From assembly GCF_025766255.1 (NCBI RefSeq), contig NW_026516669.1, forward strand, positions 310,001 through 374,000: a DNA stretch of 64,000 nucleotides. Reading direction: 5' to 3'. Under the pieces are notes generated by a model. The model saw nothing but the letters and a program-made list of their open reading frames with translations. It had not been told where the DNA came from and did not search any database. Positions within the stretch are counted from its first letter, which is position 1. Every line of letters starts with the position of its first letter. The position numbers and the translations under genes were made by a program. The DNA is from Zychaea mexicana. Its lineage: Eukaryota; Mucoromycota; Mucoromycetes; Mucorales; Lichtheimiaceae. Shown here in pieces: positions 1-64,000 of the stretch.

Positions 1-2728
1 CAGAACGCAAACTTACAGATACAATCCATGACAGATACGTAGTGATCACTCCACATCCAGTCCTTCTTTCTGAACACAGTCTTAGTCCATGAGTGCAAAA
101 CCAGATCGCGATAAGAGAATCCGCCACTTTCTCCTGCCACCTGGTCAACTGAGTCGATAAACATTCCGTGCCAGATATGCGATCCAATTACCATAGCAAC
201 GCCATCCATATCCATCGTAAACAGAGTCTTACTGCCAGGCATCCACCCGGAAACAGCGTGCGCCAGCATCGGATCAGCCTTGAAATCCACCATCTGCCGG
301 AGAAAGTTGAGCACATTTTCGTCGTTGAAGAAGTCGTCACCGTGCATATAAACAAATGTTGGGATGATATCCGCCAAGATCTGCACCACCGCTTCCGGTC
401 GCCCGCGACGTAGAATCAACAGGAGCTTATCCCAGCCATTTGCACTTTCAAATCGGAGAAAATGGCGGCTTGTAGGAGACAACAAGAACGAAATGTACAC
501 CAGAAGCGCTCCATGTGAGGCTGTAGGATCTGGATGGCCGTGTAGCATATCCTTGAGAAAGGCTCCAGTTATCGAGTTTTCGATTTCGGGCGCGCGTTCG
601 GATAGTGCACAGTCGTAGAGCTTTAGTTGGAGCGCAATTTTCCATGACCACTCAGTGACGACATTCTGTGCTTCTGTCACCTTCGTTCCTGGTGATGCCA
701 CACGTGCTGCAGCCGAGGAAAGAAGCTGTTGTGTTTTTGTTGGCAAATAGGCCGAAACAGATGCCCCGACAGCCCGGATAAGATGTGCGTTTTTGTCAGC
801 GTCGGGTAACGGGTTGTGTAACTGCAAAACATCCAGCAGCATAAACGCTAGCTCTTCATGGACTCCGTATGGCAAGAATGGCAGTTTCCGTGAATGCCAA
901 GGTTGCGAGATGGATACTGCCGGGTCTTCTTTTTCGTCGTACCCGTAATTCAAATGTTCAATCACGTACCGCGCGAACCCGGTTTTGGCACTTCCAGGTA
1001 CAGTGGCCCCTTCAGCAAGCAGCTCGTGTAAGAGAATCAGATCACTCTGGAGCACTTTCCATCGAGACAAGGGTAGCGAGCGAAACAAGTACACAGCCAT
1101 TCCCTCCATAGTGTCAAAGTTTGACACGGTCCAACGTAGCAGCAGCGATATTGTAAACGGCTGTGAAGTACAAATTGAGCCAAAGCTGTCCCTGACGTCT
1201 TTGTAGTATATTTCGCGAAGGTTGTCGTCCACAAAAGCGGTGGTGAATAGGGTATTTGCAACAACTGCGATCAGACATGATGCGATCTCTCGATTTTCTG
1301 TGTCCTCGGCGTCCGGGTCTGCAGAAGGGATGGGTATACTTGTGATGACATTTGACAGGCAGCCTAGCAAGAAAACACCTTGGATCTGACTTTGCTCCAG
1401 AAAAGCAAGGATCTTTGTAATATCCGGAAGGTTATCCAGCGTGTGCTGCAGATCTTGTGGCTCGATGTAGCTGTCAATATCAAGCAACGACAGTGCGATT
1501 TTCCATAGAGCGCGGATGGATACTGCACGGAACGGTAATGCCGGAAGAAAGTGCCACACCTTGGCTTCCTGGATTTGCAAATACCCATCAATCACCTTGA
1601 TTAAGAAGTCGTCGAGATACTGCTTCTCTTGCTCTTTGCGCTCATCGTTTGCAGACATCCGATCTGCCAGCACCTGTGCGATCTGGCATATCACTTGGGC
1701 CAGTCGCTTCATCGCGTTAGTGTATTGCTGATCCGCAAAAGTTTTGATGCCGATGTTGAGAACCGCAACCAACTGATCCGCAAAAATAAAAAGTGATTGA
1801 TTGCTGTCACGTTGTCCGAGTACTGCGGCTGATAGAGTGTCGAAATCGTGGACAATAGCAAGCTGATCCAGGGCAACCAGATAATCGTCTTCGTTCCATT
1901 GCGGTTTCAAGTGTTTGTGGAGAGAGCTGTCAAATAGGATGCAGAGCATGACAATGTACTCGTTCATAAAGACAGACCAGTGATGCTCGTCTGGTCGATA
2001 TGTGTACTGAATCAGCGGCGCGGCCCACTGTGTCGTTCCAGGAGATCCCAACAAATGCAGCAACAACACTATACGACCATGCAATGGGGCGAGTCGAAGG
2101 TATGCCGCAGAAACATGCAGTATCCATGTCCGCACGTCCTTGACAAATGCTGACACTTCTTCAGTCTCTATATCCTCTGCTGTTCCTTTCGTATGTTGCA
2201 ATGTTGTTTCATGACTGTAGCGTCGCTCTGCCGCAAAGAGGGAATAGAGGAGTCGTCGTATAACCACCAAATCCTGTTGTTGCTGCTGTTCGGGTTGGAT
2301 TTGCCCTGCATTCATTCGCAGCTGAGGTCGGCTCTGCAGGGACCATAAAGTGTCATCAATGAGTGCCTGCGTGGTGATCCGTGCCATCTTTGCTTCAAAC
2401 AGGTACCGGTACAATGCGGGGTTGATATCGCCTCGATGTTTATCCAGGATCTGCTTTAATCGGGCGCTCTCTGAGCTCTGAAACAGCGCTTGCTGACCTT
2501 TGTATTCATGCGTTACCTCGTTGCCGTCGCCGCATTTGCCGTGAAGCGTCGTGCACACAGGGTTGAATGCCCAAGGATTTTCGTCATGGATCGCGTGCAT
2601 CTGAAGCAAAATCTCGTGTACCTTGTTCAGGTGAGCCTGGTATTGGGACAGCACATGAGTAAGGTTGACATCGCTTTCGGCATCAGCAAAGTTGGCAAGT
2701 ACATTGCGCGATTTGGATAAAGCGTCCA
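1..2728 (-). CDS. EPG5-like large autophagy tether, partial (runs off left edge)
   Basis: The minus-strand frame is open from about 2860 to the window edge (about 910 codons), with its first ATG at 2728. An intron donor (GTAAGT) lies at 16, so this exon probably ends at 17. The translation is helical, soluble and has no membrane segments. A segment reading FRSLPLSRW, then FARYVIEHLNYG about 30 residues later, then a histidine-led helix with LLDVLQ, resembles the conserved core of EPG5 (ectopic P granules 5), a Rab7 effector that tethers autophagosomes to late endosomes/lysosomes. That core lies deep inside animal EPG5, so the protein should be much longer. The frame stays open upstream of ATG 2728 without another ATG, so a 5' exon probably exists. 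A frame encoding LAPFPDDMQ (3089-2904) is a candidate, but I could not find a join with matching phase. Family call is from memory of the pattern and is moderate; that it is a real coding exon is near certain. Confidence 0.6.
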
Positions 2729-3453
2729 TGTTTTGTTCTTCGGTATTAATGTCGCTGTTGCCGTCAATGTCGTCATTTTCATCCTTGATTGCGGAGGAGG
2801 ACAGGGAGGAGGATGTACTTCTGGCATATTTTGAGGCGAAGAAGCGCACTTGAGGGAAAACTTAGAGTTATGGTTTCTTTTTCTTTTTGCGATCGTCTTT
2901 TTTTTAGTAGGTTGGTGGGGTAAAGGGTACCTCGTTTAGATTGTAAAAAAGAACGTCTGTTGGCTGCAGCAGTTGTATAAATGAGTAAACGCAACTGGAA
3001 CGGACAAGTGGGAAACTTGCAAACATACCTTGCATATCATCCGGGAAGGGGGCAAGCTTGTCGGGAACGAGGAACGAGAGAAGCAACACAAAGAGAGAGA
3101 GAGAGAGAGAGGAAGAGAGAAAGCAAGGCAGGTTATGGTCCTCCTGCGCTCAATTGTTCGTCACGGGGTTTGGTTTAATAATGGCTTTTGCAGTTCTGAA
3201 GAGGGTTCAAGTGAAAAGGAAAAAAGTCCCGCCAATAACTTTTAGGGGTGCTGGGTCGTACACAAAAAAGAAGTGGGTTAAAAAAAACAATAACGGCTGA
3301 GCCTGCCAGCACATCTTTTTCTTGTTCCTTTCTCTCTCTCTCTTTCTCTTTCCGGCCTTCTGTTACGGAAAATACCCAACTCCTCTTCCTCCCCTTCCTC
3401 CACCCAATACCCCACCCCATACCCGCCGTTTACTGCCTTGTTCACGTGGAACC
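2729..3453. promoter_or_regulatory. Divergent promoter region between the EPG5-like and KH-protein genes
   Basis: The flanking genes point away from each other. The segment holds a purine-rich (GA)n tract, a pyrimidine-rich tract with CCTTCC blocks just before the KH start codon, and possibly a 5' exon of the EPG5-like gene (open frame 3089-2904 on the minus strand). No other gene is visible. Confidence 0.5.
3091..3122. repeat. (GA)n microsatellite
   Basis: About 30 bases of almost pure GA dinucleotide, continuing as imperfect GGAAGAGAGAAAG. It lies in the divergent promoter region. Such purine tracts are common in fungal promoters; no function can be assigned. Confidence 0.9.
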
Positions 3454-6400
3454 ATGGCTGCTTATATGGCCTATTCGCTATGTCTAGCCGTTCCCGAAGG
3501 CCAGACAAGCGTAAGCGATCCGACATCGATTGCTTCACTACGAGATCGCTTCATGTCGCGCCATTCGCACCTATACGATGCCCAATTCACTAGCACAGGC
3601 CTTGCCCATATACCCAGTAAGCTATTTTTGAATGTAGTCGTCAGTGGACCACCCACGGCGGTGCTGGCTGCACGAGGCGAGCTGTTGCGACAGAGTCCAG
3701 TTGAGGTAAGTCTCTTTCTCTCTCCCTCTGTGTGCTTCCGTTATTGCGGCTTTGTTTCTAAATGAAACGCTTCGTCCTCGGAACAATAATGACAATTTAG
3801 AACTAAACTGAAAGCAACCCTTGTAGTCCAAGCTGACGATCACGTCGTTTAATCCTGAATGTATCCATGGCAAGCGGCGGCAGAGGCTCGTGCAGGGCCT
3901 GGGCGAGATAGCCAGCGAAACAAAGTGCAAAATCGTCATTAGTAATGCGTCGGAACCTGATATTCATCTCTACGGAGCGTTTGACTCCACCGAAACCGCA
4001 CGCGTACGCTCCCTCGTGTTGCTAGATCAAATGGTAAACAAAGACCTGTTTTTTCTTAAAAAAAAAAGAGTCGGCTTTTTTGGGGGGGATAGAAATGTCG
4101 TGTAACCACCGTCCTTTCTTTCGTTGCCCTTTTCCATTCGGGACATATTCCACCATGGGGGCCCCCTTATTCTAGATGGGCTTGTGCACGGACACGCTGG
4201 ACATACCCTACTACCTCCACAACCTCATCGCCGGACGCAAGCACAACTACCTCCAGTCGATCATGGAGGAGACCGCAACCAACATCTATCTTCAGTCCGC
4301 GTTTACAAAGATCGGGTGCACTCAGCACATGGCCACACCCGTGGGCGAGCGATCCGGTACGATCCACCTGACTGGCGAGCTGAATGGGATTGCCCGCGCA
4401 AAGGAAATGATCAACAAGCTCCTGATACGCAAGGTAAAGTAATAATAGCACATACTCTTTGCTCGCAACCGGTGTGCCCTCTTTGTGCTAAATCGCCTTT
4501 GTTTTTCATGTTTACCAAAAGAGCAAATCCATGTATCACAAGCAATCGACAATGCATCCTCGGAAATTGGACTGGATTCTTTTACATCGGCAGGAGCACG
4601 TATGCAAAATCTCGAGAGACAATGGTAATGTCACCTCCACAGCAACGTAGCGTCAAATAAAAGACAGGAGAGAGGGTGAGAAAGAGGAGGAGAGGGGGGG
4701 GGCACCCCATGAAAATTTAATAATAACCTTCTGAATGCCTCACGCAGGCTCATTTATTGCTTTTCCTGCATTGGGCTCTGGCAGCAACACTGTGACGGTA
4801 TACGCTGAAAATAGAATCAACGCTGAACGGACCCTGCGATCCCTTAACCATCTGGTACGACTCTCTTCTTCCTCTTTTGAAACATAGCAACTGCAACTGC
4901 AACTGCAGCAGCAACAGCAACAACAACAACTCATTGGTTACTGCTGGTATTGCTACTAGGCTTACAAAATATACGAAGTGTCGTTCAATGCAAAGTCCAA
5001 AGGCGAAGGCGCTCCAAATGCTGAAGACTATGTCCAATTATCCACTTCCCCCGAAGCTTTAGCGCAGCTTGTCGGTAAAATTTCGCAAACATCAGGTGCT
5101 GAGCTGAGTTACCGAAACGATACTGGTCGATTCGAAGCATTCGGGACCGAACAAGCGGTCCAAAGCGCATACCGCATTCTAGCGACTATCCCTGTTCTCA
5201 AGGTAATATCCATCCGTCCTAACACACACATCACATGCGTTTATTAACAGGGAGGGCCTGAAAATCACACCACATCGAAATATTAGCTGCATCATAGCTT
5301 AAGCGTGTTCGCAGTAGAGCTTGCAGCCGACCAACGGGAGTTTCTAAGCGGCAAAAAGAACGGCAAAGTCAACAAGATCATGAAAACCTGCGGTGTACGC
5401 ATCAAGTTCCTGGCCTTTAACGAGTACAATTTTGTGATAACTATCGAAAGTGAAGACACTGACAAGGCATTAGAAGGGCTTGCAATGCTACAGGACGAGC
5501 TTCCGGCAGAGACATCGTTCTTCGTACCCGAAATATACCATCGTCGCATCATCGGGGTCGCAGGCAAGAACATACAGCGTGTGATGAAGCGGTTTGGCGT
5601 CTATGTCAAGTTCTCGGGTGCGGAAGAATTCACGTCCCTGGGCGGCTATTTTGAAAACGAACACAACGTGGTAGCACGAACGCCCACCAAAAACCGGGCG
5701 AATCTCGATAATTTAAAGGCGGCAGTGATGGAGTTTGTAACGTTTCAAAAGGACCGCGACTTCATCACAAACACTATTCAAATACCCTCGCATCTGCATC
5801 GCGACATTTCAACACACCATGGGTCAGAAATTCGAGAGACCGGTCGTTTACATAATACACGTGTTTGGTGGCCCGAGCGCGTGGGTACCGACGAGGTGCT
5901 GGTGGTCGGACCCGCATCGCATATTGCCACGACGCTGCAGCTCATCAACTCAATCATTACGCGCGAAGCATACATTGTAATTCCATCGACGGATGCCTCA
6001 CGAGACTTACTAGCAAGCAGAGTCGGCGTTGTTAAGAGGCTTGCGGATAAAATACACCGGGAACTGGAAGTGCATGTGCTTATACCCAATACGAACGACG
6101 ATGAAGATGTTGCCATGTCAAACAACGTCTACTGGATGCACAACCACAGCAGCATGCACGTCGTTCGTCTTCGATACCAGCAATCGCACGAGCAACATCT
6201 CGCAACTGCCAAGGAAATGCTTCTAGCCTTTTTCAAAGAGCACGGAGTCCCGGTCAAAGCGAATTTCTGGAAGCCTGAAGATCTTTCGCCCGGTCTCACC
6301 TCACCCGCGTCCGGTGATTCGTGCTTGAACATTGACCAGGAGGCACTCGCATCAATACCGTCGCCAACACCTGTTACAGTCGATGACATGAGCAAGCAAC

Positions 6401-7488
6401 GCGACTACAGCATGTTTGATGCACCACCAACTTCTTTCTCGGCCTTTGACGGTGCCTCTTGGTCAGTTTTCCCAGAAGGGAAGAGGAGTAACGCGGGTGA
6501 GCCACCACTGTCGCTCAAAGATGATCCGCTTCGAGCGATTTTTGAAAAAATGCCAAGCTCACCACTGCACGGCACCAGAGAAAATGGGAATGTGCATCCG
6601 CTTGACAGGTCGATCTCTGAGAACCCCGCCCGACGACAATCGTCTGCAGCGGTGATTTCTGCATCCATGCCAGGCAAGAACATTTGGGCTTCGCCAAGAC
6701 TGCAGGCCAGTATTGTAAGTTGTTTGACTCGTATACCACACCGTCGCAACTCTTCCTTTATGATTTGTCATACTAACAAGGGCACACATTCAATCAGTCC
6801 TATTCCCCACGGAGCCATCAAGGTCCTAAATATACCTCCTTGAGCGGCGGTATCACTACTAGTACTACTACTACCTCCACCTCCACCTCCACCACACGTG
6901 ACACCTATGGGGCAGATACCAGACGCTTTATGGCGCCACCCAGACCATATACCTCATTCTCAGCGACGACTCTGTCAGGACAGAATCAGCGCTCAGGCTA
7001 CCATCAATCTATGCCTGACATTCTTTTTGGAAGAGAGCTCTTTACAAATCCGTATTTGGCTAATCTCCCTACACCTCCACACTCTACGGGTGACCACATG
7101 TTTAACAGCAGCAACAGCAACAGCAACAACAATGGTGGCGGTGGCCCGCCTGCTTCCTCCAGCTGGTCCCATCACCAACTACCCACCCCACCACCATCTT
7201 CTACCCTGCCTTACGGTCCCAATAGCCATCTGCATTATCGAAAGATCGAGAAAACTGCCAATACTGGTAAATTTCCCATTCAGGATCGGTCCACGACCAC
7301 CACCGTTTGCATGATCTGACCCAATCGCCCTACGTTTGTCTTGTTCTTCTTCCTCCTCCTCTATAGATACCAAAAAACCTGCTATTCCCAATCCTTCCGA
7401 AAGTTCTCCATTCCCTTGCACAACAGAAACATTGAACTCATCCCAACGCCATCAGCATGGCGAGCGCTCTCCTGGCTTCAACATTTAA
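3454..7488 (+). CDS. Multi-KH-domain RNA-binding protein
   Basis: Nine exons: 3454-3705, 3827-4033, 4176-4433, 4522-4624, 4748-4854, 4960-5202, about 5305-6714, 6798-7266 and 7367-7488, giving about 1,050 aa. Each of the first exons carries a KH-like unit ending near an intron. Clear KH signs are IAGRKHNYLQSIMEET in exon 3, VAGKNIQRVMKRFGVYVKF in exon 7 and GKKNGKVNKIMKTCGVRIKF at the start of exon 7. KH domains bind single-stranded RNA. The architecture recalls the large fungal multi-KH proteins related to yeast YLL032C (family recall, not verified). The last 250 residues are low-complexity Ser/Thr/Asn/Pro, typical of disordered RNA-granule proteins. The final intron (7267-7366) has a CTGAC branch point and pyrimidine tract, so the protein ends at TAA 7486-7488 rather than at the unspliced stop near 7319. 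Odd point: exons 6 and 7 do not join in phase with canonical sites (see findings). Confidence 0.85.
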
Positions 7489-8239
7489 TAATAACAATAA
7501 TATTAATAATAATAATCATTTCTTATTTCCCTCCTTCACATTTTGTTATTTACTAGTGCATTACGTTTTTTTGTTTCTAATAAAAGAAAGGCTATTGTTG
7601 AAAATCTGCAAGGAAAAACTATCTGTACCCTGCCTTGTCTTTGTTCGCTTTCTTTGTCCTATTCTAGTTGCTGTGCTACTACGCCTGCTATGATACACCA
7701 TTGCACCCTTATGCTCTCTGGATGACGTATCATGTAGCTCTGCTAACACGGGCTGCAAGTGTGGGCTTAGCACCTTGCAGGAATGCGTGATTAACTCGGT
7801 TATGTAGCCTCAGCGTGGTTGTGACATAATAAGCATGACAACAATAAGGTTTGAAGCTATGAACGCTTGAAATGTGACACTTCAGAAAAGGAGATCAACT
7901 TATGCAGATCATTGATGGGTTTGGGGCTGTAACGATAAATGTCTGTTCCCTGCATTGTATGTGTACATTACATGCAAAGGCAAGACATCGTGATAGGGAT
8001 TGCCTGAAACCTTAATTCTATCTTCTTTTTCAAACCGTTCATCATCTATATCATATAGAAAGTGGCTGCTCCTGTAGAAAAAGAATGTAAAAAGAATGAC
8101 AATTTTTCCTAGTAGTGTGGCAGCTGTACAAATATTGTACTACTAGGTACTAATACTACTACTATTACTCGTTTATATAGATAGGAATTAGAATGGTATA
8201 AAAAGAGAACGCTTTTCATGCAGTTACTAGATAAAAGGG
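7489..8239. other. Convergent intergenic region
   Basis: It lies between the 3' ends of the KH gene (+) and array gene A (-). It holds an AAT/TAA-rich stretch at 7485-7520 and the AATAAA signal. No coding signal seen. Confidence 0.6.
7579..7584 (+). terminator. AATAAA polyadenylation signal of the KH gene
   Basis: A perfect AATAAA hexamer 91 bp after the stop codon, in AT-rich DNA containing AAT repeats. Confidence 0.6.
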
Positions 8240-9959
8240 CTAATGTTTATAGGAGCCCAGCTCGATGGGTGAGTATGGTGAATCTGAATCACGGGGTTTT
8301 TTTTGCATATAAGAGGGCGGGTTTAAGGAATTTGGACCTTGCCACTGACGCTCCTGAACAGTCCATTGCTTGCTGACTGAATCACTTTTTAAGGAGCCCA
8401 TCCCTGTGTCGCTATCCTCATAGAACGTGTTGTTGGTTGTCGCTCCCAGAGTCGAGCCATTGTTCGTTCGTTCAAGGGTGCAGCTGTTTTCTTCATCATT
8501 GCTGTTTCCAGTGGATTTGGATCTGAGAGCAGCGTTGGAAGTGATTTTTGGACTAGACATATCGATAGATGGAATGAAAAGCTCGATAAATAATAATATT
8601 ACAGTAAGATGGGGATATTCCTTCATGTATATACATACCTCATCACAACCACTAACTGAGCAAAAATAATGGTGACTCCTGCTAGGTTCCACCATGCTGC
8701 ACCCATAAACAGACTTCCGATCGTATTGTTGATGATTTCTTCGCGTAATGCAAAGTAGAACAAGCAGATCACCGCAAAGCCCCAGACAGCGATAACAAAT
8801 GCTGCGACGATGAGCTGGATCTTGAGAATACCAGTCTGGACGGCGGCAAAGTGTCCACGCCGTCTAAAGTTATTGTGATGCCCCTTCAAGATTCGAACGA
8901 GGCGAACACCTGCATAGAGCACTGCTGCACCCAAGCCACCACATTCAAGAGTCCAGCATGCGTAGTGCACTCGTGCAAGTGCTCTTGCGGTTTGAACGGA
9001 GGTCTCAGCCAAAATACCTGCAGAAACCGAGAACCAAGTGTTTACAAAGAAGGGCGAGAACAGGAATATGCCGCCCACAATATCGACAATTAACGGAGAC
9101 GGAAGCCAGCCAGATACGTTGCGACTCTATAATCATTTTGAAAAAAACACAGCAAAAATAAAACGCATCAATTAGAGAATGTTTGAATGCAAATAGAAGG
9201 AACAATAGAAAGAAGATTGGTTTAAAGCGTACTTGAGAGATCGTCTGTGCAATGCCGATCAAATAAAGGGTGACACCGCCGTAAGCAAACTCAAACCCTA
9301 ACTCAAAGAAAACTAAAATATGAAAGAAATCAGTAAAGTTGAGATCGGGAGGGGAACGATGATCTATAAGGGAAAGGTTGGTCGATGATTTACATGATCG
9401 GAAGGCATAATTGCGGGCTATGTCGAGCATAAGAAATACGCTTTGCAATAAGTGAACTATGAATCAAGCAAACGTTAGATAGAGTGCACAGAGCCAATTA
9501 ATTTCTGTTGTCCCGACATCACGGAATATTAAAAATCAATTTATTACTTACGAATGCTATGGATTACGAAGAACAATAGCATGCTATCCACAGGTTTGGG
9601 CTTGAGAAATGCTCCATTCATGGATCCGTGGTTCCAGATAGTATGACCTTGTATGCATAGTCGGTATATAAGCAGCACAAAACCTATTATGTGTCATTTC
9701 GTTGAGAATGAAGCGACATGAAGGCCGCGACAAAATGACAAAAGAAAGTTTGATTATATTGGAGGGAATTACAAACAAGACGAGGTAGAATAAGAGCGAG
9801 ACACTAAAAGTGCATACCAATAAGACCGCCAAGACCGGCAATTGCAATGTTGATTATACTAATGTAATGAAGACCGACATGTTCTTCACAGTTTTGTATT
9901 TCGAGCCGCCAGTCGCAATGACAGACACCGTTCGAGCATTGCCGTGCTAATGAGTCCAT
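8240..9959 (-). CDS. Array gene A: seven-transmembrane protein with Cys-rich N-terminus, 405 aa
   Basis: Six exons: 9959-9818, 9683-9552, 9456-9394, 9312-9233, 9126-8639 and 8552-8240. Intron phases are 1,1,1,0,2, as in the other five-intron copies. The short N-terminus carries the family signature C-x4-CHCDWRL-x4-NCEE and lacks a cleavable signal. TM1 (IINIAIAGLGGLIG) spans intron 1. A basic loop ending LKPKPVDSM leads into TM2; TM3 contains YLIGIAQTISQ; TM4 follows SGWLPSPLIVD; TM5 contains AAVLYAGVRLVRIL; TM6 and TM7 follow a basic loop. The tail begins SPKITSNAALRSK and ends SPIELGSYKH, the most diverged C-terminus of the ELTSYE-type copies. Positive-inside charge suggests an extracellular N-terminus and cytosolic tail, as in GPCRs. 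Function unknown. Confidence 0.85.
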
Positions 9960-11790
9960 AACGAATAGCAGAAAGAGCAAGTAAAGATAGGAGTGGATAT
10001 GTGTCGAGATAGAACATCCTTTTCGGATCAATCAAAGCTTGGGTGACACCAAATGCCTTTGTGCTGCTTACAAGCACGTTCGCTCTATGCTCCTAACTCA
10101 GCAGTGGGAACAAATGAATTGACACAGAAATAGCTGTCACTCCCACTTCTTTACAGTAAAACATTTATACGTTAATATGCACCCCAAAATTCTTACCGGT
10201 TTGTGCATAGCTAAAAGTACGGTTGTTTAATACCGGCACCTATTACACTAAAAGATACATATTCGCAAGTCATGATTAGGTCACACAAGAATAGAACTGT
10301 CACGCATTATCATACACGGACGGCGGCTCGGTTCACATGTATGGTCTGGGCGCACAAACGGTGCACAAAATGATTACAGCGCCTTGGTGACTCTGCTAAA
10401 ATAAATTATTAGCGCACTGATGGTATGCAATGAGCAACGGTTGAAGAATTTACCCCAGAATTGGTCCCTCAATGATTTAAGGAGGTCGTTACAAACTATC
10501 GCCGCCGCCGTCGCCCATCCGTAAAGGGCCTGGAAGCCAAATGGGGTTATCTAGAAAAAGTGCATTGGGAGAAAGGGGATCGTCGTATGACATAAGAAAG
10601 AGGAAGTATCTCGTCGGTAGTAAGACTTTACCTCCTAACCGGAAAAAAACACCGTTCCTGATCCTCAGTCAAATATTAGTGCCAGACGCGGCATAGCACG
10701 GAGAAGAACCCTGCTTTGCTCATACAGTAATCTGTATGCTCTTCCTTCCTTTCCTCCTTAATTGCTTTTTCGGCGTTTAAGCTGAAATTAGGCGCATTGA
10801 AGTAACTTGGACAAATTATAGATAGTGTAAGAATTTCCCTTTATGTCAAGCTAGCTCTACTAATGATTCTACCGACAACACTGGGGTTGCAAATACAAGT
10901 AAGCAATAAGCTTTTCTTTTGCCTTTAAAATCAAAGGACAGATTATGTTTCTACATGGTTCAGTAGCATGAACGCATGCTTATTTTTTCAAAGTCTATAC
11001 ATTTTCGACGTTCTAATTTACTAAAGACCCGATCTCATTTTTTTTAGAGACGAAGATTATTTGATTAATAGAAGATCCAAGAAGCAAGCTGCAACCACGC
11101 GCATCATTGTGTGCAACATTAAAGTGGAGTTTAATACATGTAACATGAACTCGATAAGAAATTAATGGCAACCCGAGCTTGCAAACCCGTCAACTACATG
11201 GCAAGTGTCACCAGTAGCGGGAATTGAGCAAAGAGAGCAATCAATACTTACTGTCTCGGCTCTAAATCGACTAAAAAAAGGCATCAGTGTAACTACCTTT
11301 GAGCGAAACTATGGGTGAAAACAGCTGTGTATATTACTACCACGTATTACACGATGATTTACAACAGCCTCATTAATATCCTTTCAATAACAGAAACATA
11401 GTACGCTAAAAAGATAATTTTACAAGTGCTAAAAACGCTAAGAGAGCTTACCACCTTGGAACTTGAGGAACATCGTTGCAACATGAGGCAAAAAAAAGCG
11501 GTGTAGTGGGAATGCTCGGGTAGCATAAAAATAGTGATGGGGAAACGCTCAATAGCCTAAATACTGTATAGTACCACAATGACAGAGATGTTGCTTTTAA
11601 ATACTGTAATCGGGCAAGTTCATTATCTACTATATAGAGGCTAGTGGAGAAGTAATGTAAAATTCTGTTACTCGAGTTGTCAGGTCGAAATGACTTAAGC
11701 TAAATATATGTACAATGCATTGATAAAACAACATTAGAGAGCAAAAAGTTACAGAAAATAAGGGTTTTACATTAAGAGCGTAATGCTTAT
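9960..11790. other. Intergenic DNA inside the array (1.8 kb)
   Basis: AT-rich, no long frame and no convincing family relic. A short patch near 10500-10560 (GCCGCCGCCGTCGCCC followed by a run containing GCCTGGA) stands out by base composition only. The upstream 200-300 bp should hold the promoter of gene A. Confidence 0.5.
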
Positions 11791-13489
11791 CTATCTATAA
11801 TGTGGCAAAGCTTCCACTTGATCCTGCTCGTACGATGTTAGCTCCAGCTGTGAGGATGCGTTTGACCCACGTCGACTTGGTGTACTGGCGCTCAGAAAAT
11901 TATTCCATGGCTTTTTGCTTTTGTTCAATTGTCCTTGCTGTGAATTCCACTGTTCCTCTCTGCCATTTGCTTCAATAGCATACAATATTGCCTCGGTATC
12001 GTCCTGAGAAGTAGCAGTCATGGCACCGATAGTTGAGTCACCATATCCGCGTGGATCAGGATGCGTGCTTGTTGTGTAATTGCTGGTGCCATTCGTTAAG
12101 TTATTTGATCTTAGTGCAGGATTATTCCTCATGTTAGGACTACGTAATGATACACAAGCGAACAAAAATAGTATAAGTATTCATGTTCACATGTGCAGGG
12201 ACGTAGAAATAAGTCTACGGCCATCTTTTGATGTAGCTCAAACTTGCCTAACAAGTACTGATATCAATGCTATCAGTGTAGTGAAACTTCCGAGAATTGA
12301 CCAAGTTGCACCAATGAAGATGCTACCTACAATGTTTGCCATAATTTGGTCTCGAAGTGCACAGTACAGCAATAAGATTGCAGCAAAAGTCCATAGACAA
12401 ATGATGAACGAAGCAGCCATCAATTGGATTCTGTAGATCCCGGAAATTACAGTCGCAAAACTGCCCCCTTGTCGAAACTTTCGGTGATGGCTTTCTAATA
12501 CACGAACAAGTCGAATACTTGCATAAAGAACAGCGCCACCAATGGACGCGACCCAAACAAACCACAGCATGTAGGATACACGAATTAGAGTCTCGGCTGT
12601 ACCGATAAGGTTGTTTTCAGCTGCAGCACCAGCACCAATAGCAAAAGATACGCCACAAATTAACGGACCAAACAGAGCAATAAAGCCTGTGATGTCGACA
12701 ATAAGCGGTGATGGCAGCCATCCAGCGGCTGAACTACTCTGTTGTAGTCCTTAATGTTACTTCTCAATTGATATGATGGTTTTATATACAACAAAATCAT
12801 GCACGTACCTGGGATATAGTTTGTGCAATACCAACCAGATATACCGTAATACCTCCGAGCCCAAACGACCATGGTATCTCCCAAAATACTATAATATCAG
12901 ATCAGTTTCGTAGTTCAGCCCCCACATCCATCCCCACACTCAAAGCACACATGTCAGAAAACTTTACAGGACCGGGCGATCCAATTATCGGGAACCGCAT
13001 CTGTCATCAAAATTGCACTTGAAATGACTCGAACTGGCCGCAAATTTATGAGTTACTTGTTTTTCTTCTCCCCGTTTCCCAACCCCCTTCTCTTTTTTTT
13101 TGTTCAACTATCTTCTTACGGGCATTAAACGCTATGAAAAGGACAAGCATGCTATCCACCGGTCGTGGCCGTAAGCATCCCTGCGTAACCGCAGGAGAAT
13201 TCCAAAGGCTATGCCCTTTAACAAGCACTCGATGAACAAACATAGCGGCCCCTAGTTTTAATGGTCAGTGGGGGTTTGCCTTTTTCTTGGTACTCCTAAG
13301 CAGCATGGCAAATAACTCACCGACTACTACAGTCAACGATGAAACAGCAGTGCTAATGGCGTTTATATGCCACATGGCCACACTTTCTTGACAATCATGG
13401 ATGCTAATGCGCCAGTCGCAATGGCATTCGTTGCCACCTTTATAGCAATGTCGATCTAGTGCCCGATTGGACAGGGAATTATCTGCCAT
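11791..13489 (-). CDS. Array gene B: seven-transmembrane protein with Cys-rich N-terminus, 428 aa
   Basis: Six exons: 13489-13321, 13251-13120, 13033-12968, 12888-12809, 12738-12248 and 12139-11791. Phases 1,1,1,0,2. The start MADNSLSNRALDRHC leads to the signature CHCDWRI and DCQES. The seven hydrophobic segments fall in the same places as in the other copies, with FNA at the exon 2 junction, EIPWSFGLGGITVYLVGIAQ in TM3 and LRDQIMANIVGSIF between TM6 and TM7. The tail holds NPALRSN, DSTIGAMTATSQDD and SSQLELTSYE but carries ten extra residues after the motif. Intron 5 (12247-12140) starts with GC instead of GT: the donor reads AG/GCAAGT, an otherwise perfect consensus, and phase and alignment with the other copies demand this join. 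Function unknown; see gene C for the best-resolved topology. Confidence 0.87.
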
Positions 13490-14787
13490 GAAGCTTCTAT
13501 CCAGGCTCAGAAAACAGTAGTAGATAATAAGATAAAGTTGGGCCTTTCACACCAGTGACGACGCAAAACCGGGCTGTGCACCTGCAGCTAAATACGTTCA
13601 ATGTGTGTTCATTTTTGATTCGCAGTAATTATCTTTGAGTGACACTAGAAGGTTGCAAAAGTACAAATAGGCCAGTCGCGTATTATTTTAGTTAAGACTT
13701 AAAGGCGCTTAAAGTTGGTGCATCATTCTCATGCTAGTGAAATTTGTCTCAACAGCGTAACTTCCATGCGACGGCCGGTTCTCAAAACACCGATCCATCA
13801 ATACGTTCAAGCATGGCTATACCGGTATTACAGGTTGCGTGAATGGCAGTCTCTAGAGCGCCATGCCGAAAAATACATAGCACAGTAGCAAAATCTTAGA
13901 CATGTTGTACAGTATACAGAATTATCCCCATGATTAACAGTTCATCATGTCTGCAAGGGCTATTGCAGCGCTATTATGTAAGTATGCATATTTTACCATG
14001 TAAAAAAAATCTATGTTATAAGCCAGAGATACCACAGTGCTGCGAGCAAATGTTTTAGTGTAACAACTTGTTTCAGGTACGGTTGCTAGAGAAACACAGT
14101 AAGAGGACTGCATGTACGGTATCAGGCACGGTTGTCACCGTAACAAACATATCAGTACGCACTGTTGCTAGAGAACCTGACAGGTGAAGAGATCCCTAGC
14201 AACAACGTCAGCAAACAGTCTACGGTTTTAAGTTAATATTAATTCAAAGATGAACAGCAGCTCCTTCAGTAATTTCAATCCTTCAGAAATCATGCCATCA
14301 TGCCTGGATCAAAGTAAGCATTCTATTATGGTGTTCTTGATAATAGATTGTACATCAGCAACAATGCTAATGATAGCACGAAGTTTGTTTTTGATAGATG
14401 ACGAGACGCAAGATACCGTGCTGCTGTATTTAAAGCAAAATATTTAGCTACTTCGGCATACACAAATGAACTAATTGATGTTTCGTTGGTAGACAGGAAT
14501 TTAAAGTTATTAGCATTGCAGGCAGTATATGATCATCCCTTCTTTTGTGAGTAAACTAAGATTAAAAGAAGCAGATCAACATAACAGTATATATATGTAG
14601 TTTGTCATGATATACTGTATTATTGAAACTATTGTTGGAGCGATATGGATGTATATAAAGGAAGTATAGTGATTGAATCAATAATGGTGATCTATTTGGC
14701 ATCTATCATATTAGAGGTATACGGATGGTTTGTGTCTAAGTTGGAAGGATATATATGAAATGCAGTGTGTGTATAAAAAATAAGCGA
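13490..14787. other. Intergenic DNA inside the array (1.3 kb)
   Basis: AT-rich with no gene-length frame. A short motif ACGGTTGCTAGAGAA recurs imperfectly around 14098-14180 (three related copies in about 90 bp). The segment should contain the promoter of gene B. Confidence 0.5.
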
Positions 14788-16421
14788 TCAGTGATGCTCA
14801 TAAGATGTCAATTCCATTTGCGAGGATGCTTCAGATTGTCGCCGCTTTGTTGGGTTTCTGCTGAAGAAACTTGTTTTGTTGATTTTTGGCGGTTCGTTTT
14901 GATGATACTGTTGTTGATTATAATGAACGTCACCATTATTTGTCTTGAGAGCATGCAGAATAGCCTCATTGTCGCCTTGAATCGTAGCAGACATGGCACC
15001 AATTGTGGATTGACCTCCAACACGCCGATCAGGCTGCGTGGTACTTGTTGCTGTATTGTCACTGCCGCTTCCATCCGTGGATTTCTTAGATCTTAGCGCC
15101 GCGTTTTTGCCCGTTTTGAAGCTGTTATGCGCAGTATATAATATCAAAAAGGAGGGTTTAAAACATAATGAGTATGCGCTTTAAGGACTTATGAATACAT
15201 AATATGTTAGCCTACTAGCTTACCTGGCCATAATTGATATCTCAACTATCAAGATAGTAACTCCTGCAAATTGATTCCATGCGGTACCAAGGAAAATACT
15301 ACCGATAGTATTTTCCATGATTTGATTTCGCAGAATCCCATACAGGAGTAAGACTAAGGCAAAGCTCCATAAACATATAGAAAATGCGGCCACCGCCACT
15401 TGTATTTTCAAAATACCAGCCTTCACAGCAGTGTCATCTGAACCTTGACGTAGCTTTTTGTGATGGGATCTTAATATACGGACAAGGCGATCACCTGCAA
15501 AGAGGACTGCAGTTCCCAAACCTCCTGTCCATATAAACCAGATGCAGTAGCTTACGCGGATTAATAGCTCAGCTGTTTGTTGATCATCGTGCACTATTGA
15601 ACCTGCTGCTAAGGTTAACGGTATACCGATCAGTGGTGAAAGCAGCGCGATAATGCCCACGATATCGACAACTGTCGGTGACGGCAGCCAGCCGGAGGCG
15701 GAGTTACTCTGTGGTTATCTTAGTTTAAAGTGGTAAATCTGGGTACGATAGCTGTTTATGGGGTACCTGAGAAATTGTTTGGGCAATGCCAAGCAAGTAC
15801 ATAGTAATGCCCGCCATTCCAAAGGACCACGGAAGCTCGTAAAGAACTAAGTAGATTATATGTATGTCAATGAAAAATCACGTAGAAACAGTTTCCCGTG
15901 CGTAGTCATATATATTCTACAACATACTTGAGCGAGCCAGTAAATTCCCAGCCCCAGCGTCTGTAACGAGCACCACACTAGTTGCCAGTCGAGCTAAAAG
16001 ATTGAGTGTTACTGCTGTGTTAAAAAAATTTAATAAATTAAACGAAAAGTAATAGATACCTCCATCAAATAGTACAAAAAACGAAAGCATACAATCAACG
16101 GGTTTGGGGCGTAAAAGCCCTCGACCCGATCCTCTATGGCTCCATAGAGTATGACCTTTAAGACCGATTCTGTGAATCAAGAGTGCGATTCCTGTGAAAA
16201 ACAGAGTTAGAGTTGTAAAGCGATAGATTGCTTTACCATTCAACATGATGCATACCTATGAGACATCCTAATCCAGAAATTGCAACGTTTAGAATGTTTA
16301 TATACCACATTGCTGTAGTCTCCTCACAGTCTTGTAGGGTGAGTCGCCAGTCGCAGTGGCAAACTGCACCAAAACAGTGGCGGTCGAAGGCACGGATAGT
16401 GAGAGTCGGGTCGTCAGCCAT
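14788..16421 (-). CDS. Array gene C: seven-transmembrane protein with Cys-rich N-terminus, 427 aa
   Basis: Six exons: 16421-16256, 16191-16060, 16014-15928, 15846-15767, 15708-15224 and 15121-14788. Phases 1,1,1,0,2. Order along the protein: N-terminus RAFDRHCFGAVCHCDWRL and DCEET; TM1 ILNVAISGLGCLIGIALLIHR; basic loop RGLLRPKPVDCM; TM2 around SFFVLFDG and LNLLARL; TM3 ELPWSFGMAGITMYLLGIAQ; loop SNSASGWLPSP; TM4 VGIIALLSPLIGIPLTLAAG; TM5 YCIWFIWTGGLGTAVLFAG; loop RLVRILRSHHKKLRQG; TM6 AFSICLWSFALVLLLYGIL; TM7 FAGVTILIVEISIM; tail of about 110 residues with NAALRSKKS, QSTIGAMSATIQGD and SSQMELTSYEHH at the end. The cationic loops 1 and 3 and the tail are predicted cytosolic, giving the N-out, C-in layout of GPCR-like receptors. 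No known family was recognised. Exon 3 is 21 bases longer than in genes B, D, E and F. Confidence 0.88.
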
Positions 16422-17145
16422 GGTTCGTCAGTAGTTGAGTTAAAATTGCAGCGACCGAGGAAAGACAAAGGTCGCACCATGGATCTGATGTATAACATCG
16501 TTCAAGTAAAAAAGGGTGACACACAGACGTTCAAAAGACCCAATAAACTAGGTTCATCGAGACTGTCTTCGTTTCCGAAAAAAAAAGCTTTTAGCGCGCG
16601 CAGCGACTTGGACTACACTGACTTTTCTGAAAGAAGATGGCATTGTAACTTTGACATGTAGTATCACAACAACATAGGTCATGGGGATGATGCGTGTCAA
16701 ACAGCTGTCAACAAACGATCTTGTCAAACGCGATCTTGGATACAAGATCACAGATCTGAGATGCATTCTGCATAGGCGGTCTCTTGAACAAATCAACAAT
16801 CAACGAAACCAGGAATATCATTGGAGGAACGGAAGAAATTTAAATAAGATTCTTTGATCTGGCTGATGCATATGCAAAAAAACAATAATTACGAGAAATA
16901 AATAAATAAAATTCTGGAAAGATGGAAAACACGAGCTAAACAAAAAGAAAGAGTAATAGTGGATGTATGATTGCGCGATGTAATTAGGTGAAGCCAAAGA
17001 AGGATAAACGACAATGGGGTATGTAAAAAAAAGAAAAAGCGGGAATGGCGGCCACTACTTAGAGCCGGCGGTGTTGACTGGTGGTGTTCTCCTATTATTA
17101 TAAGCGCCTGGCTCCATATGTATAGTAAGGAGGACCAGAGGCACC
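16422..17145. other. Intergenic DNA inside the array (0.7 kb)
   Basis: Promoter side of gene C and 3' side of gene D. AT-rich with runs such as AAATAAATAAATAAAA near 16900. No coding signal. Confidence 0.5.
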
Positions 17146-18745
17146 TTAATGATGATGATGTTCATACGATGTCAGTTCCAGCTGGGATTCGTTGTCCGAT
17201 GTACGTCTTTTGGGTATTTTGTTACCGAGGCCATTTTCCGCCAATGCGTTGTTGTTGAGCTGCTCTCGTCGTGCAAGCCATTCTTCGTCTTTTGCTCTAA
17301 GAGCATTCATGATGGCTTTATTATCAAAGGTGTCCGTTGCTCCCGATTCGTACGCTGATGCATGATTAAAATCAGCACGTGAGCTGTTGGATGCGTTATT
17401 GGTTCCTGTTTTGTTATCTGATGACGACCTGGTACGCAGAGCAGCATTCTCCTTTTTGCTGGGACTATATTAGCAGCCATGGTAAGTTAGTTCACATTTG
17501 CATTAAAAGCATAAATCATAAGGATGGTATTACCTGATAAGTACTGCCAGTTCTACAAGAAGCGTTGTAGCACCGGCGAGCAACGACCATACGACGCCGA
17601 GAAAGATGCTACCTTTGGTGTTTTCCATGATGTAGTTGCGCAGGATGCCATATAGAAGGAGGACAGTGGCAAAGGAATACAGACAGATCACGTACGAGAA
17701 AGCCGTCAACTGGATTTTGTAGATGCCAGCTTTGACAGCTTCGTAATTCTTCGACTGACGGAACTTTTTATGGTGGTTCCTCAAGATGCGAATAAGTCGA
17801 ATGCCCGCAAACATGACGGAGGTTCCTACTCCACCGGTCCAGATGAACCAGAGCGAATAGTTTATGCGGATCAACGTCTCGGCCAAGTGCAGATTTTTGG
17901 TTGCCATTGCGCCTGCTGCAATAGTAAATGATTCGCCGACAACTAAAGGGGCAATTATAAAAATGAGACCAAAGGCATCGATGGCTCCCGTTGAAGGTAG
18001 CCACCCTGAAGCTGAATTGCTCTAGTGAGAATAAAAAAAAACCCAAGAAAAAGTAATAAATGAGTTTCGACCATTGGGAATAGTGCTCCTTTTTTCTTTA
18101 CCTGAGCGATGGTTTGGGCAATACCAATCAGATACAAGGTAATGCCCGATAGGCCGATGGACCATGGAATCTCGTAAAGAACTGGGGCAAACATATTAGA
18201 TCAGCATTGCTTTTCGGACGGAACGTTAAAAAATGGAAATAAAGTTACATGATCGAGCAATCCAGTTTTCGTGAGCAATGTCCGTGATCAGCACCACGCT
18301 CGTCAAAAGTCGGACTACGGCAAACGAGTCAACATCAACTTCTATCGAAACAAATCGAGTTCGCTGAACTTACGAGCATTGAAGATAATAAACAGTAACA
18401 GCATATTATCCACCGGTTTGGGTCGTAGAATACCAGCACCTGGCCCTTTAGGGTTCCAGATAGTGTGTCCTTTAACAATGCCTCTGTGGAGCAACAACCC
18501 CGTAGCTATTTGGGAAGGAGATGTAAACTTTCGAAGCTGACGCATATCTTTATTCACACGGTCTGAAACGCTTGCATACCAAGCAAAATGGACAAAGCCG
18601 ACACTGCAATGTTTACCACATTGACGATCCACATTGCTTTGCTTTCTTCACATTCGTGCAGAGTAATTCGCCAGTCGCAATGACAAACTCCATCGATACA
18701 GTGGCGCCCAAAGGTCCGGAGGTTGGAAACCGGTCCGTCAGCCAT
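17146..18745 (-). CDS. Array gene D: seven-transmembrane protein with Cys-rich N-terminus, 416 aa
   Basis: Six exons: 18745-18580, 18505-18374, 18314-18249, 18181-18102, 18021-17534 and 17464-17146. Phases 1,1,1,0,2. The start MADGPVSNLRTFGRHC is followed by GVCHCDWRI and ECEES. TM3 reads EIPWSIGLSGITLYLIGIAQ; loop 3 reads RLIRILRNHHKKFRQS; TM6-7 contain LYSFATVLLLYGILRNYIM and GSIFLGVVWSLLAG. The tail starts SPSKKENAALRTRSSS, keeps a middle block ATDTFDNKAIMNALRAK aligned to the IGAM...EAIL block of other copies, and ends SQLELTSYEHHHH, the family terminal motif plus extra histidines. The last exon is read through to TAA at 17146-17148. Function unknown. Confidence 0.87.
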
Positions 18746-20527
18746 TTTTCGTCTTTATGAATGACGCGCAAAATAGCCGGTGAAAAAGTGGTTTTAAAAG
18801 AATGGAAGAGAAGGAAAGAAAGAAGGTGGTTCTAATGGAATATCCCGGATAATGCGCTGTCGATTAGTTCGTCTCGACTCGTACAAGCCAATTTAGGTTT
18901 CACAGGACTAATAAAGCAATCGGACAGCCATTTTAGGGTCGTACCTGGATTACAACCCTTACTGCGTTATCCAGCTCCGCTTTTGCATGTCAAACCCCTT
19001 ATATGCGTCTTCAGCCACATGCTGTTCGTCTGCACAGGTCCCTTTTAGCAAAACGGTAGGATGCACCGAAAATTTATCGCAAGCTTGCATGAAATGCATC
19101 AGTGGTATATACATATCAAACAAAGATTTCAAAGCATCACCTGTTTGAATGTCGTGTCAGCTCACCACACAATCAATATCCGCGGCTACCGAGTTTTTGT
19201 GCAATCAAGATTGTGTCAGCGCGATGGTTCTTTTTCTGTTTTCGAGCCAGTCACATGCCATATGTTGCGTGGTTATTATTCCCTCCCGGCGATTATGTCC
19301 TCGCGAATATGTAGAGGCAGTTATCTTTCGCTTATTAACGTGGCTGTTTTAAAGACCAATGTATTATAAAATGGTTGAAGGGCTATATTTCAATGAAAAG
19401 AGACGTGGCTACAAGTTGCTTTATAACGTTCGGCAGTATAAGATAAACAATGAAGCCTACTCCGATGGTAATAAAAAAAAGAAAAAAAGGAACAAGTTTG
19501 CAAGAGTGGTAAAGTCGGGTCATTGTTTTTAAGAACGTGAACGTGAACGTCAATGGTGTGTTTGGACTGTCTGTCACTATCGACGTACAGCTGCGAGAGC
19601 CTCTATCAGGATACGCTAATATATTCGATCATTTTGTATATAGTGTTAAAGTTTTACCCTCATTAAAAAAACCATTTTAATTTTCTTGGGCTCACTGTGG
19701 AACTTGCCTCGGCTGAAAACGTGGAGAGTCTATTATTAACACCACCAATGTTAATACAACGATGTGCAAAATAAAAAATCGACAGGCGATGATTTTTTCC
19801 GCTTTTTCATTTCCAGAGTACATGACGATGAGCACTAATCGTGGTACATATATAATTTAAGACAACCCTAAGTAGCCAGTGACAGAAAATAGACAGTAGT
19901 ACTCCATCGAACCATTTCATAAACGAATGACTTTGGATTACCAGTACTTTGGTATAGTCAGTCTCCTTCTAAGCGCGGAGTGGGGTACGCCGTAGCACCA
20001 ATATTAACAAATCAACTTGCCCACTTTTTAATATCTTCTGAGATTTGTGCGACACGAACTTGATGCCAATGAAATATACAAGGACAGCGTGTAATGCTAT
20101 ACTATCCAGTCTTAATCCTCGCCTACACCTCCGACGTGTAGTCACTAAAAATATGTACCCATCTCTGAATGCCTTTTTTTCCGTCATTAGATAAGAAGTC
20201 GTAATATGGTTGATCGCTTTAATGTCGTATTTTTTCCCAGGAAAACGAGGTAATAAATAGTGATTCATTAAGCTTATGTCATGATGATGTAGGTGAATGT
20301 CGCTAGTAAAACTACTATATGTACTAAGACTTTTAATAAGTATGAACTGTTGGGATAACAGCAAATGAACGTAGTGTAAATGAATGAGAGGGAAGTTAGC
20401 GAATAATGTAGATGTTGAATATACAATTAACGATAGGAAAGGGGCTTTATGTTAACATGGTAAAAGAAAGTGAGACGAGATATAGTTTGAAAGATTCATG
20501 GATCGTTACAAATACTTGTGACAGATG
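18746..20527. other. Intergenic DNA inside the array with an exon relic (1.8 kb)
   Basis: Promoter of gene D plus decayed sequence. Only a weak match to family exon 2 (about 20040-20160, listed separately) is visible. No intact gene. Confidence 0.5.
20040..20160 (-). pseudogene. Possible relic of exon 2 of the array family
   Basis: Read on the minus strand, the frame gives RRGLRLDSIALHAVLVYFIG. This lines up with the GWLRPKPVDSM-plus-TM2 segment of exon 2, with the PKPV residues lost; at DNA level TGGATAGTAT matches the conserved TGGATA(A/G)TATG. No neighbouring exon is intact. The similarity is short, so chance cannot be excluded. Confidence 0.35.
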
Positions 20528-22176
20528 TCAACGGTCGTCGTAGGATGTTAGTTCTAACTGGGAGGAGGCATCGGATGCACGTCTTATGGGTACTTTGTTA
20601 ATGAAAAAATGAGTGCTGAACTTTTTGTTGGCCCATGATAGCTCATACGGTGACGACTGCTGCTTATGTTTGCTATCACTGGCTTTAATAGCGTTCAAAA
20701 TGGCCTCGTTGTCGTCCTGGAACATAGTAGTCACTGCACCGATAGTAGACCCACCGACATTTTCTTGATCTGGTGCTGTGCTTACACCAGTTTCTGATGT
20801 AGCATTGTTGGTTTCACCAGACGAAGATTTTGATTTAAGCGCAGGATTGCTTTTCGATTTAGGACTGAATGATTGCATTGTTCTTCGTTTAATGTTTTGT
20901 CATCCGCATATACACTTATACAAGGAACCCAGCCTTTAGTGACCGATTATACATACCTAACCATCACTGATATCTGAACGACCAGCGTCGTAATGCCGCC
21001 CAAGAAGTGCCAGGGAATGCTGAGAAAGATATTAGCAGCCGTATTCGTCATGATCTGATCTCGCAGAATACTATACAGCAGCAGGAACGTAGCGAAACCC
21101 CAAAGACATACAACAAACGATGCCACCATCATTTGTATTCTGTAAATACCGCTTTTGACTGCTGTATACTTTGGACCATACCGAGCCTTCTTGTGGTAGC
21201 TTCGCAATATCCGCACGAGACGAACTCCAGCATAAAACACAGAGCACCCGATAATGCCTGTCCACAAAAACCAGGCGATATAGGTCAAGCGGACAAAGAT
21301 CTCTGCAGTTGGTAGATCACTCTCGGCCAACGCGCCTGCTGTAACTGCTACTGCAACGCTGCAAACAAAAGGGAGAAACAAAGCTGTAGATCCAAAAATA
21401 TCAACTACTAGGGGCGATGGTAGCCAGCTAGACACAGAATGACTCTATGGGGATTTTCTTGGTATCATCAGCATATACGCATCAAATGAGAATTGAATCA
21501 ACATCTGCTAACCTGCGAGATGGTTTGGGCAATCCCAATGAGGTACAACGTTATGCCTCCTAATCCGAAATCCCAAGGAATCTCGAAAAGGTCTAAAAAT
21601 ATGCTTATGAGATAATCATACAATTTTTTCTTTCGTTCTTTGGGAAAGAGTTAATCGTGCATTACAAGATCGAGCGATCCAATTGCCTGGTAGTGCGTCC
21701 GTTATGATGATCACACTGCTTAGCAACCGCACTAAATTAGTCGTGAATTAATAACGCCTTTCTTCTCATTATGTTTGATATTTCACCATTGTTCTTACAT
21801 ACAGGAATTAAACATGATAAAGAATATGATCATACTATCCACAGGCTTCGGTCGCAACCAGCCACGAGTTCCGGTACCGCCATTCCAGATTGTGTGTCCC
21901 TTGAAGAAAATTCTGTTGATCAACAGAACAATCCCTAGCCCCTCAAATCAGTTGTCAGTTTTTTAAACAAGATTCAACTCATGAAAGAAGGAAGGTACGA
22001 AATTTACCAATAACAGCTGTTATTGCCGAGATCGCAATGTTTACGATGTTTATATACCACATGACATAGCCTTCCTCGCAATCCTGTATGCTTAATCGCC
22101 AATCGCAGTGACATACTCCGATGGATCTGCAATGACGATCTATTGCCCGTATGATTGGGCTTGAATTGTCTGCCAT
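20528..22176 (-). CDS. Array gene E: seven-transmembrane protein with Cys-rich N-terminus, 423 aa
   Basis: Six exons: 22176-22008, 21934-21803, 21731-21666, 21592-21513, 21444-20957 and 20864-20528. Phases 1,1,1,0,2; exons 2 to 4 are exactly the same lengths as in gene D. The N-terminus reads RAIDRHCRSIGVCHCDWRL and DCEEG; TM1 INIVNIAISAITAVIG; TM3 EIPWDFGLGGITLYLIGIAQ; loop 2 is SSWLPSP instead of SGWLPSP; loop 3 RLVRILRSYHKKARYG; TM6 CLWGFATFLLLYSILRDQIM. The donor of intron 4 is GTTAGC, weaker than its homologues. The tail starts SPKSKSNPALKSKSSS, has GGSTIGAVTTMFQDDNEAIL and ends SSQLELTSYDDR. Function unknown; receptor-like topology is inferred. Confidence 0.87.
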
Positions 22177-24823
22177 TTGGGTATTTTATTTGGCCAAAGA
22201 AAGCCGTCGTGAGTAGCAAGAGATATGTAGCACTGGATTTAACAAAGGTGGTACATCTCGACATATTTATCGAGTTCCTGGATGGATTAAGCTACTGGTG
22301 ACACAGAACGTCCAGGTACTGCGATTGAACAAGCTTCACATCCTTGCCGATCCTTTCGATTTGACCGTTTACTCGCACATTATGATATTCAAATATAGAA
22401 AAATTGCCTCAGTATCATAGGTGAATTGATTCTCAAAACTGATTGCACTTGAGTTAATAATCTTTACTCCAAACACTTTATGGTCTCGGGGCTTTTGCTT
22501 TTATCGACCAACACGACGACAAGTAAAATGTAATTTTTGACCCGGACTGGTGTGATTTGAAGACGATGAATAGGGATCGATAAAAAGTTCGGATGTGATC
22601 AATAAGTGAAGTATCGTATAATAAGCTTAAATTATAATCAACAAATCGATGACAACGATAAAGCCGCATAATCTTTTAGTACAGCGATTAAAGTGGATGC
22701 TTCAGATCGTCGTAGATCGCTTAGTAGTATGTTTAGCAGAGGAAAATGAACCGTACAATAAATTATGCAAGTAAAGAGATAAAATCAAACAACAAGAGAT
22801 GATCTCTAATACGTGGTGCATCCACACCTTAAACCCAATTTGCAACCAACGGTTCAGTAGTCAACAATATATATATAATCTCGCACATCAATTCTTTTTT
22901 TAATGATATCTTTTCTTTTGCATAACGAGAGATATGTTGCTTTTTGACCCACATTCTCACGTACGTATTAGAGTATCAAGAGATTCAACCGACTTGAATC
23001 GAAGAAGTCCTCGAACAATTTGCTGGCGGCTCCGTAAAAAGCCTGGAATTTCTTAGCAATATTGCATACGACAATGGCCTGTTGACACAGTTCCTATTTA
23101 AATACTCTTATCGTATATTAAGAAGCTTAGAGTCTTGGACAAGCAAACAAAAAAAAACCTGCAGTTGTATCAGTCAACATTACTTTCGGGGGCAACGAAG
23201 CTACAAAGAGCAATGTTCTTGCCAATGTTGATATGTAGTATATAGCGGATGTCTCTTCGACACAGCCATCAGTGAAGTTGAGCCGGACAGCAGAATACAA
23301 TATTATTTTTATCACAATGTCGCAACTGTGAAAAAGCATAGTGCGTGAAGCTCTGTCATGATCTCAGGTGGCACCTTTTCATAGCACTTTTAGCAGGTCT
23401 GTGGTACGATCACACGTGGAAGAGAACGAGTATGATTACTGGTATTTTGTACGCCACAAAAGCAGTGTAAGATCGAGGTGGCACAAACACATAGTGCTAG
23501 ATAGCGCTTTATGATGTTTCCGACTCTTGCTTGTGCACCATTTCACGACTTTACCATTCGTATGTAATCGCTTTACTCACCACCAAGAATGCTAAGCATA
23601 TATCGTACCACTTACTGTGCGGATGAAGATCTCTGATTGTTTCATCTTCATACATGTTTCTTTCATGAAAGGGTATGAATGCATAGTTACACACCGTCAT
23701 AATACCAGGTGTATCTGACACAGAAAGTCAAAGTGCGCCTTCGTGAAATATATTAAATGTCATTTTACAATTCAGCTTTTTTTTACAGCGCCATTCCATG
23801 TGCTCGGTAAGGTAAGGTGATGATGACATACTCCGATGTCCCGTTTCTTTTTTCCCTATTTTTACTGACCTTATCAACCTTATTACTACCGCAGAAACTG
23901 CAAAGATGTACATACAAGGAGGTGCCGCCATCGATTTCCGAGCGTTCATGCAAGGAGTAGATGTTCTTCTTTATATCGTTGTATAAGGTTTTAGAGGAGT
24001 GAAAGACGAATCCTTTGCATTGAAGGAGAGAATGGCCTAGGACTCCGCCGCCAAACTTAATGTATGGCAGTACCTCCCCTTGAAACACGGATTTGCCAGG
24101 ATCAGGGGGCCTATGCTTAAATCAAGCTTCAACCGTAGCAAACCGGTAGCAGCCTTTATTTAGCATCTCATTATTGTTTTGATTACAGTCCAGTTTTGGT
24201 CACTACGCGTATAAATAGAAAAAAAATTATTAGATCGTGGCAGTACATACATTGCAAAAAAAGTATGTGGTTTTATACATGGTATCAGACAAAAACATAC
24301 CTAACTACCAAACATAAAAGATCTGGCTTCTTGCTATTTTTTTAAAATGGCTTGTTTCTCATGTAGCATGTTAGAGGGCATCATTGAGCGCTTTTCTCCG
24401 TAGACGACGAGGGATTCGTAAGGAGAAGGGAATGAAAACATCAGCAGCAGCAAGATGACGCTAGTAGGGGGTTGCTATTGCTGACACAATCACTTGCCCA
24501 AAAAAAAACACCCACGCCGGGGCTGTTGATACCCTGTTCATATATACCGAAGCGATACTAAAAAGAAATGAACTGTACCACGGTGGGACAAATAGTCAGG
24601 TTCCAGAACAGTAAGATTGTTGTGGACGAGTTTCATTAATGAAAGCATGTGTAAATTGTGTAACTAGATATCATAGCAAAACTGGTAGTAATAAATTAAA
24701 AGAAGAGTGAAGAAGTAAAATATAAAAGTAACGTAATTATAAAGTAAGTACAGTAAAAGGGTAATAGTTAGTTATGTGTTCTTGCTGCTATTAATTGTTA
24801 TCGGATCCTGGGAGATAGATAGC
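22177..24823. other. Largest gap in the array (2.6 kb), with a family relic
   Basis: It separates the five-intron copies (A to E) from the six-intron copies (F, G). It contains an exon-1 relic at 23195-23290 (listed separately) and an unrecognised minus-strand frame at 24088-23783 (101 codons, no domain, probably chance). The size of the gap and the relic suggest a lost copy. Confidence 0.5.
23195..23290 (-). pseudogene. Relic of exon 1 of the array family
   Basis: The minus-strand frame reads VRLNFTDGCVEETSAIYYIS followed by a hydrophobic stretch. It aligns with (D)WRL-x4-DCEET-x-MWYIN-(TM1) of the intact copies: RL, the Cys, EE and YI are in register. The preceding CHCDW cysteines and an initiator MAD are missing, and no usable downstream exon follows. 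Confidence 0.55.
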
Positions 24824-26804
24824 TTAAGTGATCAACTCAAACTTGGATGATCCACTATCATCTGTGTTTTGTCTTTTCTTCTCGTCGTAGTCATCGTCCA
24901 TAGGGGAATCGATGCCATGATCGAGTTCGATTTTTTCGTGAGATGGGGTGGTTTTGTAGTAGACGTGGTCTTGTTCTTCCAAGATGGGTGAGCCGGTGGC
25001 TGCCAAAGTATTACGTCCACCCACTGCGTGTTTTTGGAATACTTGTTGATATTGCAGCTGCTGCACTTTTAGGTCGCTCATGGCAACAGTATTGGCTAAA
25101 TCAGGATCGTCACTATTAGAAAACATTGTTGTCGATTGACCATAGCTGGTGGAGTCGTCATGCGTCGTAGTGTTGTATGATTTAATAGGGGGCCCACTGC
25201 CACTTGATGAATTCGTGGTGCCAAGTGCTGCATTCTTCTCAAATGTCGGACTGAACAAAAAGGAGTAAAATCATTGGTTTAAGGTTCAGATTCAATTCGT
25301 GCTGCTGTTGCCCCACCGAGTGTGCTAGAACAAATACATCCTACATACTTGATGATGATGGCCGCTTCGACAAATACAGTTGCTAGCGGTCCCAAATACT
25401 GCCACACAACACCAAGAAAGACGCTGCCGGCCGTGCTGGTCATGATCTGATCGCGAAGAATGCCGTAGAGTAGCAGAAAGGTGGCAAATGTCATGAGGCA
25501 TATAATAATGATGACCACAATAGCTTGGATCTATAAATATAACAGAAAAGAAATTAATTTCTTTTTGACACTCTAAAATTGTTTCAGATTTGGAGTAGTG
25601 ATAACTGACAAAATACCTTAAAAATACCGGTTTTTACAGCGCTATAACGTGGACCTGATGATTCCTTGAACTTGGACAGATGGCCCTTGAGGATTCTGAC
25701 TAAGCGATAACCAGCAAAAAATACAGCCGCACTGATTGTGGCGTTGTTGTAAAACCAGAAACCATACAAAAGACGTGTAAAGAGCTCGGCGATCCACAAG
25801 TTCTTATCGGCATAGGCCCCGGCTACAATGGAAAAGATATTATGGACTACAAATGGCCATAAAAAGAGCCAGGTACCGGCAAGGTCAACAATGACAGGCG
25901 AAGGAAGCCATCCACTGGAAATGGCTTTATGACTCTGTGAGGGAGACAAGAAGGTATCGGCATTAGCAAATCCAAAGTCTCGCATAACGAGTGTAGAACA
26001 GATGCACGAGTAAAGAGACAATCATACCTCAGCCAAGGTCTGTGCAATGCCAACCAAGTAAAGGGTGAAGGATCCGACGCCGATTTGCCAAGGTATCTCG
26101 AATACAACTACAAGCAGAAGAGGTATGAAGGAGCGTGAGTATAACATCTTAACAGAGCAGTTTCTTTCACATGTAGCGTACAACAACACGTTGAGTGCTT
26201 TTGAGGAAGACGAGGAAAGTAACGTGTACGTATCAAGAATAATGATGCTTACATGAGCGCGCAATCAAGTTATCAGGTGCGATGTCCGCCACAAGAATAA
26301 CGCTGCTAACCAGTCGTACTAGTGAAGGAAGGCAAACCCAGCAAAGAATTAGTGCCCTGTGTCATAAAAAGAATAGGCAACGTCGGGTCCCTCATTCAAT
26401 GAACTACTCACGTATATTAAAAAGAGTTAGTAGGAACAGCATCGCGTCGACTGGTTTGGGTCGTAAGCAGCCCCTGGAAGGTCCACGACTGTAATCCCAC
26501 AACCGATGGCCTTTAATGAATATGCGGTGTATAAGTAAACCAATGCCTTTTGCGAGAGTGATAACATGCGTTAGTAAAGGGTAAACAACAAAACGTCTTA
26601 AGCAAGTGATCGGCAGTGTGTATATGCTTTACCAACTGCAACAACAAGTCCTGAAAGGGCAATGTTGACAACATAGATATAATACATTGGTCTTGATTCT
26701 TCGCAGCCGTAAATAGTTAACCGCCAGTCGCAGTGACACACGCCATCGTCGTTACAGTGCCGTAATAGTGTTCTTTGACCCTCCATAGCATTTATTATTG
26801 GCAA
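24824..26804 (-). CDS. Array gene F: seven-transmembrane protein, six-intron subtype, 459 aa
   Basis: Seven exons: 26804-26633, 26546-26412, 26318-26253, 26107-26028, 25934-25617, 25530-25349 and 25250-24824. The first four junctions match the other copies. An additional phase-0 intron (25616-25531) splits exon 5 right after KTGIFK, between loop 3 and TM6. N-terminus: LLRHCNDDGVCHCDWRL and GCEES (an in-frame ATG at 26786 is an alternative start). TM3 EIPWQIGVGSFTLYLVGIAQ; loop 2 SHKAISSGWLPSP; loop 3 RLVRILKGHLSKFKESSGPR. The tail (about 140 aa) keeps the NAAL start but has QQLQYQQVFQKH in its middle and ends SSKFELIT, so the ELTSYE terminus is missing. Closest relative here is gene G. Function unknown. 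Confidence 0.86.
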
Positions 26805-27899
26805 TAGAGCAAAAAGAAGACCAAAACAAAAAAAAAAGTGAAGAGGAAAAAAAATGAATGGAGGGCCACTTTTTTATATGAAATGTCGTTTTCTAATGTT
26901 TCGATTGGCCTTGGCTATGTAACTAGCACCCATATTCAGATTCAGCTTATAATCGTTTCCGTAGGACGCCTGTGAAAAGGAGAGCGTTCAAATGGTTCTT
27001 GTGTGCAACGATGAAAACTTCGATCGCGTTTCTTTTTTTCCCTTTGGCCTCATTGTCAGAGCTTGCTCCTCTTCTCCTTCTATGTATATCGGTCTGCTCT
27101 CCCCCATTGCTCCCGCGGCAACGCTAAATGGAAATTTACCGCGCCCACCCACTTCCATCGCGATACCATGTTCCCCCTTTCGGGATCACAGTGCTGCTGC
27201 TGTACACGTGCTATAGACCTTCAATGTTACACACAGGTTGAAATGAAGGCGTTAAATAAGGTGATTGCTATTACGTGTCAGACGCGACTGCCTGTGCGAC
27301 TTCAGGGTCCTGGTGTTTCTCCAAGATATAAATTTAGGCACACACCAGATAATAGCAATCGTGCCAACTTTCTTTTTTGTTCTTGCTGAAACAACCATGT
27401 GTTCGCCCATCATGCATTAACAATGACGCTTTACCTCCGACAAACGGCGTGTTTCATATCACGTTTGCTTCTTGCTCCTAGACCATCACGCGTCGCGAAC
27501 ACAGATGCAATCACCATGGCAACAAGACTTGCTCGTTCCTTTCTTGGAAAATGAATATATATATATAATTTATTTGATGGCTAGCAACGGTTCACTGGCA
27601 TTCGTTCTCCCATGGAAAGAAACACCGGTTACCGAGACAAACAATAAGAGCTAATTAGGAAGGCAACAAAGGAACAAGAAAAACTATGTGCAATAGTGTG
27701 ATGACGAGAGAGGAGGAAGCGAGGGAAGCGGGAAGAAGTGGGTTGAATATAAAGGACATGCGTTGTTGCTGTTATGATATATATGTATATGTATATATTA
27801 TAATGCGGGGTGTGATGATTCTTCTAAGATGCGAGAGATAGTAATAGGAAAATAGTATATGTAAAAAAGAAAGAAAACGGCTGAGAGGGTGTTTTTTTT
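26805..27899. other. Intergenic DNA inside the array (1.1 kb)
   Basis: Promoter of gene F and 3' flank of gene G. It holds a poly-purine run (AAAAAAAAAAGTGAAGAGG) just upstream of gene F and an AT-dinucleotide tract at 27775-27800. No coding signal. Confidence 0.5.
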
Positions 27900-29893
27900 T
27901 TACCGGCTGTGATGTATCAGGCGGATCTGGGAAGAAAGATCGTCTTGAGGATCTTCAGGTTCCTTTTCAACGTGGGGCGTCCAGACAGGTTTGCTGTCTT
28001 GGTGGCGGTTAGCCGGAGAAAGACCGAGATTCGGTGCGTTGCCGTAATAGAGTTCATCCATGGGGATGTTGGAGCCTGTCAGTGTCTTGTCGCTCGAGAG
28101 GTCTGTAGACGAACCATTGCCGTTAAGACCGTTGGATCCATGGTGCCGATTACTGTGCTTTTGGAAGACTTGTTGGTATTGCATTTGTTGTTGCTTCAAG
28201 TCTTCGAACGCATGATGGCTGAGTGTTGCTTGGAAGCTCGTGTCGGCAGCGGCGGCAGCAGCATAGCTTGACGATTGCGTTTCTTCTTGAGTGGTGGTCT
28301 TTTCACCTCCGCTGGAGCTCTTCAAGTTGCCAATGCCGTCGGTACCAATGCGCGGGCTATTTCGACAAAGAAAACAACGAGTAAGTACAGTGCTTGCTAT
28401 ATTTTTTGTTGTTGCTCTGAGAAATCTTTAGGAGACGTACTTGAAGATAATGGCGATTTCGACACAGAGAGTTGCGCAAGGACCGAGGTAATTCCAGATG
28501 ACACCCAAGAAGATAGATCCGGGAATGTTGACCATGATTTGATCACGCAGAGCACCGTACATGAGCAAAAAGATAGCAAACATAATCAAGCAAGTGGAAA
28601 TGATACACATCACAGCGCGGATCTTTATCATTTCATGTTCTAGTTAGTCACCGTACATGTACTAATAAATGAGCAGAATAAAGTATGCTTATGGGTGTGT
28701 GTGTGTGTGTGTAATGTACCTTGAAAATACCGGTCTTGACAGATGCGAAGCGCGGACCAGAGGCCTGAAATTTGCTCAAGTGGCGATTTAGAATGCGGAT
28801 CAGTCGCATACCGGCAAACAAGACGGCCAAACCCAGCAGGAAACAATGCAGAAACCAAAAGACGTACAATACGCGCACCATGGCTTCGGCTACACCCAGA
28901 TTTGAGCGAGCATATACACCACCAATGATAGCGACAATGTTGTTCATGATGAAGGGTGCAAGGAAGAATGTCGATCCAATGAAATCGACTACGCGAGGCG
29001 AAGGAAGCCATCCTGTAGAAATGGCCTTGTGACTCTATTGAGATGTGTCGTCAAGGTTATTTTTTTTTCCACGTTTAGAAATGGTGTTTATAGCAACAAA
29101 CAAACAAAGAAGCACCAGAAACGCTAATTTCTTACATCAGCCAGAGTCTGTGCGATGCCGATGAGGTACAATGCAAATGCTCCGTAGCCAAACTGCCAAG
29201 GAAACTCAAACATGACTGCGCAAAAAATATACTTTTAGCTTCCTTGCCACCTACGCTTCCGTGTCTATTGCCATACTTTACAACTTACATTGTCGTGAGA
29301 TCATATCATCGGCAATATCAGCGATTAAAATAACGCTAGTGAGCAGGCGGACTATGTATACAGAAAAACAAAAAAAAAAAACAGAGTTAATGGATCGTCA
29401 CTCCACAGGGTACACGAAAAGAGAAAAAAAAAAGTTTTGAGCGGAGCACAAGAAGGGGCTCCTGGGAAACTTGGAAACTTACGAAGATTGAAGATCATTA
29501 ACGAGAAAAGCATGCAGTCAATCGGCTTCGGCCGCAGACATCCCTTGGAGGAAGCAGCGTCGAATAAGCGATGGCCCTTGACGAAGATACGATGGACAAG
29601 TAGACCGGTGCCTGTTATTATTATTGGAAGGTGCGTGATTGTGGTCACAAAACAAATTAATTACGATGAAGAAAACAATAAGGCCACACGATTTCATAAT
29701 TTTACTAGCGACATTTCTTTCAGCCCGTACCAATGACAAAAACGAATGCACAGATAGCAATGTTCCCAATGTAAACGCCCGTCATTGCTTTCGCCTCGAC
29801 GCAGTCTCGCAGCGTTACCCGCCAGTCGCAATGACAATAGTCTTCTGTTATGCAGTGGTATTCAAATGTGCGACTGTAAAGCTCGACTGGCAT
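27900..29893 (-). CDS. Array gene G: seven-transmembrane protein, six-intron subtype, 462 aa
   Basis: Seven exons: 29893-29731, 29611-29483, 29351-29289, 29215-29136, 29034-28720, 28622-28441 and 28356-27900, with the same extra phase-0 intron after KTGIFK as gene F. The start MPVELYSRTFEYHC was chosen because it places the family cysteine motif (YCHCDWRV, DCVEA) at the usual distance; the frame stays open upstream to 30193, but that extension is low-complexity. TM3 EFPWQFGYGAFALYLIGIAQ; loop 2 SHKAISTGWLPSP; loop 3 RLIRILNRHLSKFQASGPRF. The tail is long and hydrophilic, contains an alanine run and QQMQYQQVFQKH, and ends SSQIRLIHHSR. A (CA)n tract sits inside the loop-3 intron. It is the first gene of the array in transcription order. 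Function unknown. Confidence 0.86.
28693..28712. repeat. (GT)n microsatellite in an intron of gene G
   Basis: Ten GT units, read as (CA)n on the coding strand, a few bases downstream of the donor of the loop-3 intron. Confidence 0.9.
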
Positions 29894-31453
29894 GCTGTTT
29901 TGTTGTTCTAAGGGTTGGATGGTGTTGTTGGTGTATTTATTAAGTGGGACGCACCGTTCGATATGTCGTCGTAGCTCGTGCCTGTCTGTCTGTCTACTGT
30001 CGCTGTGGGATGTTGGCTGCGTTGCTCTGTGAACTCGATCTTCTTTGGGTTGGTGTTGCGACGAGTTGGAAGAGAGAAAGAATTTGGTTGTTGGAAGGTG
30101 GCGAGGCGAATGAAGCAACAGAAGAGAGAGGAGAGAAAAGTGCAAATTATATGAGAAATCCCGTTTTTTGTGCTCCTTTGCCGCGGGGTGCATCCGCGCT
30201 GTCTGTGTTTATTGCGCTGTGTATTACACGTTCCGCTTTTATTGAAACCTGGCAATCATCATGCAAGAGGGCTCATGCCCAAAGCTTGTTTTTGCCCGTC
30301 TGAAGACTAACCGCCTCCCTCCCCTCCCCTCCCCTCCTTAATCAGCCATGACATAATATGCGTGTGCCGGTCTTTCTGACGAAAACGCAGAAAAGGGGGT
30401 CAGCTAGTGAGGAGTCCATGTATGCACTATGTATTCCCCCCAAAAGAGAGGTCGAGACCGCTTGTTCAGAAAGATTGTAATGACAGTAAAATATGAGCTG
30501 CCCAATATCCCGGGCAAAACCGTTTTTCAGGATCCGCCTCTTCTTTTTATTTTAATTTTTTTGCTCGTGCGACCATTCTCTCTCTCAAGAGGATCGCGCT
30601 GACATTCATTCGTCTGCGTGGGTGCTAGGCTATGATTGTCATCGTTCTACATGCTGTGTCTCGTTTTGGCTTTCGGAGGGCGGGGGGTGGGGGGGGGGGG
30701 ATGGGGACGGCGTGCAACAACCGAGTGGGTGGGGGTCCACTGAGCGATCTCTCCAGAATAGCTGCACTTAATAAGGGTTATCGGTATCACAAACGAAACA
30801 CGAAAAGAACAAAAGTATATGAAATCGCCTTTTAATCTGTAATATGAAAACTGTGTGCAGGCGGAAGATGAAACAAGAAGAACAACAAGAACAACAAGAG
30901 GCCTGTTCTCCTTATCTTCACCGCAGTACGTTGCTCCTCAAAGACATATCAAATATAGAAGGTGACAGCTTGCAGCTCCATGCCGTGAGCTTGCCTTGTT
31001 TTGGCATGGACTGTTGTAAAAAACAGACCTGATTTCTCTGCTGCCGGCTTGTGATGATTTGAAACAAAATCTTTGCAAGGTTTTGATTTGAAAAGACTTG
31101 ACTGATAGGTGCCTGTGTGTCTGCCAACGTAGCAGCTTTCCCATGGAATGTAGAACATCGTTGTCGGAAAAGAAAAAAGGGCGTTTGGTTAGGGATATCT
31201 AAAAGAATTGGCCACGTCCGCCTTTTTCTCCCCACCCTTCCGTAAGGAAAAGGCTCTTCAGGTACCATCACAAACCAAAGAGCCGGCAACTGGGTGACCG
31301 TGTCAAGCCCAGCCAATGAGAACCACTTTCTGAGTATGAAAAAAATCTTTGATGGACGGGGATGATGATGAGGATCGCATCTAAACAGAAAACAGTGCCT
31401 ACCTACCACCGGTAAAACCAACTTCGTGTCGTTTACAAAAATATACTTTGAAA
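29894..31453. promoter_or_regulatory. Divergent promoter region between array gene G and adenosine kinase
   Basis: 1.56 kb between divergent genes. It contains CCCCTCCCCTCCCCTCC near 30313, a G-rich block GGTGGGGGGGGGGGATGG near 30690, and a CAAGAA/CAACAA-rich block near 30870. The ADK side (30918-31480) has open frames on the minus strand that I treat as chance. No gene supported. Confidence 0.45.
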
Positions 31454-32587
31454 ATGCCTGGCAACTACGAGCTTCTCGCAATGGAAAACCCTCTGCTGGA
31501 CATTCAGTGCAATGCCACTGAAGAGATCCTCAACAAGTATAACTTGAAGGCCAACAACGCCATCTTGGCTGATGACTCGCACAAGCCTTTGTAAGTAGTG
31601 TACACACACACGTGTAAAATATATGAAAGGACGCGTAAGACTTGGTAACTAACGAACGAGATTCATTCTGAATATGAAAGGTATGATGAGATTGTTGAAA
31701 AGTTCAATGTCGTCTATGTAGCTGGTGGTGCTGCCCAGAACACTGCACGTGGTGCCCAGTACCTTTTGCCTCCCAACTCGACCGTGTACATGGGCTGTGT
31801 CTCTGATGACAAGTACGCCAATGCCATGAAGGAGGCTGCTGCTGCCGACGGTCTGCGCACCCACTACCAGGTTACCGATGAAGCCCCTACCGGCACCTGC
31901 GGTGTCTTGATCACTGGCCATGACCGTTCGCTCGTTGCCAACTTGGCTGCTGCTGAAAAGTTCAAGCTCGACTTTTTGAAGAAGCCCGAGAACTGGGCTA
32001 TTGTCGAGAACGCAAAGTACTACTACTTTGGCAGCTTCTTCTTGACCCACGATGGCGGCTATGCCTCTGCCTTGGCCGTGTCGGAACATGCTGCTGAGAA
32101 CAACAAGGTCTTTGGCCTGAACTTGAGCGCCCCCTTCTTGTCCCAGTTCTTCAAGGACCGTTTGGATGCCGTTGTCAAGAACGCCGATTTGTTGTTCGGT
32201 AATGAGGATGAGGCCCGTACCTACTCGACTGCCGCCGGCTGGGGCACCGATGATGTCAAGGAAATTGCCAAGAAGCTGGCCGCCTTGCCCAAGGGCAACG
32301 CCCGCCCTCGTACTGTTGTCATCACCCAGGGCTCTGACGAGACCGTTGTTGCTGTCGGCGATGCCGTCTCGGTCTTCCCCGTCACCAAGGTCGAGGAGCA
32401 GGACATTGTCGATACCAACGGTGCTGGCGATGCTTTCTGCGGTGGTTTCATGGGCTTGTATGCTCAGGGCATTGAGGATGCCCCCCGCTGCGTTGCTGCT
32501 GGCCACTACATCGCCAGCTTGTGCATCAAGCAGGTTGGCCCCACCTTCCCCAAAGTCGGCGAGCGTGAAGCCATTCCCAACTTTTAA
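31454..32587 (+). CDS. ADO1: Adenosine kinase
   Basis: Two exons, 31454-31590 and 31681-32587, joined in phase 2 (intron with a CTAAC branch point), giving 347 aa, the usual length of eukaryotic adenosine kinase. The enzyme phosphorylates adenosine to AMP with ATP and also keeps S-adenosylhomocysteine hydrolysis moving; it is a soluble PfkB-family (ribokinase fold) protein. Visible marks: N-terminal MENPLLDI, the AGGAAQNTARGAQYLL substrate-binding region, and the C-terminal anion-hole/catalytic signature DTNGAGDAFCGGF with the catalytic Asp. Codon use is strongly biased to C-ending codons (AAC, AAG, GCC), unlike its neighbours, suggesting high expression. A 285-codon open frame on the opposite strand is a by-product of this bias. 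It converges with the copper ATPase gene (364 bp between stops). Confidence 0.97.
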
Positions 32588-32951
32588 GCATTAAGAAAAA
32601 GCATGTGATGTCAAAGAAAAGTGTGGTTCAACAGCACCCCTTCCTTCTTTTGTTTTCTTGTTCTAAAATAATACCATCTTCTATCTGTAATCAGCATCCC
32701 TCCCTTGTGTTTCTTTCGTTTCCCCCCAAACCTACCCAACCCTACCCTTCCCACTCGTCATTTGTATCATAAACCGTTTTCAACAACCAGCTTTATGTAA
32801 AATATACGTTTAGTTTTATTTAGAAATGTACACAGAATGATATTAATGCAGTGGATGGAATTATCGTAAGAGTAGGAGGTTCGGGTGCGGGAAAGGACAG
32901 ATATGTAAAGGACCTAGAAGACAAAAGTGTAGGCGAAAAAACGCGAGATTA
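32588..32951. terminator. Shared 3' region between ADO1 and CCC2
   Basis: 364 bp between converging stops. It is pyrimidine-rich just after ADO1, then AT-rich with AAAATAATA (about 32665) and TATGTAAAATATA (about 32795) as possible 3'-processing elements. No gene. Confidence 0.5.
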
Positions 32952-35900
32952 TTACAATTGTTGCTGTTGCAACGGTGTGAGGCTTTCCAGATCGTACGAC
33001 GGGTTGCCCGAAGCAACAACTCGGTAGCCGCCTCGCTGCCCGGTTATTAAGCGGCCAGCGTGCTCCCAAGCACGAGCAAAGATTCCAGGCACAGACACGC
33101 CGGGCGATGTTGACTGCTCGTCGTAGTCGTCCACCAGTGGCGGTTTGCGCCAGAGCCATTTGAGCATCAGACTGCTGACCACAACACTCGTCGAACTTGC
33201 TGCCATTGCCAGACCGGCCATCATTGGATGCAGGTGGTATCCCCACGGCATAAAGATACCCATGGCCAGAGGTATGCCGATCACATTGTAGATGCACGCC
33301 CAAATCAGGTTGATACGAATCCGCCGGAATATCGTGCGTGATAAATCGAGGGCTGCCACCACATCGGATAGGTCGCTGCGCATCAAGACAACATCCGCTG
33401 CCTCAATGGCAACGTCGGTGCCACTGCTCAGTGCAATGCCCAAGCTTGCTGCTGCCAGTGCTGGCGAATCGTTCACACCGTCGCCAACCATCGCCACGAC
33501 CGTCTGCTTTGTTTTGCTGCCCCACATCGATCGCTTGCTGCTGCCCAAGGGAACAAAGGGTCGAGCTTGGATCTCTTGAACCAACTGTGTCTTGCCGTTG
33601 GGTGATACGCCTGCGTGGACTTCTTCAATACCAACTTGACGTGCAATGGATCGTGCCGTCAAGGCATTGTCACCCGTCACCACAGCTGTGCGCATACCCA
33701 TGCTATGCAGAGTGGCGACAACCTTTCTTGCTTCGGGCTTGAGCACATCTGCGAGCGAGATGTAACCAGCGACCATGCCGTTCCAGCCCACAACAATGCA
33801 CGTATGACCCTGCGCCTCCTCTGTCTCGATTTCTTTGGCCTGCTCTGCTGTCAGGTTCATCCCATTGTAGTCTTCCAACCATCGACGGTTGCCGACGAGA
33901 ATCAAGTGTGTGCCACCAGAAAGATCGGACAGCAGGCTCTGTCGCTGTTGGTGCACGTGCAAGTGGCATTCAATGCCAAAGCCAGTCTCGCTCCTGAACC
34001 CAGAGACAGCTGCCAGGATCTCCAGTACATCCACGCCAGACAATTGCTTGCCCTTGGCCACCACTGCCTTTCCCACCAGATGCTCACTGTGCGTTTCTGC
34101 AATAGCGGCCATCACCAGCAACTGATCCTGCGAAACCTCTTCGATCCAGCTCGTGGACCTTGTCACCTGGAGCTTGCCTTGCGTGAGCGTGCCGGTCTTG
34201 TCAAACACAACCGTATTGACCCGTTGTCCATTCTCCAACACAGCGCCACCCTTGAACAGTACGCCGTTCTGCGCACCGACACCCGTGCCCACCATGACCG
34301 CGGTCGGTGTAGCCAAGCCCAAGGCACAGGGACATGCCACAATAATGACACTGATACACATTTTGAGACATACGAAAAACCAGTTGCCGTCGCCCTCATC
34401 TTGTATTTCCGACTTTAGCATCGCAGGCATACTGTCTACGCCCAACAGCACCACCAGTACAGTCCAAACCAGCAATGTGGCCAAGCCTAGCCCAATGACC
34501 GACGGAACAAAGTAGCCAGCAACGACATCCGTAAAGCCTTGAATAGGTGCCTTGCTCAATTGTGCATCTTCAACTAGTTTGACAATCTGGCTGAGGGCCG
34601 TATCTGATCCAACGCGCGTGGCCTGCATAATGAATGTGCCCGGACCATTGACCGTACCACCAATGACAGTATCGCCAACCTTTTTGGACACGGCATCGAC
34701 TTCACCTGTGACCATGGATTCGTCGAGCGTCGATGAGCCAGAATACACCGTTCCATCCGTAGGGACCTTGTCACCTGGCAGGATCTTTAAAAAGTCGTCT
34801 TGCTGAATCAATTCCGAAGGGATACGCTTCTCCGAAATCACGGCATTGGTCTTTGGATCCATGGTCAACATCAATGCCGTGGGCGGTGTGAGTGACATGA
34901 GTTTGGACAAAGCCGAGGACGATTGGCCCTTTGCAAGATTTTCCAGTAGACGACCCATGGAAATGAATGCGATCAGCATGGAAGACGTTTCGAAAAACAC
35001 AACAGGATGGTGTTCCGACTGGATACAGACGGCACGGACTATGGAGAGGATAGAAAACACGAATGCGGCCAGGGTCGAGATGGACACCAGGACATCCATG
35101 GTAGGTGAACGATGCTTGATAGACACAAGGGCCGACTTTAAGAACCGTTTGCCGACGCCAAATTGGACAGGTATGGTGAGCACTAGCTGTAGGATGTCTG
35201 TGAAATACAAGCCAGGCACTATCCTTGAAGCATCGATGATATGACGACCCCAGGACGTCATGGGCATGACCATTGCAATGAAGAACACCGGCACTGAGAA
35301 CAATGCGCTCTTCCATAACGCCGAGCGCCACTCTTTGATTTCGCGGATCTTGGACAAGCTCTCGAGCTGGGTATTCTTGATGTTATCCGACATGAGTGCG
35401 TCAAATCCGAGCTCTTCAATTGCTTCCACCAGATTGCGTGGCCCCAGTATCGTGTTATCATAGTGGATGATGGCCAGTTCCGTCATCAAGTTGACTGCGA
35501 TAGAATGCACGCCAGGTAATTTGCCGACGCCCATCTCGATGCTGTGTACACAGCTGGCGCATGTCATGCCAAAAATCTGCAGCTGGACCGTGTCATCTCG
35601 TTTCTGCAGGATCGGCTTGGCTTCAAATCCAACGTCCTCAATCATATCGGCAATCTGCTCTACGCTCGTCGTGGAAGGATTGAATTCAACCGTCGCCCGC
35701 TCAGCCAAGAGTGACACTTTGATGGCGACGATGCCTGGCTGTGCACTCACAGCCCGTTCGATGCTGTTGACGCATGAAGCACAGGTCATCCCACGCACTT
35801 CAAGCTGTGCCGATATAGTCTCCGCTACTGCTGCGGCCGTTGCTGACGACGACGGTGCTACTGATTTTATTAAAAGTGCCGTCTCGTTATCGTTGCCATT

Positions 35901-36482
35901 TTGGTCATCGTCATGGTTGTCGACGTTATTATTGTTACTATTTCCGTCGTTGCCCGGGACATCGAACCCACAATCTTCAATGGCTGTGACAATAGAGTCT
36001 CGTGAAAGCAGGCTTGGGTCATGTACAACCGTGGCGTTTTCGTTGGCAAGACTCACATCAATGGATACCAAGCCCGGTATACCCCTCAGTGCATTAGTAA
36101 TTGATTTAACGCACGACTGACAAGTCATGCCTTGCACTGGCAACACTGTGGTCATGTCTTGTTGTTGTAATGGCACGTCGAATCCGCAGTCTTCAATCGC
36201 TTCGACAATCTTGGGGTGACTCAAACGACTGGCGTCAAATTCTACATGGGCTTGTGCTTCTGCAAGACTGACTTGGACCGAATAAACGCCGTCGAGCTGG
36301 TTCAGGGCTAACGTAAGGGCCTTTACGCAGGAATTACACGTCATGCCCTCAATGGGCATCACGACATTGACAATTGCACGATTGGTATTGTTGGAGGTGG
36401 TGGTCATGACTAAAACGTTGTCAGTAGCAGGGTCGTCGTTGTCGGTGAATATTTCAGAACTATTGACGTTGTGAGGTGCCAT
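32952..36482 (-). CDS. CCC2: Copper-transporting P1B-type ATPase (CCC2/ATP7 family)
   Basis: A single uninterrupted frame of 1176 aa, unusual here because neighbours are intron-rich. It pumps Cu(I) into the trans-Golgi lumen to metallate enzymes such as the multicopper oxidase of iron uptake. Domains in order: four heavy-metal-associated domains with GMTCNSC (near residue 48), GMTCQSC (near 120), GMTCASC (near 235) and GMTCASC (near 310); eight membrane helices; TGE in the actuator domain (MVTGEVD); the ion-binding CPC in VACPCALGLATPTA; phosphorylation site DKTGTLTQ; the SEH motif of the nucleotide domain; TGDN; and GDGVNDSPAL. The nucleotide-site motif is SEHLV rather than SEHPL. Four HMA domains is more than yeast Ccc2 (two) and fewer than human ATP7A/B (six). 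The C-terminus is a short Gln tail. Confidence 0.97.
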   Translation of the reverse strand: MAPHNVNSSEIFTDNDDPATDNVLVMTTTSNNTNRAIVNVVMPIEGMTCNSCVKALTLALNQLDGVYSVQVSLAEAQAHVEFDASRLSHPKIVEAIEDCGFDVPLQQQDMTTVLPVQGMTCQSCVKSITNALRGIPGLVSIDVSLANENATVVHDPSLLSRDSIVTAIEDCGFDVPGNDGNSNNNNVDNHDDDQNGNDNETALLIKSVAPSSSATAAAVAETISAQLEVRGMTCASCVNSIERAVSAQPGIVAIKVSLLAERATVEFNPSTTSVEQIADMIEDVGFEAKPILQKRDDTVQLQIFGMTCASCVHSIEMGVGKLPGVHSIAVNLMTELAIIHYDNTILGPRNLVEAIEELGFDALMSDNIKNTQLESLSKIREIKEWRSALWKSALFSVPVFFIAMVMPMTSWGRHIIDASRIVPGLYFTDILQLVLTIPVQFGVGKRFLKSALVSIKHRSPTMDVLVSISTLAAFVFSILSIVRAVCIQSEHHPVVFFETSSMLIAFISMGRLLENLAKGQSSSALSKLMSLTPPTALMLTMDPKTNAVISEKRIPSELIQQDDFLKILPGDKVPTDGTVYSGSSTLDESMVTGEVDAVSKKVGDTVIGGTVNGPGTFIMQATRVGSDTALSQIVKLVEDAQLSKAPIQGFTDVVAGYFVPSVIGLGLATLLVWTVLVVLLGVDSMPAMLKSEIQDEGDGNWFFVCLKMCISVIIVACPCALGLATPTAVMVGTGVGAQNGVLFKGGAVLENGQRVNTVVFDKTGTLTQGKLQVTRSTSWIEEVSQDQLLVMAAIAETHSEHLVGKAVVAKGKQLSGVDVLEILAAVSGFRSETGFGIECHLHVHQQRQSLLSDLSGGTHLILVGNRRWLEDYNGMNLTAEQAKEIETEEAQGHTCIVVGWNGMVAGYISLADVLKPEARKVVATLHSMGMRTAVVTGDNALTARSIARQVGIEEVHAGVSPNGKTQLVQEIQARPFVPLGSSKRSMWGSKTKQTVVAMVGDGVNDSPALAAASLGIALSSGTDVAIEAADVVLMRSDLSDVVAALDLSRTIFRRIRINLIWACIYNVIGIPLAMGIFMPWGYHLHPMMAGLAMAASSTSVVVSSLMLKWLWRKPPLVDDYDEQSTSPGVSVPGIFARAWEHAGRLITGQRGGYRVVASGNPSYDLESLTPLQQQQL

Positions 36483-37295
36483 GTTCCTTTAACATACACA
36501 GAAGAGGAGGATAAGGGTGGGGGGCGTGGGGAAGGGTGTGTGACGCCCCTGTTAAAGGAAACAAAAAGGAGTTTTGGAAGAAAGAGAGAAAGCAAGTATG
36601 TTGTTGGAGAACAAAAAAAAACAGGTAAAGCTGTGTTTGTGTTACCATTCAGGCAAAAAGGACGACGGGGCCGGCAGAACTTTTTGGTCCGAGCGAACTA
36701 ACTCCAAAATATGATATTTGCTGTTTCAAAGAGTGATTTGTTATGGAGTGCATCTTCTGACCTAAAGAGAAGCAAACCCTCCCCCTAACCCCACGCGTGT
36801 CCCATCCATCAGAAACAGCAAGATGAATGCCCAAACAGAACTGAATTGATAATCACGCCACAAGGAAACGAGGAATGAATTCTGTATTCGTGTGTGTGGT
36901 GTTGTTGCGAAAGTGGTGTAACAAAAGATCCTGGGCGGTGATCGGCAATACATCGCCCCGCTTCCGACGCTGACTCCCTTCTATGTGATTCCTTCTGTAC
37001 TATCGATGGCTTTTAATTAGCTTGCGAGCGGTGCAAGAAGTAGCACGGCTAGCAGTAGAAGACGACGCTGGCCTATGTATTGTGTAGCAAGAACAGTGGG
37101 AATTCCAAACAATCAGTAAACAAATAAGCAAGGGCTGCGTGATTAGTACTTATACGGACCCTTCTAACTTTCTTTTGGTGTTGTTGTTGCTGCTGCTGCT
37201 CGACCAGGAGTATCTATTGTCATTCAACCTGTGCTTAATAATTTTTCCTTTTTCTGTTGCACAAAATCAGATATCCTTTTTTTGGGGCATTTTAT
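36483..37295. other. Intergenic region upstream of CCC2
   Basis: 813 bp between CCC2 and RAD52, both on the minus strand, so it holds the CCC2 promoter and RAD52 3' flank. The first 120 bp contain alternating GGAGG/AAAGAGAG purine runs. No clear metal-response element was identified by eye. The AATAAA overlapping the RAD52 stop (TAAATAAAA) lies at its edge. Confidence 0.5.
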
Positions 37296-38801
37296 TTACT
37301 GTAATGCAGGTTCATCTATGGGCTGGCTCTCGATATCCGGCTTGTCAAAGTCCTTTTCCTGGGCAATGACTTCTGCGTAAAAGTCCTCGTCACCGTCTAG
37401 TGAACAAAGAGCGTGATTTAGTCAACAATAGCACTAGTGGACGGAAGTTTTGTGAATGTTTTACCCATAGAAAAGCTGTCGTCTCGGGAAAGTGTGCTTC
37501 GTAGCGGTGGAGGTTGGTTGGGTGGTAACGGGCTCACGGTAGGAACCTCATTATTAGCAGGTCTTTTTGCAGGTGCAGAAAAGGATGGAGGAGGTGCAGT
37601 TTTGGTGGTAGTGGTAGTAGGCTTCTGCTGCTGCTGCTGCTGCTTTTGCCGTGATGCAGATCGAGTGAGAGGTGGTGGTGGTTTGGATGGGGCTGTTGCC
37701 TGTTGCTGATGATTGTTGTTATTGTTGGTATACGTGCTAGCAACCATGGTGGATGATGATGACATGTTGCTGTTGGCTTGTTGTTTTTGTGATGGCGATG
37801 ACTGTTGTGGTTTGCACTCTTGTTCCTTTTGTTGTTGTTGTTGCTGTTGCTGCTGTGCAAGGTATCGCTTGTCGCGATAAAGATTCTTCGGATCGAATTT
37901 AATCTATTTAGAGTTCAATAGCGTCATTAGTTTGCCCATTTATGCAAGATGTACTGTATCAACTCAAGTAGTAATACATACCGCTGGTGCTTTCATGTAC
38001 TGTATGTGGCTGGTATAGTTCTTGTCGTAGATACAGTTGCCCAACACATTGCCAAACATACGTAATGCGCGTTTCATGCCATCGGTGACAGCTTCCTTCC
38101 TGGCCTAGTAGTCGAGATAAAGATTGAGCCGTCTCTTTGTCCCATGACTTGGTAGTAATATCGTTTTTGGCAACAAACGACTCACCTTTTCCATGGCAGC
38201 AGCTTTGCTCTTGCTATGTTCCATTTGGCCATAACCAACGTCCTTAAAAAAAGATAAGGTTTGTATGAGTTCCACTTGTATCTCAATTACTGTGGGCATA
38301 GAGCTCTCTTGAACAAACAACATACTTCGTGAAAAGTGCCATCCTTCAAAGTGATTCGTACGATTGCAGAAATGCCCACGTCAACTCTCCCTTCCTTTTC
38401 ATCCACCTAAAAGAGAAAAGGATCATGCACTTAGTGACTTTCTTCGTATGCATGCAATATAAAATTACGCACGAAATCCACTGTCATGCTGCGCAGCTCT
38501 GACGACCAACCGTTGAACCCAAAATGTTCATTCGCAAGTTGAATGGCAGATTGTCCTTCAATATACGTGAATTTCCCACCTATTAAAAAGACAACACGTG
38601 TAAGTATGAAAGATCTCCACTTATTCAATGAATGTAAATGACACGTAAGTATAGATCGATCATTGATCAACTCTTATAAGAATAATTAGTTACATTACCA
38701 GGTCCAGTACGTTGGCGCAAAAACTCAGGGCCTAGTTGCTGTTGAAGTTCAACGTTAAGGCGTTTGACTTCCTCGACAGTGAATTCACTGCGCTTTTGCA
38801 T
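37296..38801 (-). CDS. RAD52: RAD52 recombination mediator
   Basis: Seven exons: 38801-38699, 38579-38473, 38406-38326, 38242-38186, 38104-37982, 37903-37465 and 37396-37296; phases are consistent and give 336 aa. The first 150 residues are the Rad52/Rad22 DNA-annealing domain: [77 protein letters not shown]. It loads RAD51 on RPA-coated ssDNA and anneals single strands. The rest is Gln-, Ser- and Pro-rich and disordered, ending in an acidic segment [10 protein letters not shown]. If the last intron is left unspliced, a stop appears at 37418; its CTAAA branch point and TAG acceptor favour splicing. It is divergent from RAD51, with one small gene between them. Confidence 0.95.
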
Positions 38802-40419
38802 TGTTCCTCGCGAACAACTGAAGGGAAGAAAGAGGGGTATGCTTTTCTGGGTATGATTGCTACTTGGTGACACGAAAAAAAAACTCGGATTGGCGGGTGA
38901 GTTTGCACCAAAAAGGCACACAAATCCTCAAAGGAACAATGGGTTAATAAATAATAATGTGCTTGAGCCAACTGACTGGATCGAGTGTTGGACTTGATTC
39001 ACTATTACTTATTTACTTTACTTGAGCTTTTGCAATTGCGTTGCTTTCTTTTATTTGACATGCATTCTAACGATAACTTCAGCGGATCGGATCTAATATA
39101 CACCGGATCATACCATCTTCGATGATTAAAGTGTACAGCTTGCGTTTGCTATGTTATGGCTGTGATGAGGTATACAAAATGGGAATACGTGTTGCGCTTA
39201 CAAGGAGATGTGAACAAGGAAGAAAAAGATAGGTGACTCTATCTATAGCTGCCTTTCTTTCTCCCGTGTTATTGACCTTACGACGGCTTCTGTACTAGAG
39301 GCACTCGACGATCCAAGGAATTTCAATGCTTGAAAGAGCATAGACATTCTTAACAATCCTCTATAGACATGATTTTGCTTTTTTTTTCCTGACGCTCTGT
39401 TCTTCATAAACTTGTAAATTGAGCTCCATGGGTCTTGTGTAAAAATGTTGTGGTCGCGTCACATCATGTTGCGTGGGTCCACCACAATAAAAGGAAATAG
39501 ATATACGTATGGCTAGTGGTTTAAGGTTACTTCTCCAACGCCCAATATACCGGCTTTCCCGCAGTCCGTACAGCTTATTGGCGACGGCGCTTCGGTAGTT
39601 GTAGACCAAACTGCCACGTCCATTGAAAAGATATGAATTGCCGTTTTTTGCGGTTTGTCGTCATTTAAAGCTTTTAGGACACCTGAATCGACCTTCCAAG
39701 ACCCTGTGACAGGTCGTCTCAAAAAGCCCAGACGGTAGTATGAGATCTGGCTTGTCAATTCGATATGCGCGAATGAACTCTAAGGATTCACAATCGTCGA
39801 CTTTTGCAATATATCCTCGCAGGTTCGTGTTTCCCATTATGTGGGCCTTTTTATGGGGGTTGTGATTTCCTTCCTCTTTTTATTTTTGGTGTCTCGTTAT
39901 GATACGGGAGGAAGTGGACGAGGGAAGAACACATGAAGCCACTCGATATCCTGATAGGCTATTGCAGAAGCCCTATATGGTAAATGTAAAGACTATATAT
40001 CATTTTTGGCTCGCTCACTGTCACGACCAGTTACTTCAAGCCAGCCTCTTTATTGTACGCCGAGTAATTCCTATCATGAAAATAATGAGCTAAGCCATTC
40101 GAGAAGGGCAACTTGGTTCTACGGTTCTTCGCGCTGTATAGAGCGAGACGCTGATACGTCGAAATGCTGTTTCTGACAACAACTTGAGATTATTAAGTGG
40201 TGTTTTATTTTATGCTTTCAAATACAAATAATGCTGTATGTGCAAGTATTACTGTTATGTGCTCTCTCGAAATATGTATGTATGATAATCCTGCTTCTGT
40301 CCTGCTTTTCTTCGTTTTATATGCTGATATTTGGTGTTCATGGAAGTGTTTTTTATTGAGTTTGAGCAAAGGGTGCCATCCAACATTAAGAAAAGAGAGA
40401 GAAAGAGAGGGGAATTGAA
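38802..40419. other. Intergenic region upstream of RAD52 with unassigned minus-strand frames
   Basis: 1.6 kb. The proximal 200 bp should hold the RAD52 promoter. At 39837-39361 three overlapping minus-strand frames succeed one another (starting MGNTNLRGYIAKVDDCESLE at 39837, then frames stopping near 39513 and 39361) without splice sites that join them. Together they could be a frameshifted remnant of a small gene I do not recognise. The rest, to 40419, is featureless. Confidence 0.35.
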
Positions 40420-40656
40420 TTATTGTTTATATTTCTTGCACTCGCAAATGCCTTTCTCTTGACCGCATTGGCCGAGGATATAGTCCGGGTCTTCACCGTA
40501 TTCCTGGCAGATCTTTTTGCAGACGTCTTTTACTCGTGAGTCCTTGAAAGCACTGCAGTGCTCCTGCTTGACGTCTTGTCGGTCTGGGATGGTGGAGGCG
40601 GTGGCCAGCATTGTTGAGCAAGCGGCCAGAAGGACAATGAGAAGAGTTCCTTTCAT
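40420..40656 (-). CDS. Small secreted cysteine-rich peptide, defensin-like (CS-alpha-beta) pattern
   Basis: A single-exon frame of 78 aa. Residues 1-20 (MKGTLLIVLLAACSTMLATA) form a classic signal peptide with a cleavage-type A-T-A end. The mature part is charged and has exactly six cysteines spaced C-x11-C-x3-C-x13-C-x6-C-x-C. The C-x3-C plus C-x-C framework is the signature of the cysteine-stabilised alpha-beta fold found in fungal, insect and plant defensins; fungal defensins of the plectasin type have close to this spacing. The likely role is an extracellular antimicrobial or signalling peptide (inference). No dibasic propeptide site precedes the cysteine core. It lies alone between the divergent RAD52 and RAD51 genes. 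A generic small secreted protein remains the alternative. Confidence 0.75.
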   Translation of the reverse strand: MKGTLLIVLLAACSTMLATASTIPDRQDVKQEHCSAFKDSRVKDVCKKICQEYGEDPDYILGQCGQEKGICECKKYKQ

Positions 40657-41084
40657 TTTATATTTCTTGGTTATGCGTGTGCGTGAGTGTATGTGTTTGG
40701 CTGCTGCCTGAAAGATGAGAGAGAGAAAAGAAGAGTGAGAGAAAAGTTCATTTCCACCCCTTGAGCGCTTTTATATTGGAAGCGAGGACACTCCGGCGCA
40801 CTCTATGTAAGGCACACATGTCTTTTTACTTGTTTTAAGTAAACGCTAATTTGAATACCCCCACCCCCCTGAATGAAGATGCGCCTTGATATTTCCTATT
40901 ACTACCAGTGAGGGAAGCCCTTTTTCATTATTTCCAAGCGAAGAGAGCCTGTCGGAATTATGTGTTTGCGGTTGTCAAACAGCATGAATAAGACAAAAAA
41001 AAAGAGCGGTGTACGTCACTACCGAAATACACTACTGCGACGTATTTCTTTTTCTTCCTCTTTTGATTTTCAGCGCTATTTCTC
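40657..41084. promoter_or_regulatory. Divergent promoter of the secreted peptide and RAD51
   Basis: 428 bp between start codons. It contains GAGAGAGAAAAGAAGAG just upstream of the peptide gene, a CCCCCACCCCCC block near 40860, and a TTTCTTTTTCTTCCTC tract right before the RAD51 start. No specific damage-response element is claimed. Confidence 0.5.
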
Positions 41085-42913
41085 ATGACAGTTTCAACGA
41101 GACGCAAAGCCAGTGATGGTGACCCAGCACCAGAAGCAGATATTCTAGAACTTGAGGAACAAGACGATCAGATGCAACAAGACTCTGAAGAAAACAACGG
41201 CGACGATGAAGAGGATGGGGTCGGTGTGACACTGGTAGACACTCTGGAGGTACGTATGCATATGCCATATAAGAACAATGAAAGAACGATAAGGGGTAGT
41301 AGGGGGTAAGATAGAAGTTGAAGGCACTCATGATGGGTGTGCACTTGCGCGTCTTTTAATTTTTTTGTATGTGCCTCTTCATCAAACAAACATAAAAAAG
41401 CAACATGGTGTTTCACCAGGTGATATCAAAAAGCTTAAAGAAGCCGGCCACTACACTGTCGAGTCAATTGCATACACGACCAAGAAGACTCTGCTGGCCA
41501 TCAAGGGTCTCTCCGAAGCCAAAGTGGAGAAGATTCTCAAAGAAGGTGTCTACTGTTACTACGAAAACTATGACTGTTATTAGTTATTGCTACTGCCAAT
41601 GTAAGGTACCAACAAAGACTCATCATTACCTGTGATGCTTGAAATCAATAGCCAGCAGTTTGGTGGATATGGGCTTCACTACGGCCATGGAGATCCATCA
41701 GCGTCGGGCGGAAATGATCCATATTACCACGGGCTCAAAAGAACTGGACAAGATCCTCGGCGGTGGTATCGAAACGGGCTCTATTACTGAGCTGATTGGC
41801 GAGTTCCGGACCGGAAAAACACAGCTGTGCCATACACTTGCGGTGACATGTCAGGTGCTTTATTCTCTCTCTGAAGCGTATGTGAAATAGTTCAACAAAC
41901 ATAGTACTGAAAGAATCATCCGCGTTCCAAAACCCATATAGCTGCCAGTCTCACAAGGAGGTGCCGAAGGAAAATGCCTGTACATCGATACCGAGGGTAC
42001 TTTCCGTCCAAGCCGTATTCTCGCTACAGCCCAAAGGTGTGTATGTGCCCACTTTTCATATTGATGTATCGTTTGGGTGATGCTGATATCCTTTCGTTTT
42101 CCTTTCGAATACACACGTTAGGTACACACTGTCGACGGAGACCACATTGGACAACGTGGCGTATGCCCGGGCCTATAATGCCGACCATCAATCGGCATTG
42201 CTTGTTCAAGCCTGTGCACTGATGGCGGAAACTCGGTTCGTTACTGATGTTCCATTTTTGCTGCTACTGCATGTGTCCTGCACCGGAGCTGATTCACTTT
42301 GAAATTTGGACTTATGCATGAGAAATCCAATGTTTGTGCATACGCACAGGTTCGCTATACTTATTGTAGACAGCGCTATTGCACTGTTCCGCACAGACTA
42401 TTCTGGACGAGGTGAACTTTCTGCACGTCAAATGCATCTGGCTCGCTTTCTCCGTCTTCTGCAGCGAATCGCAGATGAAGTATATACCATTTCCTTCTTC
42501 TCTTTGACGATAGCTGATATTTTTTTTGAAATACTTGATTGTAATCGTGTTTGAATGCTGTATATACTAGTTTGGTGTGGCAATCGTGATTACCAACCAT
42601 GTCGTTGCTCAGCCGGATGGAGGGGCGTCCATGTTCGTTGCTGATCCCAAAAAACCAACCGGAGGCAATATTATCGCTCATGCTTCATGCACCAGGTACA
42701 ACCCATTATCATTACTTTAAAAGAGAAGAAAGAGGTATTGGCATTTACTAATTGTATGATGCGTTAACCAAAAATGTATAAACTAGACTCTACTTTCGAA
42801 AGGGTAGAGGCGAGAGCCGTATCTGCAAGATCTACGACTCACCCTCGCTGCCAGAGACTGAAACGGTGTTTGTCATCTCTGAACAGGGTGTCAGCGATCC
42901 CCGCGACGACTAA
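41085..42913 (+). CDS. RAD51: RAD51 strand-exchange recombinase
   Basis: Eight exons: 41085-41249, 41401-41545, 41652-41854, 41942-42036, 42122-42235, 42350-42479, 42571-42695 and 42787-42913; consistent phases give 367 aa. RAD51 forms the ATP-dependent nucleoprotein filament for homologous pairing. Order: acidic N-terminus; helix-hairpin-helix DNA-binding domain ([31 protein letters not shown]); Walker [10 protein letters not shown] (residues 153-161); the ARAYNADHQ region; Walker [30 protein letters not shown]; loop L2 to [16 protein letters not shown]-terminal [15 protein letters not shown]. It is RAD51 rather than DMC1, as shown by [17 protein letters not shown] and [11 protein letters not shown]. 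Odd point: residue 294 is His in ITNHVVAQ where RecA-family proteins have a conserved Gln. The 3' end lies against or overlaps VTI1. Confidence 0.96.
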
Positions 42914-43814
42914 AAGAATCTGCCACCGTAACAGGTATTTAACATATTTGTGCATCATCCTCTTTCTTTCTTTCTTTTTCATTTCGCTGAAAGATAATTG
43001 CTAGCAAGAATATGTATTGGTTCTTACCTTCTGGACATGCTTTTTAATGTCTTGGATGCTTTATCAATATAGGAGTTAGTCTCGGACACCTAGCACACAA
43101 ACAAACCATGCATCGCCGCACACATATCTTTAGTCGTATCTACGCTTCCCTTCCTATGTCGTATTTGCTTTGAAAAAAAAATCCCATGTAAAACCATACA
43201 GCATCTTGTGTACGCGTCAGGCTTTCCCGTTGTGTCTTGAGCTGTTGAAGAATGTCGGCACCCATAGTTTCCGTCTCCAGGGCAAGCCGATGGCTATCCT
43301 GCAATCGCTGACTCGAGCGTTGGAGCCTTTCTGTATCATCGAGAAGCCGCTGTCGTCTAGTATGATCGTCGCCAGCGCTAGTCCGATCAATAACATCATT
43401 GCTATTACTGCTACTAGATCCAGATTGCAGAGAAGCTAGTCGCGCCTCATGAGCCCGTAACTTGGCTTTGTACAAGGGCACCTCATCTTGTGCCCCGTCT
43501 CGCATTTTTGCGAGCTACAGATGCAAGTCAGTTCGTGATCTCTTTTACTTTTTTTTTCCAGTCTTGAAGAATAACGAGGAGGCTATTTCTATACAGAGTA
43601 AGGACAAGGAAAGGTGACATCTGCTTACAATGTCACTCAGTTCCTGCATTTCGTTTGCTAATGCATAAATGTCACTTAAAACGAGATTTATAGCCTTGCT
43701 AAAGCCAGAAATACACAACATACAGACTGTATACTGATCCTTAAGCGAGTTTTTCTCGAGAGTCGTTATGCGTTTTTGAAAGTCTTTTTCGTAGGTTGTG
43801 AATCGATCGGTCAT
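42839..43814 (-). CDS. VTI1: VTI1-like Qb-SNARE (3' end uncertain)
   Basis: Exons 43814-43629, 43514-43200 and 43089-43028 are clear; the last exon, about 42959-42839, is tentative. Vti1 is the Qb-SNARE of Golgi-endosome-vacuole fusion. Evidence: the N-terminus [16 protein letters not shown] matches the Vti1 Habc start (YE-x-DF), then [12 protein letters not shown], and the SNARE motif [20 protein letters not shown] continuing through [13 protein letters not shown] and [15 protein letters not shown]. Codons 28-39 (a 36-bp GT...AG segment, about 43733-43698) are in frame and might be a tiny intron. After the SNARE motif a hydrophobic anchor is expected, but only 115 bp remain before the RAD51 stop. 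The only in-phase continuation gives a basic stretch and a poor helix ([14 protein letters not shown]) antisense to RAD51 exon 8. It is followed 94 bp upstream by ARB1 on the same strand. Confidence 0.75.
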
Positions 43815-43907
43815 TATGATTTCTGTTAGAACACAAGGAAAGTTTAAAAAATAAAAGTTCCGGGTAAGCTGTTTAAGTTCTTTTTATTTTTGGAGTGTGC
43901 ATGTCTT

Positions 43908-45429
43908 TCATTCAAACAAAAAAGCGTCGGAATCCAAGCAGTCATCAACCATGTAGAAAGTGGGCATGATCTGTCCTGCTCTGTCCAAGTACCAATGGCC
44001 ACTATCCAGTTTGTACATGGCTACCGTCATCACCATGCCCTTGAGCAGCTCCTGGGAAATCGATTTCTCCAGGAGAATCTTGAAGGTATCTTGCTCGTTT
44101 TCATAGTCAGCCAAGATGACTTCAACCAACGGGTCCTCCTCCTTTGTGATCTCTTCTTGCTGCTCCCTTTCCTGTTCCGAAGAACTTGATGATGATCCAG
44201 CAATATCCATGATCTTGACAAACAGGTCTTTACGTTCATCCACCACCGTGCGTTTGGTATAATCGCCAACAACCGCGCTGACGCTGTTTCGCGTTTCATC
44301 ATCCACAGAGCCCACTGTGTCGCTCATGAACTGATCAATGAGTTTTTGCGTTTTTGACGTTGCCTGCATCCACGAGGCCTCGGTGACCCATGCGACCTTC
44401 ATGCCACCTCCAAACAAAACGTTGCAAGCTCGATTGAATGTGCCTGGTAGTGCTATGGCCGCTCGTTTGCACATCGGCAGTTCGATCTTGGCTTTGGCAA
44501 TAACTTCACGCGCTCGAGAAATATCATCGGCATACTCGGGGCACACATTTCGGATCTGCAGGTAGCGGAGGAATGCATCAATCAGTACAGGTGCATCGAT
44601 AAAGTCTTGCTGGCCAATGAAACGAGTTTCGCGGATAAATGTGTTGCCCAGATAAACTTGAGCGACTTCGGTGAAATTGACTTCGAGCCCTTCGTCATCT
44701 TCATCAGCATTCGGTACAGTATCGGTGCCAATCTTGGCAGCGTCCCAGTCAGCCTCGCCATCCGCGTCTTGATCACCGCCCGTGGCACGACCCATAAACG
44801 CGTTCGGGCCGGTCTTGATTCCACCGAATTTCAAGTAGTTGTCGAAAATGGAGCGTTTAGAATCAGTGAAACGATGGTTTTTGCGATATTTCCAGATGGC
44901 ATATTCGACGCGTTGGTTTAATGGTCGTGATCTATCGCGGTAACCCAATCAGTTTTTGTGTGTGATAAACTGCGTCCCAAAAGAACTTCATCGAACACAC
45001 CCATAACCTTTGTGGATAATACCTACGGATCGTAAGGGTTTTCGACCACATCTTCCTTGTACTTTTCTTCGAAGTTGTCGGCAATATCTGCACCTGCTTC
45101 GGGCAAGTTGGCCGTCTTGCTTTTCTTCTTTTTCTTCTTCTTCTTAGGCTTTTCTGATTGCGCCACATTCACAGGCGTTGACAGACCCTCAGGCATGTCT
45201 GGTTGTTGTTCTTCGGTTTGCTCTTGTTCGCCACTATCTGCTTCACCGTTTGCTCGCTCCGCATCTTCATGTTCTTGATTGTCACGAATGGTTTCGATCA
45301 AGTCATTCCTGGAAGCACAGTTCATTCAGCATTTTGCTTTCATTGCTTTTGTGGTTTCAAACTACAGTAAATATGGTAATGAGATATGTTTACTTACACA
45401 TATTGTAGCCGTTCCTCCCGCGAGTCCAT
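43908..45429 (-). CDS. ARB1: ARB1-like Argonaute siRNA chaperone subunit
   Basis: Three exons, 45429-45398, 45308-45027 and 44931-43908; phases 2 and 2 join correctly, giving 445 aa. In fission yeast Arb1 is part of the ARC complex, which holds Argonaute with duplex siRNA before passenger-strand release and heterochromatin targeting. Evidence: an acidic N-terminus followed by a lysine block (KPKKKKKKKKSK), then the Arb1-type core with NHRFTDSKRSIFDNYLKFGG and IKTGPNAFMG, an acidic linker, NRACNVLFGGGMKVAWVTEA and the C-terminal block GHWYLDRAGQIMPTFYMVDD. The family is recognised from the FDNYLKFGGI-x-TGP pattern, typical of Pfam Arb1 proteins (recall). The start M-DSREERLQY is in a 32-base first exon. 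It is divergent from RRP41, with a 595 bp shared promoter. It implies an active small-RNA pathway. Confidence 0.82.
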
Positions 45430-46024
45430 TTTGCGTGAGAGGGGTAGGTTATAGAAAGGCGGTCAACGCGTTCGAAACAAAGAAAGGAAAAAGGTCACTC
45501 TCCCTAAAAGCTGGGCTGGCTTTAATTTTTTCATTTGACAACAATGTGTAGGTTGGAAAACTACAGCAAGATATACTCCCGTTACTGTTCACCCTCGAGT
45601 ACACGTTCTTTGTGCTATGATTTATACACAGCAACACATCGATGTGTAAGTGCTCTTTCTTTGAATTTTTTACGCTAGTATAAGTAGTAGTATGCCAGGA
45701 GTTCCAAGAATGCAGAAGCACACAAAGATGCTTAACACTTTAATTAGGATCGTAAAGTTTCTATGTGCAATATCATAAACAAACTTTCGGGGCCACATCA
45801 TGATAGTGTTGATGCTCAAACACGTGGAATGTAATAAAAATTTGTTTTAACATATAAACAGCTCTTGGGCTGAGAGCTACTGGATACTAAGTACTGTACG
45901 CTTATTATATCATATCAACATTATAACCAATTTGACAATTTTGTAGGAGTGTCAAAAGCATTCGCTTCTTGTGCTCGTATCCCGCCACCACTTTTTTTTC
46001 CTCAAAACTTTATACGCGATCCAC
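45430..46024. promoter_or_regulatory. Bidirectional promoter of ARB1 and RRP41
   Basis: 595 bp between divergent starts. AT-rich, with a TTTATTATATCATATCA stretch near 45905 and a CCACCACTTTTTTTTCC tract just before the RRP41 ATG. No additional gene. Confidence 0.5.
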
Positions 46025-47307
46025 ATGGTATGTTATTTTAACGCGCATTATACTGAAAAGTTCGATCAGTAGATCAACGTGAATAAGCTAAAAACTAAAG
46101 TCTTCCTTTTAAAAGTCTCGTTTGGAATTATTAACACCTGAAGGTAAAGTAGCTGAAGTCATTTATACGTTTAGATCTTTTAAACATAACAAATCTGATC
46201 GCTGCTTTGTGAATCGTATAAAAAACAGGTCTTCGGATCGATGGTCGACGTGCAAATGAATTACGTAGAATTACAGCCAAGACATCTGTATTCAGTCAAG
46301 CAGACGGCTCGGCTTATATTGAGCAAGGCAATACAAAGTGTTTAGCGGCTGTTTACGGTCCACGCGAGGTAATACGAGGCATATAATAACCACGAAAGCT
46401 ACTATGTTAACTGCAGAGGTGAAATAAATAGCACAGAAAATTAAGTTTTTACACATTTGTACATAATAGGCACGATTCAGACAACAAATACAATCGGATC
46501 AGGCGCTTCTCAACGTCGAGTTTAACGTCGCGCCATTCAGTACGAGTGAACGCAAAAAACGATCCAAGAACGACAAGTAAAAACCGTCCCAGTTAATCAA
46601 TCAATGGTCAATATGGTTAGCGAGGTGTAGAGACGTTACTCATGGACAATTGGGGAATTTTCTTTTTCGCGATTTATATAGACGATCATTGGAAATAGCC
46701 ACCTTTATCCGACAAACGTTCGAACCCGTTATCCTTAGAAAACAAATCCCAAGATCGCAGATTGATATCTATCTACAAATCTTTCAGCATGATGGCGGTA
46801 TATTACAGTGCTGTATCAATGCTGCTACCATGGCACTGATAGATGCAGGCATCCCTATGATTGATTACGTGTGTGCTTGTTCGGCTGGTTGCATTGATAA
46901 GATTCCCGTGCTAGGTAACTATCTATTAATAGTTTTGTGGTAAAAAAAAAGTGAGTTCAGAAAAAGACGATTGATTGACTAATTTGCTTCGGCTGGATTT
47001 ATGTAGACTTGAATAATTTGGAAGAATCGTCGGATACACCTGAATTAACTGTGTCAATTTTACCACGGACCGGCAAGGTTAATTTGGTTGAGGTAAAAGT
47101 TTTTTTCTCGATCGTCCAAGGGAGCAGTAGCGATGACGATGACTAAACTATCGACTTTGGAATGATTAGATGGAGTCCCGTCTTCATATCGAAAAATTGG
47201 AAAGTGTTACTGAGTTGGCTACACAAGGCTGCATGCAAGTTCACAAGGTGTTGGACAGTGTGATTCGGGAAAACACCGAATATTTGATGGATCGACTGAA
47301 TGCGTAA
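46025..47307 (+). CDS. RRP41: Exosome core subunit RRP41 (SKI6), RNase PH-like
   Basis: Seven exons: 46025-46027, 46116-46143, 46229-46368, 46470-46576, 46682-46914, 47007-47092 and 47170-47307, giving 244 aa, the family's normal size. The first exon is only the ATG: CCACATG is followed directly by a GTATGT donor, and the next exon begins SRLELLTPEG, the standard RRP41 N-terminus. Other marks: LRIDGRRANELRRI, DGSAYIEQGNTKCLAAVYGPRE, QIDIYLQIFQHDGGILQCCINAAT, ALIDAGIPM, D-x2-CACSAG. As part of the six-member RNase PH ring it threads RNA to RRP44 and RRP6; eukaryotic RRP41 keeps the fold but not catalysis. It is divergent from ARB1 and convergent with RAX2. Confidence 0.95.
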
Positions 47308-47630
47308 AATTGAATTTGTATATAATATACTATATATAAAAATATGTATAAAAAGATTGAAAGAAAACGAGAAAAAGTAACAACAATTGATGGAAGGTTG
47401 GGAAGAGAGGAAGACCCTTTAGAAAATAAGCAATAGGCAAAGGGATGGTCATTAACAATCGAATGTGAACGTGAGGATGTGGAAGATGATAGGGGAGGTA
47501 GTTTTATATATAGTAAGGTAAAGAAAAGAAGAGTTAAATACTATTTTGAAAAAGTTACTATGGTGTTATCGGGAGAAAACAGGAAAGTGAAAATAAAAAG
47601 AAGGAGGATGTTGTGCAGTGGCTACATGTA
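47308..47630. terminator. Convergent 3' region between RRP41 and RAX2
   Basis: 323 bp, very AT-rich. TATATAAAAATATGTATAAAA right after the RRP41 stop and AAAATAAAAAG near 47592 are candidate processing signals. No gene. Confidence 0.5.
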
Positions 47631-50600
47631 TTATAATGTAGAAGCTCTTTCTACGTAATTACTAGGGAATACACCTTGCATTGGGCCAGCATCGCCGTTA
47701 TCCTTGTATCCCATCCACCAAATATCATCGCTTCGATCCACAACAATAATCGGATCGCCCTTGTCAAAACCAAGCTCACCGTGTTCACGAGCATTAAAGT
47801 CAAACTTTGCATAGTACAGGTGTGGATGGTCTTCGCTACATGGCAAGTCGCCACGATTGTTCTCCATTGCAGCGTTCATGGCAGCTTGGAAGTCCTTGTG
47901 ATATTTCGGCTTGTCATCGCTTTCCTTCGCCTGTGCTGGTTCGCGGGAAGAAAAGTAGTCCTGGACCATACGCTTGGATGCGGCACGGCCATCAAGTGCA
48001 CCAGTAGGTGGGATGTTCTTTGCTCCACTACCACTTGCAGAAGCAGCAGCAGCAGCTGCCGCTAATTCGGCCGCTTCATCCTTCATATTGTCATTCGTAA
48101 TATCAGCGTTATCCTTGATTTCGTTGCCATCTGGGCCCGTGATGGTCACCGTAGCAGCAGATGCTTCGGTAACTTGAGGTGCGTGGCCCTCAATAGGCGA
48201 GCCGGTATGTGTCTCCTTCCATCGCATAGGTGGCTCGCCTGGACTTTGAGATAATGGCGAAAGCGCATGATTTTTACTATTGTCAGCGCCATCAGCGCCA
48301 ATGTTGAAGTTGGTATCGATCGCAGGCAATGACGGCGTCTCAGACCATCGGAAAGAACTAGTCTTGAACATGTTTGTGCTATCGACAGTCCCTGGATCTT
48401 CTTCTTTCGGATTATTGTCGTGGGTATTATCGACAGGCGTAGACTGATCCTTGTTAGACGGGCTCGACGCTACTGTTGCTATTGTTGCACCTGCTGCTGC
48501 TCCTATACCGGTACCCATTGCACGTGCATCCGATGCCGCTTCTGCTGTGGCCACAGCAACATTATTCGATCCATCGTTGGACATGGACCGTTCGTTCGTC
48601 ATGATGCCAGTGTACTTGTCTTCATTATCTTCCATTTCACCAAGTGATGCCAAATCAAGTCCAGCTTCGTATTGACGCATGGCAAGCCTGCTACTGTTAC
48701 TACCACCGCTGTTTCTGTTGTCGTTACCAGATGTGTCTATCAGTGTCGAATTCGTGACACCGGCTTGTGGCAGGTCGGCCACAATGGCTGTGGCTTTAGC
48801 AGTATCGGAATTCGGTGCCGTAGTCCATCGAACAATATCTGGATCTGATGAAAAATCGGCCAACAAGGATGGTCGTACGGGGCCAAAGACATCATCATTG
48901 CTGTTGCTGTTGTTGCTGTTGTTTCCGCTGCCGCCACTGTGATCTTGGGATGGACCATAGACAGAGGACACATCAGAATACATGGAAATGGCAGTGACAG
49001 GTCTGAGAGCCGCAACACCTTGGACTGAGTTCGTCGTATAGTTTGTCCATCGAACCCGCGAAGGATCGTCATCCGATTCAACGGTAGCTGTTGCTGATGG
49101 GTCTGCTGGCATATTCCGTAGTGCTTGCTGGTATTGCTGTGTTGTGTCGCGCATCTCACTTTCTCGATTACTACCTGCAGCCACAGGGGCAATAAATGCT
49201 GTTGCCATAGCAGCATCCGCATCACCGCCTGCGTTGGTCCATCGGAAGTTGGATGCCGAATCGCGATCAGGTACAAGGTTGGAGGCAGTAGAATACATTG
49301 ATACAGGCCCAACAACAGCAGTTGCTGGCCCATCGGCGGGTACATTAGTCCATCGTACAGCATTGGCAGAATCGTTATTATCCGTTTCTGAAGGTGCGGG
49401 CAAGACGGATGCCATTGATACAGGCCCAACAATGGCAGCTGTTGCGGGTTCTACTACTGGAGCATTGGTCCACCGAACTTGGGTCGCTGCAGCAGCTGCT
49501 GTGCCAGCTACCGGTGCGCCAACATTCAAGAATGCAGAGCTTTCTGGGCCCGTTGGTGTTCGTGAAGCGTACTGCGCGTTGTTGCTATTGTTGTTGGCAG
49601 GAGGACAATCGTCACTTACTGCAACACCCACAGCCGATGACCGGAATGGATTATATGAGTTTCGTGAATCTGCACCTCTTGCTGTAGCACCACCCATGGC
49701 GGCGGCACCAATACCAGCAAGACCTGAAGCATCAGCTGTGTTTTCTCTTCCAGAAATATTGTTGTAGGTTTCCATCTGTGGTTGATGTTGTTGCTGTTGA
49801 TCAGTGTCAAAGTAACTTTGCTGCTGTTGCTGTACCGTCTGTATGCTTTGATCATTGTTGATACCACGTGAATTAGCTGCAGCTGTGGCAGCGGCAATGC
49901 CACCAAGCGCTGCTGTTGTGTTAAAACCAGATGACGGTGTTTCTGTCATTTCGGGTCGAGTGCTGCCGGTGTTCATCATGTTCGATGAAGGAAGCGCGTG
50001 GGTTTCGTAAGCGTTATCACTCATGCTTCGATCCTTTGTAGCTTCAAACATGGCAGCACCGCCAAAAGCGGCACCTCCAGCACTTGCTGTGGGAGCCATC
50101 GCATCACTCGAGTTGAGCATGGCAAGCAATGATTCAGGCCGACGAGGTGGTTTGCCGTAATAAGTTGCTGGGTTTGCAGCCGGGTTAACTTTGGCTTCGC
50201 GACGTCGTTTGGCGAAGAGCACACCCATAGCAAAGAGGACAACCACGAAAACGATACCGAGTGCAGATGCGACAGAAACCAATACAACAATAGGTGCAGG
50301 GAGATAAGCTGTCATTGTCATGTTAGTTTTCATGATTGTCTTTCCTTCGAAATCAATGGTCCGGGCACAGTAACGTTAAAAACTTACAGTCTGGGTTTAG
50401 GTGAGGGTAATAAGACTTGAAGAACACGCTCTGCAATGCATCCGTAGAACCATTTTCCGATGCAACAGTGAGGTACGGTATCCATTGAGAACCATTGTAC
50501 AGAGCACTGCTCAAGTTGCCAAGATCTCCCAAGTTGAGGAAACCTGTCGCCAACAATACTGCCTTATCGTTTCCCATAAGGTTTGATCCCCCCGATTCTT

Positions 50601-53600
50601 TCAACGGCAGCACGGCGAGCTGACGGATAATGCTTTCAGGACCGAGTTCCCCATCTATACATTTTATTAAACTTTAGCATTTAGTGATCAGGAAAGGATG
50701 TCCACTCAAAAAAAAATGATAATAACCTGGAACTGTGAACTGTTGGCCGTCCCAAACCCGAAGATATGCACCTGTTTCGACTCTAAAAAATTCAAACGCT
50801 TATAAGTACGTTTTCCACTTTCACATTGCCAAAAAACAGAAGAGCATCTGATACATACTGGCCAGCAATAAACGTCTTTTTTGATTGACCATCATAAGAA
50901 ACTGCCGTGGAGTTACCGGGCAAACCATCGTCACTCAAACTGGATGCAAAAGTACTCCATTGGTTGTTGTCATAATTATATTCCGCAATCGGGACGGCTG
51001 CACCAGAAAGTTGCAGGTTACCAGCAACAATCAGCTTGCTCTGGACGTAATAAGCATATTGATTAGGTTTTTATCAACTTAATCGCAGAATATTACGAAA
51101 AGTAACTTACTCCAGTATAAGTGAAATCTAATGCTTCACCGGCAAGACTCCTGTCGCCCAAGTAATTCCATTGATGGTTAGCGGTATCAAGCACGCAGAT
51201 ACCTGAACAGGACAGTGATCCAGCGCTGCTAAAGTTGCCAGCAATGATCATGTTCCCATCTGTTGAGCCGTGACCAACTTTATGAACATGGGACGGAGAG
51301 CTATCGTGTGCTATAAATTAACCGAGTCAAAACAGATCTTTGATTTCTTTTCTTTTTTGCTAGCTAAACATATGTCGCATATCCTTACTGTGTAATTCTG
51401 GAACTGGGATGAATGTTCTGTTGACTAGATCATACACCACCAAACCAGTTTGCGTGTTATTGTGCGTCTGATTCATGTGTCCACCAATATATAGATAGCC
51501 TCTGTTTACGGCCATCATAGTAATGGAACCTTCCCAAGAAGCACCGATACTCGACCACGATTCGTTTTCGTAGATCGCAACATTTTGTATCTCGTTATCA
51601 ATTTCGAACTGACCGCCGATAATTGTAGCCGAAGTGTTCCCATGCTGCTCGTCGCTCCAGAACGTGCCTGCAGTAATGGAATATGGTGTGCTATTGCTGA
51701 CCGCGGGATAGACTGGGAAAGGTGACAAGTCGGTGTTTTCGTTCATGAACGAGAAGCCACGTGCTTGATCTCGTTGAGCTGCTTTGACATCGCCGACAAA
51801 GACCGTGCTTTGTTCTGTGCCGTTGGTGATTTGTAAAGCTTTGCTGACGCGACCAGAGATAAAAGGTGCGTCGAGCGTCCAGCTGTTGTTACCGAGACTC
51901 CACCAGGCATTGCCTGCTGTTGCGTTTCCACTGGTGGCTTCTGCTTGGTTTAAAGCGACAGAGTGCGTGCCTGATACAATCACATTTTGCGAGTCGCCTG
52001 ACAAGTGAATGGCGCTAACAGGTCCATTGACACCTCCACCCAACGAAATCCATTTATCACTATTGATACTGTAGCGTACGATGTTGTTTAAACGCGATGT
52101 GTCACCAGTAGCTGCCAGTCCAGTGAAGGACCCACCAACGTATAGATCTGCATCTTTTCGCAGAAACGCTGAGATCTCTCCATTAAGGCCGGTTCCTTGC
52201 AATGCTGCCAACCTTTCGGTAGATGAGTCGTAACGAACAATGTTGTGATATGTTGTATTTGCTCCAGATGCGGATGAAAAGCTACCGCCAATGTATACGT
52301 TGCCGTCCGAAGCCTCCAATGCATTCACCGTTGATGCATAAGGAATATTATCTAGTTGACATTTGTAGTTAGTGTAACATGCCTCATTATGTACGATTTC
52401 TCTAAATGGGACAATATCACGAATAGTAGTTACCAGCAAGAGAACTGTATGATCCGCCCAATGTGGTATTGGCAATTTTTTGCTCAGTAGCATCGTATTT
52501 AAATTCAAGCACACTTGCCAGCGTCGTATTGGATGCCTGTTTGATAAACTGAACAGCTTGAAGCGAGATGGAGGAATTTCCGCTCGCAGGCGTTGTAGCG
52601 TTGCTAGCCACTGTTACTGTTACATAAGGCTGGAATTCTGTAGTTGTTGCCTCAATACCGCCCGTATATACCAAGATGGATTGACCATCTGCTGTACTCA
52701 AATCGACGTATTTCTTGACGGAGGATCCTTCTGAAGTCGGATAGGTCGTGACATCAATTTGCGATCGCTGGGCACAACCACTCGAGCAAGCTGGCGCATA
52801 TAGATACACTTCGTATCGACCTGATTCAGGCAGATACGGTTTGAAGGTAGCAGAAACACTCGAAGATTGGGATGCTGAAAAGGACGAGGATAACAAATGC
52901 ACATAGGATCCGGATACTTGATCGGAGGCCCAGGATCCTTCTGTTGATATCAACGAGCGCTGTGTATAATCCATTGATGTAGCACAAGCCTTTCCATTTA
53001 AACCGTCAACCGCATAGACAAAGATTTCTAAAGTCCATATAACAATTTCATTAGCAAATACTTCTACTGAATATTCAATTTTGTTCTTATTAAAAGCTTT
53101 CTAACATACCAGATTGAAAAATCTCAACAGAGCTCAAACCAGCTCCAGAGCCATACCACGATGATATTTCAATACGAATACCGGATGACAGCGTGGTATC
53201 GCGAACTTGAAAATCTTGGTACTCGACCGATGGATCATCAGTTAGCGAACAATCAGTTGAGCATTGTGAGCGCTTTCTCGTGATAGGATCAATGTACGAA
53301 AAGTTGAAGGCCGTGTTGCTCGGGATGGATATGACTCTATGACATAGTAAATTGACAGTAGAGCATTATCAGCAAACTGTCATTGAAACAAACAAAGCTG
53401 GATTGTTCTACTTACGAGAAATTCTTGGTACCACGCCCATCCTGATGTGTATTTGATAAGCGGATCAATGAAGGTGTAATCGAGTATGGGAAAGCTGCCT
53501 GCCAAGATCCTGCTGTATCATCGAGCACAAGCCACGGATCCTCATCGAGCGTTTCGGGACAAACGATGCTTTGCGGATCACTGTTGACTGTACCAGAATT

Positions 53601-54548
53601 TTGGGCGGAAATCACCTAAAGAATTCATAAATTTGTTCGTGACGATAAGTTTCATGTCGGTTATATAAACACAAATACCAAGAGAGAAAAAAAGTATAAA
53701 GAGAGTGCAAAGTAATAATAGAAAAAAAAGGAGTTGAGACAAAGGGGAGGAAAGTCGCTAACAAATTAAATGAAGTTTTTAAAAAAGGAAATATAAGTAG
53801 GTCTCATGATAATATTTACAGCTGGTGATGCAAGACTGACAGGCTGGCTTGACGGTGCATAGTAGTTTTGTCCGTCCGCCGAAGTATCAAACCGGCCGCC
53901 AAACAAGATTGTGCCTGTTGCTCCGTTTTCAGCGATGGCGTTGACAGGTCCATTAAAACCTTTCCACGGCAAACCATGCCATAAATCATCTTTCCAGACG
54001 GCCACACCGCCTCCAAAGTATGACAACGATTCCGAGTACTGAGGAGCTGGTGCCACAGGTGCCATGAATCGACCGCCTGCATAGACACTGTTGGATGATT
54101 CGTCGCAGTATAGGGTATAAACAGGTCCATCAATTCCGTTCGCAAGCGCGGATACGGTGCCTGTGTTCAAATCAATTGCAGCGATATTGGAGACGTTTGT
54201 CGGACCGAATTGCAGGAAATCGCCTCCGATGTACAGGTAATTGCTGTTTGTGAGCGTGCATGCCGTGTATATCGATCCGTTTGCGGATGAATGGGCGAGT
54301 AATTCAAACGTATTGTTGGAGAACGATAAAGCGGATGCGGTGTTTGGTGGGATTTGAGTCAATTGTCGAGTATCCGTGTATAGTGAAACGCCTCCATACG
54401 GTCCTGCAATGCCGATTTGTTCTAGCTGCTCGAGATCAATGGCGGGGTGTTGGATATAGGATGCGAACACGGTGGTAATCGTGCTAATAAGTATTAATGG
54501 TAGTAGTATCGTCGAGAATGCCGGTCGTAGCCAGGTACGTCGTGTCAT
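47631..54548 (-). CDS. RAX2: RAX2-like cortical polarity protein with a C-terminal SH3 domain
   Basis: Ten exons: 54548-53820, 53615-53416, 53336-53110, 53027-52434, 52351-51389, 51310-51111, 51040-50859, 50782-50727, 50654-50388 and 50308-47631; phases sum to 2031 aa. It starts with a signal peptide (AFSTILLPLILISTITTVFA), then a long ectodomain of Kelch/beta-propeller-like repeats with the recurrent (V)YIGGSF / VYAGGRF / LYIGGHM signature of Rax2, a plasma-membrane landmark for polarised growth, and many N-glycosylation sites. One helix (VVLVSVASALGIVFVVVLFA) is followed by a basic stop-transfer KRRREAK. The 850-residue cytoplasmic tail is Ser/Thr/Ala/Asn/Gln-rich with seven RW[TSK] units, and ends in an SH3 domain (YYAKFDF, ELGFDKGDPI, WWMGY, GVFPSNYVE). 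The TM exon is joined at acceptor GACAG (branch CTAAC); the open ATG frame just upstream is intronic. Confidence 0.9.
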
Positions 54549-57149
54549 TGTCGACGATCGATTTATGCAAAAGGAATGCGATTCGAAAATTGAAATGTGG
54601 TTTGGTATGTGTGTGTGCCTGGAAGTTTATGTAAGAGAGTCGGGCGTATAAGGAGGTCGTGTATGGCTGTGGGATGTTTGAAATAAGAGTAAAGAGTAGC
54701 TATCAAATAGTTATATATTATTTCAGGAGATGAGGATATCCCGATCGAGTAGGATCGTCAAGTCATCAAAGGGTGTGAAGTGTTTTGTTGTCGTTGTTGA
54801 ATTGGAGAAACGAGAGCTGATTCGGGCTTGGGCTTTTTCTTTTCTTTCAATCGACAGAGGAATGTTACGATTGGCCAAGATAAATATATAAAACAAAAAG
54901 GAGGGAATAGATCGCACAAAGCGCTGATGAGCTTTTAGCACGTAAGGAAGAAGAAAATAAGAATAGAAAAAGAAAGGAAGGGGTGAAGCAAGTACTGAAG
55001 GAAAAGTAGGGCGGCAGAGCTCCACATCGATTCGCGAAAAAGCAACGTGCCACATGGGATAGTGCTCGCAATAGGCGATGGTTACACCAACATGTTCGAA
55101 CTCCATTGAATCTTCCACTTGTCTCTCCTTTGAGCGCACGTACTTCATACATGGCGCTTACACAGAGTGTATTAATTGTTTCAGTTGTGTCGCATTGATC
55201 TCTTTCTTTGTGGTAATACGACATGATAGCTTGGTGCTGCAATAAGAAGAGGGACGATCTTCGCTGCAGTATCCCGGCCTTCTTCTACTACAAACTATCG
55301 TTGTTATTTATTCAGCACAAATATGGCCAAAACAGACCATTTCGGTCCATAAAAGCTACTAGCAACAATGGCATCAACCAGTCATCCCATACATACCCAC
55401 TGTAACGTGTCATCTTAGCACCCTTTATACTAGTGGGGTGGCGATCGTTTCAGTGGAGATACTGGTGACATACACCACATTCTATAGTAACGACAGTAAA
55501 GTTACTATATGATGGCTTCCCCTTGGTAAACCTTTTTATTTTAATATTTAATCTCTTTGATGATCGCCAACAATGCAAAGATAACGAAATTAATATAAGG
55601 AAGGCGCGGCGTGTATTGTGTATGCAAGACAGCGCTTTATTAAGCTTTCTGCGGTGCTTGCAAACCATGAAGGTTTTCTCAACTTAAAGCACGATCGTGC
55701 AACCAATTTTGTTCTTTTCTGCGCTACACCTGCCATTCTCATCGACGGTTCTAACCATAATTAGTTTGTAATACCAGGAAACTAAAGGATCTTTAAACCA
55801 GTTCACGTGCTTGCCTTGTCAATAATATTACACTTGATACGTACTTAAGGCCGGTTTTGGTATATAGTTTTTTTCATATAGTCAAATCTCTTTTATTCGT
55901 CCTGTTTTAGATATGATCATGAGCAGATAGAAAAGTTATATGGGTACGTCTATATTTTCCATCGCTGGGCAATATATTTTAAATATGCACGGAAAGAAGC
56001 TCCACGATCAAATGCTACAAGAATACTATTTCTATGTATATCAACTACAAAGGAGTAGTTAATGGCGAAGCTTGCGCGTTCGTTAAGATAAGGCGACTGA
56101 TGTCGAAGCCATGATCGCGGTACTCTCTTGGAGCTATTAGACATTACGCGTTGACCACGTTTAGCTATTGTAGGTGCCACAAGAGCTTGAAGAACGCTCC
56201 AAGCATCTTGTGACGTTCGTACTGTAGTAATTCATATGTTCTTTAACCTAGCACTGAGTGTACACCCTCCCCCCCCCCACACCTAACCATGCATATTAGC
56301 GTCAACGCAACTTGCTTCATAAAAAATTACGACAATTAAGCGACACAGGTATCGACAGAGTAATATTTCGGTAATTGAAGAGGAAGAAAGTACCGCGTAC
56401 TCAGTTCTCACTTGCTGGTTCTTGCTCTATAATTAGAAAGCGAGCAGCTGTGCGGGAACTGTTGTACATCTTTCCATAGCCAAAAGAAACACATACTGCG
56501 GGGTGTTCGACGTGGTTCTAGGTATAGATGGAGTAAACATAATCATCTTGTTATTGAGAATGCATTTGCACAAAATCTAAATATATGACTCTGTAACAGA
56601 GCATCGCCTCAAGTGTTTGTTTCAATGCTTGCAACGTCGCTTAGTGACGAAAAGTAGTTCTGGATCAGTGCGACATATTAACCACGTTGTGTAGGTGCAC
56701 AGGCCCAGATGCACCATTGTTAGTAAAGTTCCGAACAAAATTTCAGCTCACATTTTATACTTTTGCTGATACATACCATCGACCTGTAATCACCCTTCCA
56801 TACAGTCCATTGTTTTGGTTATACAGCCACGTCAACTACATTTTATTGCTTCTCGAACAAGCTTTTTCTCGTCTTCCACATGCACGCTCGCTGAGGCTGT
56901 TGTCATGTTGAGGAGCTCAGCAACTTCGTTAATACAATTTTTGGAATCATGGTCAAAGCTAAATTGGATAACAAACTTGAATACTACAGGATTTTCCCTA
57001 TGATTTGGCGCTTGATCTTTTTCAATTTTTGCGCTGGAGGGGGACTATCACATTGGCGGAAGGATGTGTTCTACTTGGCGCAACATATTTTTACATTTTG
57101 GCACATGACGAATTATAACTTTGCGTCTTGGTTATTCATTTTAGACTAC
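54549..57149. other. Gene-poor region upstream of RAX2 with decayed coding traces
   Basis: 2.6 kb. The proximal part should hold the RAX2 promoter; a 141-codon minus frame (55148-54723) has no domain. At 56180-55950 a minus frame reading YLNERASFAINYSFVVDIHR and AFDRGASFRAYLKYIA looks like a real protein fragment of unknown origin. At about 57000-56840 another minus frame reads DSKNCINEVAELLNMTTASA then VHVEDEKKLVREAIK before a stop. Both are probably mobile-element debris (inference). A C-tract of ten bases lies at about 56270. Confidence 0.4.
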
Positions 57150-58010
57150 AGCTCTGACAAGAGTACCACTTTTTCCTCATCCGAAAGATCGTTTTAAGTA
57201 TACAGTACGTTAAATCCTGCTTCATCGATAAAAAGACACCGCTCGAAATTAATATTTTGTCCCTCTTAGCTCTAGAATCCATTCCTTCCTCTTCTTGATA
57301 GTTTCACTTGAAACACGATACAGTGGACCCCCTTTAATGTCAACCCTCAAATACAGCTGAAAGTGTTGACGCTAACGTGGGTTGACATTAAAGGGGGTGG
57401 ACTATTCAGACAAAAAGTTTACCTGTATAATAAAAATAATGAACCAGCGCACCCTGACACAGTGTATGTATGCAACAGAGTCGTCCCTAACAATATTTTT
57501 CAACCAACAACGAAATAAACTCTTTTGATTGGATATGTTTGACCTCAATATGATGTTAACCCTGGCTAAGGTGTTGACATTGACCTTATGTAGAAGTTGA
57601 AATTTATCTCTGCTTAAATGTGAGGTTCTCAGAAAAAGGTTGACCGTATCGGGGTTTGACTTTAAACGGGTTGACATTAAAGGGGGTCCACTGTACTCGG
57701 TGAATTTTTGTAACTTCTTCATGGTAAGTTCACAACAATGCTTAACGAGATGTTTCTGCAACCCACTTTGTGTAATAGATACATCATATAACTTCTGAAG
57801 AAATTCAGTATGATAAATCATTAATGTTGGTAATGGTGCACCTTTTTTTTAAGTCGATTTAGAAGATACGGCTCAATATTCCTAAGACGAGCACAATACG
57901 TTTGTGCTGTACGCTCTGGTATTCTAAGTATGCGAATAGCCCCTGCTGCATTAAAGGAATGTTTTGTGTAGTATCAACGACTTCGACAATGGAGCTTTGC
58001 ATTGTTGATT
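57150..58010 (-). pseudogene. Broken IS630/Tc1-mariner-type transposase
   Basis: On the minus strand, a helix-turn-helix-like segment NAAGAIRILRIPERTAQTYC (near 57950-57860) is followed, in another frame, by LYDVSITQSGLQKHLVKHC and MKKLQKFTEY (57790-57695). After an inserted 373 bp element, the frame resumes with RVSSETIKKRKEWILELRG (to about 57260), and then, shifted, CLFIDEAGFN (about 57245-57205), the first-aspartate motif of DDE transposases of this superfamily. Several frameshifts and stops interrupt it. No intact terminal repeats for the host element were found. Confidence 0.6.
57321..57693. mobile_element. 373 bp TIR element (CAGTGGACCCCC ends, TA duplication), MITE-like
   Basis: Perfect 26 bp terminal inverted repeats at 57321-57346 and 57668-57693 begin CAGTGGACCCCC, flanked by TA on both sides, the target site of the Tc1/mariner-pogo superfamily. 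A third, inverted copy of the repeat lies inside at about 57380-57404, and GTTGACATT motifs recur in the right half. It has no coding capacity of its own, so it is non-autonomous. It sits within the older transposase relic. Confidence 0.85.
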
Positions 58011-58135
58011 CGTGTTTATTCACGCCGATACTGGGTTTTTTAAAAACAAAACTTCGACATTTTTTTGGCTAATATGTAAAAGACCATAAAATCGAAATAT
58101 CAGGTATCTTGTGGTGAACCACATTAATACACTGC

Positions 58136-58783
58136 TTAAGATACAGTATCAACAATAAGAAGTTGGAATTTCAACATAAATTGAAGAACAAGGGCAACGG
58201 TACAGTAAGAAAAGCAGTATATAAGATGCATGCTACGTATTTCAGTTTGCTTTTCTTCCTGATTGTCTTGGTCGATGCACATTTGGTCATACCATATTTA
58301 TCTGATGTTGAATTGTTGGCATATTTGTTGAATAATGTCTTCAAATTTGACGTTATTATAAGATCCATCTGTTCGAATTATCTTGTATTCGCCTTTATCA
58401 TCTCGTGTTTCTTTCCTAGTGGCTTTATCAAATTTACTGTCACCAGATTGGTTCCAGGAATGCGATAATGTACAATACCCTTCGTATACTTGAGATTCAT
58501 CGACCACCTCCATATCAGATACACGAACAAGTTTGGTGGTAGGCAAGGCATATGGTTTAGGCAATGCATTTAAGAACCTTTTGGGGAGTTTGACCGTGTT
58601 TAACGTAACCACCATTTTCGTCTTCGGTGTATTGAGCAGCTTCATATTTGGTATACATTTATATGTATGTCTATAAAGAGATTGAGGAATGGAAATAGTA
58701 ATATGTATAAATGGTGGCATTAATTTTGATGAATATACTTTTCTTAAAAAAAAATCATGCATTTGTAATTTTTGATAATACAT
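58136..58783 (-). pseudogene. HET-like domain protein, disabled by one internal stop
   Basis: A minus-strand frame of 161 codons carries EGYCTLSHSWNQSGDS and VKFEDIIQQICQQFNI, the first blocks of HET domains found in fungal incompatibility and cell-death proteins. It stops at TAA 58300-58298; beyond the stop the same frame continues with IWYDQMCIDQDNQEEKQ and then SYRTVALV, the next HET blocks, until a second stop at 58136. So a single nonsense codon splits the conserved domain. Upstream residues up to 58783 are not clearly homologous. No introns needed. A short or readthrough product cannot be excluded from sequence alone. Confidence 0.6.
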
Positions 58784-59054
58784 TGAACTTTATATGTGGA
58801 AGAGTTGTGATGTATATTATAGGTATAGAAAAAAAGTTACAGCGTGAGAGAATAATATGTATTTATACAGATACATGATATTTTTTGGTGATTTGTACAG
58901 TAAGTTTTGTTTAAGTGTAAATACATATATATGTATATATATATGTATGTAGGTATGTGGTGGGGAAAAGTTATAATAATAATGATAATTGTATATAAGA
59001 TAAAGCATGATTATCTATCGCTATAGCTCCAGATAATTGAGGGAGTCCATTATT
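58784..59054. other. AT-rich spacer
   Basis: Contains an alternating AT/GT tract (TATATATGTATATATATATG, about 58925). No coding signal. Confidence 0.6.
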
Positions 59055-59272
59055 GGACTTCGCGAACCTGAACTGCAGAGGAGGGTCCTACCCACCCTCC
59101 GCTATTGGCTACGCCATCAATGATCAAGGATTTAATAGTTGATACTCTTGGCACTATATAGACAATTTTTCTTTCTTTTACTTTAATTTCATTTGTAATG
59201 TTTCTCTGATATATCCGACTAATAAAGCGACAAGATGATCACAGCACTCTGCAGTTCAGGTTCGTTCAGTCC
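59055..59272. mobile_element. 218 bp element with about 26 bp inverted repeats (MITE-like)
   Basis: The left arm GGACT...CGAACCTGAACTGCAGAG (59055-59080) is repeated inverted at 59247-59272 (CTCTGCAGTTCAGGTTCG...AGTCC), 18 bases identical in the inner part with three mismatches further out. The interior is non-coding. No clear target duplication was found, so the class is unassigned. Confidence 0.65.
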
Positions 59273-59925
59273 TCTAGACTGAATCCACAATATTAAAACA
59301 TAGTTGTATGGTGTATATGGGATTCAATCAATAATAAAAAATTATGGTGTATTTAGTAGATTTTAAGATAAACAGTTTTTTAATGTAATTATGAGGTAAT
59401 TATTATATATTGATCACTAAGAAAATATTTTTTTATTGATCAAAAAGGTTGTTAGGAATCAAAGAAGTTTTGGATTAAACACCATGTCTTTTTCGAATCA
59501 AAAATGGCATTTTTTCCCCTTGGACTTGAAAATTTTAGATATTATTCTTTTTTTAGATAGAAATAGAAATGGTGGATTATCCAATAATTAGTTGTTATGG
59601 ATCAGTTCCCTACATTGTCGAGTAGTACTTATTATTTTGAATAAAGGTTTAAACTTTTTTGGCTTTTTTGATGATGATTCTTGAAGTCTTGGTAGAAATA
59701 GTGGTTCTTTAGTTTTTTCATATTTGAGGTGACATCTGGTTCTTCATTGGCGCTTTCACCTACGAGATAATCGTCAACTAAATTTAATGAATGTTCTACA
59801 GTAATCTATGAAGTTAAAATACCACGTAGTAGTTAAAAGAATATTTTTCTAAATTTTATTATAAAATTAATTTAAAAATATAATTTATTATATTAGAAAA
59901 AACAAAATAACTGAATCTTAATATA
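59273..59925. other. AT-rich spacer without genes
   Basis: Extremely AT-rich, with poly-T runs and stop codons in all frames. Nothing recognisable. Confidence 0.6.
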
Positions 59926-60089
59926 AGGGGAATATGTGCAGATATTACCTTGGTATTACCTAAGGGGAATACGCGGGAATATAGAAGCGTGTTCCTGGGG
60001 GAATATTCGTTAATATCAGGGGAATATCTAGACATACTACCTCAGGAATATCAGGGTAATATGTGGGTAATATCAACTCATATTCCCCT
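59926..60089. repeat. GGGGAATAT repeat cluster with inverted ends
   Basis: About eight imperfect copies of (A/G)GGGAATAT or GGTAATAT in 164 bp. The first unit AGGGGAATATG is matched in inverted orientation by CATATTCCCCT at the right end, giving a small inverted-repeat element. It stands out against surrounding AT-rich DNA by its G runs. Confidence 0.6.
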
Positions 60090-60512
60090 CGTTTTACCAT
60101 GTTTCTTTTTGCAGTGATTTAAAGTGTGGTTGAAAATCGACTTCCTTTAAATGCCCCCAATCCTTTTCCCTTTTCCCTTTTCTTTTCATTTCTTCCTTCT
60201 TCTTTCATTTTTCTTTCCTTAATTCCCTCTACGTCTTTTGTCAAATCGCGTCTCTTACTGCCACCCTCTATTGTATATTCTCATTGCACTATTGCTACTT
60301 CTTTTTTTACTCCTATCATATATATTGCTTATAGCTTACTTATCCCATACTGTTGAATATAAAGTATAATCCCACAATAAAAAGAATTAGGTACGTTTTA
60401 TGCTATAGTTCTATAGCAGACATATTGACAACTAATGATGCTTCCCAACAAGAAGATTGACTACTTAAATATAAGTACCTCATACATATTATATGTATAC
60501 ACGGGTCACAAC

Positions 60513-60586
60513 GGGTCAACAGGTCGGGTCAAGGGTTGGACGGGTCGACCCACAGGTCAGAAAAGCATCAACCCGACCTGTTGACC
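60513..60586. repeat. GGGTC-rich imperfect palindrome
   Basis: GGGTCAACAGGTCGGGT at 60513-60529 pairs with ACCCGACCTGTTGACC at 60571-60586 (16 bases complementary) around a 41 bp loop. Further GGGTC/GACCC units extend to about 60503 and 60606. It could form a long hairpin. Non-coding. Confidence 0.75.
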
Positions 60587-60609
60587 TGTCCTCAACCCGC
60601 GGGTCAGAT

Positions 60610-63279
60610 TGCAACCAACCCCTAGTTGATTCATATAGTTTTCTATATTGAAGAATACTATCCTCATTAGATGAATGATTATTCCTTATTATTTTGATTT
60701 GAAACATTAATCTTTTTAGGTATGTACTATTTTTATATACTTCTTATTATCTAAGGGTGAATGTATAGTATGATTCACTTCTGATTCTGATATATTTCTT
60801 TAATGTTTTTCTCACATCCTCCTTATCTAAAAAATTACAATAATTAAGATGTTTATCTTATACAAAATCGCTTATTTTATTTTCTTTTTCTTCTTCATCC
60901 TCAAAACATTATTACTTACATGATTTATCCAAAAGCGTCAGATCTTCACTTATCAAATGTGAGGTAAAAGGTGGTCGGATTTGAGGAGTCAGTACACAAA
61001 TGCAATATGTCAACAGCACAAACATCAATAATTTTACTGTGCCATAGCAAACAGTGAAAAGAGACACCGCGTTATTTAGTGTGATTTTATGTAGTCCAAT
61101 TGAAAGTTTTGAAGACGATTTTCATGCAATTAACGAAGGTGTGAAATCTACCAGTAGCCTTATACCTTCCTGTTCGAAGCAAGAGCATCAACGGAAACCA
61201 CTGCTTAATTTATTATGAGACTCACTTATTTTGTGTGTTGGCTTACGTCTATTATCATAGAACATACTTGCATATTGCAGCAGAAGAAGCCATTAAACGT
61301 TAGGAACAAAAACATGAACGAATCGAAAGCGGAAGAGCAAAGCGAAAATGGATGCGAGCACCCTTTGCTAAAAGCACATTTCCGATAAGGTGAGTTTCAG
61401 ACATAATGTATGCTATATATAGTGATGGTCTGATGCATCCCACGATCATATTTTTTTTTTGATGCTTAATTTGTATTAACACTCATCCCACAATATTTTC
61501 AACCACTGCGACGCATCATGTTTGTAACGAGGTCAACAGCTCATCACCACCACCAGAGGAGCCGTCTAGAAGTATTCTGCCTCTCAGTAAGCAAAAGCGG
61601 CGTTAAATCAAATCGGTGGCGACAGCATTGCGGTCGATGATGTTGAAATGCATATTCTCCATAAGCCGATGACTGCAGCGGAAAAGCGCCGCCGATACAA
61701 CTTATGTAGCAGCAGAGTTAGCGGCTATGGCCGAAGCTGAAGCTGAAGAAGAGGGACAGAAACGTGGCAATTGATGTGACGTGAATATCGCACTACAACC
61801 ATTGAACGTGCTGACGCTAAAAAATGCTTGTCGGATGCAAGGTGCTAACAGCACTCAGTAATATTTTTCTCAGCACATTGCAACAAGCAAGGTCATGCCT
61901 CAGCGTTTCGACCCTCAGTATTATCGACCAATTTTGCATGAACAAAGCCTGAAAGATTCGCCGGCTGATGCTGTCTATGACAACATCGGTATGGTGCTCA
62001 ATGTTCAACGAACTATTTTTTTTTCTAGTAGTAACCAAGTTAAGTAGCTCAAAACTACTGACGAGACTACTGGATTACAAGAGCGACATACTTCCTCACT
62101 AGCCTTGTTCTACTCCTTAATGGCTGCACTCTCCGCGATGTTGATATTATACAAAGCGTCAACCATTGACGCGAGACACGATTTTTCAAATGCACTTATC
62201 AAATCCATGCCAATCCGCTGTCTGAAGTTGTCAAGTATGCTAATGAGGTGCAAGTCTGGCTGTCGAAAGCCGTTAGACGCAGTGGCTTTTGAGAGCAAAT
62301 GAGCCTGCAGAAGTTAAATCCGCAAACGACGCAATAAGGCTATGTTGAATGCATAATCAGACACAGCAGCAAATTCTTTAGTCTCGTCCCCAGTCAGACG
62401 ACTCGGTGAACCTACAGATACAGAGGACCGCCGTATATCACTTGTCCTACCGACACAAAAAGGGCTCGAACCTTGATTCTTTTCTTTTTATCTAGTAAAT
62501 TGATGCTTTCATGTTGGCCGGAAGCGACCGGCGGAACGAAGAGCTCATGAGAGTATTTTCTAATCTGGTAAATCAATATACATATCGAGTATTTTAAGAA
62601 ATCTGATAATATGTATTGAATTTGAATACATACGATTGATCGTCTAAGAGCTCCAAGCATTAACGATTACCGTGGAAAGAATCAGATGCATAGAGGGTAA
62701 TTATTACTTTTAATTTAAAGTAAAGAAGCCTTTGTAGCAAAAGATTCGCATCGGTTTCCATAACATCTTGCAATGATCATCAGCAGCATCGAATAAACCG
62801 CCCAAGAGGAATTATTTCTCCCGCATATGAATTTCATACCCAGAGCGTCATGATATGTTTAAAGCGATATCCAACGATCAAAGGAAGGTTTAAAAGGAGG
62901 TCGAATAAATATTATATGACCATGTGATTGTTCGACGTCGTATATATGCTGCCCCTTTTATGTTGTGATGAGGTGTTAAGACTTGTGTATTTAAGTCATC
63001 TGTGAACAAATAGACATTATAAGTAAGAGAAAATTAATCGTTTATACAACACCGTGCAATGAATAGTGAAGCAAGGTGCAGAAAAGCTGGGATATATAAG
63101 AAGTAAAAGGGAAGTTGCGCAGTGATTGTATCGAATGAATGAGTGTGTGAAGGTATACAGCACTATCTGTTAAAATAGCATAAAGTTTCTAGAAATTTTA
63201 AGGAATAAATATTTGCGATACTACTTTAAAGGGCGTACATGATGTGTGTCTAACAAGTTATAGTGAAACCAAATTATTA
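60610..63279. other. AT-rich region with coding debris
   Basis: 2.7 kb without an intact gene. On the plus strand at about 61660-61780, AAEKRRR followed, after a +1 shift, by VAAELAAMAEAEAEEEGQKR suggests a decayed reading frame; another piece, MPQRFDPQYYRPILHEQSLK, lies at about 61893-61952. Neither was recognised. The last 600 bp are the 3' flank of array gene H. Confidence 0.4.
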
Positions 63280-64000
63280 TCAACGAGCTTCATACGACGT
63301 GAGCTCCACGTTGGAAGAAAACGATGTGGTTGATTCTCGCTTTTTTGGTTTTATCTTGTTCATGAAAAAATTGCTGTTTGTATTTCCGGATCCGTCTCCG
63401 TTTCCGTTTTCGTTTGATTGCTTTCTCTTTTCATTTTGCTGCAAGATTTGGTCCGTGTTCTTTAAAGCGTTGAGGATCACATCGTTGTCGTCAGTGAACC
63501 GAGACATCGTACCGCCATCTAATGTGGTCGATTCGAGCCTTCCGTCAGGCTGTGTTGTTGATGCTGTAAAATTTTCTCCTGTTGTTTCGTCTGCAGATCG
63601 TGTTCGTAAAGCAGGGTTCTGACTCTTGTGAGGACTGCATTTCAATGATTACATGAGTAACTAGGTATAACTCGCCTTTTCTGATCATCTTGCTATATAG
63701 CAGCAGTATGAAAGGAAACTTACTCGAAAATAATCAGCACGAAAGACAATAGTGTTGTTACTACTGCCAAAAGATTCCAAAGAACACCAAGGAATATGCT
63801 TGCCGCAGTTGTCCTGATGATCTCATATCGCAAGATGGCATAGCAAAGCAACAAGGTTCCAAAACTCCAGAGACATAGTGCCAAAGTGAGCGCCATCATC
63901 CGCAGTTTGAAAATACCAGCCTTGATATCTGCCCAGGTTGGACTATTGCGGTATTTTTTGTGGTGCTCTGTCAAAATACGTACGAGCCGGAGACCAGCAA
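63280..64000 (-). CDS. Array-family gene H, 3' part only (runs off right edge)
   Basis: Two exons are visible: 64000-63724 (open at the edge) and 63634-63280, joined in phase 2 like the fifth junction of the array genes. The visible part starts inside TM5/loop 3 (AGLRLVRILTEHHKKYRNSP), continues with DIKAGIFKLRMMALTLALCL, LLLCYAILRYEIIRTTAASIF and TM7, then the tail DPHKSQNPALRTRSA, a TDDNDVILNALK block and the terminal SSNVELTSYEAR. There is no intron after AGIFK, so it belongs to the five-intron type. It is separated from the main array by about 33 kb of housekeeping genes and repeats, in the same orientation. Confidence 0.85.

Follow-up and report, generated by a model that had tools for sequence, protein, structure and literature searches.

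What kind of protein is encoded by the seven similar genes that follow one another in the genome of Zychaea mexicana? They lie in a stretch of 64,000 nucleotides (the window), from base 310001 to base 374000 of C262, a contig of 828,902 bases in a genome of 50.3 Mb. The original prediction regarded them as a tandem array of receptor-like proteins with seven helices.

Gene models and exon plan of the array

Seven complete genes (A to G), all on the minus strand, were recovered by spliced protein-to-DNA alignment, as had been predicted. The frames are open in 7/7, with splice sites, tails and stop codons inspected directly, and the predicted limits are exact: position 8240 is the end of the gene A stop codon and position 29893 is the gene G ATG. 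Gene A is found at 8240..9959 (exons 9959-9818, 9683-9552, 9456-9394, 9312-9233 and 9126-8639, tail 8552-8240) and gene B at 11791..13489 (exons 13489-13321, 13251-13120, 13033-12968, 12888-12809 and 12738-12248, tail 12139-11791). They are followed by gene C at 14788..16421 (exons 16421-16256, 16191-16060, 15993-15928, 15846-15767 and 15708-15224, tail 15121-14788; public protein P0004), gene D at 17146..18745 (exons 18745-18580, 18505-18374, 18314-18249, 18181-18102 and 18021-17534, tail 17464-17146; public protein P0005) and gene E at 20528..22176 (exons 22176-22008, 21934-21803, 21731-21666, 21592-21513 and 21444-20957, tail 20864-20528), which is identical to the public protein P0001. The last two are gene F at 24824..26786 (exons 26786-26633, 26546-26412, 26318-26253, 26107-26028, 25934-25617 and 25530-25349, tail 25250-24824; public model P0012) and gene G at 27900..29893 (exons 29893-29731, 29611-29483, 29351-29289, 29215-29136, 29034-28720 and 28622-28441, tail 28356-27900; public protein P0028). 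Some public models look flawed, since P0056 (gene A) starts within exon 2, P0048 (gene B) starts within exon 3, and P0012 has 11 residues in place of 5 at the exon 1/2 junction.

Five intron junctions are common to the seven window genes, with phases 1,1,1,0,2 in all of them. Exon 4 has 80 nt in every one of the 12 copies modelled in the genome, in which exon 2 ranges from 123 to 135 nt and exon 3 from 63 to 66 nt. The conservation of phases and exon lengths was part of the original prediction and is found here as described. The array of seven copies also stands, with three refinements. Genes A-E have six exons and genes F and G have seven, because an additional phase-0 intron divides the TM5-TM6 exon. 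Every intron of the window genes is GT-AG apart from the final one of gene B, where the donor is GC (GC-AG, ~12247). Finally, an eighth copy lies at the edge of the window.

Further copies, relatives and age of the duplications

When the Z. mexicana genome was searched with P0001 and P0028 (E <= 0.01), matches were confined to contigs C262, C239, C268, C51 and C43, and the family has at least 12 copies (A-G, H, I, J, K and L), this total being a lower bound. The window contains the 3' part of gene H (63283..64000, minus strand; protein P0085). The right edge cuts this gene, whose matches continue to C262:374996 (C262:373283-374996), about 1 kb outside. It lies ~33 kb from gene G on the same contig and has an open core model. 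The dispersed copies are I on C239, J on C268, K on C51 and L on C43. All five loci outside the array (H, I, J, K and L) have open seven-helix cores with the exon plan of the array; their models cover the cores without the tails, and the start codon of gene L is unplaced.

The proteins of A-G share 38-58% identity in pairwise comparisons of the seven-helix part. For the same pairs, pS is 0.70-0.83, near saturation, versus a lower pN of 0.26-0.42. We therefore consider the copies to be old and under purifying selection, in agreement with the original prediction, and all seven frames are open. The dN/dS ratio is not estimable, since synonymous sites are saturated in most pairs.

Searches of about 5.8 billion proteins returned 146 distinct members of the family. 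The best relative from another species is P0002 (E = 3e-112, 56% identity), far beyond chance. All named relatives belong to Mucorales or Umbelopsis, as judged by genus name, with lineages looked up for five taxa; the remainder are unnamed, mostly metagenome-type entries. In the protein search taken to E = 1, with 7997 candidates scored, no relatives were found between E 5e-35 and 1. Two of the three protein searches scored just the 7999 and 7997 candidates with the largest number of shared words, so distant relatives elsewhere may be missed.

For the phylogeny (FastTree, 101 sequences), 102 sequences were aligned and P0118 was dropped due to low coverage. Of 121 proteins, 90 were used, 8 from the window contig were swapped for our own models, and 23 were left out, being fragments, near duplicates or unnamed metagenome-type entries, some of them full-length. 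Proteins that came up for the first time in the search to E = 1 are absent from the tree. Gene G groups with sequences of Circinella, Fennellomyces, Dichotomocladium and Lichtheimia (support of 0.974), the next groups being Backusella (0.893), Phycomyces (0.803) and Rhizopus together with Mucor-type copies (0.796). Gene F groups with Circinella, Phascolomyces, Fennellomyces and Lichtheimia (0.99), in a wider clade (0.987) with Umbelopsis, Absidia repens, Halteromyces, Radiomyces and Phycomyces nitens. The copies I, K and L fall together with sequences from Mucor, Lichtheimia, Circinella and further genera in a divergent group (1.0).

Genes A-E and H share a clade (1.0) in which the only genera are Zychaea, Circinella, Phascolomyces and Fennellomyces, each of them a member of Lichtheimiaceae. 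Gene A has short-branch counterparts in Circinella minor and Phascolomyces. Counterparts in other genera were found for A, C, D and E (support of 0.88-1.0), and these copies thus predate the split of the genera; the placement of B and H is weaker. In Circinella minor, the locus tags INT45_012863, 012864 and 012866, which lie on contigs listed with equal length, are the counterparts of A, C and E and follow the Z. mexicana order, which suggests, without proof, that the array is conserved. The array had been described as lineage-specific. This holds for A-E and H, confined in the tree to four genera of Lichtheimiaceae, but not for F and G, whose clades reach other Mucorales (F with support of 0.987; for G, support beyond the close relatives is weaker, 0.80-0.89).

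Predicted topology and fold

Charge counts are uniform among the 12 copies of the genome: the N-terminus is net negative in 12/12, and in 12/12 ICL1 is net +2 to +5 and the TM5-ICL3-TM6 region is net +4 to +9. By the positive-inside rule, the N-terminus is predicted to be outside and the C-terminus inside, the same orientation proposed originally for the array. Only columns 16, 22, 24, 33, 90, 211 and 262 have cysteine in more than half of the sequences. Eighty sequences have a residue at the positions of four N-terminal cysteines (C16, C22, C24 and C33 in gene E), and 77, 77, 80 and 80 of them, respectively, retain the cysteine. The word C[HYQ]CD is missing from the first 90 residues in 52/146 proteins, fragments included.

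The most alike region among our copies is ICL2 (0.59 for the 12 copies and 0.76 for A-E and H), and the least alike are ICL3 (0.21 and 0.34) and ECL2 (0.29 and 0.28). Receptors would be expected to show weaker conservation in the ligand-side halves of the TM segments, and this expectation failed: conservation in the outer halves is not significantly lower than in the inner ones (means of 0.482 vs 0.491, p = 0.37), and no significant difference was found between all outer and all cytoplasmic positions (p = 0.12).

At the C-terminus, a strict motif (S-S-Q-hydrophobic-x-L) was found in 24 of the 84 proteins that are full-length, with 0.9 expected and a maximum of 4 after shuffling. A pattern loosened post hoc, after the misses were seen, occurs in 43/84 (3.5 expected, maximum of 12). 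The tails of F, G and their relatives contain a QQxQYQxVFQKH-like stretch, which is predicted to be a helix in G. It is possible that this stretch and the terminal motif are docking sites in the cytosol.

AlphaFold2 models were obtained for genes E and G from 60 and 71 sequences, and both are predicted to be seven-helix bundles with the GPCR fold. TM6 and TM7 correspond to 242-282 and 284-310 in gene E, and to 239-281 and 283-309 in gene G. Comparison of predicted structures, which the original prediction had proposed as a check, gave only GPCRs and no non-receptor among the best 50 listed matches per model, in a library without predicted cellular structures, so that an uncharacterised cellular 7TM family could still match. 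The Foldseek E-values are weak (best of 1.3e-3 and 6.5e-4 for the two models), the target-normalised TM-scores go up to ~0.65 only, and the VIA rmsd is ~4 A.

Domain searches returned few and scattered matches. The Pfam scan covered 41 distinct members out of 146, three of them in a shorter form as well. At E <= 1, no Pfam family was found in more than two members of an alignment, and no GPCR model was over the cut-off. The strongest Pfam matches, each in a single member, were CATSPERD-E_C (0.0017), Ferric_reduct (0.0029) and the nematode 7TM_GPCR_Sri (0.017), and the six NCBIfam matches were also single-member ones. DUF373 was initially a candidate on a gene E fragment (E = 0.012, below the cut-off), and it was rejected since the E-value fades to 2 for the longer protein. 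Searching the PDB with a single protein sequence returned nothing, and the profile search gave only non-significant matches to an adhesion GPCR (E = 0.44, the best), a neurotensin receptor (1.2) and a fluoride channel (7.6). As far as predicted fold and topology go, the GPCR-like nature of the family is well supported.

Proposed function and alternatives

We suggest that the proteins of this family are probably G-protein-coupled sensory receptors. They would be located at the plasma membrane and have the GPCR fold, standing outside the GPCR families that can be matched by sequence. The short extracellular N-terminus, with its four conserved cysteines possibly paired in disulfides, would form a small cap over the seven-helix bundle, and an extracellular ligand would bind beneath or next to this cap. 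Binding would shift the cytoplasmic ends of TM3, TM5 and TM6 and activate one of the ~12 G-alpha subunits, and the disordered C-terminal tail with its recurrent terminal motif of the S-x-x-L type may serve in receptor regulation or sorting. Genes F and G would be older and more widely held receptors, and A-E and H would be the result of duplication followed by diversification within Lichtheimiaceae, possibly sensing different cues. Several results weigh against this reading: the lack of sequence homology with every GPCR family searched, the weak Foldseek and VIA values of a fold that is itself predicted, the missing class A motifs and TM3-ECL2 disulfide, and the failed expectation on the conservation of the TM halves.

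Candidate G proteins for such receptors are abundant in the genome. We found 12 strong G-alpha loci (PF00503) on C283, C240, C85, C258 (two), C223, C233 (two), C41, C239, C29 and C251, besides one weak single match. Twelve is also the number of G-alpha genes reported for Mucor circinelloides, in a study that left the receptor of the pathway to be identified (PMC6936849). Receptor-domain matches in the Z. mexicana genome are few, being limited to PF00003 on four contigs (C255, C112, C284 and C79, none on C262, with one gene over the cut-off) and to one weak PF00001 place on C252, below the cut-off and outside the array. We are evenly divided on a broader proposal, in which these proteins would be the first of a GPCR class of their own, restricted to Mucoromycotina and made up of a widely held core (F, G and the scattered copies I/K/L) and a diversified tandem array of chemoreceptors in Lichtheimiaceae. 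They would then be the receptors still lacking for the unusually numerous G-alpha subunits of Mucorales, and trisporoid or other lineage-specific signals may be sensed by some of them.

The family is a new one without a name, GPCR-like, and not a new type of system. The DRY motif is typical of TM3 in class A GPCRs. CWxP in TM6 and NPxxY in TM7 are also quoted as class A motifs (PMC12716839), and all three are absent from the array family, which has only 5-13% identity with animal class A GPCRs in the listed VIA-align alignments. In the family consensus (alignment A3), YLxGIAQTLADSHK is found at the end of TM3, CLxxFAxFLLLYG in TM6, and NP after TM7, without the Y. The class A disulfide between TM3 and ECL2 is also absent, as neither the top of TM3 nor ECL2 has a majority cysteine. 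Unlike class A GPCRs, the family has an ECL2 of about five residues and the four-cysteine N-terminal element. As for opsins, the consensus of TM7 has no lysine for retinal binding; lysine does occur within 284-305 in at least ten members, and in the ten listed it is at the first or second position.

Fungal seven-helix receptors include STE3, Git3, PTH11-like/Fung_rhodopsin and cAMP-receptor-like proteins. The original prediction could not match the array to the known fungal classes, and their Pfam models are indeed absent at E <= 1 from the 41 of 146 members scanned, including the PTH11-like model (PF20684), as is the class C model (PF00003). Searches of the genome itself for STE3, Git3, PTH11-like (PF20684) and cAMP-receptor-like proteins were empty, but the controls were also silent, therefore the absence of these receptor families from the genome is not shown. 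No description of the array family was recognised in the titles and abstract beginnings of the mostly open-access literature searched. Previous surveys include one reporting a single glutamate-type receptor in R. oryzae (Krishnan 2012; PMC3251606) and a GPCR catalogue with Rhizopus delemar among its proteomes, in which new families were derived from choanoflagellate receptors (eLife 2025; PMC12716839). RSF (Remi-sans-famille) comprises single-domain 7TM proteins, like those of the array, which were lately put forward as a novel GPCR family (PMC12716839). RSF has a short helix and NxLQxxMNxL between TM6 and TM7 (PMC12716839), whereas in the array family a single residue separates these helices in both models, and the consensus lacks the motif. 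A weak structural link between RSF and THH1/TOM1/TOM3 was also described (PMC12716839).

The leading alternative, which we consider unlikely, is that the family is a GPCR-like seven-helix bundle acting without G-protein coupling, as a scaffold or trafficking factor, a role proposed for the plant THH1/TOM1/TOM3-type proteins. The absence of the canonical class A coupling motifs and the non-significant contrast between outer and inner conservation are consistent with it, as is P0076, which carries a source name with the THH1/TOM1/TOM3 domain. However, no Pfam model matches P0076 at E <= 1, and the genome search for PF06454 was empty, with a silent control. The listed fold matches are all receptors, which also argues against it, though a GPCR-like scaffold would yield the same list.

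As a sub-case of the receptor function, some members could sense trisporoid mating pheromones or further apocarotenoid or lipid signals of Mucorales, which seems to us quite improbable. The candidates published for R. microsporus, TAR1-3, are proposed trisporic acid receptors of class C, clustering with GABA receptors (PMC5705715). They are similar to the array family in being seven-transmembrane receptors proposed to be specific to Mucoromycotina, but differ from it in belonging to class C and clustering with GABA receptors (PMC5705715). We compared six-frame translations of the nine published oligos with 121 proteins, including eight Rhizopus-type members (seven named and one unnamed). There was no exact match in R. 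microsporus P0067 and P0070 or in the six other Rhizopus-type members, where only near matches of 4-5 residues with 1 mismatch were found. The sole exact match among the 121 proteins was a 4-residue word in two non-Rhizopus proteins. The oligos thus reject the identity of the array members with these candidates, unless they are non-coding or variable among strains.

The surroundings of the array do not point to mating either. Among the 8 long ORFs scanned, matches were found to KH-domain, PfkB kinase, heavy-metal P-type ATPase, Arb1, SH3 and Rax2-like proteins (the latter in two ORFs, one of them below the cut-off), and one ORF had no match. No mating-locus gene was recognised among these 8 ORFs, a scan that small or spliced genes may escape, and to our knowledge none of these gene types is a mating-locus gene.

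Last, a seven-helix transporter, channel or membrane enzyme is highly improbable, since it is suggested only by the non-significant fluoride channel profile (E = 7.6) and a sub-threshold ferric-reductase match in 1/26 members (E = 0.0029), against the best 50 listed structural matches per model, all of them GPCRs, and no Pfam or NCBIfam family in more than two members of an alignment.

If these proteins are G-protein-coupled sensory receptors, as we prefer, they would add a GPCR family missed by domain-based surveys. A family that is conserved, still unnamed and predicted to have the GPCR fold, with relatives across many Mucorales and an expanded array, offers specific genes to delete or express, and sensing in Mucorales and its receptors would become a directly testable question. 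Considering the large set of G proteins in Mucorales and the pathway receptor still sought in the Mucor study (PMC6936849), the array genes are candidate receptors.

No common promoter motif was detected, as no 8- or 9-mer is present in at least five of the seven 600-base upstream stretches, and the number of 7-mers present in five (4, against 1.6 expected) does not exceed what shuffling gives (maximum of 5 in 50 shuffles). Farther along the window, the ORF at 43908-44948 (minus strand) encodes an Arb1-type subunit of an Argonaute chaperone (PF09692, E 3.7e-56). At 47631-54626, also on the minus strand, an SH3-domain protein whose N-terminus includes a hydrophobic stretch adjoins the Rax2-like ORFs.
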